DNA from: Ignavibacteria bacterium | GTDB lineage: Bacteria > Bacteroidota > Ignavibacteria > Ch128b | Direction: 5' to 3' | NCBI GenBank assembly: GCA_013177855.1 | Contig: JABLYA010000001.1 | Location: 791,231 to 855,230 of the forward strand | Length of the DNA: 64,000 nt | Shown: positions 1 to 64,000 of the stretch, piece by piece | Layout of the letters: every line of letters starts with the position of its first letter | Numbering within the stretch: the stretch's first letter is position 1 | Program-made: the position numbers and the translations under genes | The notes under the pieces: model-generated | Seen by the model: the letters and a program-made list of their open reading frames with translations, nothing else | Database searches by the model: none | Told to the model about the DNA's origin: nothing

Positions 1-48
1 AAAGGGTCTGATGATTGCTTCAATCTTTTTTAACTTATGAGACTGCAT
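1..48 (-). CDS. P-II family nitrogen regulatory protein, N-terminal fragment cut by the window edge
   Basis: Reading leftwards from an ATG at 48-46, the 16 visible codons give MQSHKLKKIEAIIRPF, which matches the highly conserved start of P-II signal proteins (KKIEAIIRPFKL...). A ribosome binding site GAGAGG lies at 60-55. The start is only 14 bases past the secA stop codon, so it probably shares the secA transcript. P-II proteins are trimeric sensors of 2-oxoglutarate, ATP and ADP that control ammonium transport and glutamine synthetase. A glutamine synthetase adenylyltransferase-like gene lies 3.3 kb away, which fits. Only the N-terminus is seen, so the identification rests on one motif; GlnB and GlnK cannot be told apart. 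Confidence 0.72.
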   Translation of the reverse strand, partial: MQSHKLKKIEAIIRPF

Positions 49-62
49 AAATTACCTCTCAA

Positions 63-3000
63 TTATCTACCATGACAATGTTTATATTTTTTACCGCTTC
101 CACAGGGACAAGGATCATTTCTTCCAATTTTTTCACCAACTCTGACCGGTTGTGGTTTACCGGCTGTCTGCGGTGACGATTGCACTGCTCCCTTTTCCTT
201 CGCAACCTGTAAACCATCAACAGATTGATGAATTGTTTGAATTCTTTCAGGAACTCGTCTTCTTCTTTGCAGCTGTTCTGGAACTTCAGGGAACCATTTA
301 AAGACGAATTTCAAACTTTCATCTCGAATTGCTACAAGCATATTCATAAATAATTCATAAGCTTCTGATTTATATTCAATCAATGGATCACGTTGACCGT
401 AAGCACGAAGTCCAATTCCCTCTTTCAAATCGTCCATATCACGGAGATGTTCTTTCCATTTCTCATCGATTACACTCAGCACTGCAAATCTTTCAAGATT
501 AGCCATTAATTCACTGCCGAGCATCTTTTCTTTTTTATTATAAAAATCAACCGCAGCTTGATAAATTTTTTCAGTCAAACCATCTTCACCAAGTTCTTGA
601 AACAGCTGGGGAGTAATTTGAATATCAATTAAAAGATTTCTGATCAATTCTTCTCGTAACTGATCTATTTCTGCTTTTTCATAATACTTATGAACTGTGT
701 CAGAAATAAATTCAAACAAATCTTCAAGTAATCTTCCTTTTAATCTTTCGCCCTTCAATGCCTGCATTCTCTTTGCGTAAATAACCTCACGCTGCGAGTT
801 CATCACATTATCATATTCAAGGAGTCTCTTTCGAATGGCAAAATTATTTTCTTCAACTTTTTTTTGAGCTCTTTCAACGCTTCTTGTGATTAATGGATGA
901 GTTATTACCTCACCTTCTTTGACACCTATTCGTTCCATAATTGAAGCAATTCGATCGCTGCCAAAGAGTCTCATTAAATCATCTTCAAGTGAGAGATAGA
1001 ATTTCGAAGAACCTGGATCGCCCTGACGACCGGCACGACCTCTCAACTGACGATCAATTCTTCTTGATTCATGACGAGTTGTTCCAAGAATTGCAAGTCC
1101 ACCGAGTTCTTTTACACCAGGACCAAGTTTAATGTCAGTTCCACGACCCGCCATATTTGTTGCAATTGTAACTGCGCCTCTCAATCCAGCATTAGCAATT
1201 ATCTCTGCCTCACGTTGATGATGCTTTGCATTCAAAACATTATGAGGAATTCCTTTTCTTTTCAGCATTCTGCTCACGGTTTCAGATGCTTCTACCGAAG
1301 TTGTACCTACAAGGATAGGTCTGCCGATTTTGTGAAGTTCTTCAATTTCATCTAACAATGCATTGTATTTTTCGCGCATTGTTCTGTAAATAACATCATC
1401 ATAATCAATTCTAATGCAGGGTTTATGGGTTGGAATAACTACAACATCAAGTTTGTATATTTCCCAGAATTCAGCGGCTTCTGTTTCTGCAGTACCGGTC
1501 ATACCCGCAAGTTTTTTATAAAGCCTGAAATAATTTTGAAGAGTAATTGTGGCTAAAGTTTGAGTATCTTTTTCAACTTTTACATTTTCCTTTGCCTCGA
1601 TTGCTTGATGCAAACCATCTGAATATCTTCTTCCTGGAAGTAAACGACCAGTAAATTCATCTACAATCATTACTTTGCCATCATCAGTCACAACATATTC
1701 AACATCTTTTTCATAAAGTGCATAAGCTCGGAGTAATTGCTGAACAGTGTGAATTCGATCGCTTCTTTCTGCATAAAGCTGATAAAGTTTATCTTTTCTT
1801 TTTGCTTTCTCTTCGATTGTTAGACTTTTATCATTTTCAATTTTGCTGATTTCAGTTCCAAGATCAGGAAGAACAAAAAAGTCTTTATCTTCATTGATGT
1901 TCGTAATAAACTCTCTACCTTTTTCTGTTAAATCAATAGAGTGATTTTTCTCATCAATTCGGAAATAAAGCTCATCGTCAATTTCGTGCATACGTTTTTC
2001 CTGCTCGCGCATATACTCGAGCTCGGTTTCCTGCATTAACTTTTTATTTGAAGGCTCGCTTAAAAGCTTCATTAATTTTTTGTTTTTTGGGTAACCACGA
2101 TGAGCCCTTAAAAGCAATACTCCAGCTTTGTGATAGTCAGGTTCAGGTTTGTTTAATTCATCTTCTGCTTCTTGAACAATCTTAGCAACAAGTTGAGCCT
2201 GAGCACGGACAAGTCTTTCAACCCTGGGTTTTAATTCTGTGAATTTTTGTTCAGAACTCTCAACAGGTCCGCTGATAATCAAAGGTGTTCTCGCTTCATC
2301 AATTAAGACCGAATCAACTTCGTCAACGATAGCGTAATTATGTCCGCGTTGCACAACCCCATCTAATGAAATTGCCATATTATCTCGGAGATAATCAAAA
2401 CCAAATTCGTTGTTGGTTCCGTAGGTTATATCGCACTGATACATTTTTTTTCTTTCTTCAGGCGACATATGATTAAGTATCACACCAACTGTTAAACCAT
2501 GAAACTCAAAAATCTTACCCATCCATTCACGGTCACGCTGAGCCAGATAATCATTAACCGTTACAAGATGACAGCCGCGACCTGTCAATGCATTTAAGAA
2601 CAAAGGCATCGTAGCTACAAGCGTTTTACCTTCACCAGTTGCCATTTCAGCAATCTTTCCCTGATGAAGCACAATTGCACCCATCAATTGCACATCGAAT
2701 GGGATCATATCCCATGTGATTTTTCGACCAACAACTTCCCATGATTTACCAACGAGTCTTCGGCAGGTATCTTTCACTATTGCATATGCACGAGGCAGAA
2801 GTTCGTCGAGGACTTCTTCATAAGTTGCATCAAGCTCTTCGTTTAATTTTTCGAGTTCGTCGTAAATTTTTTGTTGTTCGTCAGCAGGCAGGTCTTCTTT
2901 AAGTCTTGCCTCAAGAGATTCAATCTGATTTCTTAAGTCCTGTGTTCTTTCGTTAATGATTTGTTTTAATTTTTGAGTTTCTGCTCTTAATTCATCATCA

Positions 3001-3113
3001 GTTAAATCTTTTAATGTCTCATAAATTTGATTAATTTCAGCAACAATGGGTTTTAATGCTTCGATATCTCTTTTATGCTTATCGCCAAAAATTTTCTTCA
3101 ATAACTTTAACAT
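63..3113 (-). CDS. secA: Preprotein translocase ATPase SecA
   Basis: The 1016-residue protein is the motor ATPase that drives Sec-dependent export through SecYEG. Visible features are the Walker A segment ATGEGKT near residues 158-164, the DEVD Walker B region near 268, a helicase-like C-terminal motor half with the GRGTDI and [13 protein letters not shown] segments, and a C-terminal zinc and SecB-binding tail with the CxCx8CH pattern at the very end ([15 protein letters not shown]). It is about 115 residues longer than E. coli SecA, with extra charged helical insertions near residues 50-95 and 290-375, as in Bacteroidetes and Chlorobi. The ATG is preceded by a GAGGT ribosome binding site. 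A P-II gene follows 14 bases downstream. Confidence 0.98.
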
Positions 3114-3381
3114 TTTACCTCTTCAATATTTTGTTAAAACTAATTAAATGGGTTTTGAAAAACAATTTAAGTATAAAAATAAATTGACTGAATGCAATTT
3201 AAACCTATTAAACAAAAAGTTGAATGGAACTTTTGAGTTTTCAAATCTCAAAGCCCCATTTTTATTAATTTTTGCTCTATTACTTAGCAGATTAAAACAA
3301 AGTTTCATAAGCTCTCAATAAAACTTGATTTAAGAATATTTCGCTCAATGTTAGAAAAGTTTTCTATCACAATTACTAAAT

Positions 3382-6213
3382 TTGCACGTGTTTAAAAAAG
3401 AGCTAAAAAAATATCTTTTAGAATTATCAGCCAGGTATTTTTCATCAGGCAAAGAAAAGTTAATCGCTCAAAACATAGATAAATTGCTTGATTCAATCTT
3501 TGTTTCCCAAAGAGTTATCAATAATCTTAAAAGAATTTCTGAGAGCGATTATTATAAGTCTGTTTATGCTGAAAAAGTTGAATCCTTTCTGATCTATCTT
3601 GAGGTCATTCTAAAAATCTCGGCTTATTCAAATTACTTAACCGATATCGTTGTTCGTAATCCTGAATTCCTAACAAGATTTCTATCATCAGATGAACTAC
3701 AGAGAAATTTTTCCTCAGAAGATTACAGCGATGAGCTAAAATCACAGCTTCAGATTTTCAAATCTTTCGAAAAGAAAATTGATGCAATCAGGCGATTTAA
3801 AAGAATGCATATTCTAAGAATTGGATTGAGAGATATATTGAGACTTTGTGATATAGAACAATCGATGCTTGAATATTCTGAATTAACAAGAACAATTTTG
3901 GAAAATGTTTTTGAATTAGTCCTTTATCAACAAAAACAAAAAACGAATTTAGTATCGATACCCGAATATACACTGATTGCTCTTGGAAAATTTGGCGGTA
4001 ATGAACTTAATTATAGTTCAGATGTCGATTTGATTTGCGTTTACGACAATCCAGAAGAAAAATTTAATTCAGAAGTGCTCGAATTTTATGATAAAGTTAT
4101 TAAGGATTTCATTCAAGTTTGCAGTGAATTGAAAGATGGAAGCTCGCTTTACCGAATCGATTTTAGATTAAGACCTGATGGGAAATATTCACCTCTTGCT
4201 CGTTCGCTCGCTTACTATCAGATTTATTATGAAACTTATGGTCGAGACTGGGAAAGGCAAATGCTCTTAAAAATGAATTATTGCGCTGGGAGTAAAAAAC
4301 TTTTTGATAAATTTTATTCAATGCTCCAAAACTTTGTTTCTCCCCGAACACTATTTGAGCCACCCCAATCTTTCGTTAAAAAATTCAGAGAAATTCAAAA
4401 AGAAAAATTCGATCAGGAAAGTTTATCAAAAAATTTAAAACATTTTGAAGGCGGAATTCGAGATGTAGAATTTTCAATTCAGGTAATTCAATTACTTCGA
4501 GGCGGGAAATTAGTTGAATTACGAACGCCGAATACAATTGAAGCAATTCAAATGCTCCAGAAAAATAAACTAATTCAGCCAAAACAAGCCAGAGAGTTGA
4601 TTGATGCTTACAAGTTTTTAAGAAGAATTGAAAATTTTATTCAATTGATGGATGATCGTCAAACTCACTCAATTCCAGATGATGAAGACAAATTGCAAAA
4701 CTTAATCAAATTTCTTGGTTTCAAATCCATAAGTGAGTTTAATAAAAAGCTTGATCAAACAAGGAAACTTGTTAGAGAACACCACGATCAGGTATTTGAA
4801 TTTTATGGTGACGAAGAAGATACTATTAAAATCAAATCCAGCATAAAAACTTCGAACTTTATTGATTTTCAAAACAAATTATTTATGGTTAAAAATTTAA
4901 TTCTTAACAATATCACCTTTAGAATGTTGCAAGTGAGTGATGATGCAATAAAAAGTTTTGAAAACACATTGGCTAAACATATTGAAAAATCACAAGACCC
5001 CGACCAGTTTATTTTAAATCTGCTGAAATTCTTAATGCAGGTAAAAACTTCGAGTCACATAAGCGAGCTTCTAAATAACAAACCACTCGCAAAATTGCTT
5101 TTTGAAATTTTAGAAAATTCAGAGCCTCTTACTAATAAATTAATTTCCAATCCTCTGATTTTTGATTTCTTTTTTTCTGGTAGAGCCTTCGATAAAATAA
5201 TTGTAGATGAATATTTTAATTCTTTCGATGAAAATGAAGTTGAGCGTTTTCTTTTTTCATTGATGATTAATTATTTCAATCAAACGATTTCGCCTGATGA
5301 AATTGGAGAATTACTTTCTAAATTTATTGATGAGCTAATTGTAAATATTGTGTCTCGAAATTTGAAGTCACTCAAATTGAAAGAAGATGATTTTCTTATC
5401 GTTGGTCTTGGAAGTTATGGTACAAAGGAAATGCATTTTAAATCAGACATTGACCTTCTTTTCGTTTTTGACCCCAAAATTAAAATTGATAAATCCGAGA
5501 ATTTTTCACGAAAAATTTTAGCTGCCATTCGAGATAAATTCAAACTTTACGATTTCTTCAATGCCGATTCGAGACTGAGACCCGAAGGCTCAGTTTCTAA
5601 GTTAAGCTGGACAATAGATGAACTCGAAAAGTACATAAGTGATAGAATGAGAATCTGGGAATTTCAATCTTACACCAAGATGAGAATGATTACCGGCAAT
5701 CAAATGCTTTTCAAGAAATTAAAAGATGTTTTAATGAAAAAGATTTCAATGCTGGATAAAGATTTTGTTGCACTGGAAATTAAACGAAATAAAGATCTTA
5801 TAAAAAAAGATAAAATCCAGATTGAACCAGATGAAATTGATTTAAAGAACTCATCCGGCGGATTAATGGACATTCAATTTTTCATACAATATCTGATACT
5901 TAAAAATCCAACCAAGTTTTTTATGAATGGCAGAAGCAACAATGAATTGCTTGTTCTTGCAAGCAAAAATTTAAAGGAGTTTAGCTCCAGCTTAAAGATT
6001 CTTCAAAAACACTATTTGTTAATCCGGAAATTGATTCTATATCAACAAGTTTTGAGTGGAAAAAGAAGTTTTATTCTAAGTAAAAAAGTTAACTTGAAAA
6101 TTTTAGACAAAATCTTTCGCATTAAAAAATCACACAATATATTTGATTACTTTCATAATTTGATGAAACAAAACACTGAAATCTTGAAACAAATTAGTCC
6201 GGAGATTTTCTGA
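3382..6213 (+). CDS. glnE: Glutamine synthetase adenylyltransferase-like protein (GlnE family)
   Basis: GlnE adds and removes AMP on glutamine synthetase in response to P-II. The 943 residues match the usual length (E. coli 946) and contain two nucleotidyltransferase units. The N-terminal one, residues about 202-220, has GKFGGNELNYSSDVDL and the C-terminal one, about 673-695, has GSYGTKEMHFKSDIDLLF. Both keep the metal-binding SDxD aspartates, but the second lacks the usual paired glycines (YG in place of GG). The first codon may be TTG at 3382 or GTG at 3388; neither has a clear ribosome binding site. The stop overlaps the next ATG by one base. Family assignment is strong; whether both activities are retained is not shown. 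Confidence 0.88.
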   Translation: MHVFKKELKKYLLELSARYFSSGKEKLIAQNIDKLLDSIFVSQRVINNLKRISESDYYKSVYAEKVESFLIYLEVILKISAYSNYLTDIVVRNPEFLTRFLSSDELQRNFSSEDYSDELKSQLQIFKSFEKKIDAIRRFKRMHILRIGLRDILRLCDIEQSMLEYSELTRTILENVFELVLYQQKQKTNLVSIPEYTLIALGKFGGNELNYSSDVDLICVYDNPEEKFNSEVLEFYDKVIKDFIQVCSELKDGSSLYRIDFRLRPDGKYSPLARSLAYYQIYYETYGRDWERQMLLKMNYCAGSKKLFDKFYSMLQNFVSPRTLFEPPQSFVKKFREIQKEKFDQESLSKNLKHFEGGIRDVEFSIQVIQLLRGGKLVELRTPNTIEAIQMLQKNKLIQPKQARELIDAYKFLRRIENFIQLMDDRQTHSIPDDEDKLQNLIKFLGFKSISEFNKKLDQTRKLVREHHDQVFEFYGDEEDTIKIKSSIKTSNFIDFQNKLFMVKNLILNNITFRMLQVSDDAIKSFENTLAKHIEKSQDPDQFILNLLKFLMQVKTSSHISELLNNKPLAKLLFEILENSEPLTNKLISNPLIFDFFFSGRAFDKIIVDEYFNSFDENEVERFLFSLMINYFNQTISPDEIGELLSKFIDELIVNIVSRNLKSLKLKEDDFLIVGLGSYGTKEMHFKSDIDLLFVFDPKIKIDKSENFSRKILAAIRDKFKLYDFFNADSRLRPEGSVSKLSWTIDELEKYISDRMRIWEFQSYTKMRMITGNQMLFKKLKDVLMKKISMLDKDFVALEIKRNKDLIKKDKIQIEPDEIDLKNSSGGLMDIQFFIQYLILKNPTKFFMNGRSNNELLVLASKNLKEFSSSLKILQKHYLLIRKLILYQQVLSGKRSFILSKKVNLKILDKIFRIKKSHNIFDYFHNLMKQNTEILKQISPEIF

Positions 6214-8117
6214 TGAATAAAAATTTATTGTATTCGATTTCGATCATTTTCGTTTTCGTTGTTTATTTAATAACGCTTGCCCCAGGAATTGTTCAAATTG
6301 ACTCGGGTGAACTTGCGGCAGTTGCCTCAACTCTTGGAATTGCTCATCCGACAGGGTATCCTCTATTTACAATTATTGGTTATTTATTCACAAAGCTTGT
6401 TTTCTTTACATCAAAAATTTTTGCATTAAACTTATTATCAGCTATTTACACTTTAGTCGGATTTTACTTTATCATAAAGATCAATCAAATTGTTTTAAAT
6501 CAGTTAAAAACAAAAACTTCGGGCGGGAAAAAATCGAAAAAGAAATTAAGCACTTCTGTTGAATTTTCTAAAGATCAAATTTTAGTTATCGCTGTTACCG
6601 GCTCTTTAACAATTGCATTCAGCAAAACATTCTGGCTTCAATCTACTTCTGTGGAAGTTTACTCACTTCACATCCTTTTGATTAGTTCTTCAATCTATCT
6701 TTTTCTGAAGGCATTTTTCAACGAGAATGATTCCAAATCAAAGGAAGTCAAAACAGTTACAATTGACTGGTTAAAATTTGCTTTTGTTTTTGGTCTTTCG
6801 TTTACAAATCATATGACCAGCATTTTATTAATACCTGGATTTACCTATCTCTATTTTTCAAAATTTGGTTTTAATAAGTCTGCATTCAAAAATATTCTTA
6901 TTATGTTAATCCCTTTTCTTTTTGCATTATCAATCTATATTTATCTTCCTCTTTCTGCTGCTAAAAATCCAGCGATAAACTGGGGAAATCCTGTCACATG
7001 GGAAAATTTTAAAAGACACATAATGGGCTGGCAATATCAAAGCTGGATTTTTTCATCAACTGAATCTGCTTCAAAACAATTCAAATACTTTACCCAGATT
7101 TTTCCAATTGAATTCGCTTATATCGGATTGATTTTAATTCTACTTGGATTAATAGAACTTTCAAGATCAAATAAGAAAGTTTTGACTTTTTATCTCGTTT
7201 TGTTTTTCACCTGTCTGCTTTACTCTATTAACTACGACATCAATGATATCGATTCTTACTTTTTACTTTCTTTTATTTCAGCTGGATTAATTGCCACTGC
7301 TGGTTACTTTTACATTGCTAATATTTTTCTTAAAGAAGGGAAAAATAAAATTTATGCTTTTCTAATCATTCCGCTTGTGATTCTCGCCATTAACTTTGAA
7401 AAGGTAAATCAGAATGACAATACACAATTTCAGGAGTATTCAGTTTCAGTTTTAGAATCAGCCGACAAAAATTCTATAATTATTTCATATCTATGGGATT
7501 TTCTGATTTCACCTTCTTATTACTTACAATTTGTTGAGAACAAACGGAAAGATGTTTCAATAATTGATAAAGAACTTGTGAGAAGGAGCTGGTATTTCAA
7601 TCAATTAAAAACTAATAATTATTTGATTTATGAAAGATCAAAGGAATTAATCGAAGGATTTTTGCCTGAACTCGCAAAATTTGAGCGAAACGAAAATTAC
7701 AATTCACAAATTCTTGAAAAATATTACAGAGAAATTATACAAAGTTTTATAATTAGAAATATTAACGATCGCAGTGTTTACTTAACACCTGAGATGGTTT
7801 CAGTAGAGTTAAAAAATGGCTGGCTTGTTTTACCAGATTCGTTAAGAGTAATTCCAGATTTGTTTCTCTTTAAAGTCGTGAAAGATACTGTTTACCATCC
7901 TCTTAATCTTAAAGATTACTCTATCAACTTCAAAGAAGATAAAAGTTATTATACAGAGACATTAAAGAATTTAATTGTTACTGCTCACATTAATCGAGCA
8001 TTCTATGAAATACAGTTTGGAAAGAAGGAAGAAGCGAAGAAGTTGATCGAAAAAGTTTTGAAGATAAATCCTCAGATACAATTACCAGAACAATTGCTCT
8101 CTATTCTAAACGAATGA
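6213..8117 (+). CDS. DUF2723 polytopic membrane protein (GT-C-like glycosyltransferase fold)
   Basis: A 634-residue protein starting with a membrane segment and the family hallmark LAPGIVQIDSGELAAVASTLGIAHPTGYPLF at residues about 22-53 (shown here only as a position guide: acidic pair D-S-G-E near 30-33, then HPTGYP near 45-50). This is the DUF2723 signature, common in Bacteroidetes-like bacteria and related to GT-C protein O-glycosyltransferases. About ten or more hydrophobic segments span residues 1-390, followed by a soluble C-terminal part ending in a TPR-like helix pair (residues about 590-630). It overlaps glnE by one base (TGATG), suggesting coupled translation. A role in lipid-linked sugar transfer to surface proteins is inferred from the fold; substrate unknown. 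Confidence 0.75.
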   Translation: MNKNLLYSISIIFVFVVYLITLAPGIVQIDSGELAAVASTLGIAHPTGYPLFTIIGYLFTKLVFFTSKIFALNLLSAIYTLVGFYFIIKINQIVLNQLKTKTSGGKKSKKKLSTSVEFSKDQILVIAVTGSLTIAFSKTFWLQSTSVEVYSLHILLISSSIYLFLKAFFNENDSKSKEVKTVTIDWLKFAFVFGLSFTNHMTSILLIPGFTYLYFSKFGFNKSAFKNILIMLIPFLFALSIYIYLPLSAAKNPAINWGNPVTWENFKRHIMGWQYQSWIFSSTESASKQFKYFTQIFPIEFAYIGLILILLGLIELSRSNKKVLTFYLVLFFTCLLYSINYDINDIDSYFLLSFISAGLIATAGYFYIANIFLKEGKNKIYAFLIIPLVILAINFEKVNQNDNTQFQEYSVSVLESADKNSIIISYLWDFLISPSYYLQFVENKRKDVSIIDKELVRRSWYFNQLKTNNYLIYERSKELIEGFLPELAKFERNENYNSQILEKYYREIIQSFIIRNINDRSVYLTPEMVSVELKNGWLVLPDSLRVIPDLFLFKVVKDTVYHPLNLKDYSINFKEDKSYYTETLKNLIVTAHINRAFYEIQFGKKEEAKKLIEKVLKINPQIQLPEQLLSILNE

Positions 8118-8197
8118 AATTATAGGGAGCTTAATTTAAATTTTTGATTATTAAAATAAACTTGAAGAAAAAAACTTTGATTTTTTTTACTGTCAGA

Positions 8198-9286
8198 TCA
8201 CTTCAAATATTTTAATAAATCATTTATTTCTTCTTTAGTTAGCTCGTCAGCTGTTTTGAAAGTTTTGAGAGTAATATCTACCTGTTGGATTAAAGATTTC
8301 TTTTCGTAACGAGGCGAGAAGACTGATCCATCTAACATATACAGACGATTCTTTTTAGTATCGAGGAAGAGATAATTAACAAAAGGTCCACCCATACTGT
8401 AATCATTCATTCTCCACAAGCCTTGAGTGAATATTGCATACTTACCATTGAAATTAATTTCAGTTTGGTTCAGATATTCTTTTGCAATTTCAACATAGGC
8501 TTTGTCATCTGTTGTTCTTAAGAATTTTTTTGTAATTCGGTTTCTTATTTCAATCACGCTGTCTTTGTTCAACCATTTCGCATCAACAGAATCGATCCAG
8601 TGAATGAAAATCCATCTTTCCATATCTGAATTGGGTGAGCGTCGCAGCCAGACAAATTTATCTTCCTTATTGTTAATTGCTTCGAGAAAATCAGCCTGAA
8701 TATAAAGTTTCCAGCCATATTCTTTCAGATATTTAGCTTCCAGATCCTTCTTTTCATAGGTTGGATTGTAAAGATTTTTCATTACCCGTTCATCAGATGC
8801 TGATTGGAAGTAATACAATAAATTATCTTTATTCTTTAATGCTTTTATTCTTAACTCCTCAATAGTGTTTGAAACTAAAATTACCAAGACTTGATTTTTT
8901 GCCCATACATCTTTTTTCTTGATTACAAATTCTTCACCATTTTTAATCAAATTCAGAACAGAACTGTCTAAAATTGCTTTCACATATTTTGTGACTTCAT
9001 TATCTCTATCAAGAGTTGTAACAATCAAGAGGTTCTTTCTATTTTGATATTTCTTAAAATCTGAGAAATCCTTTCGAGTAAGATAAAACAATTGCTCAGG
9101 TTGCGGTGTGATTATTTCCTTTTCAAAAATTGCTGAAAGAAAATCATAATACTCATTCCATTCAGTTGAATCAGCGAAAACAATTATCTCATCTTCTTTT
9201 CCAAATGCTGGTTTTAAATTACTTTGACAGCCAGTGTTAACAATCAAAAAAATAAATAGTGGAATTAACAAGTATAAATTTTTCAT
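8198..9286 (-). CDS. DUF4837 family lipoprotein
   Basis: The protein has a lipoprotein signal: a hydrophobic stretch ending in VNTGC with the lipidated cysteine at residue 20. I start it at the ATG at 9286 (MKNLYLL) rather than an in-frame ATG at 9310, because only the shorter form gives a normal signal peptide. After the signal comes a segment of the type GKxDEIIVFADSxEW, then PQPEQLFYLTRKDF, characteristic of DUF4837, a family of Bacteroidetes and Chlorobi lipoproteins of unknown function. Length is about 362 residues. It begins 4 bases after the SEC59-like gene ends and is the last gene of the greA-to-ftsH operon. Converges with the DUF2723 gene; no convincing terminator hairpin lies in the 80-base gap. 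Confidence 0.75.
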   Translation of the reverse strand: MKNLYLLIPLFIFLIVNTGCQSNLKPAFGKEDEIIVFADSTEWNEYYDFLSAIFEKEIITPQPEQLFYLTRKDFSDFKKYQNRKNLLIVTTLDRDNEVTKYVKAILDSSVLNLIKNGEEFVIKKKDVWAKNQVLVILVSNTIEELRIKALKNKDNLLYYFQSASDERVMKNLYNPTYEKKDLEAKYLKEYGWKLYIQADFLEAINNKEDKFVWLRRSPNSDMERWIFIHWIDSVDAKWLNKDSVIEIRNRITKKFLRTTDDKAYVEIAKEYLNQTEINFNGKYAIFTQGLWRMNDYSMGGPFVNYLFLDTKKNRLYMLDGSVFSPRYEKKSLIQQVDITLKTFKTADELTKEEINDLLKYLK

Positions 9287-9290
9287 ATCC

Positions 9291-10004
9291 TCACCCGAAA
9301 TAATAAACATTTATTTGTGGTAGAAGTAATGTATAGAGTATCCACATTACTGTTCCAATTGTTATTGGTATTGATAAATTATCATCGATCTCAAACGACA
9401 TACTCTCAGCAATTGTTCCAAAAAAGGCAGAGATAATTGCAATCACATACTCAAGGAAATGATGTTCAACTTTTGGAGTGAAAAAAATTACAATTACAGC
9501 TGATATAAAAAACGCAGCTGATCCTTCGAGACTTTTCGCAAAGAATTTTCTTTTCCCAAATTTTCTTCCAATCAATGCTGATGATATATCTGAAATGATT
9601 AAAATAGAAAATGCTGTCACAAAAATTAGTTTTGGAAAAACAATAACGCAGAATAAAGCTGAAAGCAGAACATTCGTTGCACCATTCAATCTTTTCTTTT
9701 TATCGTCTTTTTCTTTTTTCCTAAGAAGAAAACCAAAAAATTTATAAAACCAGTCAGCTACCTGCGGATTATAATAACGAACTATATCGACCACAAGAAA
9801 TGCAAAGGTCAATGGAATTAGAATAGTTAGAGCGAGTTGTTTTTCAATGTGATAATAAATAATTGGAATAGAGAGAGAATTCAAATGGATTAATTTTCGA
9901 ATTACCTCATATTTATAATCAATTGTTGCAGCTTCGTGAAGCACAGGGTCAGTTTCCTTCGGGACTTCCACTATCCGAAGTTTTCGCAGTGTCTGTTTCA
10001 CCAT
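9291..10004 (-). CDS. SEC59/DGK1/VTE5-like membrane protein (putative CTP-dependent polyprenol or diacylglycerol kinase)
   Basis: A 237-residue membrane protein with about six hydrophobic segments. It contains EVIRKLIHL near residues 33-41, [30 protein letters not shown] near 135-165 (acidic D then K-S-x-E-G) and [10 protein letters not shown] near 205-214, the three conserved blocks of the bacterial relatives of dolichol kinase, often labelled phosphatidate cytidylyltransferase-like. The likely activity is CTP-dependent phosphorylation of a lipid alcohol, but the substrate is not known. The ATG at 10004 has an AAAGG site about 9 bases upstream and overlaps the ftsH 3' end by 56 bases; a GTG at 9944 just past the ftsH stop is a weaker alternative start. 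Confidence 0.7.
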
Positions 10005-12027
10005 CGTTCTTACCTTTTCTCATTTCCATAAGCTTTTGAACATGCTCAGGAATTTCTTCGTCTTTTGTTCCATTATTATTTTTCTTAATTGGAGGCAGCT
10101 CCTCTCCACGAATTATCATATCAATCTCTTCATTATCAAGAATTTCTCTTTCGAGCAAGTTCTTAGCAAGCCGATGTAAAGTATCAATATTTTCACGCAG
10201 AATATTTTCCGCTCTTTGCATACAACTGTTAACAATATTCTGAACTTCTTCATCAATTAATTGAGCTGTTTTCTCACTAATTTCTTGATGACGAGTAATT
10301 TCTCTTCCGAGGAACAATTCTTCTTCTCTGCTGCCATAAGCGATTGGACCGAGTTTTTCGCTCATTCCCCATTCGCACACCATTTTTCTGGCTATTTGAG
10401 TAACTCGCTCAATATCATTACCTGCGCCTGTTGTTAATTCATTAAATATTAAAAGTTCAGCAGCACGTCCGCCAAGCGCATAAGTCATCATCGCAAGCAG
10501 ATATGATTTAGAATAAGTATGTTTTTCATCCATTGGCAAGTATGTTGTAACTCCAAGAGCTCGGCCTCGTGGAATAATAGTTACTTTATGAACCGGATCA
10601 GCTTCAGGAATCATTTTAGCAACTAAAACATGGCCACTTTCGTGATAGGCTGTCATTTCTTTTTCTTTCTCGGAAATAATCAAACTCTTTCTTTCCATTC
10701 CCATCATTACTTTATCTTTGGCTTCTTCAAAATCTTCCATATCAACATATTTTTTATTTTTTCTGGCGGCTAAAAGTGTAGCCTCATTGACAAGATTTGC
10801 TAAATCAGCACCTGAAAGTCCTGGAGTTCCTTTTGCAATTACAGCTAAATCAACATCTGGCGCCAAAGGAATTTTTCTTGTATGAACTTTTAGAATCCCT
10901 TCTCTTCCTTTAACATCAGGTCGATCAACAACAACCTGACGATCAAATCTTCCTGGTCTTAACAAAGCTGGATCAAGAATATCAGGTCTATTGGTTGCAG
11001 CAATAATTATAATTCCATTGTTTGGTTCAAATCCATCCATTTCAATTAATAATTGATTGAGTGTTTGCTCTCTTTCGTCATGACCACCGCCAAGTCCTGC
11101 ACCTCTCTGTCTTCCAACCGCATCAATTTCATCAATAAAAATTATACAAGGTGCGTATTTTTTACCTTGTTCAAATAAATCACGAACACGGCTTGCTCCA
11201 ACACCAACAAACATTTCAACAAATTCGGCACCTGAGATTGAAAGGAATGGCACACCAGCTTCGCCTGCAACTGCACGAGCTAAAAGTGTTTTTCCGGTTC
11301 CGGGAGGTCCAAGCAAGAGAACTCCGCGTGGAATCCTTGCACCGAGTCTTTGAAATTTCGATGGCTCTTTCAGGAATTCAATAATTTCTTGCAATTCTTG
11401 TTTTGCTTCATCACAACCGGCAACATCTTTGAAAGTAACTTTTGGAAGGTTTTCAGTAAAAATTCTTACACGACTTTTACCGAAGTTAAAAATTCCTTTT
11501 GTTCCACCTGCACCACCCTGCATTCTTCGCATAAAGAAAATCCACAAACCAAAGATAATGACCCAGGGAAGCAGAGTTAATAAAGCATTCCACCAGACTG
11601 AATCTTTTTCTTCGAAAGTAAATTTAATGCCTTTCTCATTCCAAACTTTAATATTCTCAGGTGAACCTGCTTCGGGTAAAAACACAACGAATTTTTTTGT
11701 TCTAATTGTCCTTCCTGTTCCGACGCTTAATGACTCTTCCGTTTTAAGTTTGCCGTGAAAATAATAGTTGTTGATCTCGGACTTTTTTATCACAGCACTT
11801 TCAATTTTGCCTTCATTTAAAAGTCTTTGATATTCGTTGTATGTAATTTCGACTTCAGCCATATCGCCAGAACGAAACATTTGCATTACAATAAGTGCTG
11901 CAATAATTACACCGCCCCATCCGAAAACCATTCTTAAAATTTTTGACCAGTCGAATTCTTCGTTGTTTTTATTTGGCTTTTTATCGTCAGGATTAAATTT
12001 TATGTTTTTTTGTCCTTTGTCTTCCAT
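9949..12027 (-). CDS. ftsH: ATP-dependent zinc metalloprotease FtsH
   Basis: A membrane-anchored AAA+ protease of 692 residues that degrades misassembled membrane proteins and short-lived regulators. Two membrane segments (about 36-52 and 148-166) flank a periplasmic domain. The AAA module has Walker A GPPGTGKT at 240-247, Walker [10 protein letters not shown], and the second region of homology [21 protein letters not shown]. The protease domain carries the zinc-binding HESGH near residue 459. The C-terminus is an acidic, low-complexity tail. The gene lies 12 bases after hpt in the conserved tilS-hpt-ftsH order. Confidence 0.98.
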
Positions 12028-12039
12028 AATTTCTCCAAT

Positions 12040-12597
12040 TCAATTTTTAAGTGCGTAAATCGATCTCAAATTTCTATATTTCTGAGTATGGTCTAGACCA
12101 TATCCGATTACAAATTTATTTGGAATTTTAAATCCAATATAGTCAAGTTTGATATCATATTTTGTTGCATCAGGTTTATGAAGTAATGTGACTACTTTAA
12201 TGCTCGCTGGATTTTGAGATTGAAGCAGTCCCTTCATATAAACGATCGATAATCCAGTATCGACAATATCCTCTACAATAATTATATCCCGATCTTTGAT
12301 ATCTGCATTTAGCTCTTTAATCAATTTTACATTTCCACTTGAAATTTTGGCGTCTCCATAACTTGAAAGTTTCAGAAAGTCTACTTCACAATTAATTGAA
12401 ATGTTTCTAATCAAATCAGCGAAGAAAATTACAGAACCATTTAGAACACCAATAAAAATTGGAATTTTACCTTCATAATCGCGACTAATTTCTTCACCGA
12501 GCTCGGCAACTCTTTTTTGAATTGCATTTTCATCAATTAGAATTTCAAAAGTTTCACCATTAACCTGAATTTCTTTTGCGTTAAATTTCGAAATCAT
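12040..12597 (-). CDS. hpt: Hypoxanthine (guanine) phosphoribosyltransferase
   Basis: A 185-residue type I phosphoribosyltransferase for purine salvage, transferring the ribose phosphate of PRPP to hypoxanthine or guanine. The PRPP-binding motif IIIVEDIVDTGLS lies near residues 97-109, preceded by the LNGSVIFFADLIR loop and the SYG segment near 79-82; the C-terminal KFVIGYGLDHTQKYRNL block is typical of Hpt. It overlaps the 3' end of tilS by 17 bases and precedes ftsH, as in many bacteria. Confidence 0.96.
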   Translation of the reverse strand: MISKFNAKEIQVNGETFEILIDENAIQKRVAELGEEISRDYEGKIPIFIGVLNGSVIFFADLIRNISINCEVDFLKLSSYGDAKISSGNVKLIKELNADIKDRDIIIVEDIVDTGLSIVYMKGLLQSQNPASIKVVTLLHKPDATKYDIKLDYIGFKIPNKFVIGYGLDHTQKYRNLRSIYALKN

Positions 12598-13981
12598 AAT
12601 TAATTCTCGCTTTAATTACTTTCTTTGTTTCACTTGTAACTTTGTATTTTTCAGAAAGTCTGACACCAACCAACCAGATAATTTCTGGTCCATCACAGAG
12701 GACAAGAATTTGTTTTTTGAAGATCGAAGGAACCTTTACATCAGTCAAAATATCGCTGACCTTCTTAGAATATTTCATTCCAAGAGGAATAAACTTATCA
12801 CCAGGTTTCCAATTCCTTAAAATTAATTTATGTTTAATTTTATCCGCATCGAAAAATTCTACCAATGGATTGTCAGATAACTTTGCTTCTTTAACAGAGG
12901 CACTGCTAATTTTAAATTCAAAATAACTGCCATAATATTTTTGAAGCTTTGAATCAAAAGTTACAGTCACATTTACTTCTTCGAACTCGGGTTCTACTAA
13001 AATTAAAATTGAATTGCTTTCTCTTAATGCAATTATCTTTTCATTTATCTGGATTGAGGTTCCTTTATCTTGCTTTATGAGATTTATAATTTCTTTAGTT
13101 TTTTCATAACCAATTTGAATGTTGAAAACTGAATCAATTTTCTTACGAATTAAATCCATCATCAGGTAATTTTTATAATCAATATTTGATTCAATTTTGA
13201 TGCGGAGGAATTTTTCAGACTTCTTTGTTAGGAATAATTTTTCAAACTTTGTTTCTTCAGTTTGTATGTACTTTTCGAGTAATCTTAAAAGGTCAGAAGT
13301 GTAAGATAAAGTTTCATACAAATTTGGATTTAGCTCGAGTAACAATGGAATGACTTTGTTTCTGATAAAATTTCGAGAATAATCTTCTTCAAAATTAGTT
13401 GTGTCGATTCTAAATGGAATATTTTCTTCTTTAAGGAAATCTAAAATCTCTTCTTTGGTCAATCCCATCAAAGGTCTAATAATATTATCTCTCTTCACCG
13501 GAATTCCTCTTAAACCCGAAACACCGCTTCCTCTTATAAAATTGAAAATCATTGTCTCAATGTTATCGTTTAATGTATGACCAGTTGCAATCTTATTTGC
13601 TTTAAATTTTTGTAAAGCTTCGTTGAAAAGTCGATACCTTTCTAATCGTGCAGTCTCTTCGATGCTTCTTTTAGTTTCCTGTGCAATCTTTTTAATATCA
13701 CTTGTTTCAATCAAACATTCAATTTTATTTTTCTTGCAGAATTCTTTTACAAACTCCTCATCCTCATCTGATTGCTTGCCCCTTAGTTTATGATTTAGAT
13801 GGGCAGCATAAATTTTAAGATTAAATAAGTTTCGGATGATTAAAAAAAATTGAATCAAAAATGTCGAATCGGGACCACCGCTAAATCCTACTACAATAGA
13901 ATCCCCATTTTTCAAAAGCTCCTGATCCCTAACAAACTTTAATGCCTTTTGCACAATAGCTGTAGAGATTAACTTTTTCAT
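12581..13981 (-). CDS. tilS: tRNA(Ile)-lysidine synthase
   Basis: TilS attaches lysine to C34 of the tRNA-Ile with CAU anticodon, switching both its charging and its decoding from Met to Ile. The N-terminal PP-loop ATPase domain has SGGPDS at residues 34-39 and the downstream segments TGHTLNDNIETMIFNFIRGSGVSGLRGIP. A TilS-specific substrate domain follows, and the C-terminal small domain near 365-460 has the LRNWKPGDKFIPLGM type motif. Length 466 is normal. It starts 2 bases after the serine hydrolase gene and overlaps hpt. Confidence 0.97.
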   Translation of the reverse strand: MKKLISTAIVQKALKFVRDQELLKNGDSIVVGFSGGPDSTFLIQFFLIIRNLFNLKIYAAHLNHKLRGKQSDEDEEFVKEFCKKNKIECLIETSDIKKIAQETKRSIEETARLERYRLFNEALQKFKANKIATGHTLNDNIETMIFNFIRGSGVSGLRGIPVKRDNIIRPLMGLTKEEILDFLKEENIPFRIDTTNFEEDYSRNFIRNKVIPLLLELNPNLYETLSYTSDLLRLLEKYIQTEETKFEKLFLTKKSEKFLRIKIESNIDYKNYLMMDLIRKKIDSVFNIQIGYEKTKEIINLIKQDKGTSIQINEKIIALRESNSILILVEPEFEEVNVTVTFDSKLQKYYGSYFEFKISSASVKEAKLSDNPLVEFFDADKIKHKLILRNWKPGDKFIPLGMKYSKKVSDILTDVKVPSIFKKQILVLCDGPEIIWLVGVRLSEKYKVTSETKKVIKARINYDFEI

Positions 13982-13983
13982 AG

Positions 13984-14886
13984 TTATTCTGTCATATAAT
14001 CATAAATGAGTTTGGAAATTCTGGCGATTGTTTCTATACCTTTTTCATTATTATCAAGATCTTTCGATAAAATAACCAGAACATACTTCCTGCCATCGGG
14101 CAAAAAGATAACCCCGCTGTCATGTTCAACTTTCGAAATGCTTCCAGTTTTGTGAGCTACTTTCACATTGTCTGGAAGATATCTGGGAATTTTTTCTTTG
14201 AATTTCTGATCAAGTAAAATCTTAATCATTTCTTCACAACTTCGATCGGTCAAAATTTTGTTTGTTGCAATTAATTCATACAACTTCATCAAATCTTTTG
14301 CAGTCACGGTATTGTTCAATCCAAGTTCGTAAGCCTTAATATCTTCAACACCTCTTAAGACTTTTATCCCGTGCAGATCATATTCTTCCATTGTCTTTGT
14401 CACATTAGCAGGACTTACCAGATCAATGAGCAAATTTGTTGCAAGATTACTGCTGACTGTAATCATATCGTAGACTAAATCGTAAATTCTTCGTTTCTTA
14501 CCAATCAATGAATAAATCTGATCGTCACCATCAGCTTTGACATCAAGTGAAAAAACAGAGCCATCAACGATACTCTTAAATTCGTTACGAACTAATAGCG
14601 AATCATCAAGTGAAACTTTACCAAGAATAGCTTGTTTGAAAACCTCAACCATCACTGCTGTCTTCATTGTACTGGCAGCATGAAAAACTTCATCACCATT
14701 TATTAATAGTTGATTTGCATCATTGTTAATTTCTTTAAAGGCAACAGCGAAAGTACCCTTTGAAGCTTGAATTTCGCTTTCAAGTTTTTCTTTTAATCTG
14801 GAGAGTTTAGAATTTTCTTTTAAGTTTTGTCCGTTCACCGCAATTCCAATGAAGAAGAAAAAAATTATTAAAATGAAATTTCTCAT
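13984..14886 (-). CDS. Secreted serine hydrolase of the class A beta-lactamase / penicillin-binding fold
   Basis: A 300-residue protein with an N-terminal signal peptide (cleavage likely after VNGQ, residue about 20). It has the three active-site blocks of the fold: S-T-M-K at 72-75, S-S-N at 145-147 (in place of SDN) and K-T-G near 248-250. A segment ELGLN occurs near residues 187-191, but similar GLNNTxTAxDL segments are common in non-lactamase members, so it cannot be taken as the class A Glu166 motif. It may be a lactamase or another periplasmic acyl-serine hydrolase. The gene sits between greA and tilS with gaps of 13 and 2 bases. Confidence 0.78.
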   Translation of the reverse strand: MRNFILIIFFFFIGIAVNGQNLKENSKLSRLKEKLESEIQASKGTFAVAFKEINNDANQLLINGDEVFHAASTMKTAVMVEVFKQAILGKVSLDDSLLVRNEFKSIVDGSVFSLDVKADGDDQIYSLIGKKRRIYDLVYDMITVSSNLATNLLIDLVSPANVTKTMEEYDLHGIKVLRGVEDIKAYELGLNNTVTAKDLMKLYELIATNKILTDRSCEEMIKILLDQKFKEKIPRYLPDNVKVAHKTGSISKVEHDSGVIFLPDGRKYVLVILSKDLDNNEKGIETIARISKLIYDYMTE

Positions 14887-14899
14887 GAATAAAAAAGCT

Positions 14900-15373
14900 C
14901 TATCTGGAAATTTCTAAAATCTCAAGTTCAATCATTCCTGCAGGAACATTAACTTTTACAATATCACCAACTTTTTTTCCTAAAAGCTGTCGACCAATTG
15001 GACTATTAATTGACATTTTACCGTTTTCAAAATCAGCTTCTTCGGGTGAAACAAGATGATATAATTGTATTTTGTTTGTCTTTAAGTTTTTGACTTTTAC
15101 TTTTGTTAAAACTCTAACTTCATCAGTAGAGATTGAGTTTGCATCAATAATTTTTGCTCGCGCAAGCATACTTTCAAGTTTGGCAATTTTAAGTTCAAGT
15201 AATCCTTGTTCTTCTTTTGCTGCATCATATTCCGCATTTTCGGAAAGATCGCCATGGGCACGAGCTTCTGCTATTTTTTGAGCAATTTCTTTTCGACCGT
15301 TAATTTTTAGATCATTTAATTCTTTTTCTAATTCTAATAATCTTTCGCGGGTCATATAAATATAGTCGTTCAT
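14900..15373 (-). CDS. greA: Transcription elongation factor GreA
   Basis: GreA enters the RNA polymerase secondary channel and stimulates transcript cleavage to rescue backtracked complexes. The N-terminal coiled coil has the LEKELNDLK and ARAHGDLSENAEYDAAKEEQG blocks, with the acidic tip residues (D and E in GDLSENAEYD); the C-terminal FKBP-like domain has SPIGRQLLGKKVGD. Length is 157 residues. The frame is open further upstream, but the ATG at 15373 has a GAGGT site 6 bases before it and gives the normal GreA N-terminus, so the longer form is rejected. A terminator-like hairpin lies about 50 bases upstream in its leader. First gene of a seven-gene operon. Confidence 0.97.
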   Translation of the reverse strand: MNDYIYMTRERLLELEKELNDLKINGRKEIAQKIAEARAHGDLSENAEYDAAKEEQGLLELKIAKLESMLARAKIIDANSISTDEVRVLTKVKVKNLKTNKIQLYHLVSPEEADFENGKMSINSPIGRQLLGKKVGDIVKVNVPAGMIELEILEISR

Positions 15374-15417
15374 AATTACCTCATTAATGTTTGTCGTTAA
15401 TTTTGATTGGTTATTAT

Positions 15418-15458
15418 ATAAAAAAATTAGCCACTTCCGTTTAGGGAAATGGCTAATT
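15418..15458 (-). terminator. Intrinsic terminator-like hairpin in the greA leader (candidate attenuator)
   Basis: On the minus strand a 14-pair stem with one mismatch is formed by 15458-15444 (GGGAAATGGCTAATT complement) and 15438-15425, with a short loop, and is followed by seven consecutive U residues (15424 leftwards). This is the form of an intrinsic terminator. It lies about 50 bases before the greA start codon, with no minus-strand gene between it and the divergent tRNA, so it can only act on the greA transcript itself or on read-through antisense to the tRNA. Confidence 0.65.
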
Positions 15459-15687
15459 CTTATTACAAACTTAGTGATTGATCGGTTCTCAAGCAAATGA
15501 TTTTGAAGCCCCCAGATGTACCTGAATTAAAAATGTAAATCTGAGTTACAATTATTGATATTAAAATAATGAATTAATTGAGCAAAAGGGATAAAAAAGT
15601 TTAATGATATACTTGAAATTGAAATGATGTGATTTACTCTCAACTTACAATCTGTTTTTCAAATTTTTTCGAGCAGTTAAATTTTCA

Positions 15688-15695
15688 TATTTTTG
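15688..15695 (+). promoter_or_regulatory. Candidate Bacteroidetes-type -7 element for tRNA-Leu / tig
   Basis: TATTTTTG fits the TAnnTTTG -7 consensus of Bacteroidetes primary sigma factors and would place the start of transcription a few bases before the mature tRNA 5' end at 15708. I see no TTTG -33 element at the expected distance, and chance matches are common in AT-rich DNA. Confidence 0.3.
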
Positions 15696-15707
15696 CATTG
15701 CTTTTGA

Positions 15708-15789
15708 GCGGAAGTGGCGGAATTGGCAGACGCGCTAGACTTAGGATCTAGTGAGGCAACTCGTGGGGGTTCGAGTCCCCCCTTCCGCA
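15708..15789 (+). tRNA. tRNA-Leu (anticodon UAG)
   Basis: The acceptor arm pairs GCGGAAG (15708-15714) with CTTCCGC (15782-15788), followed by discriminator A at 15789. The anticodon stem CTAGA / TCTAG (15735-15739, 15747-15751) encloses loop CTTAGGA with anticodon TAG at 15742-15744. A long type II variable arm (TGAGGCAACTCGT...) and a GGTTCGAGTCC T arm are present, as expected for tRNA-Leu. The CCA end is not encoded. It sits 43 bases before trigger factor. Confidence 0.97.
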
Positions 15790-15832
15790 CAACAATTTGA
15801 AATCAAACCCATAACTAATCAGAGGATTAACA

Positions 15833-17101
15833 TTGAGCAGTCAAATTCAAAATATTAACGATTCGGAACGCAAAATATCCATTGAAATGGCTAAAGAAGA
15901 AACTGAAAAATATTTCGAAGAAATTCTTAAAGAAGAATCAAAAAAAATAACAATACCCGGCTTCCGAAAAGGTAAAGCTCCGCTGTCGCTTGTTCGAAAA
16001 ATGTATGGTGAAGCTTTATTCTTCGATAATCTCGATAAAATCGCGCAAAATCGCTTCTGGGACGAAATCGATACGCTCGGATTAGAAATTATTGGTGTCC
16101 CTAAAATTACAAATCTCGACCTCACTGATGACAAAGGTTTGAAATTCGATATTGAATTCGAAGTCCTACCTGAAATCGATTTATCCAACCTTGATGAAAA
16201 ATTAGCTGATGCGTCAATTGAACAAAAAGAATTTGAAATTTCGGATAAATATTTAGAACAAGTCCTCAAGGAAATTCAATTTCAAAATAGAAAAGAAGAA
16301 GTTGTAGAAAGTGTTGACTCAAATGAGATAATAATTGAAGTCAGCAGAAAAGAGAAATCAGATGCACCTGAGGTATCACCTCAAAATTTTGCTATATATC
16401 TCAATTACGAGAAGATAAATCCGCAGTTCAGGGAATTATTCCTGAATAAAAAAGAAGGTGATAAAGTTGAAACAGATTTATCTCCATTTGTTGAAGATGA
16501 AAGCAAAGAGGATAAAACTCTACCAGTTTATGAATATGAAATTAAAAAAATATTAAAAGTTAACCTGCCTGAGTTGACAGATGAAACTGTTAAAGAAATT
16601 ACAAAAGGTGAATTTGAAACCCTTGAAGCATTCAAAAAATATTTAATTCAGGAAGAATTAAATTACTACCACTCTCAGGAAGAAAAGTCACTCAATAAAA
16701 AAATAGAAGATCTCTTAATTGAAAAATTTAAGGTTACTCCACCTCCATCAATGGTTGAAAAATCAGTCAAAGGTTATGTTCAAGAATTGAAAAAACAAGA
16801 TACATACAAAAATTTAAGTGATGAACAATTGATAGAATTGGTTAAACCCATTGCCGAAAAGAATGTAATCTGGTTTCTTCTCAAGAAAGCTGTAATGAAG
16901 CAATTTAATATTGATTTAACTGATGATGAGATTAATGAATATGCTAAGAAACTCTCAGAGAAATATCAATTACCCTTAGATCAGGTTGATAAATATTTAA
17001 GAACTCGCGGAGTAAACTTACTTGAAGAATTGTTAGAAGAAAAAATTTATAATTTCTTTAAACCCAAAATCAAAATCACAACTAATAAGGTTGTTTTATA
17101 A
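15833..17101 (+). CDS. tig: Trigger factor
   Basis: A ribosome-bound chaperone of 422 residues. The ribosome-binding signature PGFRKGKAP occurs near residues 43-51, after the N-terminal domain start; a divergent peptidyl-prolyl isomerase-like middle domain (about 150-245) lacks an obvious intact FKBP active site; the remainder is the helical C-terminal cradle. The start codon is TTG at 15833, with AGAGG at 15821-15825 spaced 7 bases before it. clpP follows 12 bases later, the common tig-clpP arrangement, although no clpX follows here. Confidence 0.93.
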   Translation: MSSQIQNINDSERKISIEMAKEETEKYFEEILKEESKKITIPGFRKGKAPLSLVRKMYGEALFFDNLDKIAQNRFWDEIDTLGLEIIGVPKITNLDLTDDKGLKFDIEFEVLPEIDLSNLDEKLADASIEQKEFEISDKYLEQVLKEIQFQNRKEEVVESVDSNEIIIEVSRKEKSDAPEVSPQNFAIYLNYEKINPQFRELFLNKKEGDKVETDLSPFVEDESKEDKTLPVYEYEIKKILKVNLPELTDETVKEITKGEFETLEAFKKYLIQEELNYYHSQEEKSLNKKIEDLLIEKFKVTPPPSMVEKSVKGYVQELKKQDTYKNLSDEQLIELVKPIAEKNVIWFLLKKAVMKQFNIDLTDDEINEYAKKLSEKYQLPLDQVDKYLRTRGVNLLEELLEEKIYNFFKPKIKITTNKVVL

Positions 17102-17113
17102 AAGGAGTTGAAA

Positions 17114-17728
17114 ATGAAAAATTTAGATTTTTATAATCAGCTTGTTCCATATGTAATTGAGCAAACTGGACGCGGTGAAAGAGGAATGGATATATTTTCT
17201 CGTTTATTACGAGAAAGAATTATTATGATCGGAACACCAATCGATGATCATATTGCAAGCTTAGTAATTGCTCAATTAATCTTTTTAGAATCAGAAGATC
17301 CTGATAAAGACATCAATCTTTACATTAATTCACCTGGTGGAAGTGTGAGTGCAGGACTTGCCATTTATGATACAATGCAATATGTAAGATGTGATGTCGC
17401 TACTATTTGTATTGGAATGGCTGCAAGTATGGGAGCAGTCTTACTTGCTGGCGGGACAAAAGGTAAAAGAACGGCACTCCCAAATTCAAGAATTATGATT
17501 CACCAACCCTGGGGTGGTTTTCAAGGTACTGCGACCGACATTTCAATTCAAGCAGAAGAAATTTTAAGAATAAAGAGAAGATTAAACGAGATACTCTCAT
17601 TTCATACCGGAAAAGATGTTGAACAGATTGAAAAAGATACAGATCGTGATCGTTATTTCAGCCCCGAAGAAGCCAAAGAATACGGATTGATTGATAATAT
17701 TTTAGTTAGAAAAGAAAAGAGAAAATAA
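17114..17728 (+). CDS. clpP: ATP-dependent Clp protease proteolytic subunit
   Basis: The 204-residue serine protease forms a tetradecameric barrel fed by Clp ATPases. The catalytic triad is visible as Ser105 (GMAASMGA), His130 (MIHQPWGG) and Asp179 (DTDRDRYFS). The ATG at 17114 is preferred to an in-frame TTG two codons earlier because AGGAG at 17103-17107 is correctly spaced for it. A partner ATPase, clpC, is in the window at 29162-31669. The stop codon is only 2 bases from the stop of the convergent sigma factor gene. Confidence 0.97.
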
Positions 17729-17730
17729 TC

Positions 17731-18336
17731 TTAAAGAAATCTTAACTTATCTTTGAGATATTTGTTCAAAAGCTCGCGTGCTCTGAATAAGTGAGCTTTA
17801 ACCGTCCCAATTGGTAAATTCAATATTTCAGAAATTTCTTCGTAAGAGAGCTCTTCCTTATGGCGGAGCTCTATTACTTTTTTATACTTTTCAGGGAGTG
17901 AATTTATTGCATCATTAATTATTTGTTGCCGTTGTTCCAGAATAATATTTGCATCAGCAGAATAACTTGAATCTGGAATTTCAAATTTTGGTCTGTCATC
18001 ATCCTCTTCGCTATCAATATCAATTGAGAAAGTTTCAAGTTTCTTTTTTCTTAAGTAATCAATTGTATTGTTGATTGCAATTCGATATATCCAGGTTGAA
18101 AAAGCATATTCCTGACTGTAATTTCTAAGAGAGTTAAAAGCCTTTATAAATACTTCCTGTATTAAGTCTTCAATTTCATTTTTATCGCTGACCATTTTGT
18201 ATATCAGATTTTGTAATGGTCCTTTATATTTTTTCATCAACCACGCAAAAGCATCCTGATCACCGCTTAGTGCTGCATTGATATGACGAATATCTTCGGC
18301 TTTGGAAATCTCATTTGCTTTTTCGCGTATCTTCAT
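17731..18336 (-). CDS. ECF sigma factor (RpoE-like)
   Basis: A 201-residue sigma-70 family factor of the extracytoplasmic type. Region 2 spans about residues 28-97 (LIQEVFIKAFNSL, FSTWIYRIAINNTIDYLRK), then an acidic linker, then region 4 near 140-195 (LPEKYKKVIELRHKEELSYEEISEILNLPIGTVKAHLFRARELL, a helix-turn-helix). No anti-sigma gene is adjacent. It is the last gene of the prmC-comEC operon, 11 bases after the membrane protein gene. Regulon unknown. Confidence 0.9.
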   Translation of the reverse strand: MKIREKANEISKAEDIRHINAALSGDQDAFAWLMKKYKGPLQNLIYKMVSDKNEIEDLIQEVFIKAFNSLRNYSQEYAFSTWIYRIAINNTIDYLRKKKLETFSIDIDSEEDDDRPKFEIPDSSYSADANIILEQRQQIINDAINSLPEKYKKVIELRHKEELSYEEISEILNLPIGTVKAHLFRARELLNKYLKDKLRFL

Positions 18337-18347
18337 TTTCTCTAAGA

Positions 18348-19160
18348 TTATTTTTCTTGAAATTTATTAACCTCTATCGTGAAGTAATATTTATAAAAAA
18401 TGATCATTACAAAATATTGAAATGGGTTTGTAATCAAAAATAGTATAAATGTTAATAACAACCAGATTTGAAATTCAAATAATCGATTAGCAATAAAGAA
18501 AAACACTTTTCCAGTAATCAAAATTTTCACGAACTCATATACGATAAAAAATGAAAATGTTGCAAAGACAGGAATTAAAACAGTTATAAATCTCGAAAGA
18601 GCAGAAAGAAGCAGTGCTCGTAAATTCAATTTCAAAGCTTTTGATAACTTTAAATTACTTTGAATTCCCTGAAACTTGTCTATGGCTGATGTAAAAATAT
18701 CGTAATAGAAATATTCATTCAGTATTATAAAAGTCAATAAAAACAAAATGAATGCGTTTCCCCCAAATATGGAAGCGATCATTAGAATAAAAAGAACAAA
18801 TCTTAATGTTGAAAGAAAGATTAATGAGATTTTAAATTTCCAATCACTTAATTCAAGACCATTAAAAATTAAAATTTTAATTGATTGATAATTGGCATTA
18901 GAAATATTGCCAACCACTAATAAGAATACAATTAAAATAAGAATTTTCCCTTCAATAGAAAGAAAATAGGTTAGATTAAATTCACCATAAAGACTGATAT
19001 ACAAAAAATAAACAAGTCCGATTGAGATAAATTGTGGGACTAATATTCTTTTCAAAATAAGTCTGAAGTTCTTTAAATAGGTTAAAAATGAATAAGCTAA
19101 AAAGTCAGTAAAACTTTTTAAGTAAAGATTAGTCATCAAAAAATTTGTTTCTCTTACCAT
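18348..19160 (-). CDS. Polytopic membrane protein of unknown function
   Basis: I do not recognise a family. The 270 residues contain about six hydrophobic segments (roughly 28-55, 60-83, 112-140, 142-158, 188-212, 228-258), and are otherwise basic, without catalytic-looking motifs. The ATG at 19160 overlaps the comEC stop; an alternative ATG at 19136 would start beyond it. The position between comEC and an ECF sigma factor suggests only shared transcription. The layout resembles DUF4013- or YciC-like membrane proteins, but this is a guess. Confidence 0.6.
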   Translation of the reverse strand: MVRETNFLMTNLYLKSFTDFLAYSFLTYLKNFRLILKRILVPQFISIGLVYFLYISLYGEFNLTYFLSIEGKILILIVFLLVVGNISNANYQSIKILIFNGLELSDWKFKISLIFLSTLRFVLFILMIASIFGGNAFILFLLTFIILNEYFYYDIFTSAIDKFQGIQSNLKLSKALKLNLRALLLSALSRFITVLIPVFATFSFFIVYEFVKILITGKVFFFIANRLFEFQIWLLLTFILFLITNPFQYFVMIIFYKYYFTIEVNKFQEK

Positions 19161-21355
19161 TTGATTTCTTTCAATTCTTCTGATGCAATTTCAAAAATCT
19201 TCATTCTTTGATTTTTAAAATCAAGAGGAATGGTATCAGTTATCACATCATTATTTTTTACAAACATTGTATCAAGTCTTGGATTAATATAGACGAACTT
19301 AGAATTTTTGTTAGACTGTTTTTGTATAAATTTTTCAAATCTTACAGGGCTGATGATAAAGTTAACTTCTCCTAATCTGATTAATTCAGTAAATGAGTTT
19401 GGAATATAATTATAGTGAAATGAACTCATATTTTTATTCATTTCATTTTGACCGATATCACCAAATAACCAAATTTTTTCATCAAGTCTTTTTATCTGTG
19501 ATTTATTCAACTTACTCATTAAGTTATTACTTAAAAAAATTGCAGGGGACGAAAAACTCGCAAGTTGAATTTTATCAAAATTATAATTCTCCAATATTTG
19601 ATTTAGTTTATTTAGATCTTTCCTAATATGAAGCAGCGAATCACTTCGTTCAAATAATTTTAAGAAAATCTTATTATCAAAATGCGCAACAATTCCATTT
19701 GAATTACTCATCTGAAGAAGCAGTAAATAATTCTTATTTCCATCAACCAAATTATCATCAACTAAATCATAATGATAGACATAATTAAAAACTATCAATG
19801 CAATTGAAATAAATTTAAATGCAAGGCTAAACCTTGATTTAATTAATAACAATGCGGAAAAAACAACTCCATAATAGAAAATGGAATTTAATAAAGAAAA
19901 ATTTCTAATAGTGGTGTAAGCAAAGGGCAAAGTCCCAAAAAAGTTTACAACGCTGAAATTTAAATTTATAATACTTTCAAGTGCGATCTTATAAATTGGA
20001 AATAATGATGGAACTAGGTTAAGAATCACAAGATTCAAAATTATTCCACCAAGAATGATCCCTGTGAGTGGAATTACAATCAAATTTGCAATTAATGAAA
20101 CAACAGAGAATTTTTGGTAATAACTTGCAACAAAAGGAAATGTACCAATTGATACAGCAATTGAAATCAAAATCAAATCAATCAAATATTTTTTGAAACC
20201 TGATAACTGGAATTTCTTTAAATAGTCATTAAAAACCGGATAAATTAATGCAATTGATAAAACTGCAGAAAATGATAGTTGAAAACTTGGATTCAAAATA
20301 TCAAGTGGATTCATAATTAGAATAATCAAACCAGCAATTGATATTGAGTTCAATAAAAAAGTTTTTCGCTCAGTTAACAGGTTTAATAATACAATAACGC
20401 TCATCAAACTTGCTCTAATAACAGATGGAGATAAATTTGCTATATGAGCAAAAATGAAAAGTCCAATTGAAACCAGAATTATTTTTATCGTTAATTTCAT
20501 CCTTCCAAACAAAGCCAAGAGTATTAAGACAATGTAACCCGTGTGCAATCCAGAAACTGCCAGAACATGAATAACTCCAGAATTAATAAAATCACTTTTA
20601 ATATTTTCTGGAATGTCGCTCCTTTCGGCGATAAATAATCCTTTAATATAAGCTGCCTCAAGTTGACCAAAATTTTGTTCGATCTGAAATTTAATCTTTT
20701 GACGAAGTTTGCTTAGATACCTTTGATAATTAAGTATTGATTTGTTTGCTTCAATCAGATTTAGTTCATCAAAATTATTTGAACTAAGAATGTAGCTGAT
20801 ATTTTTGGACTTGAGATAAACTCTCAGATTAAAATCACCAGGATATAATGGCTCAGATGGTTTAGATAACGTTCCACTTATTCTGATTACATTCCCAATC
20901 GAAATTATCGCATCAAAATAATTCAAAGAAAATGAACTTTCTCTCAAGTCTAAATTTACAAGGAGTTTTTGTTTTACTGGAAATGAAACTTTTCGATAAA
21001 CAACTGAATCAGAGTTGAACTCAAAAGAAATTTTATCTTTATCAAAGTATTCAATATTTGAAACTCTTCCATAGAGCAAAACTTTTCTTTTTTGCAACAC
21101 ATCAAGAATTTTCATTTCGTTTTGATTGCTGAAAAAGCTCAGTGAAATTATAAAAGCACCAAAAGTAATTACTGTCAGAATTGAGAATAAATTTCTCAAT
21201 GATTGATTTTGTTTTTGAAAAATTAGAACCAGGGAAATGCATAGAATTAAAATAGTCAAAAGGATATATAAAGGAATCTTTGCAACATACCCGAATAAAA
21301 AACCAATCAGAAAGAGAGACAAAAATTTTATGATTGGATAATCACTAACTCTCAA
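19154..21355 (-). CDS. comEC: ComEC/Rec2-type DNA uptake channel protein without the usual nuclease domain
   Basis: ComEC forms the inner-membrane channel for single-stranded DNA in natural transformation. The 733 residues contain N-terminal membrane segments, an OB-like DUF4131 region (about 80-190), and the Competence domain with the hallmark HVLAVSGLHTGY near residue 263, then a run of membrane segments to about residue 525. The last 200 residues have no HxHxDH motif, so the metallo-beta-lactamase nuclease domain seen in Bacillus ComEC is absent or unrecognisably degraded. It overlaps the preceding gene by 11 bases. A type IV pilus locus at 57-64 kb could supply the uptake machinery. Confidence 0.88.
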   Translation of the reverse strand: MRVSDYPIIKFLSLFLIGFLFGYVAKIPLYILLTILILCISLVLIFQKQNQSLRNLFSILTVITFGAFIISLSFFSNQNEMKILDVLQKRKVLLYGRVSNIEYFDKDKISFEFNSDSVVYRKVSFPVKQKLLVNLDLRESSFSLNYFDAIISIGNVIRISGTLSKPSEPLYPGDFNLRVYLKSKNISYILSSNNFDELNLIEANKSILNYQRYLSKLRQKIKFQIEQNFGQLEAAYIKGLFIAERSDIPENIKSDFINSGVIHVLAVSGLHTGYIVLILLALFGRMKLTIKIILVSIGLFIFAHIANLSPSVIRASLMSVIVLLNLLTERKTFLLNSISIAGLIILIMNPLDILNPSFQLSFSAVLSIALIYPVFNDYLKKFQLSGFKKYLIDLILISIAVSIGTFPFVASYYQKFSVVSLIANLIVIPLTGIILGGIILNLVILNLVPSLFPIYKIALESIINLNFSVVNFFGTLPFAYTTIRNFSLLNSIFYYGVVFSALLLIKSRFSLAFKFISIALIVFNYVYHYDLVDDNLVDGNKNYLLLLQMSNSNGIVAHFDNKIFLKLFERSDSLLHIRKDLNKLNQILENYNFDKIQLASFSSPAIFLSNNLMSKLNKSQIKRLDEKIWLFGDIGQNEMNKNMSSFHYNYIPNSFTELIRLGEVNFIISPVRFEKFIQKQSNKNSKFVYINPRLDTMFVKNNDVITDTIPLDFKNQRMKIFEIASEELKEIKW

Positions 21356-22256
21356 TGTAGCTGATGATATTCTTTTTTAGTTGATAAAGATAGTTAACCT
21401 TTTGATAAAATATTTTATGAGCAGCACCGACAAAAACCCCAATGGCTGGATTTCTTGTATGACCTTTAACTGACAAATCTTCAATATTTCCATGATCAGA
21501 GATTACAATCAATAAATCTTTCTTCAAATTCATATTCGAAATAACTCCTTGAAGAAAACCATCAAGTTTCACTAAAACATCTTGAGCATAATTAAAATCC
21601 TGACTATGTCCAGCGTAATCAGTTAAAAAATATTCAAATAAATTAAAATGATAATCCTGACTTATTTCATAAAATTTTTTACCAGCCTTTTGTGGACTTA
21701 CGACCGGTAAATCGTAACCAAGTTTTGAATTCCATACTTCATTTGTGATTTCGGCTGTGATTGCTTTACCGTCAAGCAACGTTTGCAGGTCATTTAATTT
21801 TTTACCAGCTGCTAGATAAGAAAAAGTAGTTACGCTTAAAGTTCTTTTCCCATCTCTCAAGTAATCAAAAAATCTTTGAGGATAAGCATTTGAAAAATAA
21901 GTTTTGAATTTTCGATTTTCCAATTCAGTAAAAATATTTTTTTTATGAACCAGTGGCTTGAGTGTTGAATAGATATAAGGACCAAAATGTCTACCAATAA
22001 ATTTTGACGCATTAAATCCACAGAATATTGCCGTTTGTCCGGTGCCGCTTTGTGGTAAACCTTCAACTCCCATTGTTGCATTTATAGGTCGAATGCTAAA
22101 ATATTTTTTTTCTATTCTACAATTTCTAAGAGTTGGGACCTGTCCAAAAAAATCATTGAAAAATTGCATTCTAAATCGAACAAGCGGATTAATCTGAGGA
22201 TTATTTTTACCGATGCCTAGCCCATCTACAAAAATCATCATTACACGTTTTGTCAT
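21345..22256 (-). CDS. Alkaline phosphatase superfamily metalloenzyme (phosphoglycerate mutase / phosphopentomutase-like)
   Basis: A 303-residue protein beginning MIFVDGLGIGKNNP, the first metal-binding block of the superfamily, with the catalytic-threonine-like segment LPQSGTGQTAIFCGFNA near residues 66-82 and the second metal block ISDHGNIEDLS near 247-257, followed by HTRNPAIGVFVG. It is shorter than iPGM and phosphopentomutase and appears to lack their large cap insertion, so the substrate is uncertain. It overlaps dtd by 4 bases (ATGA) and comEC by 11. Confidence 0.72.
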   Translation of the reverse strand: MTKRVMMIFVDGLGIGKNNPQINPLVRFRMQFFNDFFGQVPTLRNCRIEKKYFSIRPINATMGVEGLPQSGTGQTAIFCGFNASKFIGRHFGPYIYSTLKPLVHKKNIFTELENRKFKTYFSNAYPQRFFDYLRDGKRTLSVTTFSYLAAGKKLNDLQTLLDGKAITAEITNEVWNSKLGYDLPVVSPQKAGKKFYEISQDYHFNLFEYFLTDYAGHSQDFNYAQDVLVKLDGFLQGVISNMNLKKDLLIVISDHGNIEDLSVKGHTRNPAIGVFVGAAHKIFYQKVNYLYQLKKNIISYIES

Positions 22257-22723
22257 TTTTCAGACAAAGTTTTGTTGTAATCAGTGTGAACAATAATTGT
22301 AACTGGACCTTCGTTGATTATTTCAACTGTCATCATTGCACCAAAAATACCTGTCTTAATTCGATCTTCTCCGAGAATATTTTTGCACTCTTTAACAAAC
22401 ATTTCATAAAGTTCATTTCCCTTCTCTGAATTGGCTGAATCGGTAAAACTTGGTCTATTACCTCTTTTGCAATCACCATAAAGTGTAAATTGAGAAATGA
22501 TAAGTAATTCACCATTAATATCATTAATAGAAAGATTCAATTTTTCATTTTCATCGTTGAAGATTCTCAGGTTACAAATTTTTTCTGCCAATTTTTTTGC
22601 ATCAGCTTCAGTATCATCTTTGTGAACACCAAGAAGCACAACCAATCCTGCACCTATTTCTCGATAATAATCTTCCCCAATCTTCACACTTCCTCGACTA
22701 ACTCGTTGAACGACTGCTCTCAT
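22253..22723 (-). CDS. dtd: D-aminoacyl-tRNA deacylase
   Basis: DTD removes D-amino acids and glycine mischarged on tRNA. The two active-site motifs are present: SQFTLYG near residues 77-83 and NEGPVT near 137-142, the latter the cis-Pro motif (NxGPxT). Length 156 is normal. It overlaps prmC by 4 bases upstream and the metalloenzyme gene by 4 bases downstream. Confidence 0.96.
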   Translation of the reverse strand: MRAVVQRVSRGSVKIGEDYYREIGAGLVVLLGVHKDDTEADAKKLAEKICNLRIFNDENEKLNLSINDINGELLIISQFTLYGDCKRGNRPSFTDSANSEKGNELYEMFVKECKNILGEDRIKTGIFGAMMTVEIINEGPVTIIVHTDYNKTLSEK

Positions 22724-23565
22724 TTTTCTTTAACTCCCCAAATAATTCTGTTTAGATTTGCAAAATCTTTTTTGATTGAAATAGAAGCAAAATTTTTTTC
22801 TTTCATCAAATCAAAAACTTGCTGCGATATCTCATTATCAATCTCTAAAAATACTCTTCCTTTATTCTTTAACGAACCATCACTTAACTCAAGAATTCTT
22901 CTATAAAATTTTAATTCATCGTCAACAAACAAAGCTATTCGTGGTTCATAAAGTCGAACTTCTTTTTGAATTTCATTTTGCTTTTCAATTGAAATGTATG
23001 GAGGATTTGAAACAATCACATCATAAACTTCAGAGAGTTGTTGTTTCAAAATATCAAGTTGGATAAAACTCACATTCTTTACATTTAATCTTTCTGCATT
23101 CAATTTCCCTATTTCAATTGCTTTCTCGGAGATATCAATACAATCCACTATCGAATTTGGAAAAAATTTTGCCAGAGTTATTCCAATATTCCCACTGCCC
23201 GAACATAAATCAACTATTTTTAAGCTCTCATTTTTATCAAATGAATTAATCACTTCTTCAACAAGGAGCTCGGTTTCTGGTCTGGGAATTAAAACATCTG
23301 GAGTCACTACAAATTCAAGTCCATAGAAATATGCCTTGCCGGTAATGTATTGAACAGGTTCACCTTTTGCTCTTCTCAAAAGGAAATCACGAAATTTTTG
23401 AATTTCTTCATCCTTTAGAGGTTTTTCGAAATTCGTGTATAATTCAAGTCTTTTACAATTCAGAATTTCTGAAAGCAAAAGTTCGGCATTTAATCTTGGA
23501 TTCTCGATTTGGTGTTTTTCAAGATACTCTTTGGCAAGCTTTAGTGACTCAAGAACTGTAATCAT
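22720..23565 (-). CDS. prmC: Peptide chain release factor N5-glutamine methyltransferase
   Basis: PrmC methylates the GGQ glutamine of release factors RF1 and RF2. The 281 residues show the N-terminal helical domain, the substrate segment RAKGEPVQYITGKAYFYGLEF with the following RPETE, the SAM-binding VDLCSGSGNIGI near residues 118-129, and the catalytic NPPYIS near 185-190. First gene of the prmC-dtd-comEC operon; it diverges from the glycosyltransferase genes across a 44-base gap. Confidence 0.96.
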   Translation of the reverse strand: MITVLESLKLAKEYLEKHQIENPRLNAELLLSEILNCKRLELYTNFEKPLKDEEIQKFRDFLLRRAKGEPVQYITGKAYFYGLEFVVTPDVLIPRPETELLVEEVINSFDKNESLKIVDLCSGSGNIGITLAKFFPNSIVDCIDISEKAIEIGKLNAERLNVKNVSFIQLDILKQQLSEVYDVIVSNPPYISIEKQNEIQKEVRLYEPRIALFVDDELKFYRRILELSDGSLKNKGRVFLEIDNEISQQVFDLMKEKNFASISIKKDFANLNRIIWGVKEK

Positions 23566-23609
23566 ATTTTAGTAACAAAATCGTTTTTTTTAATTTAGTT
23601 AAAAATTGT

Positions 23610-24620
23610 ATGACTATAAACAAAAATACAATCAAAAAGATTTTAATCATCAAGCCTAGAGGAATTGGTGACTTAATTCTTTCCACAATCGTTTTAAAGA
23701 ATTTGAAGAATGAAATCCCTGATTGCAAAATTCATTATTTAACCGAAAGTTTTGCTTCTCCAATTTTAAAATTTAATCCTTACATCACTAAAATCTATGA
23801 GTTCAAAAATTCTTTTTTTGAAAATTTAAGATTGATCAATCGATTGAGAAAGGAAAACTACGATATAATTTTTGATTTCTATTCAAATCCAAGAACGGCT
23901 CAGTTCACATTTCTGACAAGAGCTAAAATCAAAATTGGATATGATAAACGCGGTAGAAAATATGCTTACAACTTGAAAGTGAAATTGACTGATCCAAATT
24001 TACACAGTGCTCTGGCGCATCTTGAGTTTTTGAAGATTTTAAACTTTCGAAGTGATCAGAAAGAATTACTGTATTTTATTACTGAAGAAGAGAGAAATTT
24101 TGCTGATAAATATTTTGTTTCGAATCAAATTTCAGAAAATTGCATCGGCATAATTCCCGGAGGCGGTTGGAGTTCAAAAAGATGTGAACCAGAAAAATTC
24201 GCTGAAATTTGTCAGCTTGCACATCAAAAATTCCAATCTGAATTTTTAATACTTTACGGAAATGAAGATAAGCAAGACGCACAAAAAATTTATGAATTGA
24301 CTTCCAATATCTCTCATCTCGCTAAGGAAACATCAATTCGAGAAATGGTGGCTCTAATATCAAAATGTCGAGCAGTTATTGCAAATGATTCTGGTCCAAT
24401 GCATTTATCTGCTGCAATTGGCATCCCAACTATTGGAATTTTTGGTCCGACAAATCCTTATGCACATGGTCCATTTGGTAAAAATTGTTTTTGGGTCAGA
24501 AATGAAAATTTGGAATGCATTCAATGTAATTTGAGAGAATGTAATCGCAATCATGAATGTATGATTGATCTAAATCCAGAGCTTGTAATTGAAAAACTTG
24601 ATCTAATTTTTAAGAATTAA
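23610..24620 (+). CDS. Glycosyltransferase family 9 (ADP-heptose:LPS heptosyltransferase-like) protein 1
   Basis: The 336 residues begin with KILIIKPRGIGDLILSTIVLKNL, the N-terminal Rossmann segment of heptosyltransferases; the C-terminal half has IPGGGWSSKR (about 177-186) and the donor-binding NDSGPMHLSAAIGIPTIGIFGPTNP (about 262-286). A cysteine cluster near the end (CIQCNLRECNRNHEC) is common in the family. It probably adds heptose or a related sugar to lipopolysaccharide core or a similar glycan. First of three tandem, different GT9 genes. Confidence 0.88.
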   Translation: MTINKNTIKKILIIKPRGIGDLILSTIVLKNLKNEIPDCKIHYLTESFASPILKFNPYITKIYEFKNSFFENLRLINRLRKENYDIIFDFYSNPRTAQFTFLTRAKIKIGYDKRGRKYAYNLKVKLTDPNLHSALAHLEFLKILNFRSDQKELLYFITEEERNFADKYFVSNQISENCIGIIPGGGWSSKRCEPEKFAEICQLAHQKFQSEFLILYGNEDKQDAQKIYELTSNISHLAKETSIREMVALISKCRAVIANDSGPMHLSAAIGIPTIGIFGPTNPYAHGPFGKNCFWVRNENLECIQCNLRECNRNHECMIDLNPELVIEKLDLIFKN

Positions 24621-24622
24621 AA

Positions 24623-25624
24623 ATGATTAAAATTAACTATAATCAAATTAACAAAGTTTTGATTTTAAGAATTGGTAGGATCGGTGATATAATAATTTCA
24701 TCCTTTGTATTCAGAGTTTTGAAAGAAACCAATCCTGAGATAAAGATTGAATTAATAACGCTAAAAAAAAATAAAGATGTCCTGCGATGTAATCCTTTTT
24801 TAGATAAAATTTATTTTGTTAACAAAAATGTTTTTTCATTGCTAAAAATTTTACCCTTGTATTTCAAGAATTACGATTTAATAATTGATTTAAATGACAA
24901 TCCATCAACAACTTCCTCAATTTTATTGTCAATAACCCGAGCACAACACAAACTTGGATTTGATTTTAAAAAGCAAAAAAGATTTTTGACAATTCCAGTT
25001 GCTTATCCTGGCAAAGACAAAATGCACCTTATTGATAGATATGCTTATTTACTCAGTTCAAGCGGACTTGAAATAAATCCAGAGCAAATAAAACTTGAGC
25101 TCTATCTTGATCCTGAAATCAATAATTCAATCAATCAACAATTCTCAAAAATTAGAGAGCACAGCAAAATTATCTCAATTAACATATCGGCAAGTGCGGA
25201 TATAAGAAAATATCCTTCCACAAAATGGATTGAATTAATACAATCACTGAAAACCAGATTCCCTTTTCTCAAATACTTGATTCTATACGATCCAGCTGAT
25301 AAGTATGAAGCTAATTCAATCATTAATTCAATCGATAAGCAATTTTTAATTTTTTCTGAAGGTACATCATTCCAACATTTTGCGGCAAAGATCAAAAATT
25401 CTGATCTCCTTATTACTCCCGATACTTCTGCTGTACATATTGCCTCAGCATTTCAAGTTCCTGTAATTGCTCTCTATCCGAATGTGGATTGGAATTTTAT
25501 TAGTTTTGCACCTTACAAGACAAAATTTAGAGCGATTAAATCATCATCTGAAGAAATAAAATCAATTTCGGTTTCAGAAATTGAAAAAGCACTCGAAAGT
25601 TTAATTCAAGAACTAAACTGGTGA
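24623..25624 (+). CDS. Glycosyltransferase family 9 (heptosyltransferase-like) protein 2
   Basis: Begins VLILRIGRIGDIIISSFVFRVL and contains the C-terminal LLITPDTSAVHIASAFQVPVIALYPN block (about 265-290), where the usual DSGPMH is replaced by DTSAVH, as in many GT9 members. The central ISINISASADIRKYP segment replaces the usual glycine-rich loop. It lacks the C-terminal cysteine cluster of its neighbours. It starts 2 bases after the first GT9 gene, so is surely co-transcribed. Acceptor and donor sugars unknown. Confidence 0.85.
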   Translation: MIKINYNQINKVLILRIGRIGDIIISSFVFRVLKETNPEIKIELITLKKNKDVLRCNPFLDKIYFVNKNVFSLLKILPLYFKNYDLIIDLNDNPSTTSSILLSITRAQHKLGFDFKKQKRFLTIPVAYPGKDKMHLIDRYAYLLSSSGLEINPEQIKLELYLDPEINNSINQQFSKIREHSKIISINISASADIRKYPSTKWIELIQSLKTRFPFLKYLILYDPADKYEANSIINSIDKQFLIFSEGTSFQHFAAKIKNSDLLITPDTSAVHIASAFQVPVIALYPNVDWNFISFAPYKTKFRAIKSSSEEIKSISVSEIEKALESLIQELNW

Positions 25625-25629
25625 TATGA

Positions 25630-26775
25630 ATGGAAAAAACTCGTTTTGAAATTCCGAAATGCAAAAATTTTTCTGGTTATAAACCTTGCTTTCCTTACTA
25701 CAATTGTCTTGAAAATGGATGCAAAGAAAATAATCCTATTGGAAAGAATATTTTAATCATTAACCTTGATGCAATGGGCGATGTGATAATGACAACCGCT
25801 CAATTACCTGGATTAAAAAGGAAATATCCAGAATCAACTATTTTCTGGATCACACTCAAAAATGCTTTCCCGCTTCTGTTACACAATCCACTAATCGATT
25901 ATCCACTCGAATGGAATTTTGAAAATATACTGATACTTCAACAAATGGAATTTGATATTGTATTAAATGCCGACAAATCTCAGAGATCGTGCGGTTTGCA
26001 CAAATCTATCAATGCAAAAGAAAAATATGGTTTTACTCTTAATGAAGATGGAAAGATAGTCCCAGAGAACGCTTTTGCTGATTATAATTATTTACTCGGC
26101 ATTGATGATTATTTGAAGTTCAGAGTCAATCAAAAAACAGGACAGGAAATTTTAGCCGAAACATGGAATAACGATTATCAACGTGACCGTTATATTCTTA
26201 ATCTCACTGATGAAGAAAAAAATTTCGTGAGAGATTTCCGAAGTAAAATTTTAGATCATCCTGATCAAACCATCGTTGGATTTAATACTGGTTGTTCAAA
26301 TCTTTATCCAAATAAGAAAATGACAATTGAACAACACGTCTATCTGATTAATGAATTATCAAAATTCCCTGAATACAAACTGGTTTTATTAGGCGGACCT
26401 GAAGACACTGAACGAAATCAAAAAATCAAAGAACTTGTTGGAGATAAAGCAATTTTAACTCCAACAACAGAAGGTTTGCGTAAAGGACTATGTTATATCG
26501 ATGCTTGTGATGTTGTTATAACTGGTGATTCATTTGGAATGCATGCATCTATCGGGCTCGGGAAATATGTGATTGTCTGGTTTGGTGTCAGCTGCTGGAC
26601 TGAAATTGACCTTTACGACTATGGTAGAAAATTTTATCAAGAAGATCTTGAATGTTCGCCCTGCTGGAAAAAAGTCTGTCCTTATAATCTTGAATGCATT
26701 CAAAGAATAGATCTCGAAGGAATGATTAGAGAAGTGCATAAGTTTCATCGAGAAATTAAAAATGCAGCTCGATAG
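25630..26775 (+). CDS. Glycosyltransferase family 9 protein 3, with cysteine-rich N-terminus
   Basis: The longest of the three (381 residues). An N-terminal cysteine-rich segment (residues about 9-35, CKNFSGYKPCFPYYNC then C) precedes the GT9 Rossmann start ILIINLDAMGDVIMTTAQL. The C-terminal half has the NTGCSNLYPNKKM loop, VITGDSFGMHASIGLGKYVIVWFG, and a second cysteine cluster CSPCWKKVCPYNLEC near 345-360. The paired clusters could bind a metal or form a structural site, which is inference. Its 3' end overlaps the homocysteine methyltransferase gene by 14 bases. Confidence 0.82.
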   Translation: MEKTRFEIPKCKNFSGYKPCFPYYNCLENGCKENNPIGKNILIINLDAMGDVIMTTAQLPGLKRKYPESTIFWITLKNAFPLLLHNPLIDYPLEWNFENILILQQMEFDIVLNADKSQRSCGLHKSINAKEKYGFTLNEDGKIVPENAFADYNYLLGIDDYLKFRVNQKTGQEILAETWNNDYQRDRYILNLTDEEKNFVRDFRSKILDHPDQTIVGFNTGCSNLYPNKKMTIEQHVYLINELSKFPEYKLVLLGGPEDTERNQKIKELVGDKAILTPTTEGLRKGLCYIDACDVVITGDSFGMHASIGLGKYVIVWFGVSCWTEIDLYDYGRKFYQEDLECSPCWKKVCPYNLECIQRIDLEGMIREVHKFHREIKNAAR

Positions 26776-27643
26776 AAATTTCTTTTTGAATTTAAATAAA
26801 CCGTTAGTGCTTGACGGACCAATGGGTACATTACTGATTGAGAGAGGAGTAAACTTAGGCTCAAAATTGTGGTCTGCTCTTGCATTGATAAATAATCCAG
26901 AAGAAGTCAAAAAAATTCATAATGAATATATCCAATCAGGCGCTGATATAATTACAACAAACACATTTCGAACAAATCCTTATGCTGTTAAATTAAGCGG
27001 CACAAATTATTCATCTCAGGAATTAGTTAGAAAAGCTGTTCAGCTTGCAAAAGAAAGTATTAATGCGGCTAATAAAAAAATTTTAATTGCAGGCTCAAAT
27101 GCCCCAGCGGATGATTGTTATCTTACGAAAAGAATAATGTCAAAAGATGAACAAATCGAAAATCACTACTTACACATTCAATATTTAATCGAAGCCGGTG
27201 TTGATTTTATATTAAACGAGACATTTGGTGATAAAGAAGAGATTGAGATTGTTTGTTCTATTTGCAAAGAGTTTCATTTTCCCTTTGCCGTGAGTGTTTT
27301 AATCAACTCTGAATTAAAAACTTTTTTCGGTCAGAATTTATTAGAAACTATTGAAATGATTTTTAATTATGAGCCGAATTTTATTTCACTAAATTGTTCT
27401 CGACCTGAGTTTATCCTTCAAGCATTAGAAATTTTAAATGAATTCAAGCCATTTGGAGTTTATCCTAATTTGGGATCGATTGAATCATTTCAAAGCGGAA
27501 AACTTGTTCGTGATTTTACTGATAGTCAATTGAATGATTTTGTAAAAAAATTGATTGATAATGGTGTCAGAGTAATTGGTGTTTGTTGTGGTGGTAATCC
27601 AAACGACATAAAACTTATAAGAAAAATTGTTGACAGTTTATGA
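26762..27643 (+). CDS. Homocysteine S-methyltransferase family protein
   Basis: The 293 residues form a single TIM barrel of the Hcy-binding type: LDGPMGTLLIERG at residues about 17-29, GADIITTNTF near 59-68, LNETFGD near 150-156, then the three zinc-binding cysteines in LNCSRP (about 216) and VCCGGNP (about 280). No cobalamin or folate modules are present, so it would use a free methyl donor such as S-methylmethionine or SAM, or have another thiol acceptor. It overlaps both neighbours (14 bases upstream, 4 bases into ispE). Confidence 0.85.
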   Translation: MQLDRNFFLNLNKPLVLDGPMGTLLIERGVNLGSKLWSALALINNPEEVKKIHNEYIQSGADIITTNTFRTNPYAVKLSGTNYSSQELVRKAVQLAKESINAANKKILIAGSNAPADDCYLTKRIMSKDEQIENHYLHIQYLIEAGVDFILNETFGDKEEIEIVCSICKEFHFPFAVSVLINSELKTFFGQNLLETIEMIFNYEPNFISLNCSRPEFILQALEILNEFKPFGVYPNLGSIESFQSGKLVRDFTDSQLNDFVKKLIDNGVRVIGVCCGGNPNDIKLIRKIVDSL

Positions 27644-28455
27644 AAGAATATCTTTCCCCTGCCAAAATTAATATCGGATTAAACATCGTTTCGAAAAGAG
27701 ATGATGGATACCATAATATCGAAACAATTTTTTATCCCATCAATCTCTTTGATAGACTGATATTCAAGGAATCGAAAATTTTTGAAATTGTTTGTTCAGA
27801 TCCATCAATCCCTGTTGATGAGAAGAATCTAATTTATAAAGCTAAAAATGTTTTGTCTGAATTTGTTCAAAAACCTTTGGATATAAGAATTGAACTCGAA
27901 AAAACAATCCCTGTTTTTGCTGGTCTTGGTGGTGGAAGTTCTAATGCTGCCATCACACTCATTGCCTTAAATGAAATTTTTGAATTGAAATTATCAAACG
28001 AAACTTTACTAAGTCTCGCTTCAAAAGTTGGAAGTGATGTTCCATTTTTTATCTTAAAATCACCTGCTTATGCTGAAGGTCGAGGTGAAATTCTTCAACC
28101 ATTACCAGATTTCAAATTGAACTATAAAATTATATTAATTATTCCAGAAGTGAAAATTTCAACAGCCTGGGCGTATTCTAATTTCAAATCATCGAAAAAA
28201 GCAATTGAACTCTCTCTGATCAAAACAGCTCAGGATTTCGAAAAACATAGAGATAAAATTACAAACGATTTTGAAGAAATTGTCTTTCCAGTTTATCCTG
28301 AACTAAGAGCAATTAAAAATCAGCTTCTTGAATTAGGAGCTGTATTTGCTTTATTATCAGGGAGCGGCTCAGCAATTTATGGTTTATTTGAACCGAACTC
28401 TGAGGTCGATTTGGTAATTAATCACTTTAAAAACTTTCGAGTGTTTATATGCTAA
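27640..28455 (+). CDS. ispE: 4-diphosphocytidyl-2-C-methyl-D-erythritol kinase
   Basis: IspE is the GHMP kinase of the non-mevalonate isoprenoid pathway. The N-terminal SPAKINIGLNIVSKRDDGYHNIETIF block and the ATP-binding PVFAGLGGGSSNAAI loop (about 90-104) are clear, and the C-terminal LLSGSGSAIYGLF block closes the fold. At 271 residues it is normal. It overlaps the preceding gene by 4 bases and the amidase start by 7. Confidence 0.96.
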   Translation: MKEYLSPAKINIGLNIVSKRDDGYHNIETIFYPINLFDRLIFKESKIFEIVCSDPSIPVDEKNLIYKAKNVLSEFVQKPLDIRIELEKTIPVFAGLGGGSSNAAITLIALNEIFELKLSNETLLSLASKVGSDVPFFILKSPAYAEGRGEILQPLPDFKLNYKIILIIPEVKISTAWAYSNFKSSKKAIELSLIKTAQDFEKHRDKITNDFEEIVFPVYPELRAIKNQLLELGAVFALLSGSGSAIYGLFEPNSEVDLVINHFKNFRVFIC

Positions 28456-29057
28456 AAAATTTATTCAAAACAATATTCATTTTATCTTTCATTCTTTATT
28501 CGGGATGTTCAACTAACTTTATTGCGAAAGAAAATAAAATCATTATTCATCCAAGAAATACTTGGGGAGCCAATTATCCTAAACCTTTCAAATCACATAC
28601 AACAGTTAGAATAACCATTCATCACGAAGGAACATATTTCCCGCAGGATAGCCTTGCTTTTAGACACATTAAAAATATCCAAATCTGGGGAATGGGAGAA
28701 AAGAAATGGGCAGATGTACCATATCACTTTTTTATCGATGGATTTGGAAATATTATTGAAGGCAGAAATATTTTTACCGCAGGAGAAACAAATACTTCAT
28801 ACAATCCTGAAGGGCATATTTTAATCTCGATTATTGGCGAATATCATAAAAGCCAAAAATTAAACGCTGATCAATACAATTCACTAATAAATCTAATTAC
28901 TCATCTCTGTAAAAAATATCAAATAAGTCCTGATTCGATTCGTGGCCACAGAGATTATTGCAAACCCAATGAAACAGATTGCCCTGGAGATAATATCTAT
29001 CAATTTATTGAAAGTAGAAAAATCATTGACGATGTAAAGAAAAAAATTAAAGAATAG
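28449..29057 (+). CDS. N-acetylmuramoyl-L-alanine amidase-like lipoprotein (Amidase_2 / PGRP fold)
   Basis: A 202-residue protein with a lipoprotein signal ending LYSGC (lipidated Cys20). The zinc amidase fold is seen in TIHHEG (about 57-62), the PYHFFIDGFGNIIEGR strand-turn segment, and RGHRDYCKPNETDCPG (about 170-185), giving His, His and Cys zinc ligands as in T7 lysozyme and peptidoglycan recognition proteins. It likely cleaves cell-wall peptides from the outer or inner membrane surface. Last gene of the GT9 operon; a terminator follows. Confidence 0.87.
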   Translation: MLKNLFKTIFILSFILYSGCSTNFIAKENKIIIHPRNTWGANYPKPFKSHTTVRITIHHEGTYFPQDSLAFRHIKNIQIWGMGEKKWADVPYHFFIDGFGNIIEGRNIFTAGETNTSYNPEGHILISIIGEYHKSQKLNADQYNSLINLITHLCKKYQISPDSIRGHRDYCKPNETDCPGDNIYQFIESRKIIDDVKKKIKE

Positions 29058-29117
29058 ATTTGTTCGAACTAATCAAATAACAAATTTGGATTCCTGTTTC
29101 AAATGATTTAAAACAAA

Positions 29118-29142
29118 AAAGGCTGCCAGATTGGCAGCCTTT
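29118..29142. terminator. Bidirectional intrinsic terminator between the amidase gene and clpC
   Basis: A perfect 11-pair stem, AAAGGCTGCCA against TGGCAGCCTTT with a 3-base loop, is followed by TTTTATT on the plus strand and by six U on the minus strand. It sits between the converging amidase and clpC genes and can end both. Confidence 0.92.
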
Positions 29143-29161
29143 TATTCGCAGAGGTCAACAC

Positions 29162-31669
29162 TCAGGGATTTATTTTTTCCTCAATCTCTTTATCCTCAGA
29201 AGGTAATTCCTCCGAGTTTGTCATTGTAAATGTTAATTCGTCTTGACCACTAATATGATCAACAAGAAAGATTGAGGCCCCCTTAACAATTCCCTTAAGC
29301 ATTACCTCTGCAACAGGATCTTCAAGATATTTTCTCAAAGCTCTGTTCAAAGGTCTTGCTCCAAATACAGGATCATAACCTTTTTCAACAAGGAAATTTC
29401 TTGCTGCATCAGTCAATACAAGCTTGAAGCCCTGATTTTTTAATCTTGCCGTTATATCGCGCAACTTAATATCAATAATCTGGTTAATATGTTCTTTCGT
29501 TAATTTATGGAATATGATATAATCATCGATACGATTAAGGAATTCGGGATTGAAAAGTTTTTTCATCGAATCTTCAATTGTTTCTTTCATTTTTTCATAA
29601 TCATCATCTTCAACTTCCTTTTGACCAAATCCCATTTTCCCAACTTTTTTAATATCTCTTGTTCCAATATTTGAAGTCATAATAATGATTGTATTTTTGA
29701 AATCGACTCGTCTACCAAGTCCATCGGTCAGAATTCCATCATCAAGAACCTGGAGTAAAATATTGAAAACATCGGGATGAGCTTTTTCTATCTCATCAAG
29801 TAAAATTACAGAATAAGGTTTTCGTCTGACTTTTTCCGTTAACTGTCCACCTTCTTCATAACCAACATATCCCGGAGGTGCACCAATTAATCTACTCACC
29901 GAGAATTTTTCCATATATTCTGACATATCAATTCTCACAAGAGCATCTTCGGAATCAAACAAATATTTAGCAAGGACTTTGGCAAGTTCAGTTTTACCAA
30001 CACCAGTTGGACCTAAGAAAATAAAGCTTCCAATTGGTCTCTTAGGATCTTTTAAGCCTGCTCGAGCTCTTCTTATGGCTTTTGAAATTTTTTCTATTGC
30101 TTCATCTTGACCGACAACATATTGCTTCAAATAATCTTCCATATGCAGTAACTTTTCAGACTCAGATTGAGCAACTCTTGTTACAGGAATACCTGTCATC
30201 ATAGAAACAATCTGTGCAACATCTTCTTCGGTTACTTCATGAACAATTGTGCTTGATTCAATTTCCCATTGTTCTTTTAATCTCTCAAGCTCAGCCTGCA
30301 GTCTTTGTTCCATATCTCTCAATTTAGCAGCCTCTTCGTAATTCTGACTCTTCACAACCTGAATTTTTTTCTGTTTAATTTGAGCTATCTCCTCTTCCAG
30401 ATCCAAAATTTCTTGAGGCACAACAATATTATTTAGTCTTACTTTTGCTCCTGCTTCATCCAGCACATCAATTGCTTTATCTGGAAGATGGCGGTCAGTA
30501 ATGTATCGATCACTTAGAATTACACAAGCTTTAATTGCTTCATCGGTATAACGAACATTGTGATGTTCTTCGTATCTGTATTTAATGTTTCTTAGAATTT
30601 CAATAGTCTCTTCGACAGTAGTTGGCTCAACTAAAACTTTTTGAAATCTTCTGTCTAATGCACCATCTTTCTCAATATATTGCCTATACTCGTCAAGAGT
30701 TGTTGCACCGATGCATTGTAAATCCCCTCTTGCAAGTGCCGGCTTAAACATATTTGAAGCATCAAGTGAACCAGAAGCTCCGCCAGCACCAACAATCGTA
30801 TGCAATTCATCAATAAATAAAATTACATCTTTAGCTTTTTCGAGCTCATTCATTAAGGCTTTCATTCTCTCTTCGAATTGTCCACGATATTTAGTGCCTG
30901 CAACAAGAGCAGCTAAATCAAGCGTAACAACTCGTTTATCATACAAAACTCTCGGAACTTTCTTTTGAACAATTCGAAGAGCAAGTCCTTCGGCAATAGC
31001 TGTTTTACCAACACCCTGTTCACCAATCAAAACTGGATTATTTTTCTTTCGTCTGCTTAAGATTTGTACAACTCTTTCAATTTCTCTTTCACGACCAATA
31101 ACTGGATCAAGCTTATCTTCAGCAGCCAGTTTTGTTAAATCTCGTCCAAAATTATCAAGAACAGGTGTTCTTGTTCTTTCAACTTTTTTCTCAGCTTTTC
31201 CCATAGGTGGTATAAAATCATTATATCCTGATTTACCGCTAATTATATTATTTAATTCAGCTCTAACTGCTTCATAATTAACATTAAATTGATGTAAAAT
31301 CTGGCAGGCGATGTTCTCTTCATCACGAAGTAATGAGAGTAGAAGGTGTTCTGTTCCAATAACTTCTGATTTATAAATTTTTGCTTCAATCTGAGAAATT
31401 CTTAAAACTTTCTCAGCAGATTTAGTAAATGGAATATTTCCAATCGTTAAAGTTCCACCAGTTGATTTTACTGTATCTTCAATAGCTTTTTTAAGTTTAT
31501 GTAAATCAACACCAAGATTTTTTAAAATCTTTATCGCAATTCCTTCACCTTCTTTAATAATTCCAAGAAGCAGATGCTCGGTTCCAATATAATCATGACC
31601 GAGCCTCAAGGCTTCTTCTCGACTTATTCTAATTACATCGTGTGCTCTATTTGAATAATTCGGTTCCAT
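29162..31669 (-). CDS. clpC: ATP-dependent Clp protease ATP-binding subunit ClpC
   Basis: An 835-residue class I Hsp100 unfoldase that feeds ClpP. It has two N-terminal Clp repeats ([24 protein letters not shown] and the second copy near residue 85-150), a first AAA+ module with [14 protein letters not shown] near 216-229, a middle UVR-like coiled coil (about 410-460, [14 protein letters not shown]), and a second AAA+ module with [14 protein letters not shown] near 555-568. The UVR segment and double N-domain distinguish ClpC from ClpA and ClpB. Neither ctsR nor mcsAB is adjacent. An AGAGGAAAGG stretch lies 12-22 bases before the ATG. Confidence 0.95.
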
Positions 31670-32058
31670 ATCTGAATTTTTCCTTTCCTCTAAAATTAGT
31701 TTGCAAATTATCTATTGAAATTTAGTCAAATAGTAATAACTATTCAAGCATATATTTTATTAGTTCTAAATCTTGACCTTTTTTACTCATTAAATCTCGA
31801 ATTGTTCATATTTTCAAGGCTTTATCAAAGAATTTCACACTATTAAACAATAATTAATTTATTAATGTTCGACCTTCTGGACTTTATTTTCGAAACATTT
31901 CTTTAATTGATAAATTCTTCTACTTAATAATGAGTCAGTTCCTTCGAATTTGTCCAAAAAAATGTACTGAGCCTTTTACAATACATTCAAAAATAAGCTA
32001 AAAATCACAAAAATTTAAGGTATAATCTTTGCTGATTTTTGGGAAAAAGGTTAGAAAA
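31670..32058. other. Divergent intergenic region upstream of clpC and a lipoprotein gene
   Basis: About 390 bases, very AT-rich, between the divergent clpC and lipoprotein genes. I see no CIRCE or CtsR-like repeat. A TATAAT hexamer at 32021-32026, which overlaps a GG-N10-GC arrangement (32019-32032), is the only promoter-like signal before the lipoprotein gene. Otherwise nothing recognisable. Confidence 0.6.
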
Positions 32059-32886
32059 ATGAAAGCAAAATCTTTAATAATCCTGATTTCCCTTTTATTC
32101 TCTGGCTGCATTATCGAAACTGATATTTCTAATTACCGTGATAACATTCCGCCAAGTCCGCCCAAAAATATTTATTCAATTACTGGTGATAACATAGTCG
32201 AGCTTTACTGGCAGCACAATTCTGAAAAAGATCTGGATGGTTATAATATTTACCGAAGTTTTTCCTATTATGGCAGATACGAGTTCATTGGTTTTACTTC
32301 AAACAATTACTTTGTTGATTATACTGCAAGGAATGGAAATACTTACTACTATGCTCTTACGGCTGTAGATTATTCTGGGAATGAAAGTGAACTTTCAACC
32401 GATATTGTTTATGATACGCCTCGACCTGAAGGATACAATCAAGTGATTTTTGACTTTAGAAGATTTCCAAACAATTCGGGCTATGATTTTTCAAATTACT
32501 CGGTTGTGCCTTACAATGATGATAACTGCGATATGTTTTTCGATAACGACAATGGTAAATATTATATGGTCGTTTACGATGATACCGATATTCAGGATAT
32601 GGGATATACAAACGATTTATACGAGATTGATAAAGCTCCTATTTCTGGCTGGAGTCCCACTAAGGATGTAAGACTTTATGTCGGACATACTTATGTAGTA
32701 TGGACATATGATAATCATTTTGCAAAATTTAGAGTAAAGTATTTAAGTAATGAAAGAGTAGTTTTTGATTGGGCTTACCAGCTTGTTGAAGGGAATCGTG
32801 AACTGAAAATTTCACCAAATCTAAAAACTGGTCAGAGGGATATGAAGAAACAAAAAACTTTCGATAGAATTAGCAACCGCAATTAA
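32059..32886 (+). CDS. Lipoprotein with a fibronectin type III domain
   Basis: The ATG at 32059 gives MKAKSLIILISLLFSGC, a lipoprotein signal with Cys17, and has AAAAAGG 9-15 bases upstream; the frame is open to 32029 but that start is not needed. A fibronectin type III domain spans about residues 35-120 (PPSPPKNIYSITGDNIVELYWQ ... YYYALTAVDYSGNES). The C-terminal 150 residues are rich in Asp, Asn, Tyr and Trp and match nothing I recognise. A surface lipoprotein with a binding or structural role is likely. Confidence 0.75.
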   Translation: MKAKSLIILISLLFSGCIIETDISNYRDNIPPSPPKNIYSITGDNIVELYWQHNSEKDLDGYNIYRSFSYYGRYEFIGFTSNNYFVDYTARNGNTYYYALTAVDYSGNESELSTDIVYDTPRPEGYNQVIFDFRRFPNNSGYDFSNYSVVPYNDDNCDMFFDNDNGKYYMVVYDDTDIQDMGYTNDLYEIDKAPISGWSPTKDVRLYVGHTYVVWTYDNHFAKFRVKYLSNERVVFDWAYQLVEGNRELKISPNLKTGQRDMKKQKTFDRISNRN

Positions 32887-32940
32887 ATTTTTCTGTTTTG
32901 ATTTCTAAATAATTCTAAAATTATATAACTTAAAAATGGT

Positions 32941-33414
32941 ATGAGAACGAAAATTTATTTAATGATTATCTGTTTAATGTTTACACAACTGGTCAGTGAC
33001 CTGGCCGCACAGAAAAGGTCTAAAATTATAAAACAATTTTCTCAGGAAAATCAGAAAATCGAAAAGTCATTTCCTCTTCCTGAAACTGAATTTGAAAACA
33101 TAATTAATGGTTTAAGCAGCGGCGATATCAATAAAATCTCAAGGCATTTTGCTCCTCAAATTTATCTCAGCTTAAGGTCGGGTGAACGGGGATATCATTC
33201 AAGCAATCAAGCTTATTACTTAATTGATAATTTTTTTAGAATTTATTCGCCTATTAATTTTCAAATAATTTCAAGAATGATGGAAGGATCGATGCCTTAT
33301 CTCTCTGGCAAATTATTTTGTCGTTTCAAAGGTTCAATTGAAACATATCAAGTTTATTTGAATCTGAACTGGAACGGCTCGAAATGGGAAATCACTCAAA
33401 TTTCAATTAACTGA
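32941..33414 (+). CDS. DUF4783-like secreted protein
   Basis: A 157-residue protein with an N-terminal signal peptide ending near LAAQ (residue 23). The rest resembles DUF4783, a small NTF2-like fold family in Bacteroidetes: the LSSGDINKISRHFAPQIYLSL segment near 58-80 and the YYLIDNFFRIYSP segment near 92-104. The function is unknown. It ends 5 bases before the histidine kinase gene, so the two probably share a transcript. Confidence 0.65.
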   Translation: MRTKIYLMIICLMFTQLVSDLAAQKRSKIIKQFSQENQKIEKSFPLPETEFENIINGLSSGDINKISRHFAPQIYLSLRSGERGYHSSNQAYYLIDNFFRIYSPINFQIISRMMEGSMPYLSGKLFCRFKGSIETYQVYLNLNWNGSKWEITQISIN

Positions 33415-33419
33415 ATTTA

Positions 33420-36400
33420 ATGAGAAGTTACTTATCTCGACTATTTCTTAAAGAAAACAGACTTCAGCTATTAATCATTTCTGGTTTTTTGCTTCTCATT
33501 TTATCCGCTTTAATTTTCCCTTATTATCAAAGTTATGTTGATGAAAATTGGGAAACATTTGTTGAGGATAAAATTGAGAATTCTGCTAAAACAATTCAGA
33601 AATATTTTGATGAAAAACAAAACGAGTTAATAAAAGAAAATAATTTTATAAAAGACAAATTATCCCCTATACTGCTCGACCATAGTATATCATTCTTTAA
33701 AAAGCAAGATGAAGTCTTTAAAATCTTAATCCAACTAAAAGACAACGACTTTTCGCATCAGATTTTTGACTCGAGCTTCAATTCATTTGCCTGGTCTGAT
33801 TTCCTAAAAACTCTGGACAAAAATTTAATTATTGATAATCTGAATAACATTCAATTAGTCAAAGAAAATTTTAGAACTTATCTGGTTTATGGTGAAAAAA
33901 TCGCTGATGAGAATGATGTCTTTTATCTTTTGTCATTCGAAAAGCTTGAAGAAGATTACCAAATCAGGAATGAATTTATTCAACAAAATTCTCTTGTCAA
34001 TTTTTTCACTCAAAAACTTAATCTAAAAGTTTCTATTCTTCTGGATACAATTTATTTTTCATTCAAGACAGATCAGCTTTCGAATAGTGCTTTAACTTTC
34101 AAACCAATTAAATTTCTAAATGGTAAAACAGCGTTTTACGTTTCTATTCAAAAACCTGAAAAATTAATTTACCTTCAAAAGCTCAGCTCAGATTTCGGAC
34201 AAATTCAAAAAATTATTTTTCTCATCATTCTATCAATTTTAATCTATTCACTATTTAAAGATTTAGCTTCAATCCAATCACGATTGATTCAAGCGTTAGC
34301 AGTGAGTGTTCTATTCTGGCTCTATCGAATTGTCTTATTAATTTTAGATTTTCCAGCTTCAATTCTTGAAGGGAATATTGTTAATCCATCGATTTATGCA
34401 TCGAGGTTTTTATTTGGTCTTGTAAAATCCCCACTCGAGTTATTTATCACAGCCTCAGTCCTCTCACTAAACTTAATAATCATTCTTGTTCTTTATAAAA
34501 TGCATTTGCTGGAACAAAACAACAATCACCAAGAAACGAAATTTCGAAATAAAATTTTAGCCATCTTTCCAGCCTTGATTTTTGTAATTATTAGTCCTGC
34601 GGTATTAAGAGGTTTCGGTGCATCTTTTAGAAGTTTTGTGTTTGATTCTACAATCAAATTTTTCGAACAACCTTCCCTTATCCCAGATCCAATTCATCTG
34701 ATACTTTATTATTCAGTATTTGCAACAGGAATTTCACTCGTGCTTTATTTAATGTTCGTTGTTTACATAGTTTATAGATCGCTCAGATTTTTGAATGTTC
34801 AAGATAAATTAAGAACAAATCTAATTATTCTTCTTGCATTAATTATTCCTGTTTTGATTTTTTATCTCTCTGATAGTAATCCTCAATACAGCATACTTAC
34901 AAGTTTTTTGCTTATTATTACTGTAGTTTTAATTGCATACTACTCACTTAAAGAAACTACAATCTTTACTTTTCGAACTATTTTTTTGATTCTCATCTGC
35001 TCATCGATTTTTTCATCAATTTTTATTTATGAGAAAAATGAAGAACAGAAGAAAGAATTACAGAAAACTATTGCAAGTGAACTCTTAAAACCAAGAGAAA
35101 AAATTATAAACTTTGCACTCAATCAAACCTTAGCGCAAATCGGGACAGATATAGAACTGAGTAAACTTTTCTACATCGAATCTGGAGCAGGCTACAATAA
35201 TTCTGATTTTAATTTCTTAGCCTATCGTCTGTGGATTAATAGTATCTTAAGCGACGAGGGATTAAACTCTTATCTATTCCTATTTGATAAATATGGCAAA
35301 CCACTAGGCTCATTTGGTTTTGGAATGAGTGAACCCGATTATCTTAGCGAATATTTTGAGCCAAAGCTTGTAAATGAACTAACAATCTTTTTGATAAAAT
35401 CTCATTCACCAAATGATTTGTTTGGGGTGATCCCAATAAAGTTTAAAAATACAATTGTTGGTTATTGTGGAGTTGTAATCAGACTAAGTCAGGAAAATTT
35501 TCAACCCGCTGTATCGAATACACTTTTCAAAAATATCAAGTATGAAAAAAACCCGTTTAATCTTTTACCTGATGCTGTCGTTTATGTATATAAAAACAAT
35601 CAACTCGAGCTTTTGCAAGGTGATGAACTTCCTCTAACAAGAGAAATAGATGCAGGTTTAATCAACAACGCATTAACTGACAACAAATTCGAGTTGTGGC
35701 TTGAAGAACAAATTGATTCAAAAAAATATCAAACTTACATTTTAATTTATAACTCAAACCAACCAATAGAATTAATTACGGTAAGCATTCCAAAGGACAG
35801 TTTTATTTTAGTATTGTTTACCCTTTTCAAATTCATACTTGTTCATATAATTATTTCGCTGATTATTTTAATGATTGGAACTTTAATTCTTGTGATAAAA
35901 GGTTACAGGTTCATATTAAAATTTAAGACCCGACTTTTCATCGGCTTGTTTTTTGTAACTCTAATACCAATTATAATTTTAGCTTATTTCACCCGTGAAT
36001 CTGAAATGACGAGATGGAAAAATTATCTTTCTAATGAATTGAAAAAAGATCTCGATATCTTGAGTCTTCAATTAAATCCTAAAACTAATTTCAATGAATT
36101 ATCTAACTTAAGTCAAAAAATAAATCTTGATTTCAATATCTATAAAAATTATGAGCTTGTTTATTCAACTCAAAATAAACTTTATCAGATTGGATTTTTC
36201 CCCAATTCAATATCCGCAAGTGTATTTGATGGTTTAATTATAGAAAATAAAAATTACACTTTTGATTTTGAGTATATTTCAGATTATCAATATCTGGTTG
36301 GTTATAAAAAGGTAAACTCTGAAAATGAAAATTTAATTATTTCAGTTCCGACTCTTTATCAACACGAAAAAATTCAAAGAGAGCTTGGACAAATTGATAC

Positions 36401-37304
36401 TTTCATTTTTGGTGCATACTCATTAACGCTTTTATTAATCTTCCTTTTTGGGAATTTATTCTTCGAAAAATTAACCCGACCAATTTCGGAATTAACTGAA
36501 GCAACGAAAAAAGTTTCAAGCGGCGATCTTAGTGTTAAACTCGAGCCAAAAGAAAGCGGTGAAGTTGGCGATTTGATTGAAGCTTTCAATAAAATGATTT
36601 CTGATTTAGAAGAATCTCGTAAAAATTTAGCCCGAATTGAAAGAGAGCAAGCGTGGAAAGAAATGGCAAAGCAAGTCGCCCATGAGATTAAAAATCCGCT
36701 TACCCCAATGAAATTATCACTACAACATCTTCAGTTTCTCTATAAAGAAAACCGCAAAGAATTTGCACGAATTTTTGGAAAAGTCTCAACTACTTTAATC
36801 GAACAAATTGAAACTCTTACAAAAATCACAAATGAATTTTCTCATTTTGCCCGAATGCCAGAAAGAAAAATCATCAAATGTGATCTTGAAGAAATTTTGA
36901 AAGAGGTTATTAATTTATTCTCTGCAGAAACCAAAGTTGAATTTGAATCAGTTCCGAATGAAACATTCTTTGTTAATGCAGATAAAGAAGAGCTTAAAAG
37001 AGTTTTCATCAATATTATAAAAAATTCTGTTCAGGCAAATTCGACTGAAATTAAAATAAAACTTTACAAAGACGCTAATTATTGTTTTATCAACATTGAA
37101 GATAACGGCTCAGGTATTCCTGAAGAACTTTTGGACAAAATTTTCGATCCTAACTTTTCAACTAAAACAGAAGGAGCTGGATTGGGTTTGCCAATCGTGA
37201 AAAGAATTTTAACTGATATCAATGGGACTATTGAGATCAAGAGCGAAGTTGGAAAAGGCACAATTGTGATGATTGCAATTCCACAAATTAAATCAGAAAA
37301 CTAA
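33420..37304 (+). CDS. Very large polytopic sensor histidine kinase (NtrY-like core)
   Basis: The 1294-residue protein has a membrane segment at about 17-36, an extracytoplasmic region to 260, about eight membrane segments between 261 and 540, a second soluble region (540-800), two more segments at 801-857, a sensor region (860-993), a final segment at 994-1014, then HAMP (1015-1070), the H-box VAHEIKNPLTPMKLSLQHL at about 1087, and the ATPase domain with N box IIKNSVQAN, DNGSGIPEE and GAGLGLPIVKR. The HAMP-kinase core is NtrY-like. Such a long membrane block is unusual. No response regulator is adjacent. The last base of the stop overlaps the next ATG. Confidence 0.87.
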   Translation: MRSYLSRLFLKENRLQLLIISGFLLLILSALIFPYYQSYVDENWETFVEDKIENSAKTIQKYFDEKQNELIKENNFIKDKLSPILLDHSISFFKKQDEVFKILIQLKDNDFSHQIFDSSFNSFAWSDFLKTLDKNLIIDNLNNIQLVKENFRTYLVYGEKIADENDVFYLLSFEKLEEDYQIRNEFIQQNSLVNFFTQKLNLKVSILLDTIYFSFKTDQLSNSALTFKPIKFLNGKTAFYVSIQKPEKLIYLQKLSSDFGQIQKIIFLIILSILIYSLFKDLASIQSRLIQALAVSVLFWLYRIVLLILDFPASILEGNIVNPSIYASRFLFGLVKSPLELFITASVLSLNLIIILVLYKMHLLEQNNNHQETKFRNKILAIFPALIFVIISPAVLRGFGASFRSFVFDSTIKFFEQPSLIPDPIHLILYYSVFATGISLVLYLMFVVYIVYRSLRFLNVQDKLRTNLIILLALIIPVLIFYLSDSNPQYSILTSFLLIITVVLIAYYSLKETTIFTFRTIFLILICSSIFSSIFIYEKNEEQKKELQKTIASELLKPREKIINFALNQTLAQIGTDIELSKLFYIESGAGYNNSDFNFLAYRLWINSILSDEGLNSYLFLFDKYGKPLGSFGFGMSEPDYLSEYFEPKLVNELTIFLIKSHSPNDLFGVIPIKFKNTIVGYCGVVIRLSQENFQPAVSNTLFKNIKYEKNPFNLLPDAVVYVYKNNQLELLQGDELPLTREIDAGLINNALTDNKFELWLEEQIDSKKYQTYILIYNSNQPIELITVSIPKDSFILVLFTLFKFILVHIIISLIILMIGTLILVIKGYRFILKFKTRLFIGLFFVTLIPIIILAYFTRESEMTRWKNYLSNELKKDLDILSLQLNPKTNFNELSNLSQKINLDFNIYKNYELVYSTQNKLYQIGFFPNSISASVFDGLIIENKNYTFDFEYISDYQYLVGYKKVNSENENLIISVPTLYQHEKIQRELGQIDTFIFGAYSLTLLLIFLFGNLFFEKLTRPISELTEATKKVSSGDLSVKLEPKESGEVGDLIEAFNKMISDLEESRKNLARIEREQAWKEMAKQVAHEIKNPLTPMKLSLQHLQFLYKENRKEFARIFGKVSTTLIEQIETLTKITNEFSHFARMPERKIIKCDLEEILKEVINLFSAETKVEFESVPNETFFVNADKEELKRVFINIIKNSVQANSTEIKIKLYKDANYCFINIEDNGSGIPEELLDKIFDPNFSTKTEGAGLGLPIVKRILTDINGTIEIKSEVGKGTIVMIAIPQIKSEN

Positions 37305-40300
37305 TGCACGTTCTAACTCAACAGCAGCTCAAAGCACTCAATCTGAATATTTATACAATCGTTACAGCAAATGCTGGTTCAGGCAAAACATTTATCCTGA
37401 CCAGAAGATTTATCGATACAATTCTCAATAAAGATATAAAGTTCAAAGAAATTGCAGCAATTACTTTTACCGAAAAAGCTGCTTCTGAACTTGTCTACAA
37501 AATTTCAAATGAGCTTGATAAAATTTTAGAAACCATAGATCCGAGACATCACAAAAAATTAAAAGAATTCAGAGAGCATATCCTTTCCGCAAAAATTTCA
37601 ACAATTCATTCTTTTTGTTTTGATCTTTTAAGAGAATTTCCAATTGAAGCTGAAATTGATCCTTCCACAGAAATTATTGATGACTTACGAAAAATAGAAT
37701 TAATCGAAAAAAGCGTTGAGGACACTCTAATTGAATTTTTAGACAGAGATGATCAGGGAGTTCGTGATCTACTACGAATGTTTGGGAAAGAAAATTCGAT
37801 TGAATTTTTAAAGAGATTAATTGAAAAAAGATATTTCACCGATCAATTAATTGAAAAAATTTATTTAAGTAATGGTCAATTCGATTTTCAAGATTATCTT
37901 AAAAAAATTAAACAAGAGGCAGAAACTTATTTTAAGTCGATTTATGAAGGAAAAATTCGAGATGCTCTAAAACTTCTACCATTAATCAAGAATGAAATAA
38001 CGGCAAATAAAAAACAAGAAATATTGGATGGGATTGATGAAATCATCTCAAGTTTGAATTCATTTCTAAATGATTACGATTTTTCGAAGTTACAGAGGAT
38101 TATAGGATTAATATGCTCTATAATTCTCACTCAAAAGTTTGAAATTAGAAAATCTGTTTTCAAAAATTTCGATGAAAGTTCAGCAGTTTTTCAATTTCAG
38201 AAAATCATTTCTGAGATTTCTGATTTTTATGATAAAGTAGACTTTTCTGTTAACCTTGAAGAAACGAGATTTAATCACATTAAATCTTTGATTGATATTT
38301 ATAATACTGCAAAAAAGAAATTCTCAGAATATAAAATCCTGGAAGGCGTTTTAGATTTTGAAGATTTATTGATCCTTGCTGACAAACTTCTTGAGAATGA
38401 AAAAGTTAAGAAAGAGATATCCAATCGTTTTAAATTTATTCTTGTAGATGAGTTTCAGGATACCGATTCAATTCAATTTAACATTATTAAAAAAATCACA
38501 AATGACTTTGACGATGAACATAATGTCTTCGTCGTAGGTGATGAGAAGCAAAGTATCTATGGTTTTCGAAATGCACAGTTAAGTGTATTTCAGAATTTCA
38601 AAAAAGAAATTTCTGATCGTTACACTCAGTCTGGTGAAAAAGGTGTCGTTACACTCAGCACAAGTTTTAGATCAACACCTTCCATTGCTTCATTTGTAAA
38701 TGAAATCTTTTCAAGATTATTTATTCAACAAACAAACTCTCAGATAAATTATCATCAGGAAGTTGAATATTCTGAATTACAGGTAGGGCGAGAAACTTTT
38801 TCTGATGAAAATATTCTTTTTTTAGTAAGCAAGCTTGATAAAGATGATAAAGATAATCTATTTCAAAGTGAAAATGTCGCTAATTACATTCTTGATTTAG
38901 TCAACTCAGGAAAAGAAATTTTTGATCGCCAAACACAGAAAACAAGAAAAATAGAATTCGGCGATATCGCCCTGCTCTTCCGAACAAACCGAGAAATGAA
39001 ATCTTATGAAAATGTATTTATTAAAAAAGGAATTCCTTTCGTTGTAAGCGGTGGAAGAGGATATTTTCAATCAGAAGAAATACGAGACTGGTTAAATTAC
39101 TTGAACTTCCTTGCCAATCCTAAAAACGATGACTCACTAATTGCAATTCTTCGTTCACCATTCTTTTCTTTAAGCGATAATTTGATTCTTGGTTTAGCTC
39201 TTGAAAACAATAGACTTTCTTATTTTGAAAGGTTGAAGATTGCAGCGAATAATAATGACAATAATCTGATCAAAGAAGTTTACTCGCTACTAAATCACCA
39301 TATTCAAATTGCTTCAAGATATAGTTTACCTGAGTTATTGCAGAGAATTTTAATTGATACAGATTACTACGGCAAGATCGATGGTCATCCAAAAAAATTT
39401 CAGATCATCGCAAATATTGAAAAGCTTATTAATTATGCTCACAGTTTTATTTCAAGCGGATTAGAAGATTTGCGAACTTTCTCTGATTATTTTAAAGAAG
39501 CATTTGAAAAGGAGCAAACAGCTGAGGCGGTAATAAGTGAAATTCGTGGCAGTGTTCAATTAATGACAATGCATCAAGCAAAAGGTCTTGAATTTCCAAT
39601 TGTCATTCTTCCTAACTTTGAAAATAATTTGAAACGGCAGAGTGATCGGTTCGGTGAAATCTCTATCAATGATTACTTTGGCTTTTGCTTTAAAATCTTC
39701 AATAAAGAATTAAACGAATCAAAAGAAAAGGACAAAGGCAAAAACATTCATACACTTTCATCTTTCTTTGGAACAAAAATTAACGATGGTATTGATTACA
39801 ATGAACAATTGAGATTACTTTATGTAGCTTTAACTCGTGCGACAGAAAAATTAGTAATTTCATTCAGACATAATTTTGAAAGCAATGAATCCGATAAAAC
39901 ATTTAGCTTTAAGAATATCTTATTAAGCAATCTTCCACCAATGAATTTTAATGAAAATAATAACCTGACAATTCCAACTAAATTGAAATTTCTAAAAATT
40001 GAAAACGATAACCCAGTCGAGTTCGAGCAAGCTTTCGATCTTAAAATTGAAGTTTTGAAAGATTTGCCAGTTCAAACAATCGAAACTATCGGACAAAGTA
40101 AAAATGAAATTTCGCAGCAAAAAAATTTAATAATTCAAATTGATCCAATTCAGACAGGATTTAATAATGAAATTTTCACAGCAACTCAATTAAATGTCTA
40201 TCAATTCTGTCCCGCAAAGTATCTGCTAAAATTTATCATTGGCTACAATCCACATAAAACTTATCTCTCAGAAAAAATTGAAGATGATGAAATTTCAGGT

Positions 40301-40918
40301 GCTGACTTTGGACTTATATTTCATCAACTGATGGAAAAATTGAACAAAGCAGATTTAAAAGAAGCTGAAAATATACTTCAAGAAATTCTATTACCTTATC
40401 CCGAATCGATCAGGGGGAAATTTAAGTCCGAAGTTTTAGAAAAACTTAAGAAGCTTTTTGATGAAGATAATTTTGTTAATATTCTTAATCATCAAAATTC
40501 ATATAGGGAATTCGAAATAAAAGTAAAATTTAAGAATCACATTTTACTCGGAATAATTGACAGACTGAATTTGAATGATAATGAAATTACGATCATCGAT
40601 TACAAAACAGACAGTTTCGAAGAAGAAGACTACAATGCAAAAGTCAGAGAGTACTTAAACCAGATGGAATTTTATGCTTTAATATCTTCAATCTATTTCA
40701 ATACTGATAAGATCAATTTGATTTTATATTTCATTAATTATCCAGAGAAACCTTTTGAAAAGAAATTTACACAAGAAGAATTATTACAAATAAAAATGAA
40801 GTTTGAAGCGTTACTTGAAAAGTTAAATATTAACAAATTCGAACTTAATGAAAATAACTGCCCCAAATGTGAATACTCCATCAATTCAAAATGTATCTTA
40901 AAGAGAACCAGTTCTTAA
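37304..40918 (+). CDS. UvrD/RecB-type helicase fused to an iron-sulfur PD-(D/E)XK nuclease (AddA-like)
   Basis: A 1204-residue DNA repair helicase-nuclease. Superfamily 1 motifs: Walker A TANAGSGKT (21-29), FTEKAASEL, DEFQDTD (about 381), GDEKQSIYGFRNA, TMHQAKGLEFPIVILP, LRLLYVALTRA. The C-terminal nuclease has GIIDRL, then IIDYKTD near 1102. Four cysteines, one in QFCPAKYLL (about 970) and three in CPKCEYSINSKC near the end, are spaced as in the iron-sulfur nucleases AddB, Dna2 and Cas4. AddA itself normally lacks that cluster, and no addB lies in the window. It probably processes DNA double-strand ends; a partner may be encoded elsewhere. Confidence 0.87.
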   Translation: MHVLTQQQLKALNLNIYTIVTANAGSGKTFILTRRFIDTILNKDIKFKEIAAITFTEKAASELVYKISNELDKILETIDPRHHKKLKEFREHILSAKISTIHSFCFDLLREFPIEAEIDPSTEIIDDLRKIELIEKSVEDTLIEFLDRDDQGVRDLLRMFGKENSIEFLKRLIEKRYFTDQLIEKIYLSNGQFDFQDYLKKIKQEAETYFKSIYEGKIRDALKLLPLIKNEITANKKQEILDGIDEIISSLNSFLNDYDFSKLQRIIGLICSIILTQKFEIRKSVFKNFDESSAVFQFQKIISEISDFYDKVDFSVNLEETRFNHIKSLIDIYNTAKKKFSEYKILEGVLDFEDLLILADKLLENEKVKKEISNRFKFILVDEFQDTDSIQFNIIKKITNDFDDEHNVFVVGDEKQSIYGFRNAQLSVFQNFKKEISDRYTQSGEKGVVTLSTSFRSTPSIASFVNEIFSRLFIQQTNSQINYHQEVEYSELQVGRETFSDENILFLVSKLDKDDKDNLFQSENVANYILDLVNSGKEIFDRQTQKTRKIEFGDIALLFRTNREMKSYENVFIKKGIPFVVSGGRGYFQSEEIRDWLNYLNFLANPKNDDSLIAILRSPFFSLSDNLILGLALENNRLSYFERLKIAANNNDNNLIKEVYSLLNHHIQIASRYSLPELLQRILIDTDYYGKIDGHPKKFQIIANIEKLINYAHSFISSGLEDLRTFSDYFKEAFEKEQTAEAVISEIRGSVQLMTMHQAKGLEFPIVILPNFENNLKRQSDRFGEISINDYFGFCFKIFNKELNESKEKDKGKNIHTLSSFFGTKINDGIDYNEQLRLLYVALTRATEKLVISFRHNFESNESDKTFSFKNILLSNLPPMNFNENNNLTIPTKLKFLKIENDNPVEFEQAFDLKIEVLKDLPVQTIETIGQSKNEISQQKNLIIQIDPIQTGFNNEIFTATQLNVYQFCPAKYLLKFIIGYNPHKTYLSEKIEDDEISGADFGLIFHQLMEKLNKADLKEAENILQEILLPYPESIRGKFKSEVLEKLKKLFDEDNFVNILNHQNSYREFEIKVKFKNHILLGIIDRLNLNDNEITIIDYKTDSFEEEDYNAKVREYLNQMEFYALISSIYFNTDKINLILYFINYPEKPFEKKFTQEELLQIKMKFEALLEKLNINKFELNENNCPKCEYSINSKCILKRTSS

Positions 40919-41146
40919 ATGGCTTCAACTTTTGTTATTTAATTGCAATTTCTTTCTTCACTATTTATAAGCAAATGTTTCTAAGAATCAAAAAATTAAG
41001 TTGATAATCTTTCCTGTTTATGATGAAAGAGTGAATAAATGTATTTTGTCATTTAAGCATCATTAAATATTCGCATTTCTTATATCAATAAAATCTGAAC
41101 TTCAAAAAAATTAAATTGCAAGTCGATTAATTAAAATTGGTAGAGT

Positions 41147-42034
41147 ATGATAGGTGAACTTTCAGCATTATTAACAGCATTCTTATGGTCAATTACATCA
41201 TTATTATTTGCAAATGCAGTTTCACGAATTGGAAGCGTTCAACTTAATGTTTCAAGACAAATTATAGCTTTAATCTTTCTTTCAACAGTCATTTTTTTAT
41301 TTGGATTTGATTTATCACTTACCGCACGACAAATTTTATTTCTCGGTTTAAGCGGTTTTGTTGGATTGACCTTCGGCGATACATTTTTATTCCTTGCTTA
41401 TAGAGAAATTGGTGCAAGAATCAGTATGCTTATAATGTCGCTTTCCCCTGCAGTTGCAGCGGTACTGGCATTTTTTCTTCTTAAAGAGAAACTAAGTTTT
41501 TTAACAATTATAGGAATGACTGTAACTCTCTCAGGGATTTTGCTTGTAGTATATGACAAAAACGGAAAACAAGAAAATGGAATTAATTATTTAGGATTAT
41601 TTTTTGCATTTCTTGCATCAGTCGGTCAGGGTATTGGACTTGTCCTGGCGAAAAACGCTTTTTTAGAATCAAATAATTCATTGAATGGATTCGTCGCTAC
41701 CTTCATACGACTTTTTGCATCAATTTCAATCTTGTTGCCAGTTTCGCTTATAATGAAAAAGTTTAAAAATCCAATAATTGTATTTCAAAAAGATCCGAAA
41801 GCTTTTCTGTTAACTGTCGGCGGTTCAATCGCAGGACCATTTTTAGGAATTACTTTTAGTTTGATAGCTGTCTCGCACACAAAGGTAGGAATTGCATCAA
41901 CTATAATGGCTTTACCGCCTGTTATTATGCTTCCTTTGGTAAAATATTTTTATAATGAGAAATTAAACTTTCGTGCGGTGGTTGGTGCGTTTATAGCTGT
42001 CTTTGGTGTTGCGATATTGTTTTTAAGAAATTAA
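41147..42034 (+). CDS. EamA/DMT family transporter
   Basis: A 295-residue membrane protein with ten hydrophobic segments in two repeated EamA halves (about 3-135 and 148-293). The first half has the typical GLTFGDTFLFLAYREIGARISMLIMSLSPAVAAVLAFFLLKEKLS pattern of position 80-120 and the second ends with VIMLPLVKYFYNEKLNFRAVVGAFIAVFGVAILF. A metabolite exporter or permease; substrate not predictable. Preceded by a 228-base gap with no recognisable element. Confidence 0.88.
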   Translation: MIGELSALLTAFLWSITSLLFANAVSRIGSVQLNVSRQIIALIFLSTVIFLFGFDLSLTARQILFLGLSGFVGLTFGDTFLFLAYREIGARISMLIMSLSPAVAAVLAFFLLKEKLSFLTIIGMTVTLSGILLVVYDKNGKQENGINYLGLFFAFLASVGQGIGLVLAKNAFLESNNSLNGFVATFIRLFASISILLPVSLIMKKFKNPIIVFQKDPKAFLLTVGGSIAGPFLGITFSLIAVSHTKVGIASTIMALPPVIMLPLVKYFYNEKLNFRAVVGAFIAVFGVAILFLRN

Positions 42035-42080
42035 TTAAATGAATAAATTATATTTGATATAATTTTGAACTACAAACAAA

Positions 42081-43058
42081 ATGTCTAAGATTTACAAATT
42101 TCTTTTTACGATTAATACAATTATTATTTTTTCATTGCTGAATTTTAGCTGTGATGCACCACATATAAACCCACTTGATCCGCAAAATCCTTCAAAAAAA
42201 TCTTACAGCATAGAGGGTTATGTTTATTCCTATTCATTACCAAGAATTTCAATCCCAAATGCTCTTGTAATATGGCAAAATGAAAACAAAGCTACTCTGA
42301 CAAATTCCAATGGTTACTTTAAAATTGATGTAAGCAATCTCAAAGATGGCTGGTTAAAAGTAATAATTAATGGATACAAACAAGATTCAGTTTTTGTAGT
42401 CTGGAATTCAACTAAGTTTTATAAAGAATTTTTTCTCAATCAAATTCCTGTAATTGATAGTATTGAATTTTACTCTGTTTTATTAAACCAATATCCAAAT
42501 TTACAGTCAACTACCTTGAACATTAGAGTTAAGATTAGTGACCGTGACAATGATATAGACTCAGTATTAATCGAAAATCCACTGACTAAATCTAAATTTT
42601 CATTGATATATAATTCACAATCCAGATTTTATGAACGAACCTTTGACGAGCTCGATTTTAATGTGGACGATTTCTCTGAAATTATTGGGTTAAAATTCAA
42701 TATCTATGTAAAAGATTTTTCGGAGGATATCTTTAAAGTCGGAGAAGAAAAACTTAATCGAATTATAAAAAATGAAATTATTCTTGAAACACCTTTGAAT
42801 AATGATACTGTCTCATCGAAACCTTATTTACAATGGAGGAGATTTAATCCAGGATTTAAATTTTCTTATTCAGTTGAGATATTGAATGACGAATTTCCTC
42901 CACGAACAATTTGGTCAAAAGATAATATTTCAATGGAAGAAACAGGAGTTCAGGTTGATGCGAATTTACCAGCTGGAAACTACTTTTGGGTTGTCTGGTG
43001 TGTTGATCAATTTTTAAATAGAGCTCGTTCTAAACCTGGTTCATTTGTTGTAAAATAA
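42081..43058 (+). CDS. Lipoprotein with a carboxypeptidase-regulatory-like domain
   Basis: A 325-residue protein with a lipoprotein signal ending LNFSC (Cys24). Residues about 40-115 form a CarboxypepD_reg-like beta sandwich (SYSIEGYVYSYS ... PNALVIWQNENKATLTNSNGYFKIDVSNLKDG). The remaining 200 residues are beta-rich and contain RVKISDRDNDIDSVLIENP and a C-terminal segment with WVVWCVDQF, resembling Ig-like surface modules. It is likely a cell-surface structural or binding protein. It lies 13 bases before the sigma-54 activator gene. Confidence 0.7.
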   Translation: MSKIYKFLFTINTIIIFSLLNFSCDAPHINPLDPQNPSKKSYSIEGYVYSYSLPRISIPNALVIWQNENKATLTNSNGYFKIDVSNLKDGWLKVIINGYKQDSVFVVWNSTKFYKEFFLNQIPVIDSIEFYSVLLNQYPNLQSTTLNIRVKISDRDNDIDSVLIENPLTKSKFSLIYNSQSRFYERTFDELDFNVDDFSEIIGLKFNIYVKDFSEDIFKVGEEKLNRIIKNEIILETPLNNDTVSSKPYLQWRRFNPGFKFSYSVEILNDEFPPRTIWSKDNISMEETGVQVDANLPAGNYFWVVWCVDQFLNRARSKPGSFVVK

Positions 43059-43071
43059 ATTTAAAATTAAG

Positions 43072-44574
43072 ATGGCATTAGTTGAAGAAATTAAAAAGAT
43101 AAAATCTATAACTCGAGAGCAATTCGAATTGCTTTATAATATTAGTCGAAAACTTAATTCTCTCGAGTACGAAGAAGGTCTGATAGATGAAACATTGGAT
43201 CTTGTCATAAATGTTGTAAATGCCGAAAGAGGTTTGTTTGCAAAATACGATACAGCGAAAAATGATTTTGAAATTATTGCTGCAAGAAATGTGAAGAAAG
43301 AATCAATTCAAGATTTATCATCATTTTCGTCTGGAATACTTCAAAAAGTTGTTCAAAACAAAAAACCATTTCTTTACCACGATGTTCAAAGTGACCCTTC
43401 TCTCTCACAATTTGATAGTGTTCAAATTCATAGAATAAAATCAGTACTTGGTGTTCCAATTATTAAGGACGGTAATGTTTGGGGAGTTATTCTTGTCGAT
43501 AGTCAAATAAATCGTAAAGAGTTTACGGAAGAGAATCTTATCTTTTTAGATTTCTTTTCTAATCTTGTCTCTCTCGCACTTGATAAAATTTTGAATCTGC
43601 AAAAACTTGAAAAAGAAAATCTTTATCTTAAAAATCAGCTGCAATCAACACAAAAAATTCCTGAGATTGTTGGTGATAGCCCCGCAATTAAAAAACTATT
43701 TCAATTAATTCACAAAGTTGCTTCAACTGACGCAACAGTTTTAATTTTAGGTGAAAGTGGAACTGGAAAAGAGCTTGTCGCAAGATCAATTCACAATTTA
43801 AGTCAGAGAAAAGATAAACCTTACATTGCTCAATTTTGCGGTTCGATTCCTGACACTTTGCTTGAAAGCGAATTATTTGGTTACAAGAAAGGAGCTTTTA
43901 CAGGCGCTACTTCAGATAAAAAAGGTTTGTTTGAAGTTGCAGATGGCGGAACATTTTTCCTCGACGAAATTGCTGATATCTCTCCAGCACTTCAGGCAAA
44001 GTTATTGAGAGTTTTGCAGAACAAAGAAATAACTCGATTGGGCGATACCAAACCAATTAAAGTTGATGTCAGAATAATTGCAGCAACAAATAAAGACTTG
44101 AAGCAGCTTGTCAATGAGAACAAATTCCGGGAAGATTTATTTTATCGATTGAATGTTTTTCCAATTGAAATTCCACCGCTTCGAGAAAGAAGAAGTGATA
44201 TTCCTCTTCTGGCACATCATTTCATTAAAAAATACTCAAATCGGGAAATTACAATTACACCACAAGCTATGAAAAAGTTAGAAAATTTTTATTGGCCCGG
44301 TAATGTTCGTCAACTTGAAAATGTAATTCAACGAGCCCTTATTTTATGCGATTCAAATCAGCTGACACCTGAACACATTATCATAGAAGACGAAGAAAAT
44401 CTGCTGGACTTTAAAGGAACACTTGAAGATTTCGAAAAACTTTTACTATTGAAACGATTAAAAGAATATGACGGGAATCGAACTCAAACTGCTAAATCGC
44501 TTGGAGTCTCGGTAAGATGGGTTCAGATGAAATTAAAAGAAATCAATTCAAATGAATTTAGAGAAGATGAGTGA
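43072..44574 (+). CDS. Sigma-54-dependent transcriptional activator with GAF sensor domain
   Basis: A 500-residue bacterial enhancer-binding protein. An N-terminal GAF domain (about 25-175) senses a small ligand or redox state; the AAA+ domain has Walker A GESGTGKE (about 227), the intact sigma-54 contact loop GAFTGA (about 275-280), Walker B GGTFFLDEIAD and RLNVFPIEIPPLRERRSDIP; a Fis-type helix-turn-helix lies at about 455-492. It resembles the NorR / FhlA group. It has no REC domain, so phosphorylation by a histidine kinase is not expected. It overlaps a Ser/Thr kinase gene by 23 bases, which may point to Ser/Thr phosphorylation or shared signalling. Confidence 0.93.
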   Translation: MALVEEIKKIKSITREQFELLYNISRKLNSLEYEEGLIDETLDLVINVVNAERGLFAKYDTAKNDFEIIAARNVKKESIQDLSSFSSGILQKVVQNKKPFLYHDVQSDPSLSQFDSVQIHRIKSVLGVPIIKDGNVWGVILVDSQINRKEFTEENLIFLDFFSNLVSLALDKILNLQKLEKENLYLKNQLQSTQKIPEIVGDSPAIKKLFQLIHKVASTDATVLILGESGTGKELVARSIHNLSQRKDKPYIAQFCGSIPDTLLESELFGYKKGAFTGATSDKKGLFEVADGGTFFLDEIADISPALQAKLLRVLQNKEITRLGDTKPIKVDVRIIAATNKDLKQLVNENKFREDLFYRLNVFPIEIPPLRERRSDIPLLAHHFIKKYSNREITITPQAMKKLENFYWPGNVRQLENVIQRALILCDSNQLTPEHIIIEDEENLLDFKGTLEDFEKLLLLKRLKEYDGNRTQTAKSLGVSVRWVQMKLKEINSNEFREDE

Positions 44575-46135
44575 ATTAAAAACCCTTTTCGAAAAATTTG
44601 AAATTGTCGAGACTTTGAAAAAGGATTCACAAACTGGTGTCTATCTTGCAAATCATATCTATTTGAATAAGAAAATTATTTTAAAATCTCTCGATACATC
44701 AAATTTAACAGACCAAACAATCTTACATCGTTTTAAGAGAGAAGCAAAAATACTCGCACAACTTGATCACCCAAACATTATTAAAGTTCTCGATTTCGGC
44801 ACATATCAAAACTACTTTTATATTTCATTTGAATATTTTCAGGGAGAATCACTTAGAATTTTTTTGAAAAAGAAAAAACTTGATTTAAATGAATTTGAAA
44901 TCATTGTTGCTCAAATACTCTCAGGGCTTGATTATGCACATTCACAAAAAATTATTCACAGAGACTTGAAACCCGACAACATTCTAATTGATTCGAATCT
45001 TAAAGTTAAAATAGCGGACTTTGGACTTGCATTAAGTGAAGATGAGGTTCAGGTAACGAGGAAAGAATCTATCGTCGGAACACCAGGTTATATGTCACCA
45101 GAACAAATTCGAGGTGAGGAATTAACAGCTTCAAGTGATATTTTTTCTTTGGGAATTATTCTCTTTGAAATGCTGACCGGATCAAATCCTTTCATTGGTA
45201 AAGACATCACAACAACAATCAATAACATTCTTTTCTTAGACAGAGAAGTTCTCGAACAAAAACTCATTAATGTTCCAGAAAAGTGGTCAAAAATTATTCT
45301 TCGATGCCTTGAAAAATCAATTGATAAGAGATATAAATCAATCTCTGAAATTTCAAATGACGCAGACTTGGCTTTTGAAAAAAGTTTAACTTCAAAAGAC
45401 AAAACTAAATTTGAATTAAAATTTTCAACACCAATCGTTTTATCATTCAGTATTATCTTAATCTTAGCAGTGAGTGTAATTTTCTTTATTGAGAAATCAG
45501 CAAAAGAAAAATCAAAAGAACCTTCATTAGCAGAAAATCCTATATTTAATGTAGTTCCTAATACTCCATCTGATCAAAAAATTTCAGAACAATTATTGAA
45601 AAATCAAAAACAAATCGAAGACACCAAAAACGAAAAACTCATCTCAACACAAAAGTTGAACGAGTCAAATCAAACTGAACTTAATACGGTAAATTCAGAT
45701 GGTGAATTATTCATAACCTGTTCACCCTGGGCTGATATTTACATCAATGATGAAAAGATAGAAACTACTCCATTACAAAAACCCATAAAACTTAAAACAG
45801 GCAAATATCAATTGAAACTTATTCATCCAAATTTTCCACCAATAGATCAAACAATTGAAATACAACCTGATAAACTGCTGAAATTGGATTTTAACTTTTA
45901 TGAAAATTTTGGATACATTGAATTTCAGATTATTCCCTGGGGTGAAGTGAAAATTAACAATAAAAATTATGGTACATCCCCTTTTCAAAAACCTGTGATT
46001 CTAAATCCGGGGAAACAAATATTAACTTTTCATAATCCAAAATTTGGATATTTTATTGATACAATTTTTTTACAAAAAGGTGAAACTCTAATTTATCGGT
46101 TAAACTTTAATAATGTCAAAACACTGGCACAATAA
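44552..46135 (+). CDS. Membrane Ser/Thr protein kinase with PEGA domains
   Basis: A 527-residue PknB-like kinase. The catalytic domain (about 12-275) has lysine in KKIILKSL, the catalytic loop IIHRDLKPDN (135-144), DFG in IADFGLAL and an activation segment ending GTPGYMSPEQ. The glycine-rich loop is poorly conserved. A membrane segment at about 292-314 is followed by a charged linker and two PEGA domains (about 385-450 and 455-522), expected outside the cytoplasm and likely to bind surface glycans or proteins. The start could be ATG 44552 or 44567. Both overlap the preceding activator gene. Confidence 0.92.
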   Translation: MNLEKMSELKTLFEKFEIVETLKKDSQTGVYLANHIYLNKKIILKSLDTSNLTDQTILHRFKREAKILAQLDHPNIIKVLDFGTYQNYFYISFEYFQGESLRIFLKKKKLDLNEFEIIVAQILSGLDYAHSQKIIHRDLKPDNILIDSNLKVKIADFGLALSEDEVQVTRKESIVGTPGYMSPEQIRGEELTASSDIFSLGIILFEMLTGSNPFIGKDITTTINNILFLDREVLEQKLINVPEKWSKIILRCLEKSIDKRYKSISEISNDADLAFEKSLTSKDKTKFELKFSTPIVLSFSIILILAVSVIFFIEKSAKEKSKEPSLAENPIFNVVPNTPSDQKISEQLLKNQKQIEDTKNEKLISTQKLNESNQTELNTVNSDGELFITCSPWADIYINDEKIETTPLQKPIKLKTGKYQLKLIHPNFPPIDQTIEIQPDKLLKLDFNFYENFGYIEFQIIPWGEVKINNKNYGTSPFQKPVILNPGKQILTFHNPKFGYFIDTIFLQKGETLIYRLNFNNVKTLAQ

Positions 46136-46149
46136 TTGACTTATTTAGA

Positions 46150-47427
46150 ATGATGAGAAAGTTAATTTATACATACTTGATTGTCTTACTGATTGCTGTT
46201 GAAAGTTTCAGTCAGAATCTTCAATGGCAGGAAATTGGCAGGATGCCTGTTCCAGTTAAAGGCCACCGTGCTGTTGTGATGGATTCTGTAATTTTAATAA
46301 TTGGTGGTTTTTCTGATTCTTTGAATATGCCCATTGATTTAATTCAAGAATTCAATCCACAGCAAAACTCGTGGCGGATAATCGGAAATACAAAATTTAA
46401 GAGAACAAATTTCTTTGCGGGCAAATTACATGACAGCTTAATTATTTTTGGCGGAGTCTACCGAGCACCAACTAATTTAGATTACTTTTCACTTGAGATC
46501 TGGAAAAAAAATTTTCTACCATACATTTATAGATATAATCCAATTTTTAACAGAAGATTCTCCTCCGGCTTTTTAACAGAAAATAGACTGTTTGTTTTAG
46601 GCGGGAAAAAAATTCCTGTTCATATGGATACTACTAAACTTAATTATTTAATTGAATACGATGTGATAAAAGATTCAATTGTTTTTGTAATGGAAAAACT
46701 CCCGGGCACCACCGAAATTCCATTCCATCAAGCAATATGTAAAATGAATTCGGATGCTTTTATTTTCGGAGGTGTTTCAACTGGACTTCTCAACCGAATT
46801 TATAGATTTGATATAATTAATAAATCTTTGAACAGGTTGCCAATCAATTTACTCCAGTCAAGAGCTGGCTCTGAGGCAGTTCAAATAAACGATTCCAAAA
46901 TTTTAATCATTGGCGGTTACAATGAATATTTCAAAGCATTGAAAACAACCGAAATTTTTACTCAATTCGGCAATTACTTTTCAATTGAATATGGACCGAG
47001 TTTAAAATATGCAAGGAAAGAATTTGCAGCAGTTCGTTATAAAAATTCTATCTATGTTTTCGGTGGTGAAAATCAATTCGATGAAACTGTACCTTATGTT
47101 GAAAAACTTGACCTACTAACGGATGTTGAAGATTCACCAAATGTGATAAATGATTTTTCACTTGACCAAAACTATCCAAATCCATTTAATCCCAGCACCA
47201 CAATTTGCTTCAGAATTCCGCAAAAATCAAAGGTTTTTCTTGAAATTTTTGATATTTTTGGAAACCGCATCAAAACTCTAATTAATAGTGAACTGGAAAG
47301 TGGTGAATATAAAATTGTTTGGGATGGTACTGATGAATATAATAATCGGGTTGCATCAGGTGTGTATTTTTACAGGTTGAGTAGCGCTAAAATCTCTCTC
47401 ACGAAGAAAATGGTATTGTTAAAGTAA
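46150..47427 (+). CDS. Kelch-repeat secreted protein with type IX secretion sorting domain
   Basis: A 425-residue protein with a signal peptide (about 1-22, ending SFSQ), five or six kelch-like repeats (VILIIGGFSDS, LIIFGGVYR, LFVLGGKK, AFIFGGVS, ILIIGGYNE, IYVFGGENQ) forming a beta-propeller to about residue 325, and a C-terminal type A sorting domain starting DQNYPNPFNPST with the strand pattern ending GVYFYRL and KKMVLLK. It should be exported by Sec, then by the type IX system, and anchored or released at the cell surface. Lies 14 bases after the Ser/Thr kinase gene. Confidence 0.88.
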   Translation: MMRKLIYTYLIVLLIAVESFSQNLQWQEIGRMPVPVKGHRAVVMDSVILIIGGFSDSLNMPIDLIQEFNPQQNSWRIIGNTKFKRTNFFAGKLHDSLIIFGGVYRAPTNLDYFSLEIWKKNFLPYIYRYNPIFNRRFSSGFLTENRLFVLGGKKIPVHMDTTKLNYLIEYDVIKDSIVFVMEKLPGTTEIPFHQAICKMNSDAFIFGGVSTGLLNRIYRFDIINKSLNRLPINLLQSRAGSEAVQINDSKILIIGGYNEYFKALKTTEIFTQFGNYFSIEYGPSLKYARKEFAAVRYKNSIYVFGGENQFDETVPYVEKLDLLTDVEDSPNVINDFSLDQNYPNPFNPSTTICFRIPQKSKVFLEIFDIFGNRIKTLINSELESGEYKIVWDGTDEYNNRVASGVYFYRLSSAKISLTKKMVLLK

Positions 47428-48270
47428 ATGTTTAAGAAATTTTCTGTTATCATTTTTCTAGTCTTTGAATTTTCAACCTTAGCTTTTTCACAAACCTCTT
47501 CAAGTTTTGAAACAGTTTTAAAACAGAAATTTGAAAATTTTGATTACAACTCTGTCATAAATCTTGCTGATTCAATTCTAAAGAATGAAAAAAAATTAAG
47601 TCACGAAGATTCTTTAGTTATTCTCTACTACAAGGCAATATCAAGTTTTACTATTTGGGATATAAAAACAAGCGAACAATCCTTTAGAATGATTCTGACA
47701 CTGGACAAAAATTTTACTCTGGATTCTATCAATGTTTCGCCAAAAATTATTTCCTATTTCAACGACTTAAAATCAAAATTTGTTAATGAGAACAGAACCG
47801 AAAAACAAAATAATTCACTCAACATTGATTCTCTATTATCTTTAGAGAGAAGAAAATATTCTTCTGAATTTGCTTCTTACAGACAGGCTCTCTGGAGAAA
47901 TTTAATTTTACCTGGTTGGGGCGATATCTATCTAAATAATAATTTTAAAGGCTATCTATTCTCAGGAACTTTCACATTATCTTTTATATCAAGTGTGTAT
48001 TACATTTTTGATACGAAGAAAAAAGAAAATGATTATTTGAATGAAATTAATCCAGATTTGATTTTAGAAAAATACTCGAAGTATAATTCTTCTTACAAAT
48101 TAAAAAATATCTTTATTGCTTTGACATTGTTCGTATATATTTATTCGCAGGTAGATTTTCTTATTTCAAAAAATTATTACATTCAATCTAATCATTATCC
48201 AACTTTATCAAGTTCAGAAGATTCTTATTCCACCATCAAAGTCTCTTTTTCGCTTCCTATAAAGTTCTAA
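47428..48270 (+). CDS. DUF5683-like membrane protein with N-terminal helical region
   Basis: A 280-residue protein starting directly after the previous stop codon (TAAATG). A signal peptide ends near FSQ (about 22); residues 25-125 form TPR-like helices; the segment ALWRNLILPGWGDIYLNNNFKGYLF near 150-175 matches the LPGxGQIYNxxxxKG motif of DUF5683 and related small membrane proteins; two or three membrane segments follow (about 170-190 and 222-242). Function unknown; co-transcription with the kelch type IX cargo suggests an envelope role. Confidence 0.62.
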   Translation: MFKKFSVIIFLVFEFSTLAFSQTSSSFETVLKQKFENFDYNSVINLADSILKNEKKLSHEDSLVILYYKAISSFTIWDIKTSEQSFRMILTLDKNFTLDSINVSPKIISYFNDLKSKFVNENRTEKQNNSLNIDSLLSLERRKYSSEFASYRQALWRNLILPGWGDIYLNNNFKGYLFSGTFTLSFISSVYYIFDTKKKENDYLNEINPDLILEKYSKYNSSYKLKNIFIALTLFVYIYSQVDFLISKNYYIQSNHYPTLSSSEDSYSTIKVSFSLPIKF

Positions 48271-48306
48271 ACTTAAATTTAACCCTACGAAAAACTATCC
48301 CTGACT

Positions 48307-48321
48307 GCGAAAAATTTTCGC
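48307..48321. promoter_or_regulatory. Perfect palindrome, candidate upstream activator site for the sigma-54 promoter at 48403
   Basis: GCGAAAAATTTTCGC is a perfect 15-base dyad centred at 48314, about 115 bases before the predicted transcription start near 48429, the usual place for enhancer-binding proteins. Further copies of the half-site lie at 48288-48293 (CGAAAA) and 48247-48256 (TTTTCGCTTC, repeated at 48315-48324). It has no trailing U run, so it is not a terminator. Confidence 0.4.
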
Positions 48322-48402
48322 TTCAAAAACAGATATCAAAATTAAAGATGGAAATACATAAAAAATTGTTTAATTTTTACAAGGAAAAAAGGAGTTTTAC
48401 TC

Positions 48403-48418
48403 TGGCATAAAAAGTGCC
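48403..48418 (+). promoter_or_regulatory. Sigma-54 (RpoN) promoter, -24/-12 type
   Basis: TGGCATAAAAAGTGCC fits the -24/-12 consensus: TGGCA at 48403-48407 and TGC at 48415-48417, with GG and GC exactly 12 bases apart as required. It predicts a start of transcription near 48429, leaving a 20-base leader with a GAGGT ribosome binding site before the ATG at 48448. Two sigma-54 activators are encoded nearby (43072 and 52865). Confidence 0.75.
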
Positions 48419-48447
48419 TTTTAATTGAAAAAATAAAGAGGTGTTGT

Positions 48448-50604
48448 ATGAAAAAAATTAACATTCTTTTCGTTCTCTTGTTAATCTTAGGTGTTAATTT
48501 AGTTTCAGCTCAGGTTCCAGCTCCAACTAATTTAACAGCCGAATTTAAACAAGAAAACCATCCCGGTATGATGGGCTATGGATATGTGGAGTTAAAATGG
48601 CAAATGCCCCAAACTCCATCAACAGGATATCTGTTCAAAGTTTTCCGAATGGGACCAAATGATACAAGCTACAAACAGATTGCAGCTTTTGTCCGTGATA
48701 AAAAATTCATTGACCACAACATTAGTCCACAGAGCACTTACTCTTACTATGTTGTAGCTTATAATAATCAAGGTGTAAGTGATCCAAGCAACACAGCATC
48801 GGTCACAACTCCACCTATTCCAGATATTGTGAGATTTGTTACCTTCCCAATTAAGCTTGCATCGCTTGGAGTATTGTATTCATATGATGCTGATGCAGTA
48901 AGTAATCAACCAGACGCAGTACTCACATATTCATTAGTTGAAGGTCCAGCAGATTTGAACGTAGATGCGCAAAGCGGACTTGTAACGTGGACTCCTTCAG
49001 TTGCTGGTTACTTCAAAGTTAAAATTAAAGCAGAGAGTAATTTAGGTGGGAAAGCATATCAGGAATGGACCATTAAAGTTACAGGTCCGACAGGTACTAT
49101 TTCTGGGACGGTCACTAACGCTTCAGATAACTCTCCATTAGCTGGTGTAAGTGTTTTCTTTATCAACACAAATTCGACAAAACACGAACTTGCTTTAACT
49201 GACGAAAATGGACAATTCTCAAAACAACTTGTTGAAGGCAACTACAAAATAAGATTCTATAAACGAGGATTTATTCCAGAATTTTATGACAACAAAAGCT
49301 CGATTGATTCTGCAGATGTTGTTACAGTTTCAGCTAATTCTTCAGTTGTTGTAAATGCTGATTTACAACCAGTTCCACCACCAGTAGTTTACAATATTTC
49401 TGGAAGTGTACTTGATGTAAACGGATTACCTGTTAAATCAGTTGTAACTGCATTCCTGGTAAAAGATACAACATTCCCGATTCTTCCACCTTCAATTATG
49501 CATAATAGAAAAATGACTACCGTGACTGATAGTCTAGGAAATTATCAACTAACTGTTCTCGGTGGATTTGAATATGTAGTCTACGCAAAACCATTTAATA
49601 GAAATTATTATCCAGAATTCTGGGATAATAAGAAAACTTTCCAGGAAGCAGATAGAATTTTAGTTAACTCAGATGTGAACAACATAAACTTCGTTCTCGA
49701 GCAAAAACCAGTTTACAATAATGGAATTGCAGGACTTGTTAAAGATTTCAATACCGGCGAACCTGTTGAGGCAGTTGTCAGCGTATTCAAATTGACCAAT
49801 GGCAGATTCAAAGCATTCAAATCAACAAGAACTGACTCACTGGGTAATTATTTGATTGAAAATCTCATTCCTGGAAATTACATCGTATTTGCAAAACCAA
49901 GACTGCCTTACTTGCCTGGGTATTATAAAGCAGATACTGTTGCATTTAGATGGAGAGATGCGGATACCGTTATTGTAAATGAAACTGGTATAGTTGAAAA
50001 TATCAATATTAATTTAGTTCCTCGACCGGATACAGGATTTGCAAAAATTAGTGGATTTGTAAAAACGATTTATGGTGAACCCGTTTCTGGTGCTTTGGTT
50101 CTAACCTACAACTTGAATGGAGAAATAGTTTCATATTCAACTTCAAGCAACGATGGTTCATATCAAATTGAAAATTTAACCGCCGGTGATTATACACTTG
50201 TTGTTGATGCAACAGAATATGACAATGCTGATAATAACAATTCGGTCAATCTGAATTATGGTAGCAATCCAACTGCATCAAAAGATTTATACTTAAGCCC
50301 AGCAACAACAACTGGTGTTTCAAACAATTCACCTGTTCCAAGTAATTACACATTATCTCAAAACTATCCAAACCCATTCAATCCATCGACTCAAATTAAA
50401 TTTACGATTCCAGAGAAAACACAAGTTAAGCTTGAAGTTTACAACTTAATTGGACAGAAAGTAGCAGAGTTAGTCAATGGTGAATTGAATGCAGGTGAAT
50501 ATAATATCACATTCAATGCAAGCGGATTAAGCTCAGGAATTTATCTCTATAAATTACAGGCTGGCAATTTCTCAAGTGTTAAGAAAATGATATTGATGAA
50601 ATAA
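48448..50604 (+). CDS. Large multidomain surface protein with type IX sorting domain
   Basis: A 718-residue exported protein. After a signal peptide (to about residue 22, SAQ), it has a fibronectin type III domain (about 24-125), a cadherin-like / Ig domain (128-210), four tandem carboxypeptidase-regulatory-like domains starting near 214 (GTISGTVTNASDNSPLAG), 317 (YNISGSVLDVNGLPV), 425 (NGIAGLVKDFNTGEPV) and 530 (AKISGFVKTIYGEPV), and a C-terminal sorting domain from about 628 with SQNYPNPFNPST and ending KKMILMK. It is likely a secreted matrix, adhesion or filament component. Its own sigma-54 promoter and terminator make it a monocistronic unit. Confidence 0.9.
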   Translation: MKKINILFVLLLILGVNLVSAQVPAPTNLTAEFKQENHPGMMGYGYVELKWQMPQTPSTGYLFKVFRMGPNDTSYKQIAAFVRDKKFIDHNISPQSTYSYYVVAYNNQGVSDPSNTASVTTPPIPDIVRFVTFPIKLASLGVLYSYDADAVSNQPDAVLTYSLVEGPADLNVDAQSGLVTWTPSVAGYFKVKIKAESNLGGKAYQEWTIKVTGPTGTISGTVTNASDNSPLAGVSVFFINTNSTKHELALTDENGQFSKQLVEGNYKIRFYKRGFIPEFYDNKSSIDSADVVTVSANSSVVVNADLQPVPPPVVYNISGSVLDVNGLPVKSVVTAFLVKDTTFPILPPSIMHNRKMTTVTDSLGNYQLTVLGGFEYVVYAKPFNRNYYPEFWDNKKTFQEADRILVNSDVNNINFVLEQKPVYNNGIAGLVKDFNTGEPVEAVVSVFKLTNGRFKAFKSTRTDSLGNYLIENLIPGNYIVFAKPRLPYLPGYYKADTVAFRWRDADTVIVNETGIVENININLVPRPDTGFAKISGFVKTIYGEPVSGALVLTYNLNGEIVSYSTSSNDGSYQIENLTAGDYTLVVDATEYDNADNNNSVNLNYGSNPTASKDLYLSPATTTGVSNNSPVPSNYTLSQNYPNPFNPSTQIKFTIPEKTQVKLEVYNLIGQKVAELVNGELNAGEYNITFNASGLSSGIYLYKLQAGNFSSVKKMILMK

Positions 50605-50627
50605 AATCTCTCTCTCCGAACGAACTT

Positions 50628-50662
50628 AGTGCTGCTTCTTTAACAAGAGGCAGCACTTTTTT
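50628..50662 (+). terminator. Intrinsic terminator after the large type IX cargo gene
   Basis: AGTGCTGCTTCT (50628-50639) pairs with AGAGGCAGCACT (50646-50657) through one G-U wobble, loop of six bases, followed by six T (50657-50662). A standard Rho-independent terminator 24 bases past the stop codon. Confidence 0.93.
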
Positions 50663-50691
50663 ATTTTAAATAAAATTTTGAATGGAGAATA

Positions 50692-51549
50692 ATGTCAGAA
50701 TACATCAGGAAAATTAAAAGACAAATTGAAATTGTTGGTAAGGCTCTTTCATCAGTTGAAAAATTCACTGTAACAGATTTAGCAGTCGAATATGATGTAG
50801 AAGAATTAACCATTAAAAGAGATCTTGCTGAATTACGGTCAAGAGGTATCGATATTCACTCATTAAAGAGAGGCGGAATAAAAATTTTACACCCGATTAA
50901 AGAGGAAACTCTTAAAGAATTTATTCTTGAATTTATTGGTTTCTCCTACTCAGAAGATTATCCTGATAAAGCAACCTCAATACTAATTCAAAAGTTAGGT
51001 CCAAAAGCTCTCACATTTATCACAGAAATTCAGAAAGCTATAGAAAAAAATTTCATCACCATCATTGATTATAAATCAACTGCTAACACATTAAAGAAGA
51101 ATGTTTACATTCACCCTTTAAAAATATTTCAATCTCAAGGAGAATGGAGATTACTTGCAGTTAATCAGAATTTGATCAAACAATATTATATCTCCAAAAT
51201 TCAAGATGTAAGAGTTACCGATGAGAAATTTAAGCCTTTGAAGAAAGAAAAAATTGATTCACTTTTTTCATCTTCACTTAAAAGTTGGATTGGACCTGAA
51301 CAATTTTTAATTAAAATTCATTTTGACAAGAATTGGGCTGAGGTAATTAAAAGCAAAACTTATCTTCTGAATCAAAAAATAACTGAAATGGAAGATGGTT
51401 CGGTAATTTTTGAAGGCAATGTAAATTCAATTGACGAAGCCGCAACCTGGGTCTTATCCTTTGGTAAAGGAGCTAAAGTCCTTGAGCCTGAACAATTGAA
51501 AACTAAAGTTATTCAGCTCGCAAAAGAAGCACTTTCCAACTACAAATAA
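50692..51549 (+). CDS. WYL-domain transcriptional regulator
   Basis: A 285-residue protein with an N-terminal DeoR-type winged helix-turn-helix (about 20-65: FTVTDLAVEYDVEELTIKRDLAELRSRGIDI) and a WYL-like ligand domain (about 110-195: NVYIHPLKIFQSQGEWRLLAVNQ ... QYYISKIQDVRVTDEKF), in which the name motif is altered (EWRLLAV). A C-terminal WCX-like region follows (about 210-280). Such proteins bind nucleic acids or nucleotides and often regulate stress or defence genes. No defence genes are adjacent; the next gene is of unknown function. Confidence 0.83.
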   Translation: MSEYIRKIKRQIEIVGKALSSVEKFTVTDLAVEYDVEELTIKRDLAELRSRGIDIHSLKRGGIKILHPIKEETLKEFILEFIGFSYSEDYPDKATSILIQKLGPKALTFITEIQKAIEKNFITIIDYKSTANTLKKNVYIHPLKIFQSQGEWRLLAVNQNLIKQYYISKIQDVRVTDEKFKPLKKEKIDSLFSSSLKSWIGPEQFLIKIHFDKNWAEVIKSKTYLLNQKITEMEDGSVIFEGNVNSIDEAATWVLSFGKGAKVLEPEQLKTKVIQLAKEALSNYK

Positions 51550-51589
51550 AATTCCCCTCAAAAAAATATCATTCATTGATACTCTTCTC

Positions 51590-51629
51590 ACTCCTTTCAA
51601 TTTTATGTTTGAACAAAAATGAAAGGAGT
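51590..51629 (+). promoter_or_regulatory. Strong hairpin that buries the ribosome binding site of the next gene
   Basis: ACTCCTTTCA (51590-51599) pairs perfectly with TGAAAGGAGT (51620-51629); after one A-A mismatch a further four pairs form (TTTT with AAAA), leaving a 10-base loop. The downstream arm contains the AAGGAG ribosome binding site of the gene starting at 51635. No U run follows on either strand, so this is not a terminator. It could control translation, or act in DNA form as a protein-binding inverted repeat. Confidence 0.65.
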
Positions 51630-51634
51630 AAAAA

Positions 51635-52414
51635 ATGAAGATCAATCAAATTTCTCAGCTACTCGGAATGAAAGTTACAAGTCAAAATAAAAAAGAAGTT
51701 GTTGAAATTTCAATTAATTTACTTTCTAAAATTATAGAACTCTTTAAGAACCGTCAATTTGGATTATTTACTTTTTACGGCATCAATCCGCAAAACTATA
51801 AGTTTCAACAACAAAGACTTATTGATTGCGAAAATTATTTGACTTCAAAAGGTTTGAATTTTATTAAAATCGTTGCTCAATGGAATTTAAAGTTTAAGGA
51901 AGTCAATAGTTTTAAGGAAATTGGATATTTTATTATTGAACCAGAACTCAACGATATGATTGAAATAACAAAAAGATTTGAACAAGATTTATTTGTTTTT
52001 TCTTCTGATAAAAAAACTAATCTATATTATTCGAATGGCAGTAAAATTGAACTTGAACAGGACAAAACTGATTTTGGAAATCTTATAAACAAAGCTGTCA
52101 TTTTAAATTTCGTCGATTTCAAACTCTTCGTGGATTCAATACTTGATTTCAATTTCCATTTTAAGAAAAAGAATGAAGTTCACATTTCAGATCATCTTGT
52201 TGTATTTGCAAAGAATAAGCTAACACTCAATACACACCTTGAAGTAATTGAGGTTTATGATATTAGACAAAACGGCATCATATCATTTGAACGCTCAAAA
52301 ATTTCTCCTGCTATCTCTCCAAAGGTATTTCATTTTGATGAGATAATCTGGATGTTCAATATTAACAAGAATTGGATCCAGTCAAATAGTAAAATTTATC
52401 GAAAAGCTGTTTAA
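51635..52414 (+). CDS. Unknown protein, N-terminal half weakly like DUF3293
   Basis: A 259-residue soluble, charged protein. The segment at about 40-125 (FGLFTFYGINPQN ... RLIDCENYLTSKGLNFIKIVAQWN ... IGYFIIEP ... TKRFEQDLFVFSS) has the order of conserved features of DUF3293 proteins (an NP motif, a charged helix, a GxxxxE segment, then a F-x-Q-D-x-x-V-F strand), but similarity is weak. The C-terminal half is unrecognised. The start is clear: AAGGAG 7 bases before ATG, although that site is buried in a hairpin. It probably follows the WYL gene on the same transcript. Confidence 0.6.
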   Translation: MKINQISQLLGMKVTSQNKKEVVEISINLLSKIIELFKNRQFGLFTFYGINPQNYKFQQQRLIDCENYLTSKGLNFIKIVAQWNLKFKEVNSFKEIGYFIIEPELNDMIEITKRFEQDLFVFSSDKKTNLYYSNGSKIELEQDKTDFGNLINKAVILNFVDFKLFVDSILDFNFHFKKKNEVHISDHLVVFAKNKLTLNTHLEVIEVYDIRQNGIISFERSKISPAISPKVFHFDEIIWMFNINKNWIQSNSKIYRKAV

Positions 52415-52864
52415 TCAGATTTTTAAGTAAATATTTACAGACATTAAACATCTTTTTCGAATTTAGGATGAAAAATGACTTTTAGTTCAATTTAAATTTT
52501 TGTAAAAATCGTTTTAAGCAATACTTTTAATGCAAAGAATTTCTACTTAATAAAGCGGTCCATTTGAAATGCGTTTTTTAATCTCACTGTCAAATAAAAG
52601 AATTGAGATTAACTTTTCGATTAAAAAATTTCACTCACAGAAAAATTTATTACAGAATTCAATATCAACTTTACTAACGGTCTAAGTGAGTGCCAGGAGT
52701 AGTTTTAGGTTTCTAATTCTTCAAATAAATATCAACTCTATAAGTAAAAACTTTTCACATAACTAAGGAATTAATCAAAATTTAATTAATCCTTCCATCT
52801 AAATTTTTCCAAAATCACAGATAAAATATTTTTATATTTATAACAAAGCAATGTGAGTTGAAAA
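52415..52864. other. Intergenic region before the NtrC-type regulator
   Basis: A 450-base AT-rich gap without a credible ORF. It contains a 9-base inverted repeat TTAATCTCA / TGAGATTAA (52578-52586 and 52604-52612, 17 bases apart) and an imperfect dyad at 52765-52794 (AAGGAATTAAT / ATTAATCCTT). Neither has a trailing U run. They may be operators for the promoter of the response regulator; otherwise nothing is recognised. Confidence 0.55.
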
Positions 52865-54232
52865 GTGGAAAGAGGAAAAATACTTATCTGTGATGATGAT
52901 CAAGTTTTGGCTCAAATTCTTTCAGATGAATTACGAGCAGAAAATTTCAATACAGTCATTACCAATTCTGGTAAAGATGCAATTGAAGAACTGAAAATCA
53001 ATTATTATGATGTCCTTTTGCTTGATCTTAATTTGCCTGATATAAAAGGCTCTGAAGTTCTTAAATTTTCAACAGCTAATTTCCCCTTTACTCAAGTGAT
53101 TATGTTAACCGGCACTTCTGATATTTCTGATGCCGTAGAATGTATGAAACTTGGTGCCTATGATTTTATTACTAAACCTTATGATTTCAACGAACTTCTC
53201 CAGGTAATTTTTAAAGCAATTGAAAAGAAAAATCTTATTACAAATAACATTGTTCTTTCAAAAGAATTAAATCAATTACTTGGTTTTGAAATAATTGGAG
53301 AAAGTAAATTATTCAAAGAATTACTTGCGCTGGCATCAAGAGCTGCTCAATCTGATTCCCCAATCTTAATTCAAGGTGAAACAGGAACAGGAAAAGAAGT
53401 TTTAGCTAAATACATTCATTCAATAAGTCCGAGAAGTTCAAAACCAATTGTTACTTTAAACTGCGCATCGCTCCCAGACACATTGTTTGAAAGCGAATTG
53501 TTTGGTCATGAGAAAGGTTCATTTACCGACGCCAAGCAAACAAAACCCGGACTCGTAGAAATTGCAAATGAAGGTTCTTTATTCTTAGATGAAATTGGTG
53601 AGCTCTCTCTTATCATACAACCCAAATTACTTCGTTTCCTTGAAACTGGAGAATTCAGACGAGTTGGCGGATTAAACAATCGTAAATCAAATGTAAGATT
53701 AATTGCTGCGACAAATAAAAACCTCGTCAACGAAGTTAAAGAAAAAAGATTTCGGGAAGATTTGCTTTTCAGATTAAATGTAATTCCTTTAACAATCCCG
53801 CCATTAAGAAAAAGGAAAGAAGATATCATTCCACTCGCTGAATATTTTCTCAAACAGAAAAATAAAACGAGAAAACCAAAAATTCTTTCAGATGAAGCAA
53901 AAGAATTTTTACTGAATTATAACTTCCCTGGAAATGTTAGAGAGCTTGAACATTTAATCGAAAGAAGTTTAATCTTTTGTGATGGCGAAGTAATTTATCC
54001 AAAGCATTTTAATTTAATGATGTCACCGATCTATTCAGTTTCGGAAGTTGAAGAAGAAATAAATAGAACAACCGGCAAACCATTTCACGAACTTTCGGCT
54101 GAAGAGCTCGAGAAAATACATATTAAATCTGTTCTTGATGCAAATAACTGGAATAGGGAGCAAAGTGCGAGAGTTTTGGGAATTAGTCTAAAAACTCTTT
54201 ACACAAAAATTAAAAAGTATAACCTTCAATGA
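52865..54232 (+). CDS. NtrC-family response regulator (sigma-54 activator, PilR-like position)
   Basis: A 455-residue protein with a REC domain (1-118; acidic pocket C-D-D-D near 9-12, phosphoacceptor Asp54 in LLLDLNLPD, Lys in TKPYD), an AAA+ domain with Walker A GETGTGKE (about 172-179) and Walker B GSLFLDEIGE, and a Fis-type helix-turn-helix (about 412-453). The sigma-54 contact loop reads GSFTDA (about 218-223) where GAFTGA is canonical. The start codon is GTG. It overlaps the hybrid kinase by 4 bases (ATGA), and the pair converges on the pilus operon, recalling PilS-PilR. Confidence 0.92.
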   Translation: MERGKILICDDDQVLAQILSDELRAENFNTVITNSGKDAIEELKINYYDVLLLDLNLPDIKGSEVLKFSTANFPFTQVIMLTGTSDISDAVECMKLGAYDFITKPYDFNELLQVIFKAIEKKNLITNNIVLSKELNQLLGFEIIGESKLFKELLALASRAAQSDSPILIQGETGTGKEVLAKYIHSISPRSSKPIVTLNCASLPDTLFESELFGHEKGSFTDAKQTKPGLVEIANEGSLFLDEIGELSLIIQPKLLRFLETGEFRRVGGLNNRKSNVRLIAATNKNLVNEVKEKRFREDLLFRLNVIPLTIPPLRKRKEDIIPLAEYFLKQKNKTRKPKILSDEAKEFLLNYNFPGNVRELEHLIERSLIFCDGEVIYPKHFNLMMSPIYSVSEVEEEINRTTGKPFHELSAEELEKIHIKSVLDANNWNREQSARVLGISLKTLYTKIKKYNLQ

Positions 54233-56616
54233 TCGATAAATTCTTAAACAGAGCTGGTAAAGAATTTATTGAACTATTAACTAATTCGGGCTACGGGCTC
54301 TGCATAACTGATGAAAATTTAAAATTGATCTGGGCTAATAAAAATTTTGAAAGCTGGTTTGAAACTGGCACAGATAAATATCTTTTTGAAATAATCGAAG
54401 AAAAAGAAACAAAAGAAAAATCAGAGATTTTTCAAGCGATACAAAAAAGCGATAAAATTAGAATTGAAATAAAAAATCCATCAACCAAACGATGGTTTAT
54501 CGTAAGTTCCATTTCAACACAAATTGAGAGTGATAAAAATTTCTATCTTTTTCTTCTTGACGATACGACAGAGAAAAAAACAGTATTTGAAAATTACATT
54601 TCCCAACTTGAACTTCTTGATAATGTCGAGGACGGAATTTTTTCGACCGATTTTAATAACAGAGTGACTTACTGGAATAAAGGTGCAGAAAAAATTTATG
54701 GTTATTCAGCTAATGAAGTAATCGGGAAAGTTATTAATCAAGATTTTATTCTATACGACCCAATTGATATAGAAACTCAAATCCAGATAACACAAGAATT
54801 AGAAAAATATCGAACTTATTATTTCAAACGAAGGGAGTACAGAAAGGATCAGATAGAAATATGGGTTGAAGGTAATGTAACTCTAATAATTGATACAGGA
54901 GATAATCCGGTCGGTTTAATCTATATTGTCAGAGATATAACTGCTAAATTAAATTCCGAAATTTTAAGTTATCTTAATGCAAATCTTCAAAAAACTTTAA
55001 GAGAAATAACAGCGAATCTGTTAAGTGATTTTTCGTTTTCAGATATAAATCTTCAATTAACTAAAAAATGCAAAGAGCTAACTGAGAGTGAAATTTGTGC
55101 AATATTTAAAATTAATGAACATAGAAGCGAGATAATTGAGCTAATTTGCGAAAAAGAATTAAATCAAGAACAATTGGACCAGTTAATTGAGTGTTCTTTT
55201 TCAATTTTAAGCTGGCTTGAATTAAATAGAAAGAGTCTTGTGAGTTTTAATGAATCGTATCCTGAAATAATTGGAAAGCTGAGGAATATCCTTAACCTAG
55301 ATCAATTCATTATTTCTCCTGTCATTATAAAAAATGAAATCCAGTATTTTCTTCTGATTGGGGCTAATAAATTTAATCTACAAAATTATAAAGTAGAAAT
55401 ATTGAATTCGTTTGCTTCTCATTATTCATTTATTGTCAGTTATTTTGAAAAGAAATTACTTCAAGAAACTCTTGAGGAAAAACTCAAGCAAACACAAAAG
55501 TATGAGCTCACCAGTAATTTAATCAGCGGCATAGTTCATGATTTCAAAAATTTATTGTACGGTTTGAAAGTTTCAAATGACTTAATTAAACAAAAATATT
55601 CTAGTGAAATTCCTAAAAATGTTATAGAAGAGATTGATACACTTCTAAACCGTGGTCTCGAATTATCAAAAAGTCTACTTGAAATAGGGAAACCACTCAA
55701 ACCAGTAAAAACTCACTTTAAGTTAGTTAAGTTACTTGATGAAGTTTATAACTTAGCTGTAAAGATTTGCCCATCCAATATTTCAATCAAAAAATATTAT
55801 AAACCTGATCTTCCTGAAATTTATGCGGATTACACTCAACTCCATCAAGTATTTATGAATTTAGTTATCAACGCACGTGATGCAATGCCCAATGGCGGTG
55901 AATTATCAATTATTGCAGATGAAATTTCAATCACTGAAAAAGATTATCTGCAACAATCTAAATTAAAACCTGGCAACTATCTTATCATATCTTTTTCAGA
56001 TACGGGACATGGAATTCCAAAAAAATATCTTGATAAAATTTTCGAACCGTATTTTACGACCAAAGATCAACAGAAAGGAACTGGCTTGGGTCTTTTTATA
56101 TCCCAAAACATAATCACGAAACACAACGGTTTGATAACAGTTGAAAGTGAAATAGGGAAAGGCACAACATTTAAAATTTACTTGCCCTTTACTAAAACCG
56201 AAATTCAAGAACAAAAGAAAATAATTCAAACAAAAGTGAAATCAAATCCAACAATCCTTATCGTTGATGACGAAGATTCGATTCGTAATTTGCTAGCCGA
56301 AATGCTAAGCCTGCAGAATTTTCAAGTTCTTGACGCTTCATCAGGTGAAGCAGCTAAAGATATTTTTCTTAAAAATCAGAATATCATAGATCTTGTTATT
56401 CTGGATTTTCATTTAAAAGATATGACAGGAGAAGAAGTTCTCAGATTTATTCGGGAAAGAGATAAAGAAGTCCCTGTCTTCATTGCCAGCGGTATAATTG
56501 ATAATGAATTAACCGAGCGACTTAATGAATTATTGGCAGATAAAATTATTGAAAAGCCTTACGAATTTGATGCGTTGATAGAAAGCATTAATAATTACAT
56601 AAAAATTTCATCTTAA
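54229..56616 (+). CDS. Hybrid histidine kinase with PAS domains and C-terminal receiver
   Basis: A 795-residue cytoplasmic-looking sensor: PAS (about 10-110), a second PAS with PAC (about 125-240; FSTDFNNRVTYWNKGAEKIYGYSANEVIGK), a GAF-like region (about 250-410), the H-box SGIVHDFKNLLYG (His near 436), an ATPase domain (about 535-657; NLVINARDAMPNGGEL, DTGHGIPKKYLDKIFEPYFTTK, GTGLGLFISQ) and a C-terminal REC domain (675-795; Asp near 725 in LVILDFHLKD, Lys in EKPYEF). No membrane segment is seen, so it probably reads an internal signal. Its stop overlaps that of the convergent gene in a shared TTAA. Confidence 0.92.
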   Translation: MIDKFLNRAGKEFIELLTNSGYGLCITDENLKLIWANKNFESWFETGTDKYLFEIIEEKETKEKSEIFQAIQKSDKIRIEIKNPSTKRWFIVSSISTQIESDKNFYLFLLDDTTEKKTVFENYISQLELLDNVEDGIFSTDFNNRVTYWNKGAEKIYGYSANEVIGKVINQDFILYDPIDIETQIQITQELEKYRTYYFKRREYRKDQIEIWVEGNVTLIIDTGDNPVGLIYIVRDITAKLNSEILSYLNANLQKTLREITANLLSDFSFSDINLQLTKKCKELTESEICAIFKINEHRSEIIELICEKELNQEQLDQLIECSFSILSWLELNRKSLVSFNESYPEIIGKLRNILNLDQFIISPVIIKNEIQYFLLIGANKFNLQNYKVEILNSFASHYSFIVSYFEKKLLQETLEEKLKQTQKYELTSNLISGIVHDFKNLLYGLKVSNDLIKQKYSSEIPKNVIEEIDTLLNRGLELSKSLLEIGKPLKPVKTHFKLVKLLDEVYNLAVKICPSNISIKKYYKPDLPEIYADYTQLHQVFMNLVINARDAMPNGGELSIIADEISITEKDYLQQSKLKPGNYLIISFSDTGHGIPKKYLDKIFEPYFTTKDQQKGTGLGLFISQNIITKHNGLITVESEIGKGTTFKIYLPFTKTEIQEQKKIIQTKVKSNPTILIVDDEDSIRNLLAEMLSLQNFQVLDASSGEAAKDIFLKNQNIIDLVILDFHLKDMTGEEVLRFIRERDKEVPVFIASGIIDNELTERLNELLADKIIEKPYEFDALIESINNYIKISS

Positions 56617-57317
56617 TCTTCATGCAATTCTTTTTTTAGCTCATCGACACTGACCATTTTAACATCTTTCTCTTTGTTGTACTCACCAATTTGCTCCGAT
56701 TGTTTTATTGCGTTTAACTTATTTAGTACCGTAGTAATTTTTTTAATTCCCTCTTCAAGATAGTTAATCTTTTCACTTAAAAATTTTTTATCAATGTTTT
56801 CTTTGTTTAATTCTCTTTTAATTGCATTTATTGCTAAAGACATTATTGTTAAAGGTTGCTTAATTTCATGATTTGCTGTTAAAACGGTTGCTTCAAAAAT
56901 CTGGTATTTCTCCTGTTGAATGGTTTTTCTTTTCATCTCAGCGAATCGAAGAGCGGAGTTTATACGGGCAATCAGTTCAATTTTATCAAATGGTTTTTTG
57001 ATATAATCAAATGCTCCAACTTTCAGTCCTTCTTCCACATCTCTTGCATCAACTTTGGCTGTTACAAGAATAATAGGGATATCTTTTGTTTGTTCATCAT
57101 TAGTTAAAATTTTGCAGACTTCGTAACCATCCATACCAGGCATCATAATATCGAGGAGGATTAAATCGGGCTTTTCAGTTTTTGCTTTTTCAATTCCTTC
57201 AGGTCCCGAAAAGGCACTGATCACAAAAAAATTTCCTTGCTGAAGTCGTGATTGTAGATAATAGACATTATCAGGTCTATCGTCAATTACAAGAATTTTG
57301 TAAGTATCTTTTACCAT
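56613..57317 (-). CDS. Receiver domain fused to a histidine-kinase dimerisation domain, without ATPase
   Basis: A 234-residue protein. The REC domain (about 5-122) has the D-D pair at 12-13, phosphoacceptor Asp56 (LLLDIMMP) and Lys in KKPFD. After a short coiled linker comes a DHp-like helical hairpin: FEATVLTANHEIKQPLTIMSLAINAIKREL, with His150 followed by E-x-x-x-P-L as in an H-box, then LEEGIKKITTVLNKL near 185-200. No N, G1 or G2 boxes follow, so it cannot autophosphorylate alone. It might pass phosphate or dimerise with a kinase. It starts 7 bases after the REC-only gene of the pilus operon. Confidence 0.85.
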   Translation of the reverse strand: MVKDTYKILVIDDRPDNVYYLQSRLQQGNFFVISAFSGPEGIEKAKTEKPDLILLDIMMPGMDGYEVCKILTNDEQTKDIPIILVTAKVDARDVEEGLKVGAFDYIKKPFDKIELIARINSALRFAEMKRKTIQQEKYQIFEATVLTANHEIKQPLTIMSLAINAIKRELNKENIDKKFLSEKINYLEEGIKKITTVLNKLNAIKQSEQIGEYNKEKDVKMVSVDELKKELHED

Positions 57318-57324
57318 ATTTCAC

Positions 57325-57693
57325 TCAAGAATGTAAAACTTTTTGAATAGTGATTAACAATTCATCTAAATCATAAGGTTTGGAAAGAAAATCATCGGCA
57401 CCTAATTTTTTAGCCATTACAGCATTTTCCACATCTGCATAAGCAGTCATAACAATTATTTTTCCAGGATAATTTTTTGCTCTTAATTCTTTTAAGATGT
57501 GAAAACCATCAACTTGGGGCATTTTTAAATCAAGTAAAATTAAATCATAAAATTCATTTTGCAAACGATCTAATGCCTCTGAACTATCATTCATTACTTC
57601 AACTTCGTATCCAACAGACGAAAGTTCCTCTCTTAGAATTTTTGTAAGAGAGACATCATCATCAATTATCAACACTGATTCAAGAGTTGCCAC
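57325..57693 (-). CDS. Single-domain response regulator (REC only)
   Basis: A 122-residue stand-alone receiver (CheY-like): acidic triad D-D-D at 11-13, phosphoacceptor Asp55 (LILLDLKMPQ), Thr in MTAYAD and Lys in SKPYDLDEL. No output domain. It lies 12 bases after the secretin gene and 7 before the REC-DHp gene. Likely an intermediate in a phosphorelay or a protein-interaction regulator of pilus function. Confidence 0.93.
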   Translation of the reverse strand: MATLESVLIIDDDVSLTKILREELSSVGYEVEVMNDSSEALDRLQNEFYDLILLDLKMPQVDGFHILKELRAKNYPGKIIVMTAYADVENAVMAKKLGADDFLSKPYDLDELLITIQKVLHS

Positions 57694-57705
57694 TTTTCAT
57701 TCCTT

Positions 57706-58938
57706 TCATTTTTCTTCTACCGGGTTAATTTGATAGATTTTTATATCCTTCTGATACTGTTCCCTGGTTTTCTCTATCAAATTTTCACTCTTCCTGCGGG
57801 AAGTAAACCTTTCTTTCAAAGTTGGTACTAATTTAGCTTTAAGAACAATAATTAATTCTTTTTTAGTATAAGTCTTTTTATCAAATCCTGTGAGATACCT
57901 GATGCCTAAAACCCACCAGGGCAAATCTTTTAATATTGGAATACCACTTCTTTCTATCTTTTCTTCTGTTATGTATAATCCTCCTATCACAGTTTCTTCA
58001 CCATCAACAAGCAAAACATCTGTTTTAGCTTTTGTCTTTTTTATTTCAGTTGAAAGTTGACCAGGTATTGCGTTACTCCTCTCTGCCTCTAAATCAATCA
58101 GAATGTAATTCTTTCCATCTTCTTCAAAAATATATGGAGTAACTCGAATAATTGTACCTGTGGAATAAAATCTTTCTACTGTATTACCGGCAAAATCTTT
58201 TTCTCTTGTAGAGAAATCAGCACCGACCTGTATTTCACCTCTTACTCTGTCTCTAACCGTGATTTGAGGGCTTGCAATAACTTCGCCAAGTTGATTTTGC
58301 TCAAAGAAATTAAACAAAGCAGTTGCGCGTCCAAGAAAATCACCGAACTGTCTTTCGCCATATAATCCAAGATTAAATGTTTTTGTTTGATCAGTCGTAG
58401 GTGGTGCATTTAAGTTAAAGATTGTATTATCCGTTTGTCCTAACTGACCGGCAACATCAAAATCTTTGTTATTTGTAAGAAGCCATTTCCAATTTATACC
58501 CATTTCTCTTGATTTAGCAACATCGAGTTCAAAAAACACAGCAGAAATATTTACTTCGCGGGTAGTAAGATCAACTCCTTTCATTGCATCGGGCAGAGGT
58601 GGTTTTTCTCCTTTACGCGGAAGAATTTTAATATACTCCTCAGTCTCAGTGAATTCGAGATTGTGATATTTAAGTATTAATAATAATGCTCTGTACCAAT
58701 TCATCTGTATTATATCAATTCCAATCGGATCGGTTATATCTTCACTTAAAACAATTATTTTGTTCAAATACTGTTTGCTTAATTTACTTAGCATTTGCAT
58801 TGCCTGATTAAATGGCAATGACCCTGAAAGAGAAACGAGCTCTTCTGGTGAACTTGAAAGCATTCTTTGAAATTCTCTCTGACTTTGAGCGTAACAACTC
58901 AAAGCAAAAACTAAAATAAAGAATATTAATTTTTTCAT
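57706..58938 (-). CDS. pilQ: Short PilQ/GspD-family secretin
   Basis: A 410-residue outer-membrane channel protein with a signal peptide (to about 19, CYAQS), an N0/STN-like domain (about 55-105: GIDIIQMNWYRALLLILKYHNLEF), a connecting domain (about 120-150) and the secretin domain (about 215-375) with the signature VLLVDGEETVIGGLYITEEKIERSGIPILKDLPWWVLG. PilQ of proteobacteria is 650-750 residues with AMIN domains that bind peptidoglycan; those are missing here. It overlaps the PilO-PilP gene by 4 bases and is the last structural gene of the visible pilus operon. Confidence 0.9.
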   Translation of the reverse strand: MKKLIFFILVFALSCYAQSQREFQRMLSSSPEELVSLSGSLPFNQAMQMLSKLSKQYLNKIIVLSEDITDPIGIDIIQMNWYRALLLILKYHNLEFTETEEYIKILPRKGEKPPLPDAMKGVDLTTREVNISAVFFELDVAKSREMGINWKWLLTNNKDFDVAGQLGQTDNTIFNLNAPPTTDQTKTFNLGLYGERQFGDFLGRATALFNFFEQNQLGEVIASPQITVRDRVRGEIQVGADFSTREKDFAGNTVERFYSTGTIIRVTPYIFEEDGKNYILIDLEAERSNAIPGQLSTEIKKTKAKTDVLLVDGEETVIGGLYITEEKIERSGIPILKDLPWWVLGIRYLTGFDKKTYTKKELIIVLKAKLVPTLKERFTSRRKSENLIEKTREQYQKDIKIYQINPVEEK

Positions 58939-59828
58939 TTTTTAAACTCCTTAATATTTGCGCTTTTAAGTTTCAGAGTAACTTTCTCAATGATACCTCC
59001 TTTATTAAGCAAGAATTCACATTGCTGATTGTCGTAATCAATTCTTGTAAGATAACCGAGATAAACGGGATCTCCTTCCGATAGTGTGTATGAATTTCCA
59101 TTTTTATCCATGATAAATACTGCATCAGGTATAATTGCTAATAATGTTGCCCCATCGACTTCTAACAATGCATCGTAATTTGGCGGAATATCTGGTCTTA
59201 TTAATGGGAAGAATAAATTTTTTACTGGTTTAATTTCTCTTGGTTGAATATTTTCATAATTGAGGGCAAGGTTCGTGTCGGTTGTAAAGTATGATTCAAG
59301 TTTAATTTCAAATTCAACCTGATATAAAATTTCACCCTTACCAGTTGTTAAGGTTGCATTTCGTAATTCGAGACCTTGAATTTTATAAAGTTTCTTTGAT
59401 TTTTCGAGCTGGTAGATCAAGCGAAAAACATCTTCAAATTCACCTTGACCGCTAATTACAAAATAATCAACAGAGGCTGCTCCAATAGATTCAGTTTTTT
59501 GATACTCGATATTCACTCTTGTATAACGAGAAAAATTCTTTGTAATATTTAAGATGTCATTATAAGTATCTGTGATAGAATAACGGAACGGAATTGCTTT
59601 AGCCATATTGTATAAGATCGAATCAACTTTTTCTGATTCTTTTTGAAGTGAATCGTACATTGCCGCCAAAGTTTTCACATCAAGAAATTGTTGATTCAGG
59701 TTTTCTAATTCCATTTGTTTTGCTTTAATCTGCTTTGGTTGAAAAACCAAAACATAATAACCTCCAATTCCAACAAAGAGAATAAAGAAAACAAATAGGA
59801 TAAGAGCATTTCTTGTTGTATTGCTCAT
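58935..59828 (-). CDS. PilO-PilP fusion protein (type IV pilus alignment complex)
   Basis: A 297-residue inner-membrane protein. Residues 7-30 form the membrane anchor, about 32-65 a coiled coil and about 75-180 a ferredoxin-like PilO domain. After a linker with KNLFFPLIRPD, the C-terminal part (about 210-290: ALLEVDGATLLAIIPDAVFIMDKNGNSYTLSEGDPVYLGYLTRIDYDNQQCEFLL) resembles the beta domain of PilP, which contacts the PilQ secretin. PilO and PilP are separate in Pseudomonas, Neisseria and Myxococcus. It overlaps the PilM-PilN gene by one base and pilQ by 4. The PilO half is assigned from topology and position, the PilP half from a moderate pattern match. Confidence 0.75.
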   Translation of the reverse strand: MSNTTRNALILFVFFILFVGIGGYYVLVFQPKQIKAKQMELENLNQQFLDVKTLAAMYDSLQKESEKVDSILYNMAKAIPFRYSITDTYNDILNITKNFSRYTRVNIEYQKTESIGAASVDYFVISGQGEFEDVFRLIYQLEKSKKLYKIQGLELRNATLTTGKGEILYQVEFEIKLESYFTTDTNLALNYENIQPREIKPVKNLFFPLIRPDIPPNYDALLEVDGATLLAIIPDAVFIMDKNGNSYTLSEGDPVYLGYLTRIDYDNQQCEFLLNKGGIIEKVTLKLKSANIKEFKK

Positions 59829-61360
59829 TATTGTACCCCTTTATATCCGTACTTTTCAGGGTTTAGTGTAATTTCGAAACGGTTAATTTCTCTATCACGT
59901 AATTCCTGACTGATCATACTTTTTAGTAGTGCTTTATCAAGATGATCAGAAAAATCAGGGATTGTATATTTATTAATTCCTACTCCCATTATTTTTACAC
60001 CTTCATCTGAAGCAGCAAATGAAGTTAACCAGATTCTCCTTTTATCAGGTTGATATTCTTGAATTTTCATTAGTATTTCTGTCCATCTTTCAGCGCCAAG
60101 GATTAATGTATCAATCGTTCTTTGAATTTTTAATCCAGCATCAATTCTTTGGGAAAGTTGATTCACTTTATTAACCAGTTCAGCATTTTCGGCAATCAGG
60201 AGTTGTTTACTTTGAATTTCAGTTTGAAGAACCTGGATCTTATTTTTATTTACAATATATTTTTGGGTAAAGAAAACAACTGCTATAAATATTAAAAATA
60301 AAAGCGCATATCCAACAGGACTTAATTTGAAGATCTTTTGCGCTTCAATTAAATCATACGGTAATAAATTTACTCTTGGAACTTTTGATTTATCTTTCAT
60401 CAATAAGAAAAACAATGGAGCAATGCTAAAGGCATAAACTGGAGCTTGTTCTTTTTTCTCATCAGGAAGGGCAGTTAAATCCAGCTCATCAAACTTAATG
60501 ACCTCAACTTCTGCAAGAGGGAAACTACCATAAAAAGTTAACTGCACGGTTGTTTCAACTACTTCACCAGCAAGAAAGATTTTATCGATTTCTGAAACCT
60601 GTGCAATATCCATCTCTAGATTAATTTTACTAATAATTATATCATGGAAACCTACAGTCTGAACTCCAACTCCGAGATAACTTGAGATATGTTTAATTGT
60701 TTTATTTGAGATTAAAATAATTCTACTGGAATCAATTCCTACATAAACAATCAAGTAATTTTTATCTGGTTGTATGTTATATTTATTAAGGACATAACTT
60801 GCCAGACAAATATCGCCGCCCGAAATAAATGGAATTCTGGGCATTCTCATTTTCCAGAAACGAGCGAATTTTTCAATCTGGTCGAGCACTGGATAATTTT
60901 CATTAATATATATGGTTAGATAGGTATCCTCAGAGTATTTATAGTATCTCAAATTTTTTTCGTCTATTGATGAGACTTTTGTATCAAGCCATCTATCGAT
61001 AATATATTGTTTTAATTCTTTCTCTTTAAGTTTTGGAACATTATTCAGAATTAGATAAGATATCTGAGGTTCTGTTACAACCGGGACAAAAATGATATCT
61101 TTTATATTTTTAACCTTACCACTTAAAACATTTGAGAGCATTGGCTCTTCGAGGTCTTCCCCGCTCTCTTCACCTGGTTCAAAAAGAATAGTGTCTGAGT
61201 CTACTTCTAATTCAGATTTTGGTGGTCCATAAAATTCCTGGGGACTTCCTTTTAGTCCATAGGTTACAATGTCTTCGAGTTTTAACCCCCTCGAAGTTTT
61301 AGAGACTATTGCGATTTTAGTCTCTGGACCATCAACAAAAATTCCAACATATTTTTTCAT
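59828..61360 (-). CDS. PilM-PilN fusion protein (type IV pilus alignment complex)
   Basis: A 510-residue protein. The first 310 residues form an actin-like ATPase fold of PilM type (KKYVGIFVDG near the start; LIVYVGIDSSRIILISNK near 200-217; SYLGVGVQTVGFHDIIISK near 228-246). Residues 326-331 read VNLLPY, the N-terminal motif by which PilN docks into PilM, followed by a membrane segment (about 345-367), a coiled coil (370-410) and a ferredoxin-like domain (420-500), the layout of PilN. In most bacteria these are two proteins. The gene overlaps pilT by 4 bases and the PilO-PilP gene by one. Confidence 0.82.
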   Translation of the reverse strand: MKKYVGIFVDGPETKIAIVSKTSRGLKLEDIVTYGLKGSPQEFYGPPKSELEVDSDTILFEPGEESGEDLEEPMLSNVLSGKVKNIKDIIFVPVVTEPQISYLILNNVPKLKEKELKQYIIDRWLDTKVSSIDEKNLRYYKYSEDTYLTIYINENYPVLDQIEKFARFWKMRMPRIPFISGGDICLASYVLNKYNIQPDKNYLIVYVGIDSSRIILISNKTIKHISSYLGVGVQTVGFHDIIISKINLEMDIAQVSEIDKIFLAGEVVETTVQLTFYGSFPLAEVEVIKFDELDLTALPDEKKEQAPVYAFSIAPLFFLLMKDKSKVPRVNLLPYDLIEAQKIFKLSPVGYALLFLIFIAVVFFTQKYIVNKNKIQVLQTEIQSKQLLIAENAELVNKVNQLSQRIDAGLKIQRTIDTLILGAERWTEILMKIQEYQPDKRRIWLTSFAASDEGVKIMGVGINKYTIPDFSDHLDKALLKSMISQELRDREINRFEITLNPEKYGYKGVQ

Positions 61361-62625
61361 ATTTTACTCGTAAGTAATTGTTGGATTCTTGATTTATTAT
61401 TGGCAAAAGCGATCGCTGTTTCGTAAGTAATTTTTCGTGCTTTAAATAGTCTTGCCAGATCCTGTTCCATAGTGTTCATTCCAAACTCACCACCCTGATG
61501 GATCATTTGATAAATCTCGCTTGTGTTGTTGTTTTTAATAGCCGCCTTAACTGATGGAGTTACTACAAGAACTTCTTTAGCAAGTGTTCTTTTTCCATCA
61601 ACAGTTGGGACTAATTTTTGAGAAACAATACATCTCAAAACATCTGCAAGTCGCATTCTTACTCGTTCCTGTTCCTGGACTTCAGTTTCTCCAATAATTC
61701 TATCAATTGTTTCGACAGCAGAAGATGTATGAAGAGTTGAAAATACTTTATGACCACTATCGGTAACATCAAGTGCAGCAACGATTGTTTCAGGATCTCT
61801 TAACTCACCAATAACAATTATATCGGGATCCTGTCGAAGTGCTTGTATTGTTCCTTCTTTAAAAGACAAGACATCTCTGCCTACTTCTCGATGTCTAATT
61901 AAACATCTTTTAGACTGATGAACATATTCGACGGGTGAGCTTATGATAATGATATGTGCATCACAGGTTCGATTATTTTCATCAATTATTGCATCAAGTG
62001 TTGTTGATTTTCCAGAACCCGTAATACCAGTAATCAATATCAATCCTTCTTTCATATAATTTAAATTCATCAACTGAGCTACATAAGGATGAAAGCCAAG
62101 ATCAGAGAAAGGTCTTAACTGGGAGAGAATAGCTCTACAATTTAATGACAACTCATCGAGTTCAAAATAAGCATCTGCTCTATATCGATAAATTCTTAAG
62201 TATGGTTTTGTCTCTCTAATTTCAATTGAAAAATCAAGATTTCGTTTAGAAATCAAATACTCAATTTGTTTTTCACTTAAAATATTCAGTATTAGGATAC
62301 TTGATTCTGTCGTATTAAACTCTGGTAGTTCATTTAATGGTTTTTTATTCCCATGAATTCTCATCCAGAAGCGATTCAAACTGCCAGGTCCGCCAAAGTC
62401 AAGATCAGACGCTTCCACCTTATGCATTTCAAACAATAAGCTTTCGAGAAAAGAACGCAATAATTCTCGTTGTTGATTGTTTAATCCCTCCACAAAACTT
62501 TTCAGGTAAAGGACCTTGTCAATTCCTTTGATATATTCCGGGACAAGTTTAAGTCCTTCTCCAATAATTTCTTTTACTTTTTGAGTAAGATTTTTAAAAT
62601 CATTCGATTTAATTTCTATGAACAT
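61357..62625 (-). CDS. pilT: PilT-type retraction ATPase
   Basis: A 422-residue secretion ATPase: Walker A GITGSGKSTT near 201, an Asp box and Walker B DPDIIVIGELRDPETIVAALDVTDSGH, and the His box STLHTSSAVETIDRI. The C-terminal LLTSKI and QMIHQGGEFGMNTMEQDLARLFKARKIT segments match PilT. The N-terminus has about 60 extra residues, and the usual ASDLH is ASDLD here. It retracts the pilus, so this system is a type IV pilus rather than only a type II secretion system. It lies 2 bases after pilB. Confidence 0.92.
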   Translation of the reverse strand: MFIEIKSNDFKNLTQKVKEIIGEGLKLVPEYIKGIDKVLYLKSFVEGLNNQQRELLRSFLESLLFEMHKVEASDLDFGGPGSLNRFWMRIHGNKKPLNELPEFNTTESSILILNILSEKQIEYLISKRNLDFSIEIRETKPYLRIYRYRADAYFELDELSLNCRAILSQLRPFSDLGFHPYVAQLMNLNYMKEGLILITGITGSGKSTTLDAIIDENNRTCDAHIIIISSPVEYVHQSKRCLIRHREVGRDVLSFKEGTIQALRQDPDIIVIGELRDPETIVAALDVTDSGHKVFSTLHTSSAVETIDRIIGETEVQEQERVRMRLADVLRCIVSQKLVPTVDGKRTLAKEVLVVTPSVKAAIKNNNTSEIYQMIHQGGEFGMNTMEQDLARLFKARKITYETAIAFANNKSRIQQLLTSKI

Positions 62626-62627
62626 GA

Positions 62628-64000
62628 TTAATCTTCCGTTGTTGAAGCTATTACTTCTTCAATTGTTGTAAGTCCTGCTTTTACTCTTAAGAAACCCGAC
62701 TCTCTCAAAGTCAACATTCCTTCTTTCTTTGCTTGAGCACGAATTGCTTCTTCATCTATTTCAGTACCAGATTTAACAATTAATCTTCTTATTTCTCGAC
62801 TAAAATAGAGTGCTTCGTGTATTGCCATTCTTCCTTTGTAACCAGTGTTAGAACAAGCTGGACACCCAACTGCTTCATAAAAAGTCGTTTCTTTAATATC
62901 TTTTTCACTCATTCCAGCTGCAATTGCAATATCCTTATCAAAATTTTTTGCAACACGTTTACACTTATCACAAAGTTTTCGAATTAATCTTTGAGCGACG
63001 ATAATATTAATTGCATATGCAATTAAAAATGGTTCAACGCCCATCTTAAATAATCTGGATATTGCACTAGGTGCATCATTTGTGTGTAATGTTGAAAAAG
63101 TTAAGTGACCAGTATTAGCAAGTTTAATTGCAATTTCGGCTGTCTCCTTATCTCTCATCTCTCCTACTAAAACAATATCAGGATCATGACGCAAAATAGC
63201 TCTCAATGCTTGCTCAAAATCCATCTTTGGTCCAATTTTTAATTGTCTTGCACCTCTTATGACATATTCAACTGGATCTTCAACGGTTAAAACATTTACA
63301 GTTGGATCAATCACCTGATACAACGCAGCGATCAAAGTTGTACTTTTACCAGAACCTGTTGGACCAGTTAATATCACCATTCCTTGAGGTTTACTAATTG
63401 CTTTCATAAAGAAATCAAAAGCAGGTCCATCGAAACCAATCTTTTTAATATCAGTGATAACTTTTCTATCATCAAGAATTCTTATTACGCACGATTCGAA
63501 TTTTGAACTAAGTTCAGTTCCAACCATTGGAAGAATGGAAACACGAAAACGAATAATATGCCCATCGATATTTCTTTGTATAAATCCATCCTGTGCCTTT
63601 TCTCTTTCAAATCTATCAAGTCCCCTTGCCCTGTCCTTAATAACTGATAAAACTGCTTCAGGATAAGTGTTTTCCTGAACATACCATAGAGTTAGATTTC
63701 CATCAATTCGAAAATGTATTTCTGTTTTCATTCCACTTTGAGGAACAAAATGAATATCACTTGCTCCTCTTCTAACTCCTTCCACAAGAGCCCCTTCAAC
63801 TAAATTTATCAAAGCACTTTTTTGAATTTCCGCTTCTAATAAAGATTCGTCTAAACCTTCCTCTTTCTTCGTTTCAACACTTATCTCTTCGGGGACTTCT
63901 TCAAGCATCTTAAGAAAAATATTTTCTGGCGGAAGGATTTTATTTAGCAACTCATCAAAGTCTTTTCTCCTCACAAATATCACTTCATACTTTCTAAAAC
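62628..64000 (-). CDS. pilB: PilB/GspE-type assembly ATPase, N-terminus cut by the window edge
   Basis: The visible 450-odd residues include the ASDIHF segment, Walker A GPTGSGKSTT near residue 204 from the GTG at 63983, Asp box ILRHDPDIVLVGEMRDKETAEIA, His box STLHTNDAPSAISRL and the zinc-binding tetra-cysteine module (CDKC and CPAC). The frame is open from the GTG at 63983 to the edge (codons read FRKYEV before it), and PilB is usually about 560 residues, so the gene very likely begins beyond 64000. It drives pilus assembly. First visible gene of the pilus operon. Confidence 0.93.
   Translation of the reverse strand, partial: FRKYEVIFVRRKDFDELLNKILPPENIFLKMLEEVPEEISVETKKEEGLDESLLEAEIQKSALINLVEGALVEGVRRGASDIHFVPQSGMKTEIHFRIDGNLTLWYVQENTYPEAVLSVIKDRARGLDRFEREKAQDGFIQRNIDGHIIRFRVSILPMVGTELSSKFESCVIRILDDRKVITDIKKIGFDGPAFDFFMKAISKPQGMVILTGPTGSGKSTTLIAALYQVIDPTVNVLTVEDPVEYVIRGARQLKIGPKMDFEQALRAILRHDPDIVLVGEMRDKETAEIAIKLANTGHLTFSTLHTNDAPSAISRLFKMGVEPFLIAYAINIIVAQRLIRKLCDKCKRVAKNFDKDIAIAAGMSEKDIKETTFYEAVGCPACSNTGYKGRMAIHEALYFSREIRRLIVKSGTEIDEEAIRAQAKKEGMLTLRESGFLRVKAGLTTIEEVIASTTED

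Follow-up and report, generated by a model that had tools for sequence, protein, structure and literature searches.

The type IX secretion cargo gene examined here, from an Ignavibacteria bacterium, appears to be preceded by a genuine sigma-54 promoter, on which a repeat-bound AAA+ activator would act, and together with a neighbouring kelch gene it would make up a two-gene surface regulon; we put the probability of this overall reading at about 0.85. The window, i.e. the whole stretch of 64,000 nucleotides that was analysed, contains the following features around the promoter, all on the plus strand except the repeat, to which no strand is assigned:

44552-46135, plus: Ser/Thr protein kinase with a PEGA domain (Pfam)
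46125-46139, plus: second sigma-54 type box, TGGCACAATAATTGA, overlapping the kinase stop codon, found in six of six genomes and the top-scoring site of the window
46150-47427, plus: kelch propeller protein with a type IX sorting domain
47428-48270, plus: 280-aa membrane-like protein with no Pfam family, preceding the promoter gap
48308-48320, no strand: inverted repeat CGAAAAATTTTCG, candidate activator (enhancer) site, its centre 115 bp upstream of the predicted start
48403-48417, plus: sigma-54 type -24/-12 box TGGCATAAAAAGTGC, recognised from its sequence, with a counterpart in six of six genomes, one per gap
48429-48447, plus: predicted 19-nt leader with the ribosome binding site GAGGTG at 48438-48443, from sequence and geometry, the start being inferred
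48448-50604, plus: the cargo gene, encoding 718 aa with CarboxypepD_reg repeats and a type A sorting domain for type IX secretion
50628-50657, plus: strong terminator-like hairpin 3' of the cargo gene, 13 pairs followed by a T-rich stretch

The box was described in an earlier note on this DNA, and its sequence, coordinates and spacing were confirmed: the GG of TGGCATAAAAAGTGC lies at 48404-48405 and the GC at 48416-48417, with ten bases in between, as expected of a sigma-54 promoter with a TGGCAC-N5-7-TTGCT-like sequence, the consensus given in the available part of PMC12316311. Compared with TTGCT there are two mismatches, a G before the TGC and a C after it. The ATG of the sorting-domain gene, at 48448, is 30 nt downstream of the box, and the start predicted at 48429 was placed 12 bases past the last base of the box; the short leader with a ribosome binding site which the same note had proposed is also present, GAGGTG standing just upstream of the ATG. 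The gene rpoN, whose absence had been named as a refuter, was looked up and is present, with one match in the genome at 203 bits (cut-off 22.8).

Taken alone, the box is unremarkable. The core pattern TGGC-N8-TGC has three matches in the 64-kb window against 2.02 expected, so that the site at 48403 by itself proves nothing and needs outside evidence. A scoring matrix built on 15 intergenic sites elsewhere in the genome, with the sites of the window left out, ranked 46125 first and 48403 second over both strands of the window, a ranking which is partly circular because the 15 sites were picked by pattern. One alternative is that the cargo gene is driven by a primary-sigma promoter and that the box resembles a sigma-54 site by chance, and the matrix scan lends this some weight, since 0.83 matches at least as good as 48403 are expected per shuffled window. 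When the 177-nt gap was shuffled, however, none of 2000 versions reached the score of 48403 on the coding strand, no E. coli-type promoter match was found on the coding strand of 48271-48447, and the TAnnTTTG box is absent from the corresponding gaps of all six genomes, each of which has one sigma-54 box; we consider this alternative improbable.

The case for a promoter comes from the presence of the box in all six orthologous gaps. The comparison set consisted of six family genomes (G000-G005), all of which have the cargo gene, with upstream gaps of 160-324 nt; [TC]GG[CT]A-N7-TG[AC] occurs exactly once in each gap on the coding strand, and no such box was found on the opposite strand of the six gaps. 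The six boxes (TGGCATAAAAAGTGC, TGGTATAATTTATGC, TGGCATAGAATATGA, TGGCATAATAATTGA, CGGCATTATTATTGA and CGGCACTATTATTGA) begin 44-59 nt upstream of the ATG, and four of the six orthologues have TGA instead of TGC as the -12 element. Contig C42 of G003 has a further, more distantly related copy of this gene, and no box was seen in the upstream stretch inspected there.

The same bases could also be taken for a terminator of the upstream genes, given that GGCAT-AAAAA-GTGCC is followed by TTTT and that a terminator scan marks 48404-48418. The stem, however, has only five pairs, three of them G-C, shuffled versions of the region fold about equally well (z -0.78), and the best fold omits the stem. 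Across the six genomes the stems over the box comprise 5, 5, 4, 4, 3 and 3 pairs and the T-run is absent in most, while the -24/-12 bases persist; a terminator is very improbable indeed. The terminator, primary-sigma and chance readings were set aside following the folding, shuffle and six-genome comparisons.

That the product of the gene is a type IX cargo, as had been claimed, is borne out by a TIGR04183 match of 51.1 bits (cut-off 23) at the C-terminus, covering residues 640-715 of 718. The label ‘matrix-like’ was looser: the Pfam scan of the protein returned CarboxypepD_reg-type domains and no matrix family. The N-terminus, inspected by eye for a signal peptide, reads MKKINILFVLLLILGVNLVSAQ. 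SprA, the component of the type IX machinery that was searched for, scores above its cut-off in all six family genomes.

The kelch gene, too, has its own box in all six family genomes. In four genomes this overlaps the stop codon of the kinase gene, with two different registers, and in the other two it is situated past that codon; the varying register against the stop codon indicates that what is conserved here is the DNA and not the protein. The sigma-54 start predicted for this gene coincides with tandem ATG codons (46125-46160). From that start the leader to the in-frame ATG would be about 2 nt in four of the six genomes, in which the kelch message would thus be nearly leaderless.

Upstream of the cargo box, the inverted repeat at 48308-48320 (CGAAAAWTTTTCG) is present as a single copy in the genome. 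Exact copies number one in G000, G001, G002 and G005, two in G004 and none in G003, against a chance expectation of about 1.3 per genome, so the evidence resides in shared location and not in number. One exact copy is held by the same cargo-gene gap in G000, G001, G002 and G004, its centre lying 115, 111, 126 and 103 bp upstream of the predicted start in these four genomes; the exact copies beyond the orthologous gaps are on C154 of G004 and C166 of G005. G003 and G005 have only a decayed repeat farther off, at 204 and 225, and no copy of the repeat was found upstream of the kelch gene. The activator sites of sigma-54 promoters are placed about 100-150 bp upstream in the available part of PMC7057263. 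The repeat would probably serve as an activator site, as judged from its sequence and position. Four further genes of the cluster are potential regulators:

43072-44574, plus: GAF-AAA+-HTH_8 sigma-54 activator with GAFTGA present, the favoured activator
50692-51549, plus: HTH_11-WYL regulator, rival candidate binder of the repeat
52865-54232, plus: NtrC-type response-regulator sigma-54 activator in which GSFTDA replaces GAFTGA
54229-56616, plus: PAS hybrid histidine kinase adjoining the response-regulator activator

The GAF activator is in the cluster in all six genomes, although truncated by a contig end in G005, and its identity of 76-86% in G001-G005 is higher than that of its neighbours; GAFTGA is kept in the six genomes. 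It could instead be that the promoter is a sigma-54 promoter whose repeat is bound by the WYL regulator or by the response-regulator activator, a serious if somewhat less probable alternative, as the genes for all three proteins are linked and a counterpart of the WYL gene occurs in G004 too (43% identity). Against it, the GAF activator has a recognition region that hardly differs among the six genomes, although the same is true of much of the other proteins. The relatives keep the gene order of the cluster wherever their contigs cover it, with the exception of G003, which has two extra genes inserted downstream of the cargo gene. The response-regulator activator shows GSFTDA, not GAFTGA, in each of the four genomes in which the motif could be read; according to the available part of PMC2941729, a change at that glycine, G266D, releases NorR from GAF repression. 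Adjoining these regulators on the minus strand, 57706-63983 encodes a secretin and two T2SSE ATPases, a group that may be type IV pilus or type II secretion-like.

With a conserved box, rpoN, two linked activators and a conserved candidate enhancer, the proposal of sigma-54 control of the cargo gene is well supported. In the mechanism that we favour, sigma-54 polymerase would wait in a closed complex at 48403-48417 until it is remodelled by an AAA+ activator bound to the inverted repeat some 115 bp upstream, and only then would transcription begin near 48429. For this activator the linked GAF-AAA+-HTH protein is the likeliest candidate, and its activity may be tuned by the kinase of the adjacent gene. 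The product of 48448-50604 would be a type IX secreted surface protein and the kelch protein, under its own sigma-54 promoter, would join it in a small surface-protein regulon. A more specific version, which we hold only tentatively, is that the -12 element of this lineage is mostly TGA and that a module of GAF activator, kinase and enhancer switches a two-protein type IX layer, with the kelch message nearly leaderless.

Similar boxes occur elsewhere in the genome. TGGCAYR-N5-TG has 29 sites, 12 of which are intergenic by a simple frame test, and for nine of these 12 a gene begins no more than 200 nt away; lengthening the spacer by one base gives 17 sites, two of them intergenic. The difference between the two spacers is of borderline significance (Fisher p 0.035, or 0.056 once three insertion-element copies are removed). 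When the insertion-element copies are dropped, A or C follows the TG at nine of ten intergenic sites versus three of 16 coding sites (p 0.0006), the nine consisting of six TGA and three TGC. A script assigned the 41 sites of TGGCAY-N6-TGM to intergenic positions with a downstream gene (14, including two insertion-element copies), intergenic positions without one (four, although inspection showed a same-strand frame for two of them) and coding sequence (23). TGGCA-N7-TGC has 37 sites: three intergenic with a gene, four ambiguous and 30 coding.

Among the genes downstream of boxes are those for Hsp20, RnfC, a 4Fe-4S protein, a peroxiredoxin, a sodium:solute symporter, a GcvH-like protein, a DUF4402 protein and a histidine kinase; inspection by eye added two more, the gene of a NiFe hydrogenase small subunit and that of a response regulator with pyruvate:ferredoxin oxidoreductase next in line. 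Hydrogenases belong to the classical targets of sigma-54, and a hydrogenase-like gene of G003 has a box, CGGTATAAATCTTGC, beginning 73 nt upstream. Three copies of a transposase-like gene (L079, L083 and L095, about position 1501) have TGGCACGAAAAATGA 58-69 nt upstream, which may be either a sigma-54-like box or part of the end of the insertion element. A 127-aa pilin-like protein with no Pfam family, which starts MGQQQLLLIVIGVIIVGIAI, is encoded at L009:1065-1445 (minus strand) and also on L105 and L108, and has a sigma-54-like box in the genome under study. Its gene adjoins type II/IV secretion ATPase genes in G001 and G003; the two pilin-like genes of G003 had no box in the upstream sequence inspected, and this member of the regulon may therefore not be conserved.

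The earlier note had linked sigma-54 to the type IX secretome at large, and here the genome-wide scan spoke against it. The 126 TIGR04183 matches of the genome were compared with 120 motif sites, and a strict box was found at the start of two of the 126 genes, both in the present cluster; one further gene has a box at a distance, 393 nt upstream of its frame. The survey used strict patterns, which weaker boxes would escape. A type IX-wide sigma-54 regulon is thus ruled out at the level of these patterns (two, possibly three, of 126), and boxes at so few sorting-domain genes point to a local regulon that takes in selected cargo only.

The association of sigma-54 with type IX cargo has already been published for Flavobacterium psychrophilum, so the general principle is known. 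In the available part of PMC9723704, the remFG-sprCDBF operon, which includes sprB, the gene of the type IX adhesin SprB, has an upstream sigma-54 motif that was tested by promoter mutagenesis. Its SM4 promoter resembles ours in that a sigma-54 -24/-12 box precedes type IX surface-adhesin genes (PMC9723704). The flavobacterial case differs in having a gliding operon, a second promoter and mutagenesis (PMC9723704), whereas the Ignavibacteria case, predicted from sequence, involves another protein family, linked activators and a candidate enhancer. The view that this connection is little explored consequently needs narrowing: it does not hold for the wider group, and for Ignavibacteria no paper naming them together with sigma-54 was found among the open-licence papers searched. 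There is also a likeness to the sigma-54 regulons of the cell exterior, in which promoters and activators are tied to surface genes (PMC3162934); that survey covers exopolysaccharide, flagella, lipids, LPS, lipoproteins and peptidoglycan, and its available text makes no mention of Bacteroid- or Chlorobi. Chaperone genes are described as sigma-54 targets in Bacteroidota in the available parts of PMC12316311 and PMC9723704, the former of which contains no mention of Ignavibact- or type IX.

The link between sigma-54 and type IX cargo would extend past the flavobacteria, and it concerns particular cargo genes and not the secretome. With TGA so frequent at -12, searches that use the classical consensus would miss promoters in Ignavibacteria. 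For these uncultured bacteria, the cluster offers a testable circuit, in which an activator and its probable binding site are brought together with two promoters and a pair of secreted proteins at one conserved locus.

Follow-up and report, generated by a model that had tools for sequence, protein, structure and literature searches.

A natural PilM-PilN fusion in a type IV pilus gene cluster with leaderless pilin-like genes in Ignavibacteria

The window (the whole 64,000-nucleotide stretch of Ignavibacteria DNA that was analyzed) encodes a single protein in which a PilM-like part runs on into a whole PilN, and the joining of these two pilus-machine components is both genuine and ancient. It belongs to a cluster whose pilins lack leaders, in a genome in which no A24 peptidase was detected; these features, like the homology and conservation of the fusion and its place in an operon, were observed directly. 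Overall, we consider it highly probable that the cluster specifies a single-chain type IV pilus (T4P) stator and inner-membrane anchor with a docked NLLP segment, a PilO-P partner, and leaderless, peptidase-free pilins.

The PilMN fusion gene and its relatives

The features of the window on which the analysis draws are as follows.

56613..57317, minus strand: response regulator with a weak HisKA-like part, kept beside the cluster
57325..57693, minus strand: response regulator, kept beside the cluster
57706..58938, minus strand: short secretin (PilQ/HofQ-like), 410 aa (Pfam Secretin, 6e-24)
58935..59828, minus strand: PilO-like protein, 297 aa (profile, Pfam, fold)
58971..59147, minus strand: extra C-terminal beta domain of the PilO-like protein, residues 228-286 (fold)
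59828..61360, minus strand: PilMN fusion, 510 aa (ORF, relatives, fold, profile)
60350..60376, minus strand: RVNLLPYDL codons of the fusion (residues R329-L337), PilN anchor motif (conservation)
61357..62625, minus strand: PilT/PilU-family ATPase, 422 aa (TIGR01420)
62628..64000, minus strand: PilB-type assembly ATPase, truncated where the window ends

Within the fusion protein, the parts are the following.

Residues about 1-320: PilM-like actin-fold part
Next: linker with the PilN anchor motif, V330-NLLP-334
Residues about 348-436: transmembrane (TM) helix and coiled coil
Residues about 443-498: PilN ferredoxin-like periplasmic domain

Read on the minus strand from 61360 to 59828, the frame opens with ATG and continues for 510 aa with zero internal stops, and the opposite (plus) strand of the same interval contains many. 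The PilT-family gene lying 5' of the fusion overlaps it by ATGA (61357-61360), and at 59828 the TAA of the fusion and the start codon that follows share one base (TAATG), which places translation of the fusion inside a tightly packed operon.

No Pfam or NCBIfam model, including PilM_2 (PF11104), matched the window protein, and its two halves were identified by fold and profile. An AlphaFold2 model built with 21 relatives (mean pLDDT 82, pTM 0.59; pLDDT 63-80 around the anchor motif) consisted of an actin-like part, a linker, a single long helix, and a ferredoxin-like end. The best solved structure in Foldseek was the Pseudomonas aeruginosa PilM:PilN1-12 chimera (5eou; E = 2.4e-13); 5eou and other PilM entries were followed by Thermus thermophilus PilM-PilN (2ych; E about 4e-11) and FtsA, with the GspL cytoplasmic domain (4pht; E = 2e-6) far behind. 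The actin-like PilM fold is thus present. The second half carries an INLLP-type motif, a TM helix, and a ferredoxin-like domain, as in PilN, and a profile of the fusion matched Myxococcus xanthus PilN (E = 2.6e-9) from the NLLP motif (residues 331-334) onward. Because NLLP is the natural N terminus of PilN, the join coincides with PilN's own start. The sequence-only reading had proposed a natural fusion in which the PilM fold continues into PilN, and the intact frame together with the fold and profile evidence bears this out; the 1:1 PilM:PilN ratio that it also proposed follows trivially from a single chain.

Relatives carry the same unbroken gene. Two congeners encode a frame of identical length (510 aa; 79 to 80% identity), three genomes from its family align at 49 to 60% identity, and matches in more distant families within the class fall to 20 to 30%; other families of the class have continuous frames of 498 to 588 aa (identity 22 to 60%). 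Relatives named from a narrow alignment were Ignavibacteria and one "Bacteroidetes bacterium." Among 296 genomes drawn evenly from the Bacteroidota in the broad sense, 102 contained matches to the fusion, with identity down to about 21%. The PilM-to-PilN join was open in all matching genomes except two (G035 and G295), whose matches are fragments at contig ends; one genome (G034) has an in-frame TAG within the periplasmic part of PilN, away from the join. The PilN family model PF05137 scored above its cut-off in several relatives, and all PF05137 matches in the class lay inside frames of 487 to 542 aa, bar one 84-aa fragment.

The sequence-only reading had cautioned that a sequencing error might have joined two frames, and beyond that caution nothing was found in favor of a sequencing or assembly error. 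The frame is intact, and of the same length, in independent genomes at identities from 80% to about 21%, which upholds its continuity. Since independent relatives carry the unbroken frame, an artifact is excluded for practical purposes. Separate PilM and PilN in close relatives, which the same reading had named as counterevidence, were likewise not encountered: the pilus clusters of the relatives examined contained no separate pilM/pilN pair.

Two pointers to a separate PilM were rejected. PF11104 proved unsuitable as a detector, its matches in the class being mostly FtsA-like by frame length and position. Separate PilM-like frames of 290 to 330 aa were not accepted as a pilus PilM, the three loci inspected (L089, L093, and L095) lying outside pilus clusters. 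In these three (L089:8905-9822 in the first), the gene for a stand-alone PilM-like protein, about 305 aa long, is flanked by rsmD/coaD and dnaJ-type genes, with small membrane proteins encoded alongside.

The anchor motif and the PilO-like partner

The anchor motif reads V330-N331-L332-L333-P334-Y335. The sequence-only reading was right that the motif is kept, but its numbering (326-331) was four too low. P334 is a proline in 54 of 56 nonredundant main-cluster proteins and ranks fifth in conservation among the 510 positions, while the linker just before the motif (residues 318-329) is among the least conserved of the stretches shown. The motif is therefore maintained by selection, with P334 conserved within an otherwise variable linker. 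Its retention suggests that the peptide still works, the simplest possibility being that it docks into PilM, either in cis or in a neighboring molecule.

A second, paralogous cluster in the same genome (L021:2319-8423; G000:C1 about 642-649 kb), with counterparts at L097-L100, encodes a PilMN-like protein, PilO, a secretin, a pilin, and minor pilins, with no PilB, PilC, or PilT nearby. Four of the five PilMN proteins of this cluster (that of the same genome and those of three out of four sister genomes) have lost the motif, yet the fusion stays, indicating that the contact is not strictly required once the chains are joined. This second cluster must borrow motors, and the fusion is viable without the motif at least in such a system.

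In the usual view, PilM is the cytoplasmic stator at which PilB and PilT compete (PMC11656802), and the N terminus of PilN tethers PilM to the membrane (PMC5805733). In the main cluster, the NLLP segment would most likely dock into its own PilM part or that of a neighbor, like the separate PilN peptide elsewhere. The covalent tie would hold PilM permanently at the membrane and fix the PilM:PilN ratio; PilB and the PilT-type ATPase would presumably still alternate on the PilM ring, and any signaling through PilN binding would have to become an intramolecular docking switch. The altered exchange of partners on the ring that the sequence-only reading put forward is conjectural.

The protein encoded directly after the fusion is PilO-like by profile (M. 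xanthus PilO, E = 2.3e-6), by Pfam (PilO found in 6 of 23 relatives), and by fold (matches to PilO and PilP). Its extra C-terminal beta domain is conserved across the phylum and gave one fold match, to M. xanthus PilP (3jc8_Pa; probability, 1.00; E = 5e-3); two sequence searches with the domain alone found no likeness to PilP. The PF04351 genome search carries no information, since its controls gave no match. By its fold, this domain likely makes the partner a PilO-PilP fusion. The PilN part would then pair with the PilO-like partner, whose extra domain would probably take the role of PilP in reaching the secretin, and if the PilP assignment is right, just two chains, PilMN and PilO-P, would stand for the four proteins PilM, PilN, PilO, and PilP.

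The fusion is of a known kind, since such proteins have already been described in GspL/EpsL, regarded as a natural PilM-PilN fusion (PMC6325625, PMC10191384), and in Campylobacterota, where pilM and pilN are fused in most T4P clusters (PMC11870540). The Campylobacterota fusions occur in another phylum and in a pilMNOPQ gene order, whereas here the pilins are leaderless and the PilO-like protein has an extra C-terminal domain. T4aP systems with separate PilM and PilN (Pseudomonas, Thermus, and Myxococcus) have the fold, motif, operon partners, and order in common with the cluster, but their two chains bind noncovalently. The 5eou chimera likewise joins PilM to the PilN anchor peptide; however, it is engineered and limited to 12 PilN residues, whereas here the whole of PilN follows naturally. 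A P. aeruginosa PilM-PilN1-12 chimera is described in PMC5805733. The novel points are that the fusion occurs phylum-wide, that it retains the anchor motif, and that its partner has an extra domain.

Cluster make-up and the type of machine

On the minus strand, the genes run in the order PilB, PilT/PilU, PilMN, PilO-like, short secretin, and two response regulators, and the operon starts outside the window with pilin-like genes and PilC. The order pilin-PilC-PilB-PilT-PilMN-PilO-secretin is conserved both within the class and among further families of the phylum. At full length, the PilB-type ATPase has 595 aa (L022:3859-5646). The short secretin matches TIGR02515 at 3.5e-27, which is below that model's cut-off, and the PilT/PilU-family ATPase reaches 321 bits against a TIGR01420 cut-off of 319.1. 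PilB, PilC, PilT, PilMNO, and a secretin are thus found together, as in a T4aP machine. Beside the cluster, a large PAS histidine kinase lies at 54229-56616 of the window, and the two response regulators (56613-57693) are conserved with the cluster in several families. In other families of the phylum, a conserved protein of about 162 to 172 aa with the pattern (P/A)LL(L)R(N/K)F..ED..(E/D)FL, absent from the window, is encoded after PilB at the following loci.

L109:5763-6266
L110:10595-11101
L118:4437-4943
L119:10402-10908
L120:3276-3764

GspL, EpsL, and PulL likewise combine a PilM-like cytoplasmic domain, a TM helix, and a PilN-like periplasmic domain in one chain, and the protein could on this account be a GspL and the cluster a type II secretion system (T2SS), the fusion being simply GspL architecture. 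The shared domain order (PMC10191384, PMC6325625) speaks for this, as do the minor-pilin trio conserved in size and order and the grouping by Denise et al. of the so-called Bacteroidetes T2SS with T4aP. Against it, the cluster contains a PilT-family ATPase above its curated cut-off, the NLLP motif is kept here but E. coli GspL has no motif of this type (E. coli HofN has INFLP), and the fold is closer to PilM, whose matches are stronger than that to GspL by some seven orders of magnitude. GspL_C (PF12693) had no match in the genome itself, and 2 of 14 controls were positive (E. coli and Caulobacter). Membership in the T2SS/GspL group was rejected on motif, PilT-type ATPase, and fold, and we regard it as quite improbable.

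It also seems unlikely, although less so, that the cluster is a non-pilus relative such as a DNA uptake or adhesion device without a long fiber. No filament was reported in the literature searched, and the authors of the Melioribacter roseus genome paper judged the gene set incomplete (PMC3534657); however, the cluster retains a full conserved complement of major pilins (frequently from two genes), minor pilins, ATPases of the assembly and PilT types, platform, and secretin, and we favor a cluster that would produce a pilus.

Leaderless pilins and the prepilin peptidase

The pilin-like genes of the main cluster lie just outside the window.

L022:7240-7623 and 7848-8231 (G000:C1 about 857240-858230): major pilin-like genes, outside the window

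They begin MGQQQLLLIVIGVIIVGIAIVVGIN, and major pilins starting MGQQQLLLIV... have homologs in L021, L026, L028, L097-L103, and L107-L110. The five best PDB matches of a profile from 17 of these proteins were all type IV pilins (best E = 1.5e-3), and ComP_DUS matched 3 of the 17. Their N-terminal hydrophobic helix is homologous by profile to that of canonical type IV prepilins. In the profile alignment the usual Phe1 falls at residue 4, and Glu5 falls at residue 8, which is a Leu; a class III leader ending in Gly followed by Glu5 was not found in the pilins of the cluster.

All 27 major pilin genes had an in-frame stop at most 15 codons upstream of the start with no ATG, GTG, or TTG between (within three codons in 11 of the 27), leaving no room for a leader, and many had an AGGAG-like site at normal spacing. 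The minor-pilin-like genes (L022:8318-11645 and homologs) encode proteins of about 160, 190, and 340 to 375 aa, ordered by size as GspI-J-K are. These too are leaderless, except for two with a distant upstream start, and their profiles had no PDB match. No leaderless type IV pilins were described in the open-access literature searched, most subscription journals lying outside its scope.

The A24 peptidase (PF01478) was undetected in the genome itself and in four others of its family (0 of 5). It was found in 3 of 99 genomes of the class, compared to 12 of 14 controls, archaea included. Among the PilMN-positive genomes of the phylum, 11 of 102 had a PF01478 match and 91 had none detected, a count that combines the PilMN and PF01478 surveys, which have equal genome numbers and the same handles and were taken as one draw. 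With a class-derived peptidase as the query, a single further match appeared, marginal and inside an 831-aa frame. The four A24 loci in the class have as neighbors a canonical prepilin (FSxxELMV), a second PilB-type gene, or both, and hence go with another system. Canonical N-methyl prepilins (PF07963) were found in 7 of 99 class genomes. Two loci (L101, at G023:C16:54-70 kb, and L124) hold a second, canonical secretion or pilus cluster in which FTLIEL-type prepilins, an A24 peptidase, PilB, and PilC are joined by a further PilM-PilN-like fusion about 510 aa long.

The pilins might be processed after all, by a divergent or unassembled peptidase that cleaves after Gly2 (MG|QQQ...). The MG start supplies a glycine that could close a very short leader, MNTG|Q opens some of the minor pilins, several of the genomes are drafts, and MSH systems, which have no peptidase of their own, are thought to borrow one (PMC6668835). 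Known prepilin leaders, however, are 6 to 26 aa long (PMC4471445), Glu5 is lost as well, and the survey results stand against processing: the gap between controls and class genomes, the single marginal match gained with the class-derived query, and the ties of the four A24 loci to canonical prepilins and/or second PilB-type genes. We therefore think such processing improbable. Without leaders and with no detectable peptidase, the system probably inserts its pilins directly as mature proteins. Unlike canonical prepilins and their peptidase PilD, it has neither a leader nor Glu5 and, in most genomes, lacks an A24 enzyme.

Reviews place the prepilin peptidase at the core of type IV filaments (PMC4471445, PMC10191384), and no such peptidase was detected in Nanoarchaeota (PMC4471445). 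For Melioribacter roseus, a member of the Ignavibacteria, the genome paper noted pilT, pilQ, pilB, and pilC but neither pilA nor pilD (PMC3534657), an absence that leaderless pilins would explain.

Taken alone, the fusion extends a known theme to a third lineage; because the anchor peptide is kept, it also offers a test of whether PilN must leave PilM during extension and retraction. Somewhat less firmly than the reading of the cluster itself, we think it rather probable that the phylum as a whole has a pared-down, retraction-capable T4P without a prepilin peptidase, with major and minor pilins that are leaderless, lack Glu5, and enter the membrane already mature, and with PilMNOP as two chains. 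If true, it would be the first type IV filament of bacteria to dispense with prepilin processing, and leader-based pilin finders would have overlooked these systems. The peptidase and Glu5 would then be dispensable for the assembly principle, which would affect a rule that has been treated as universal.
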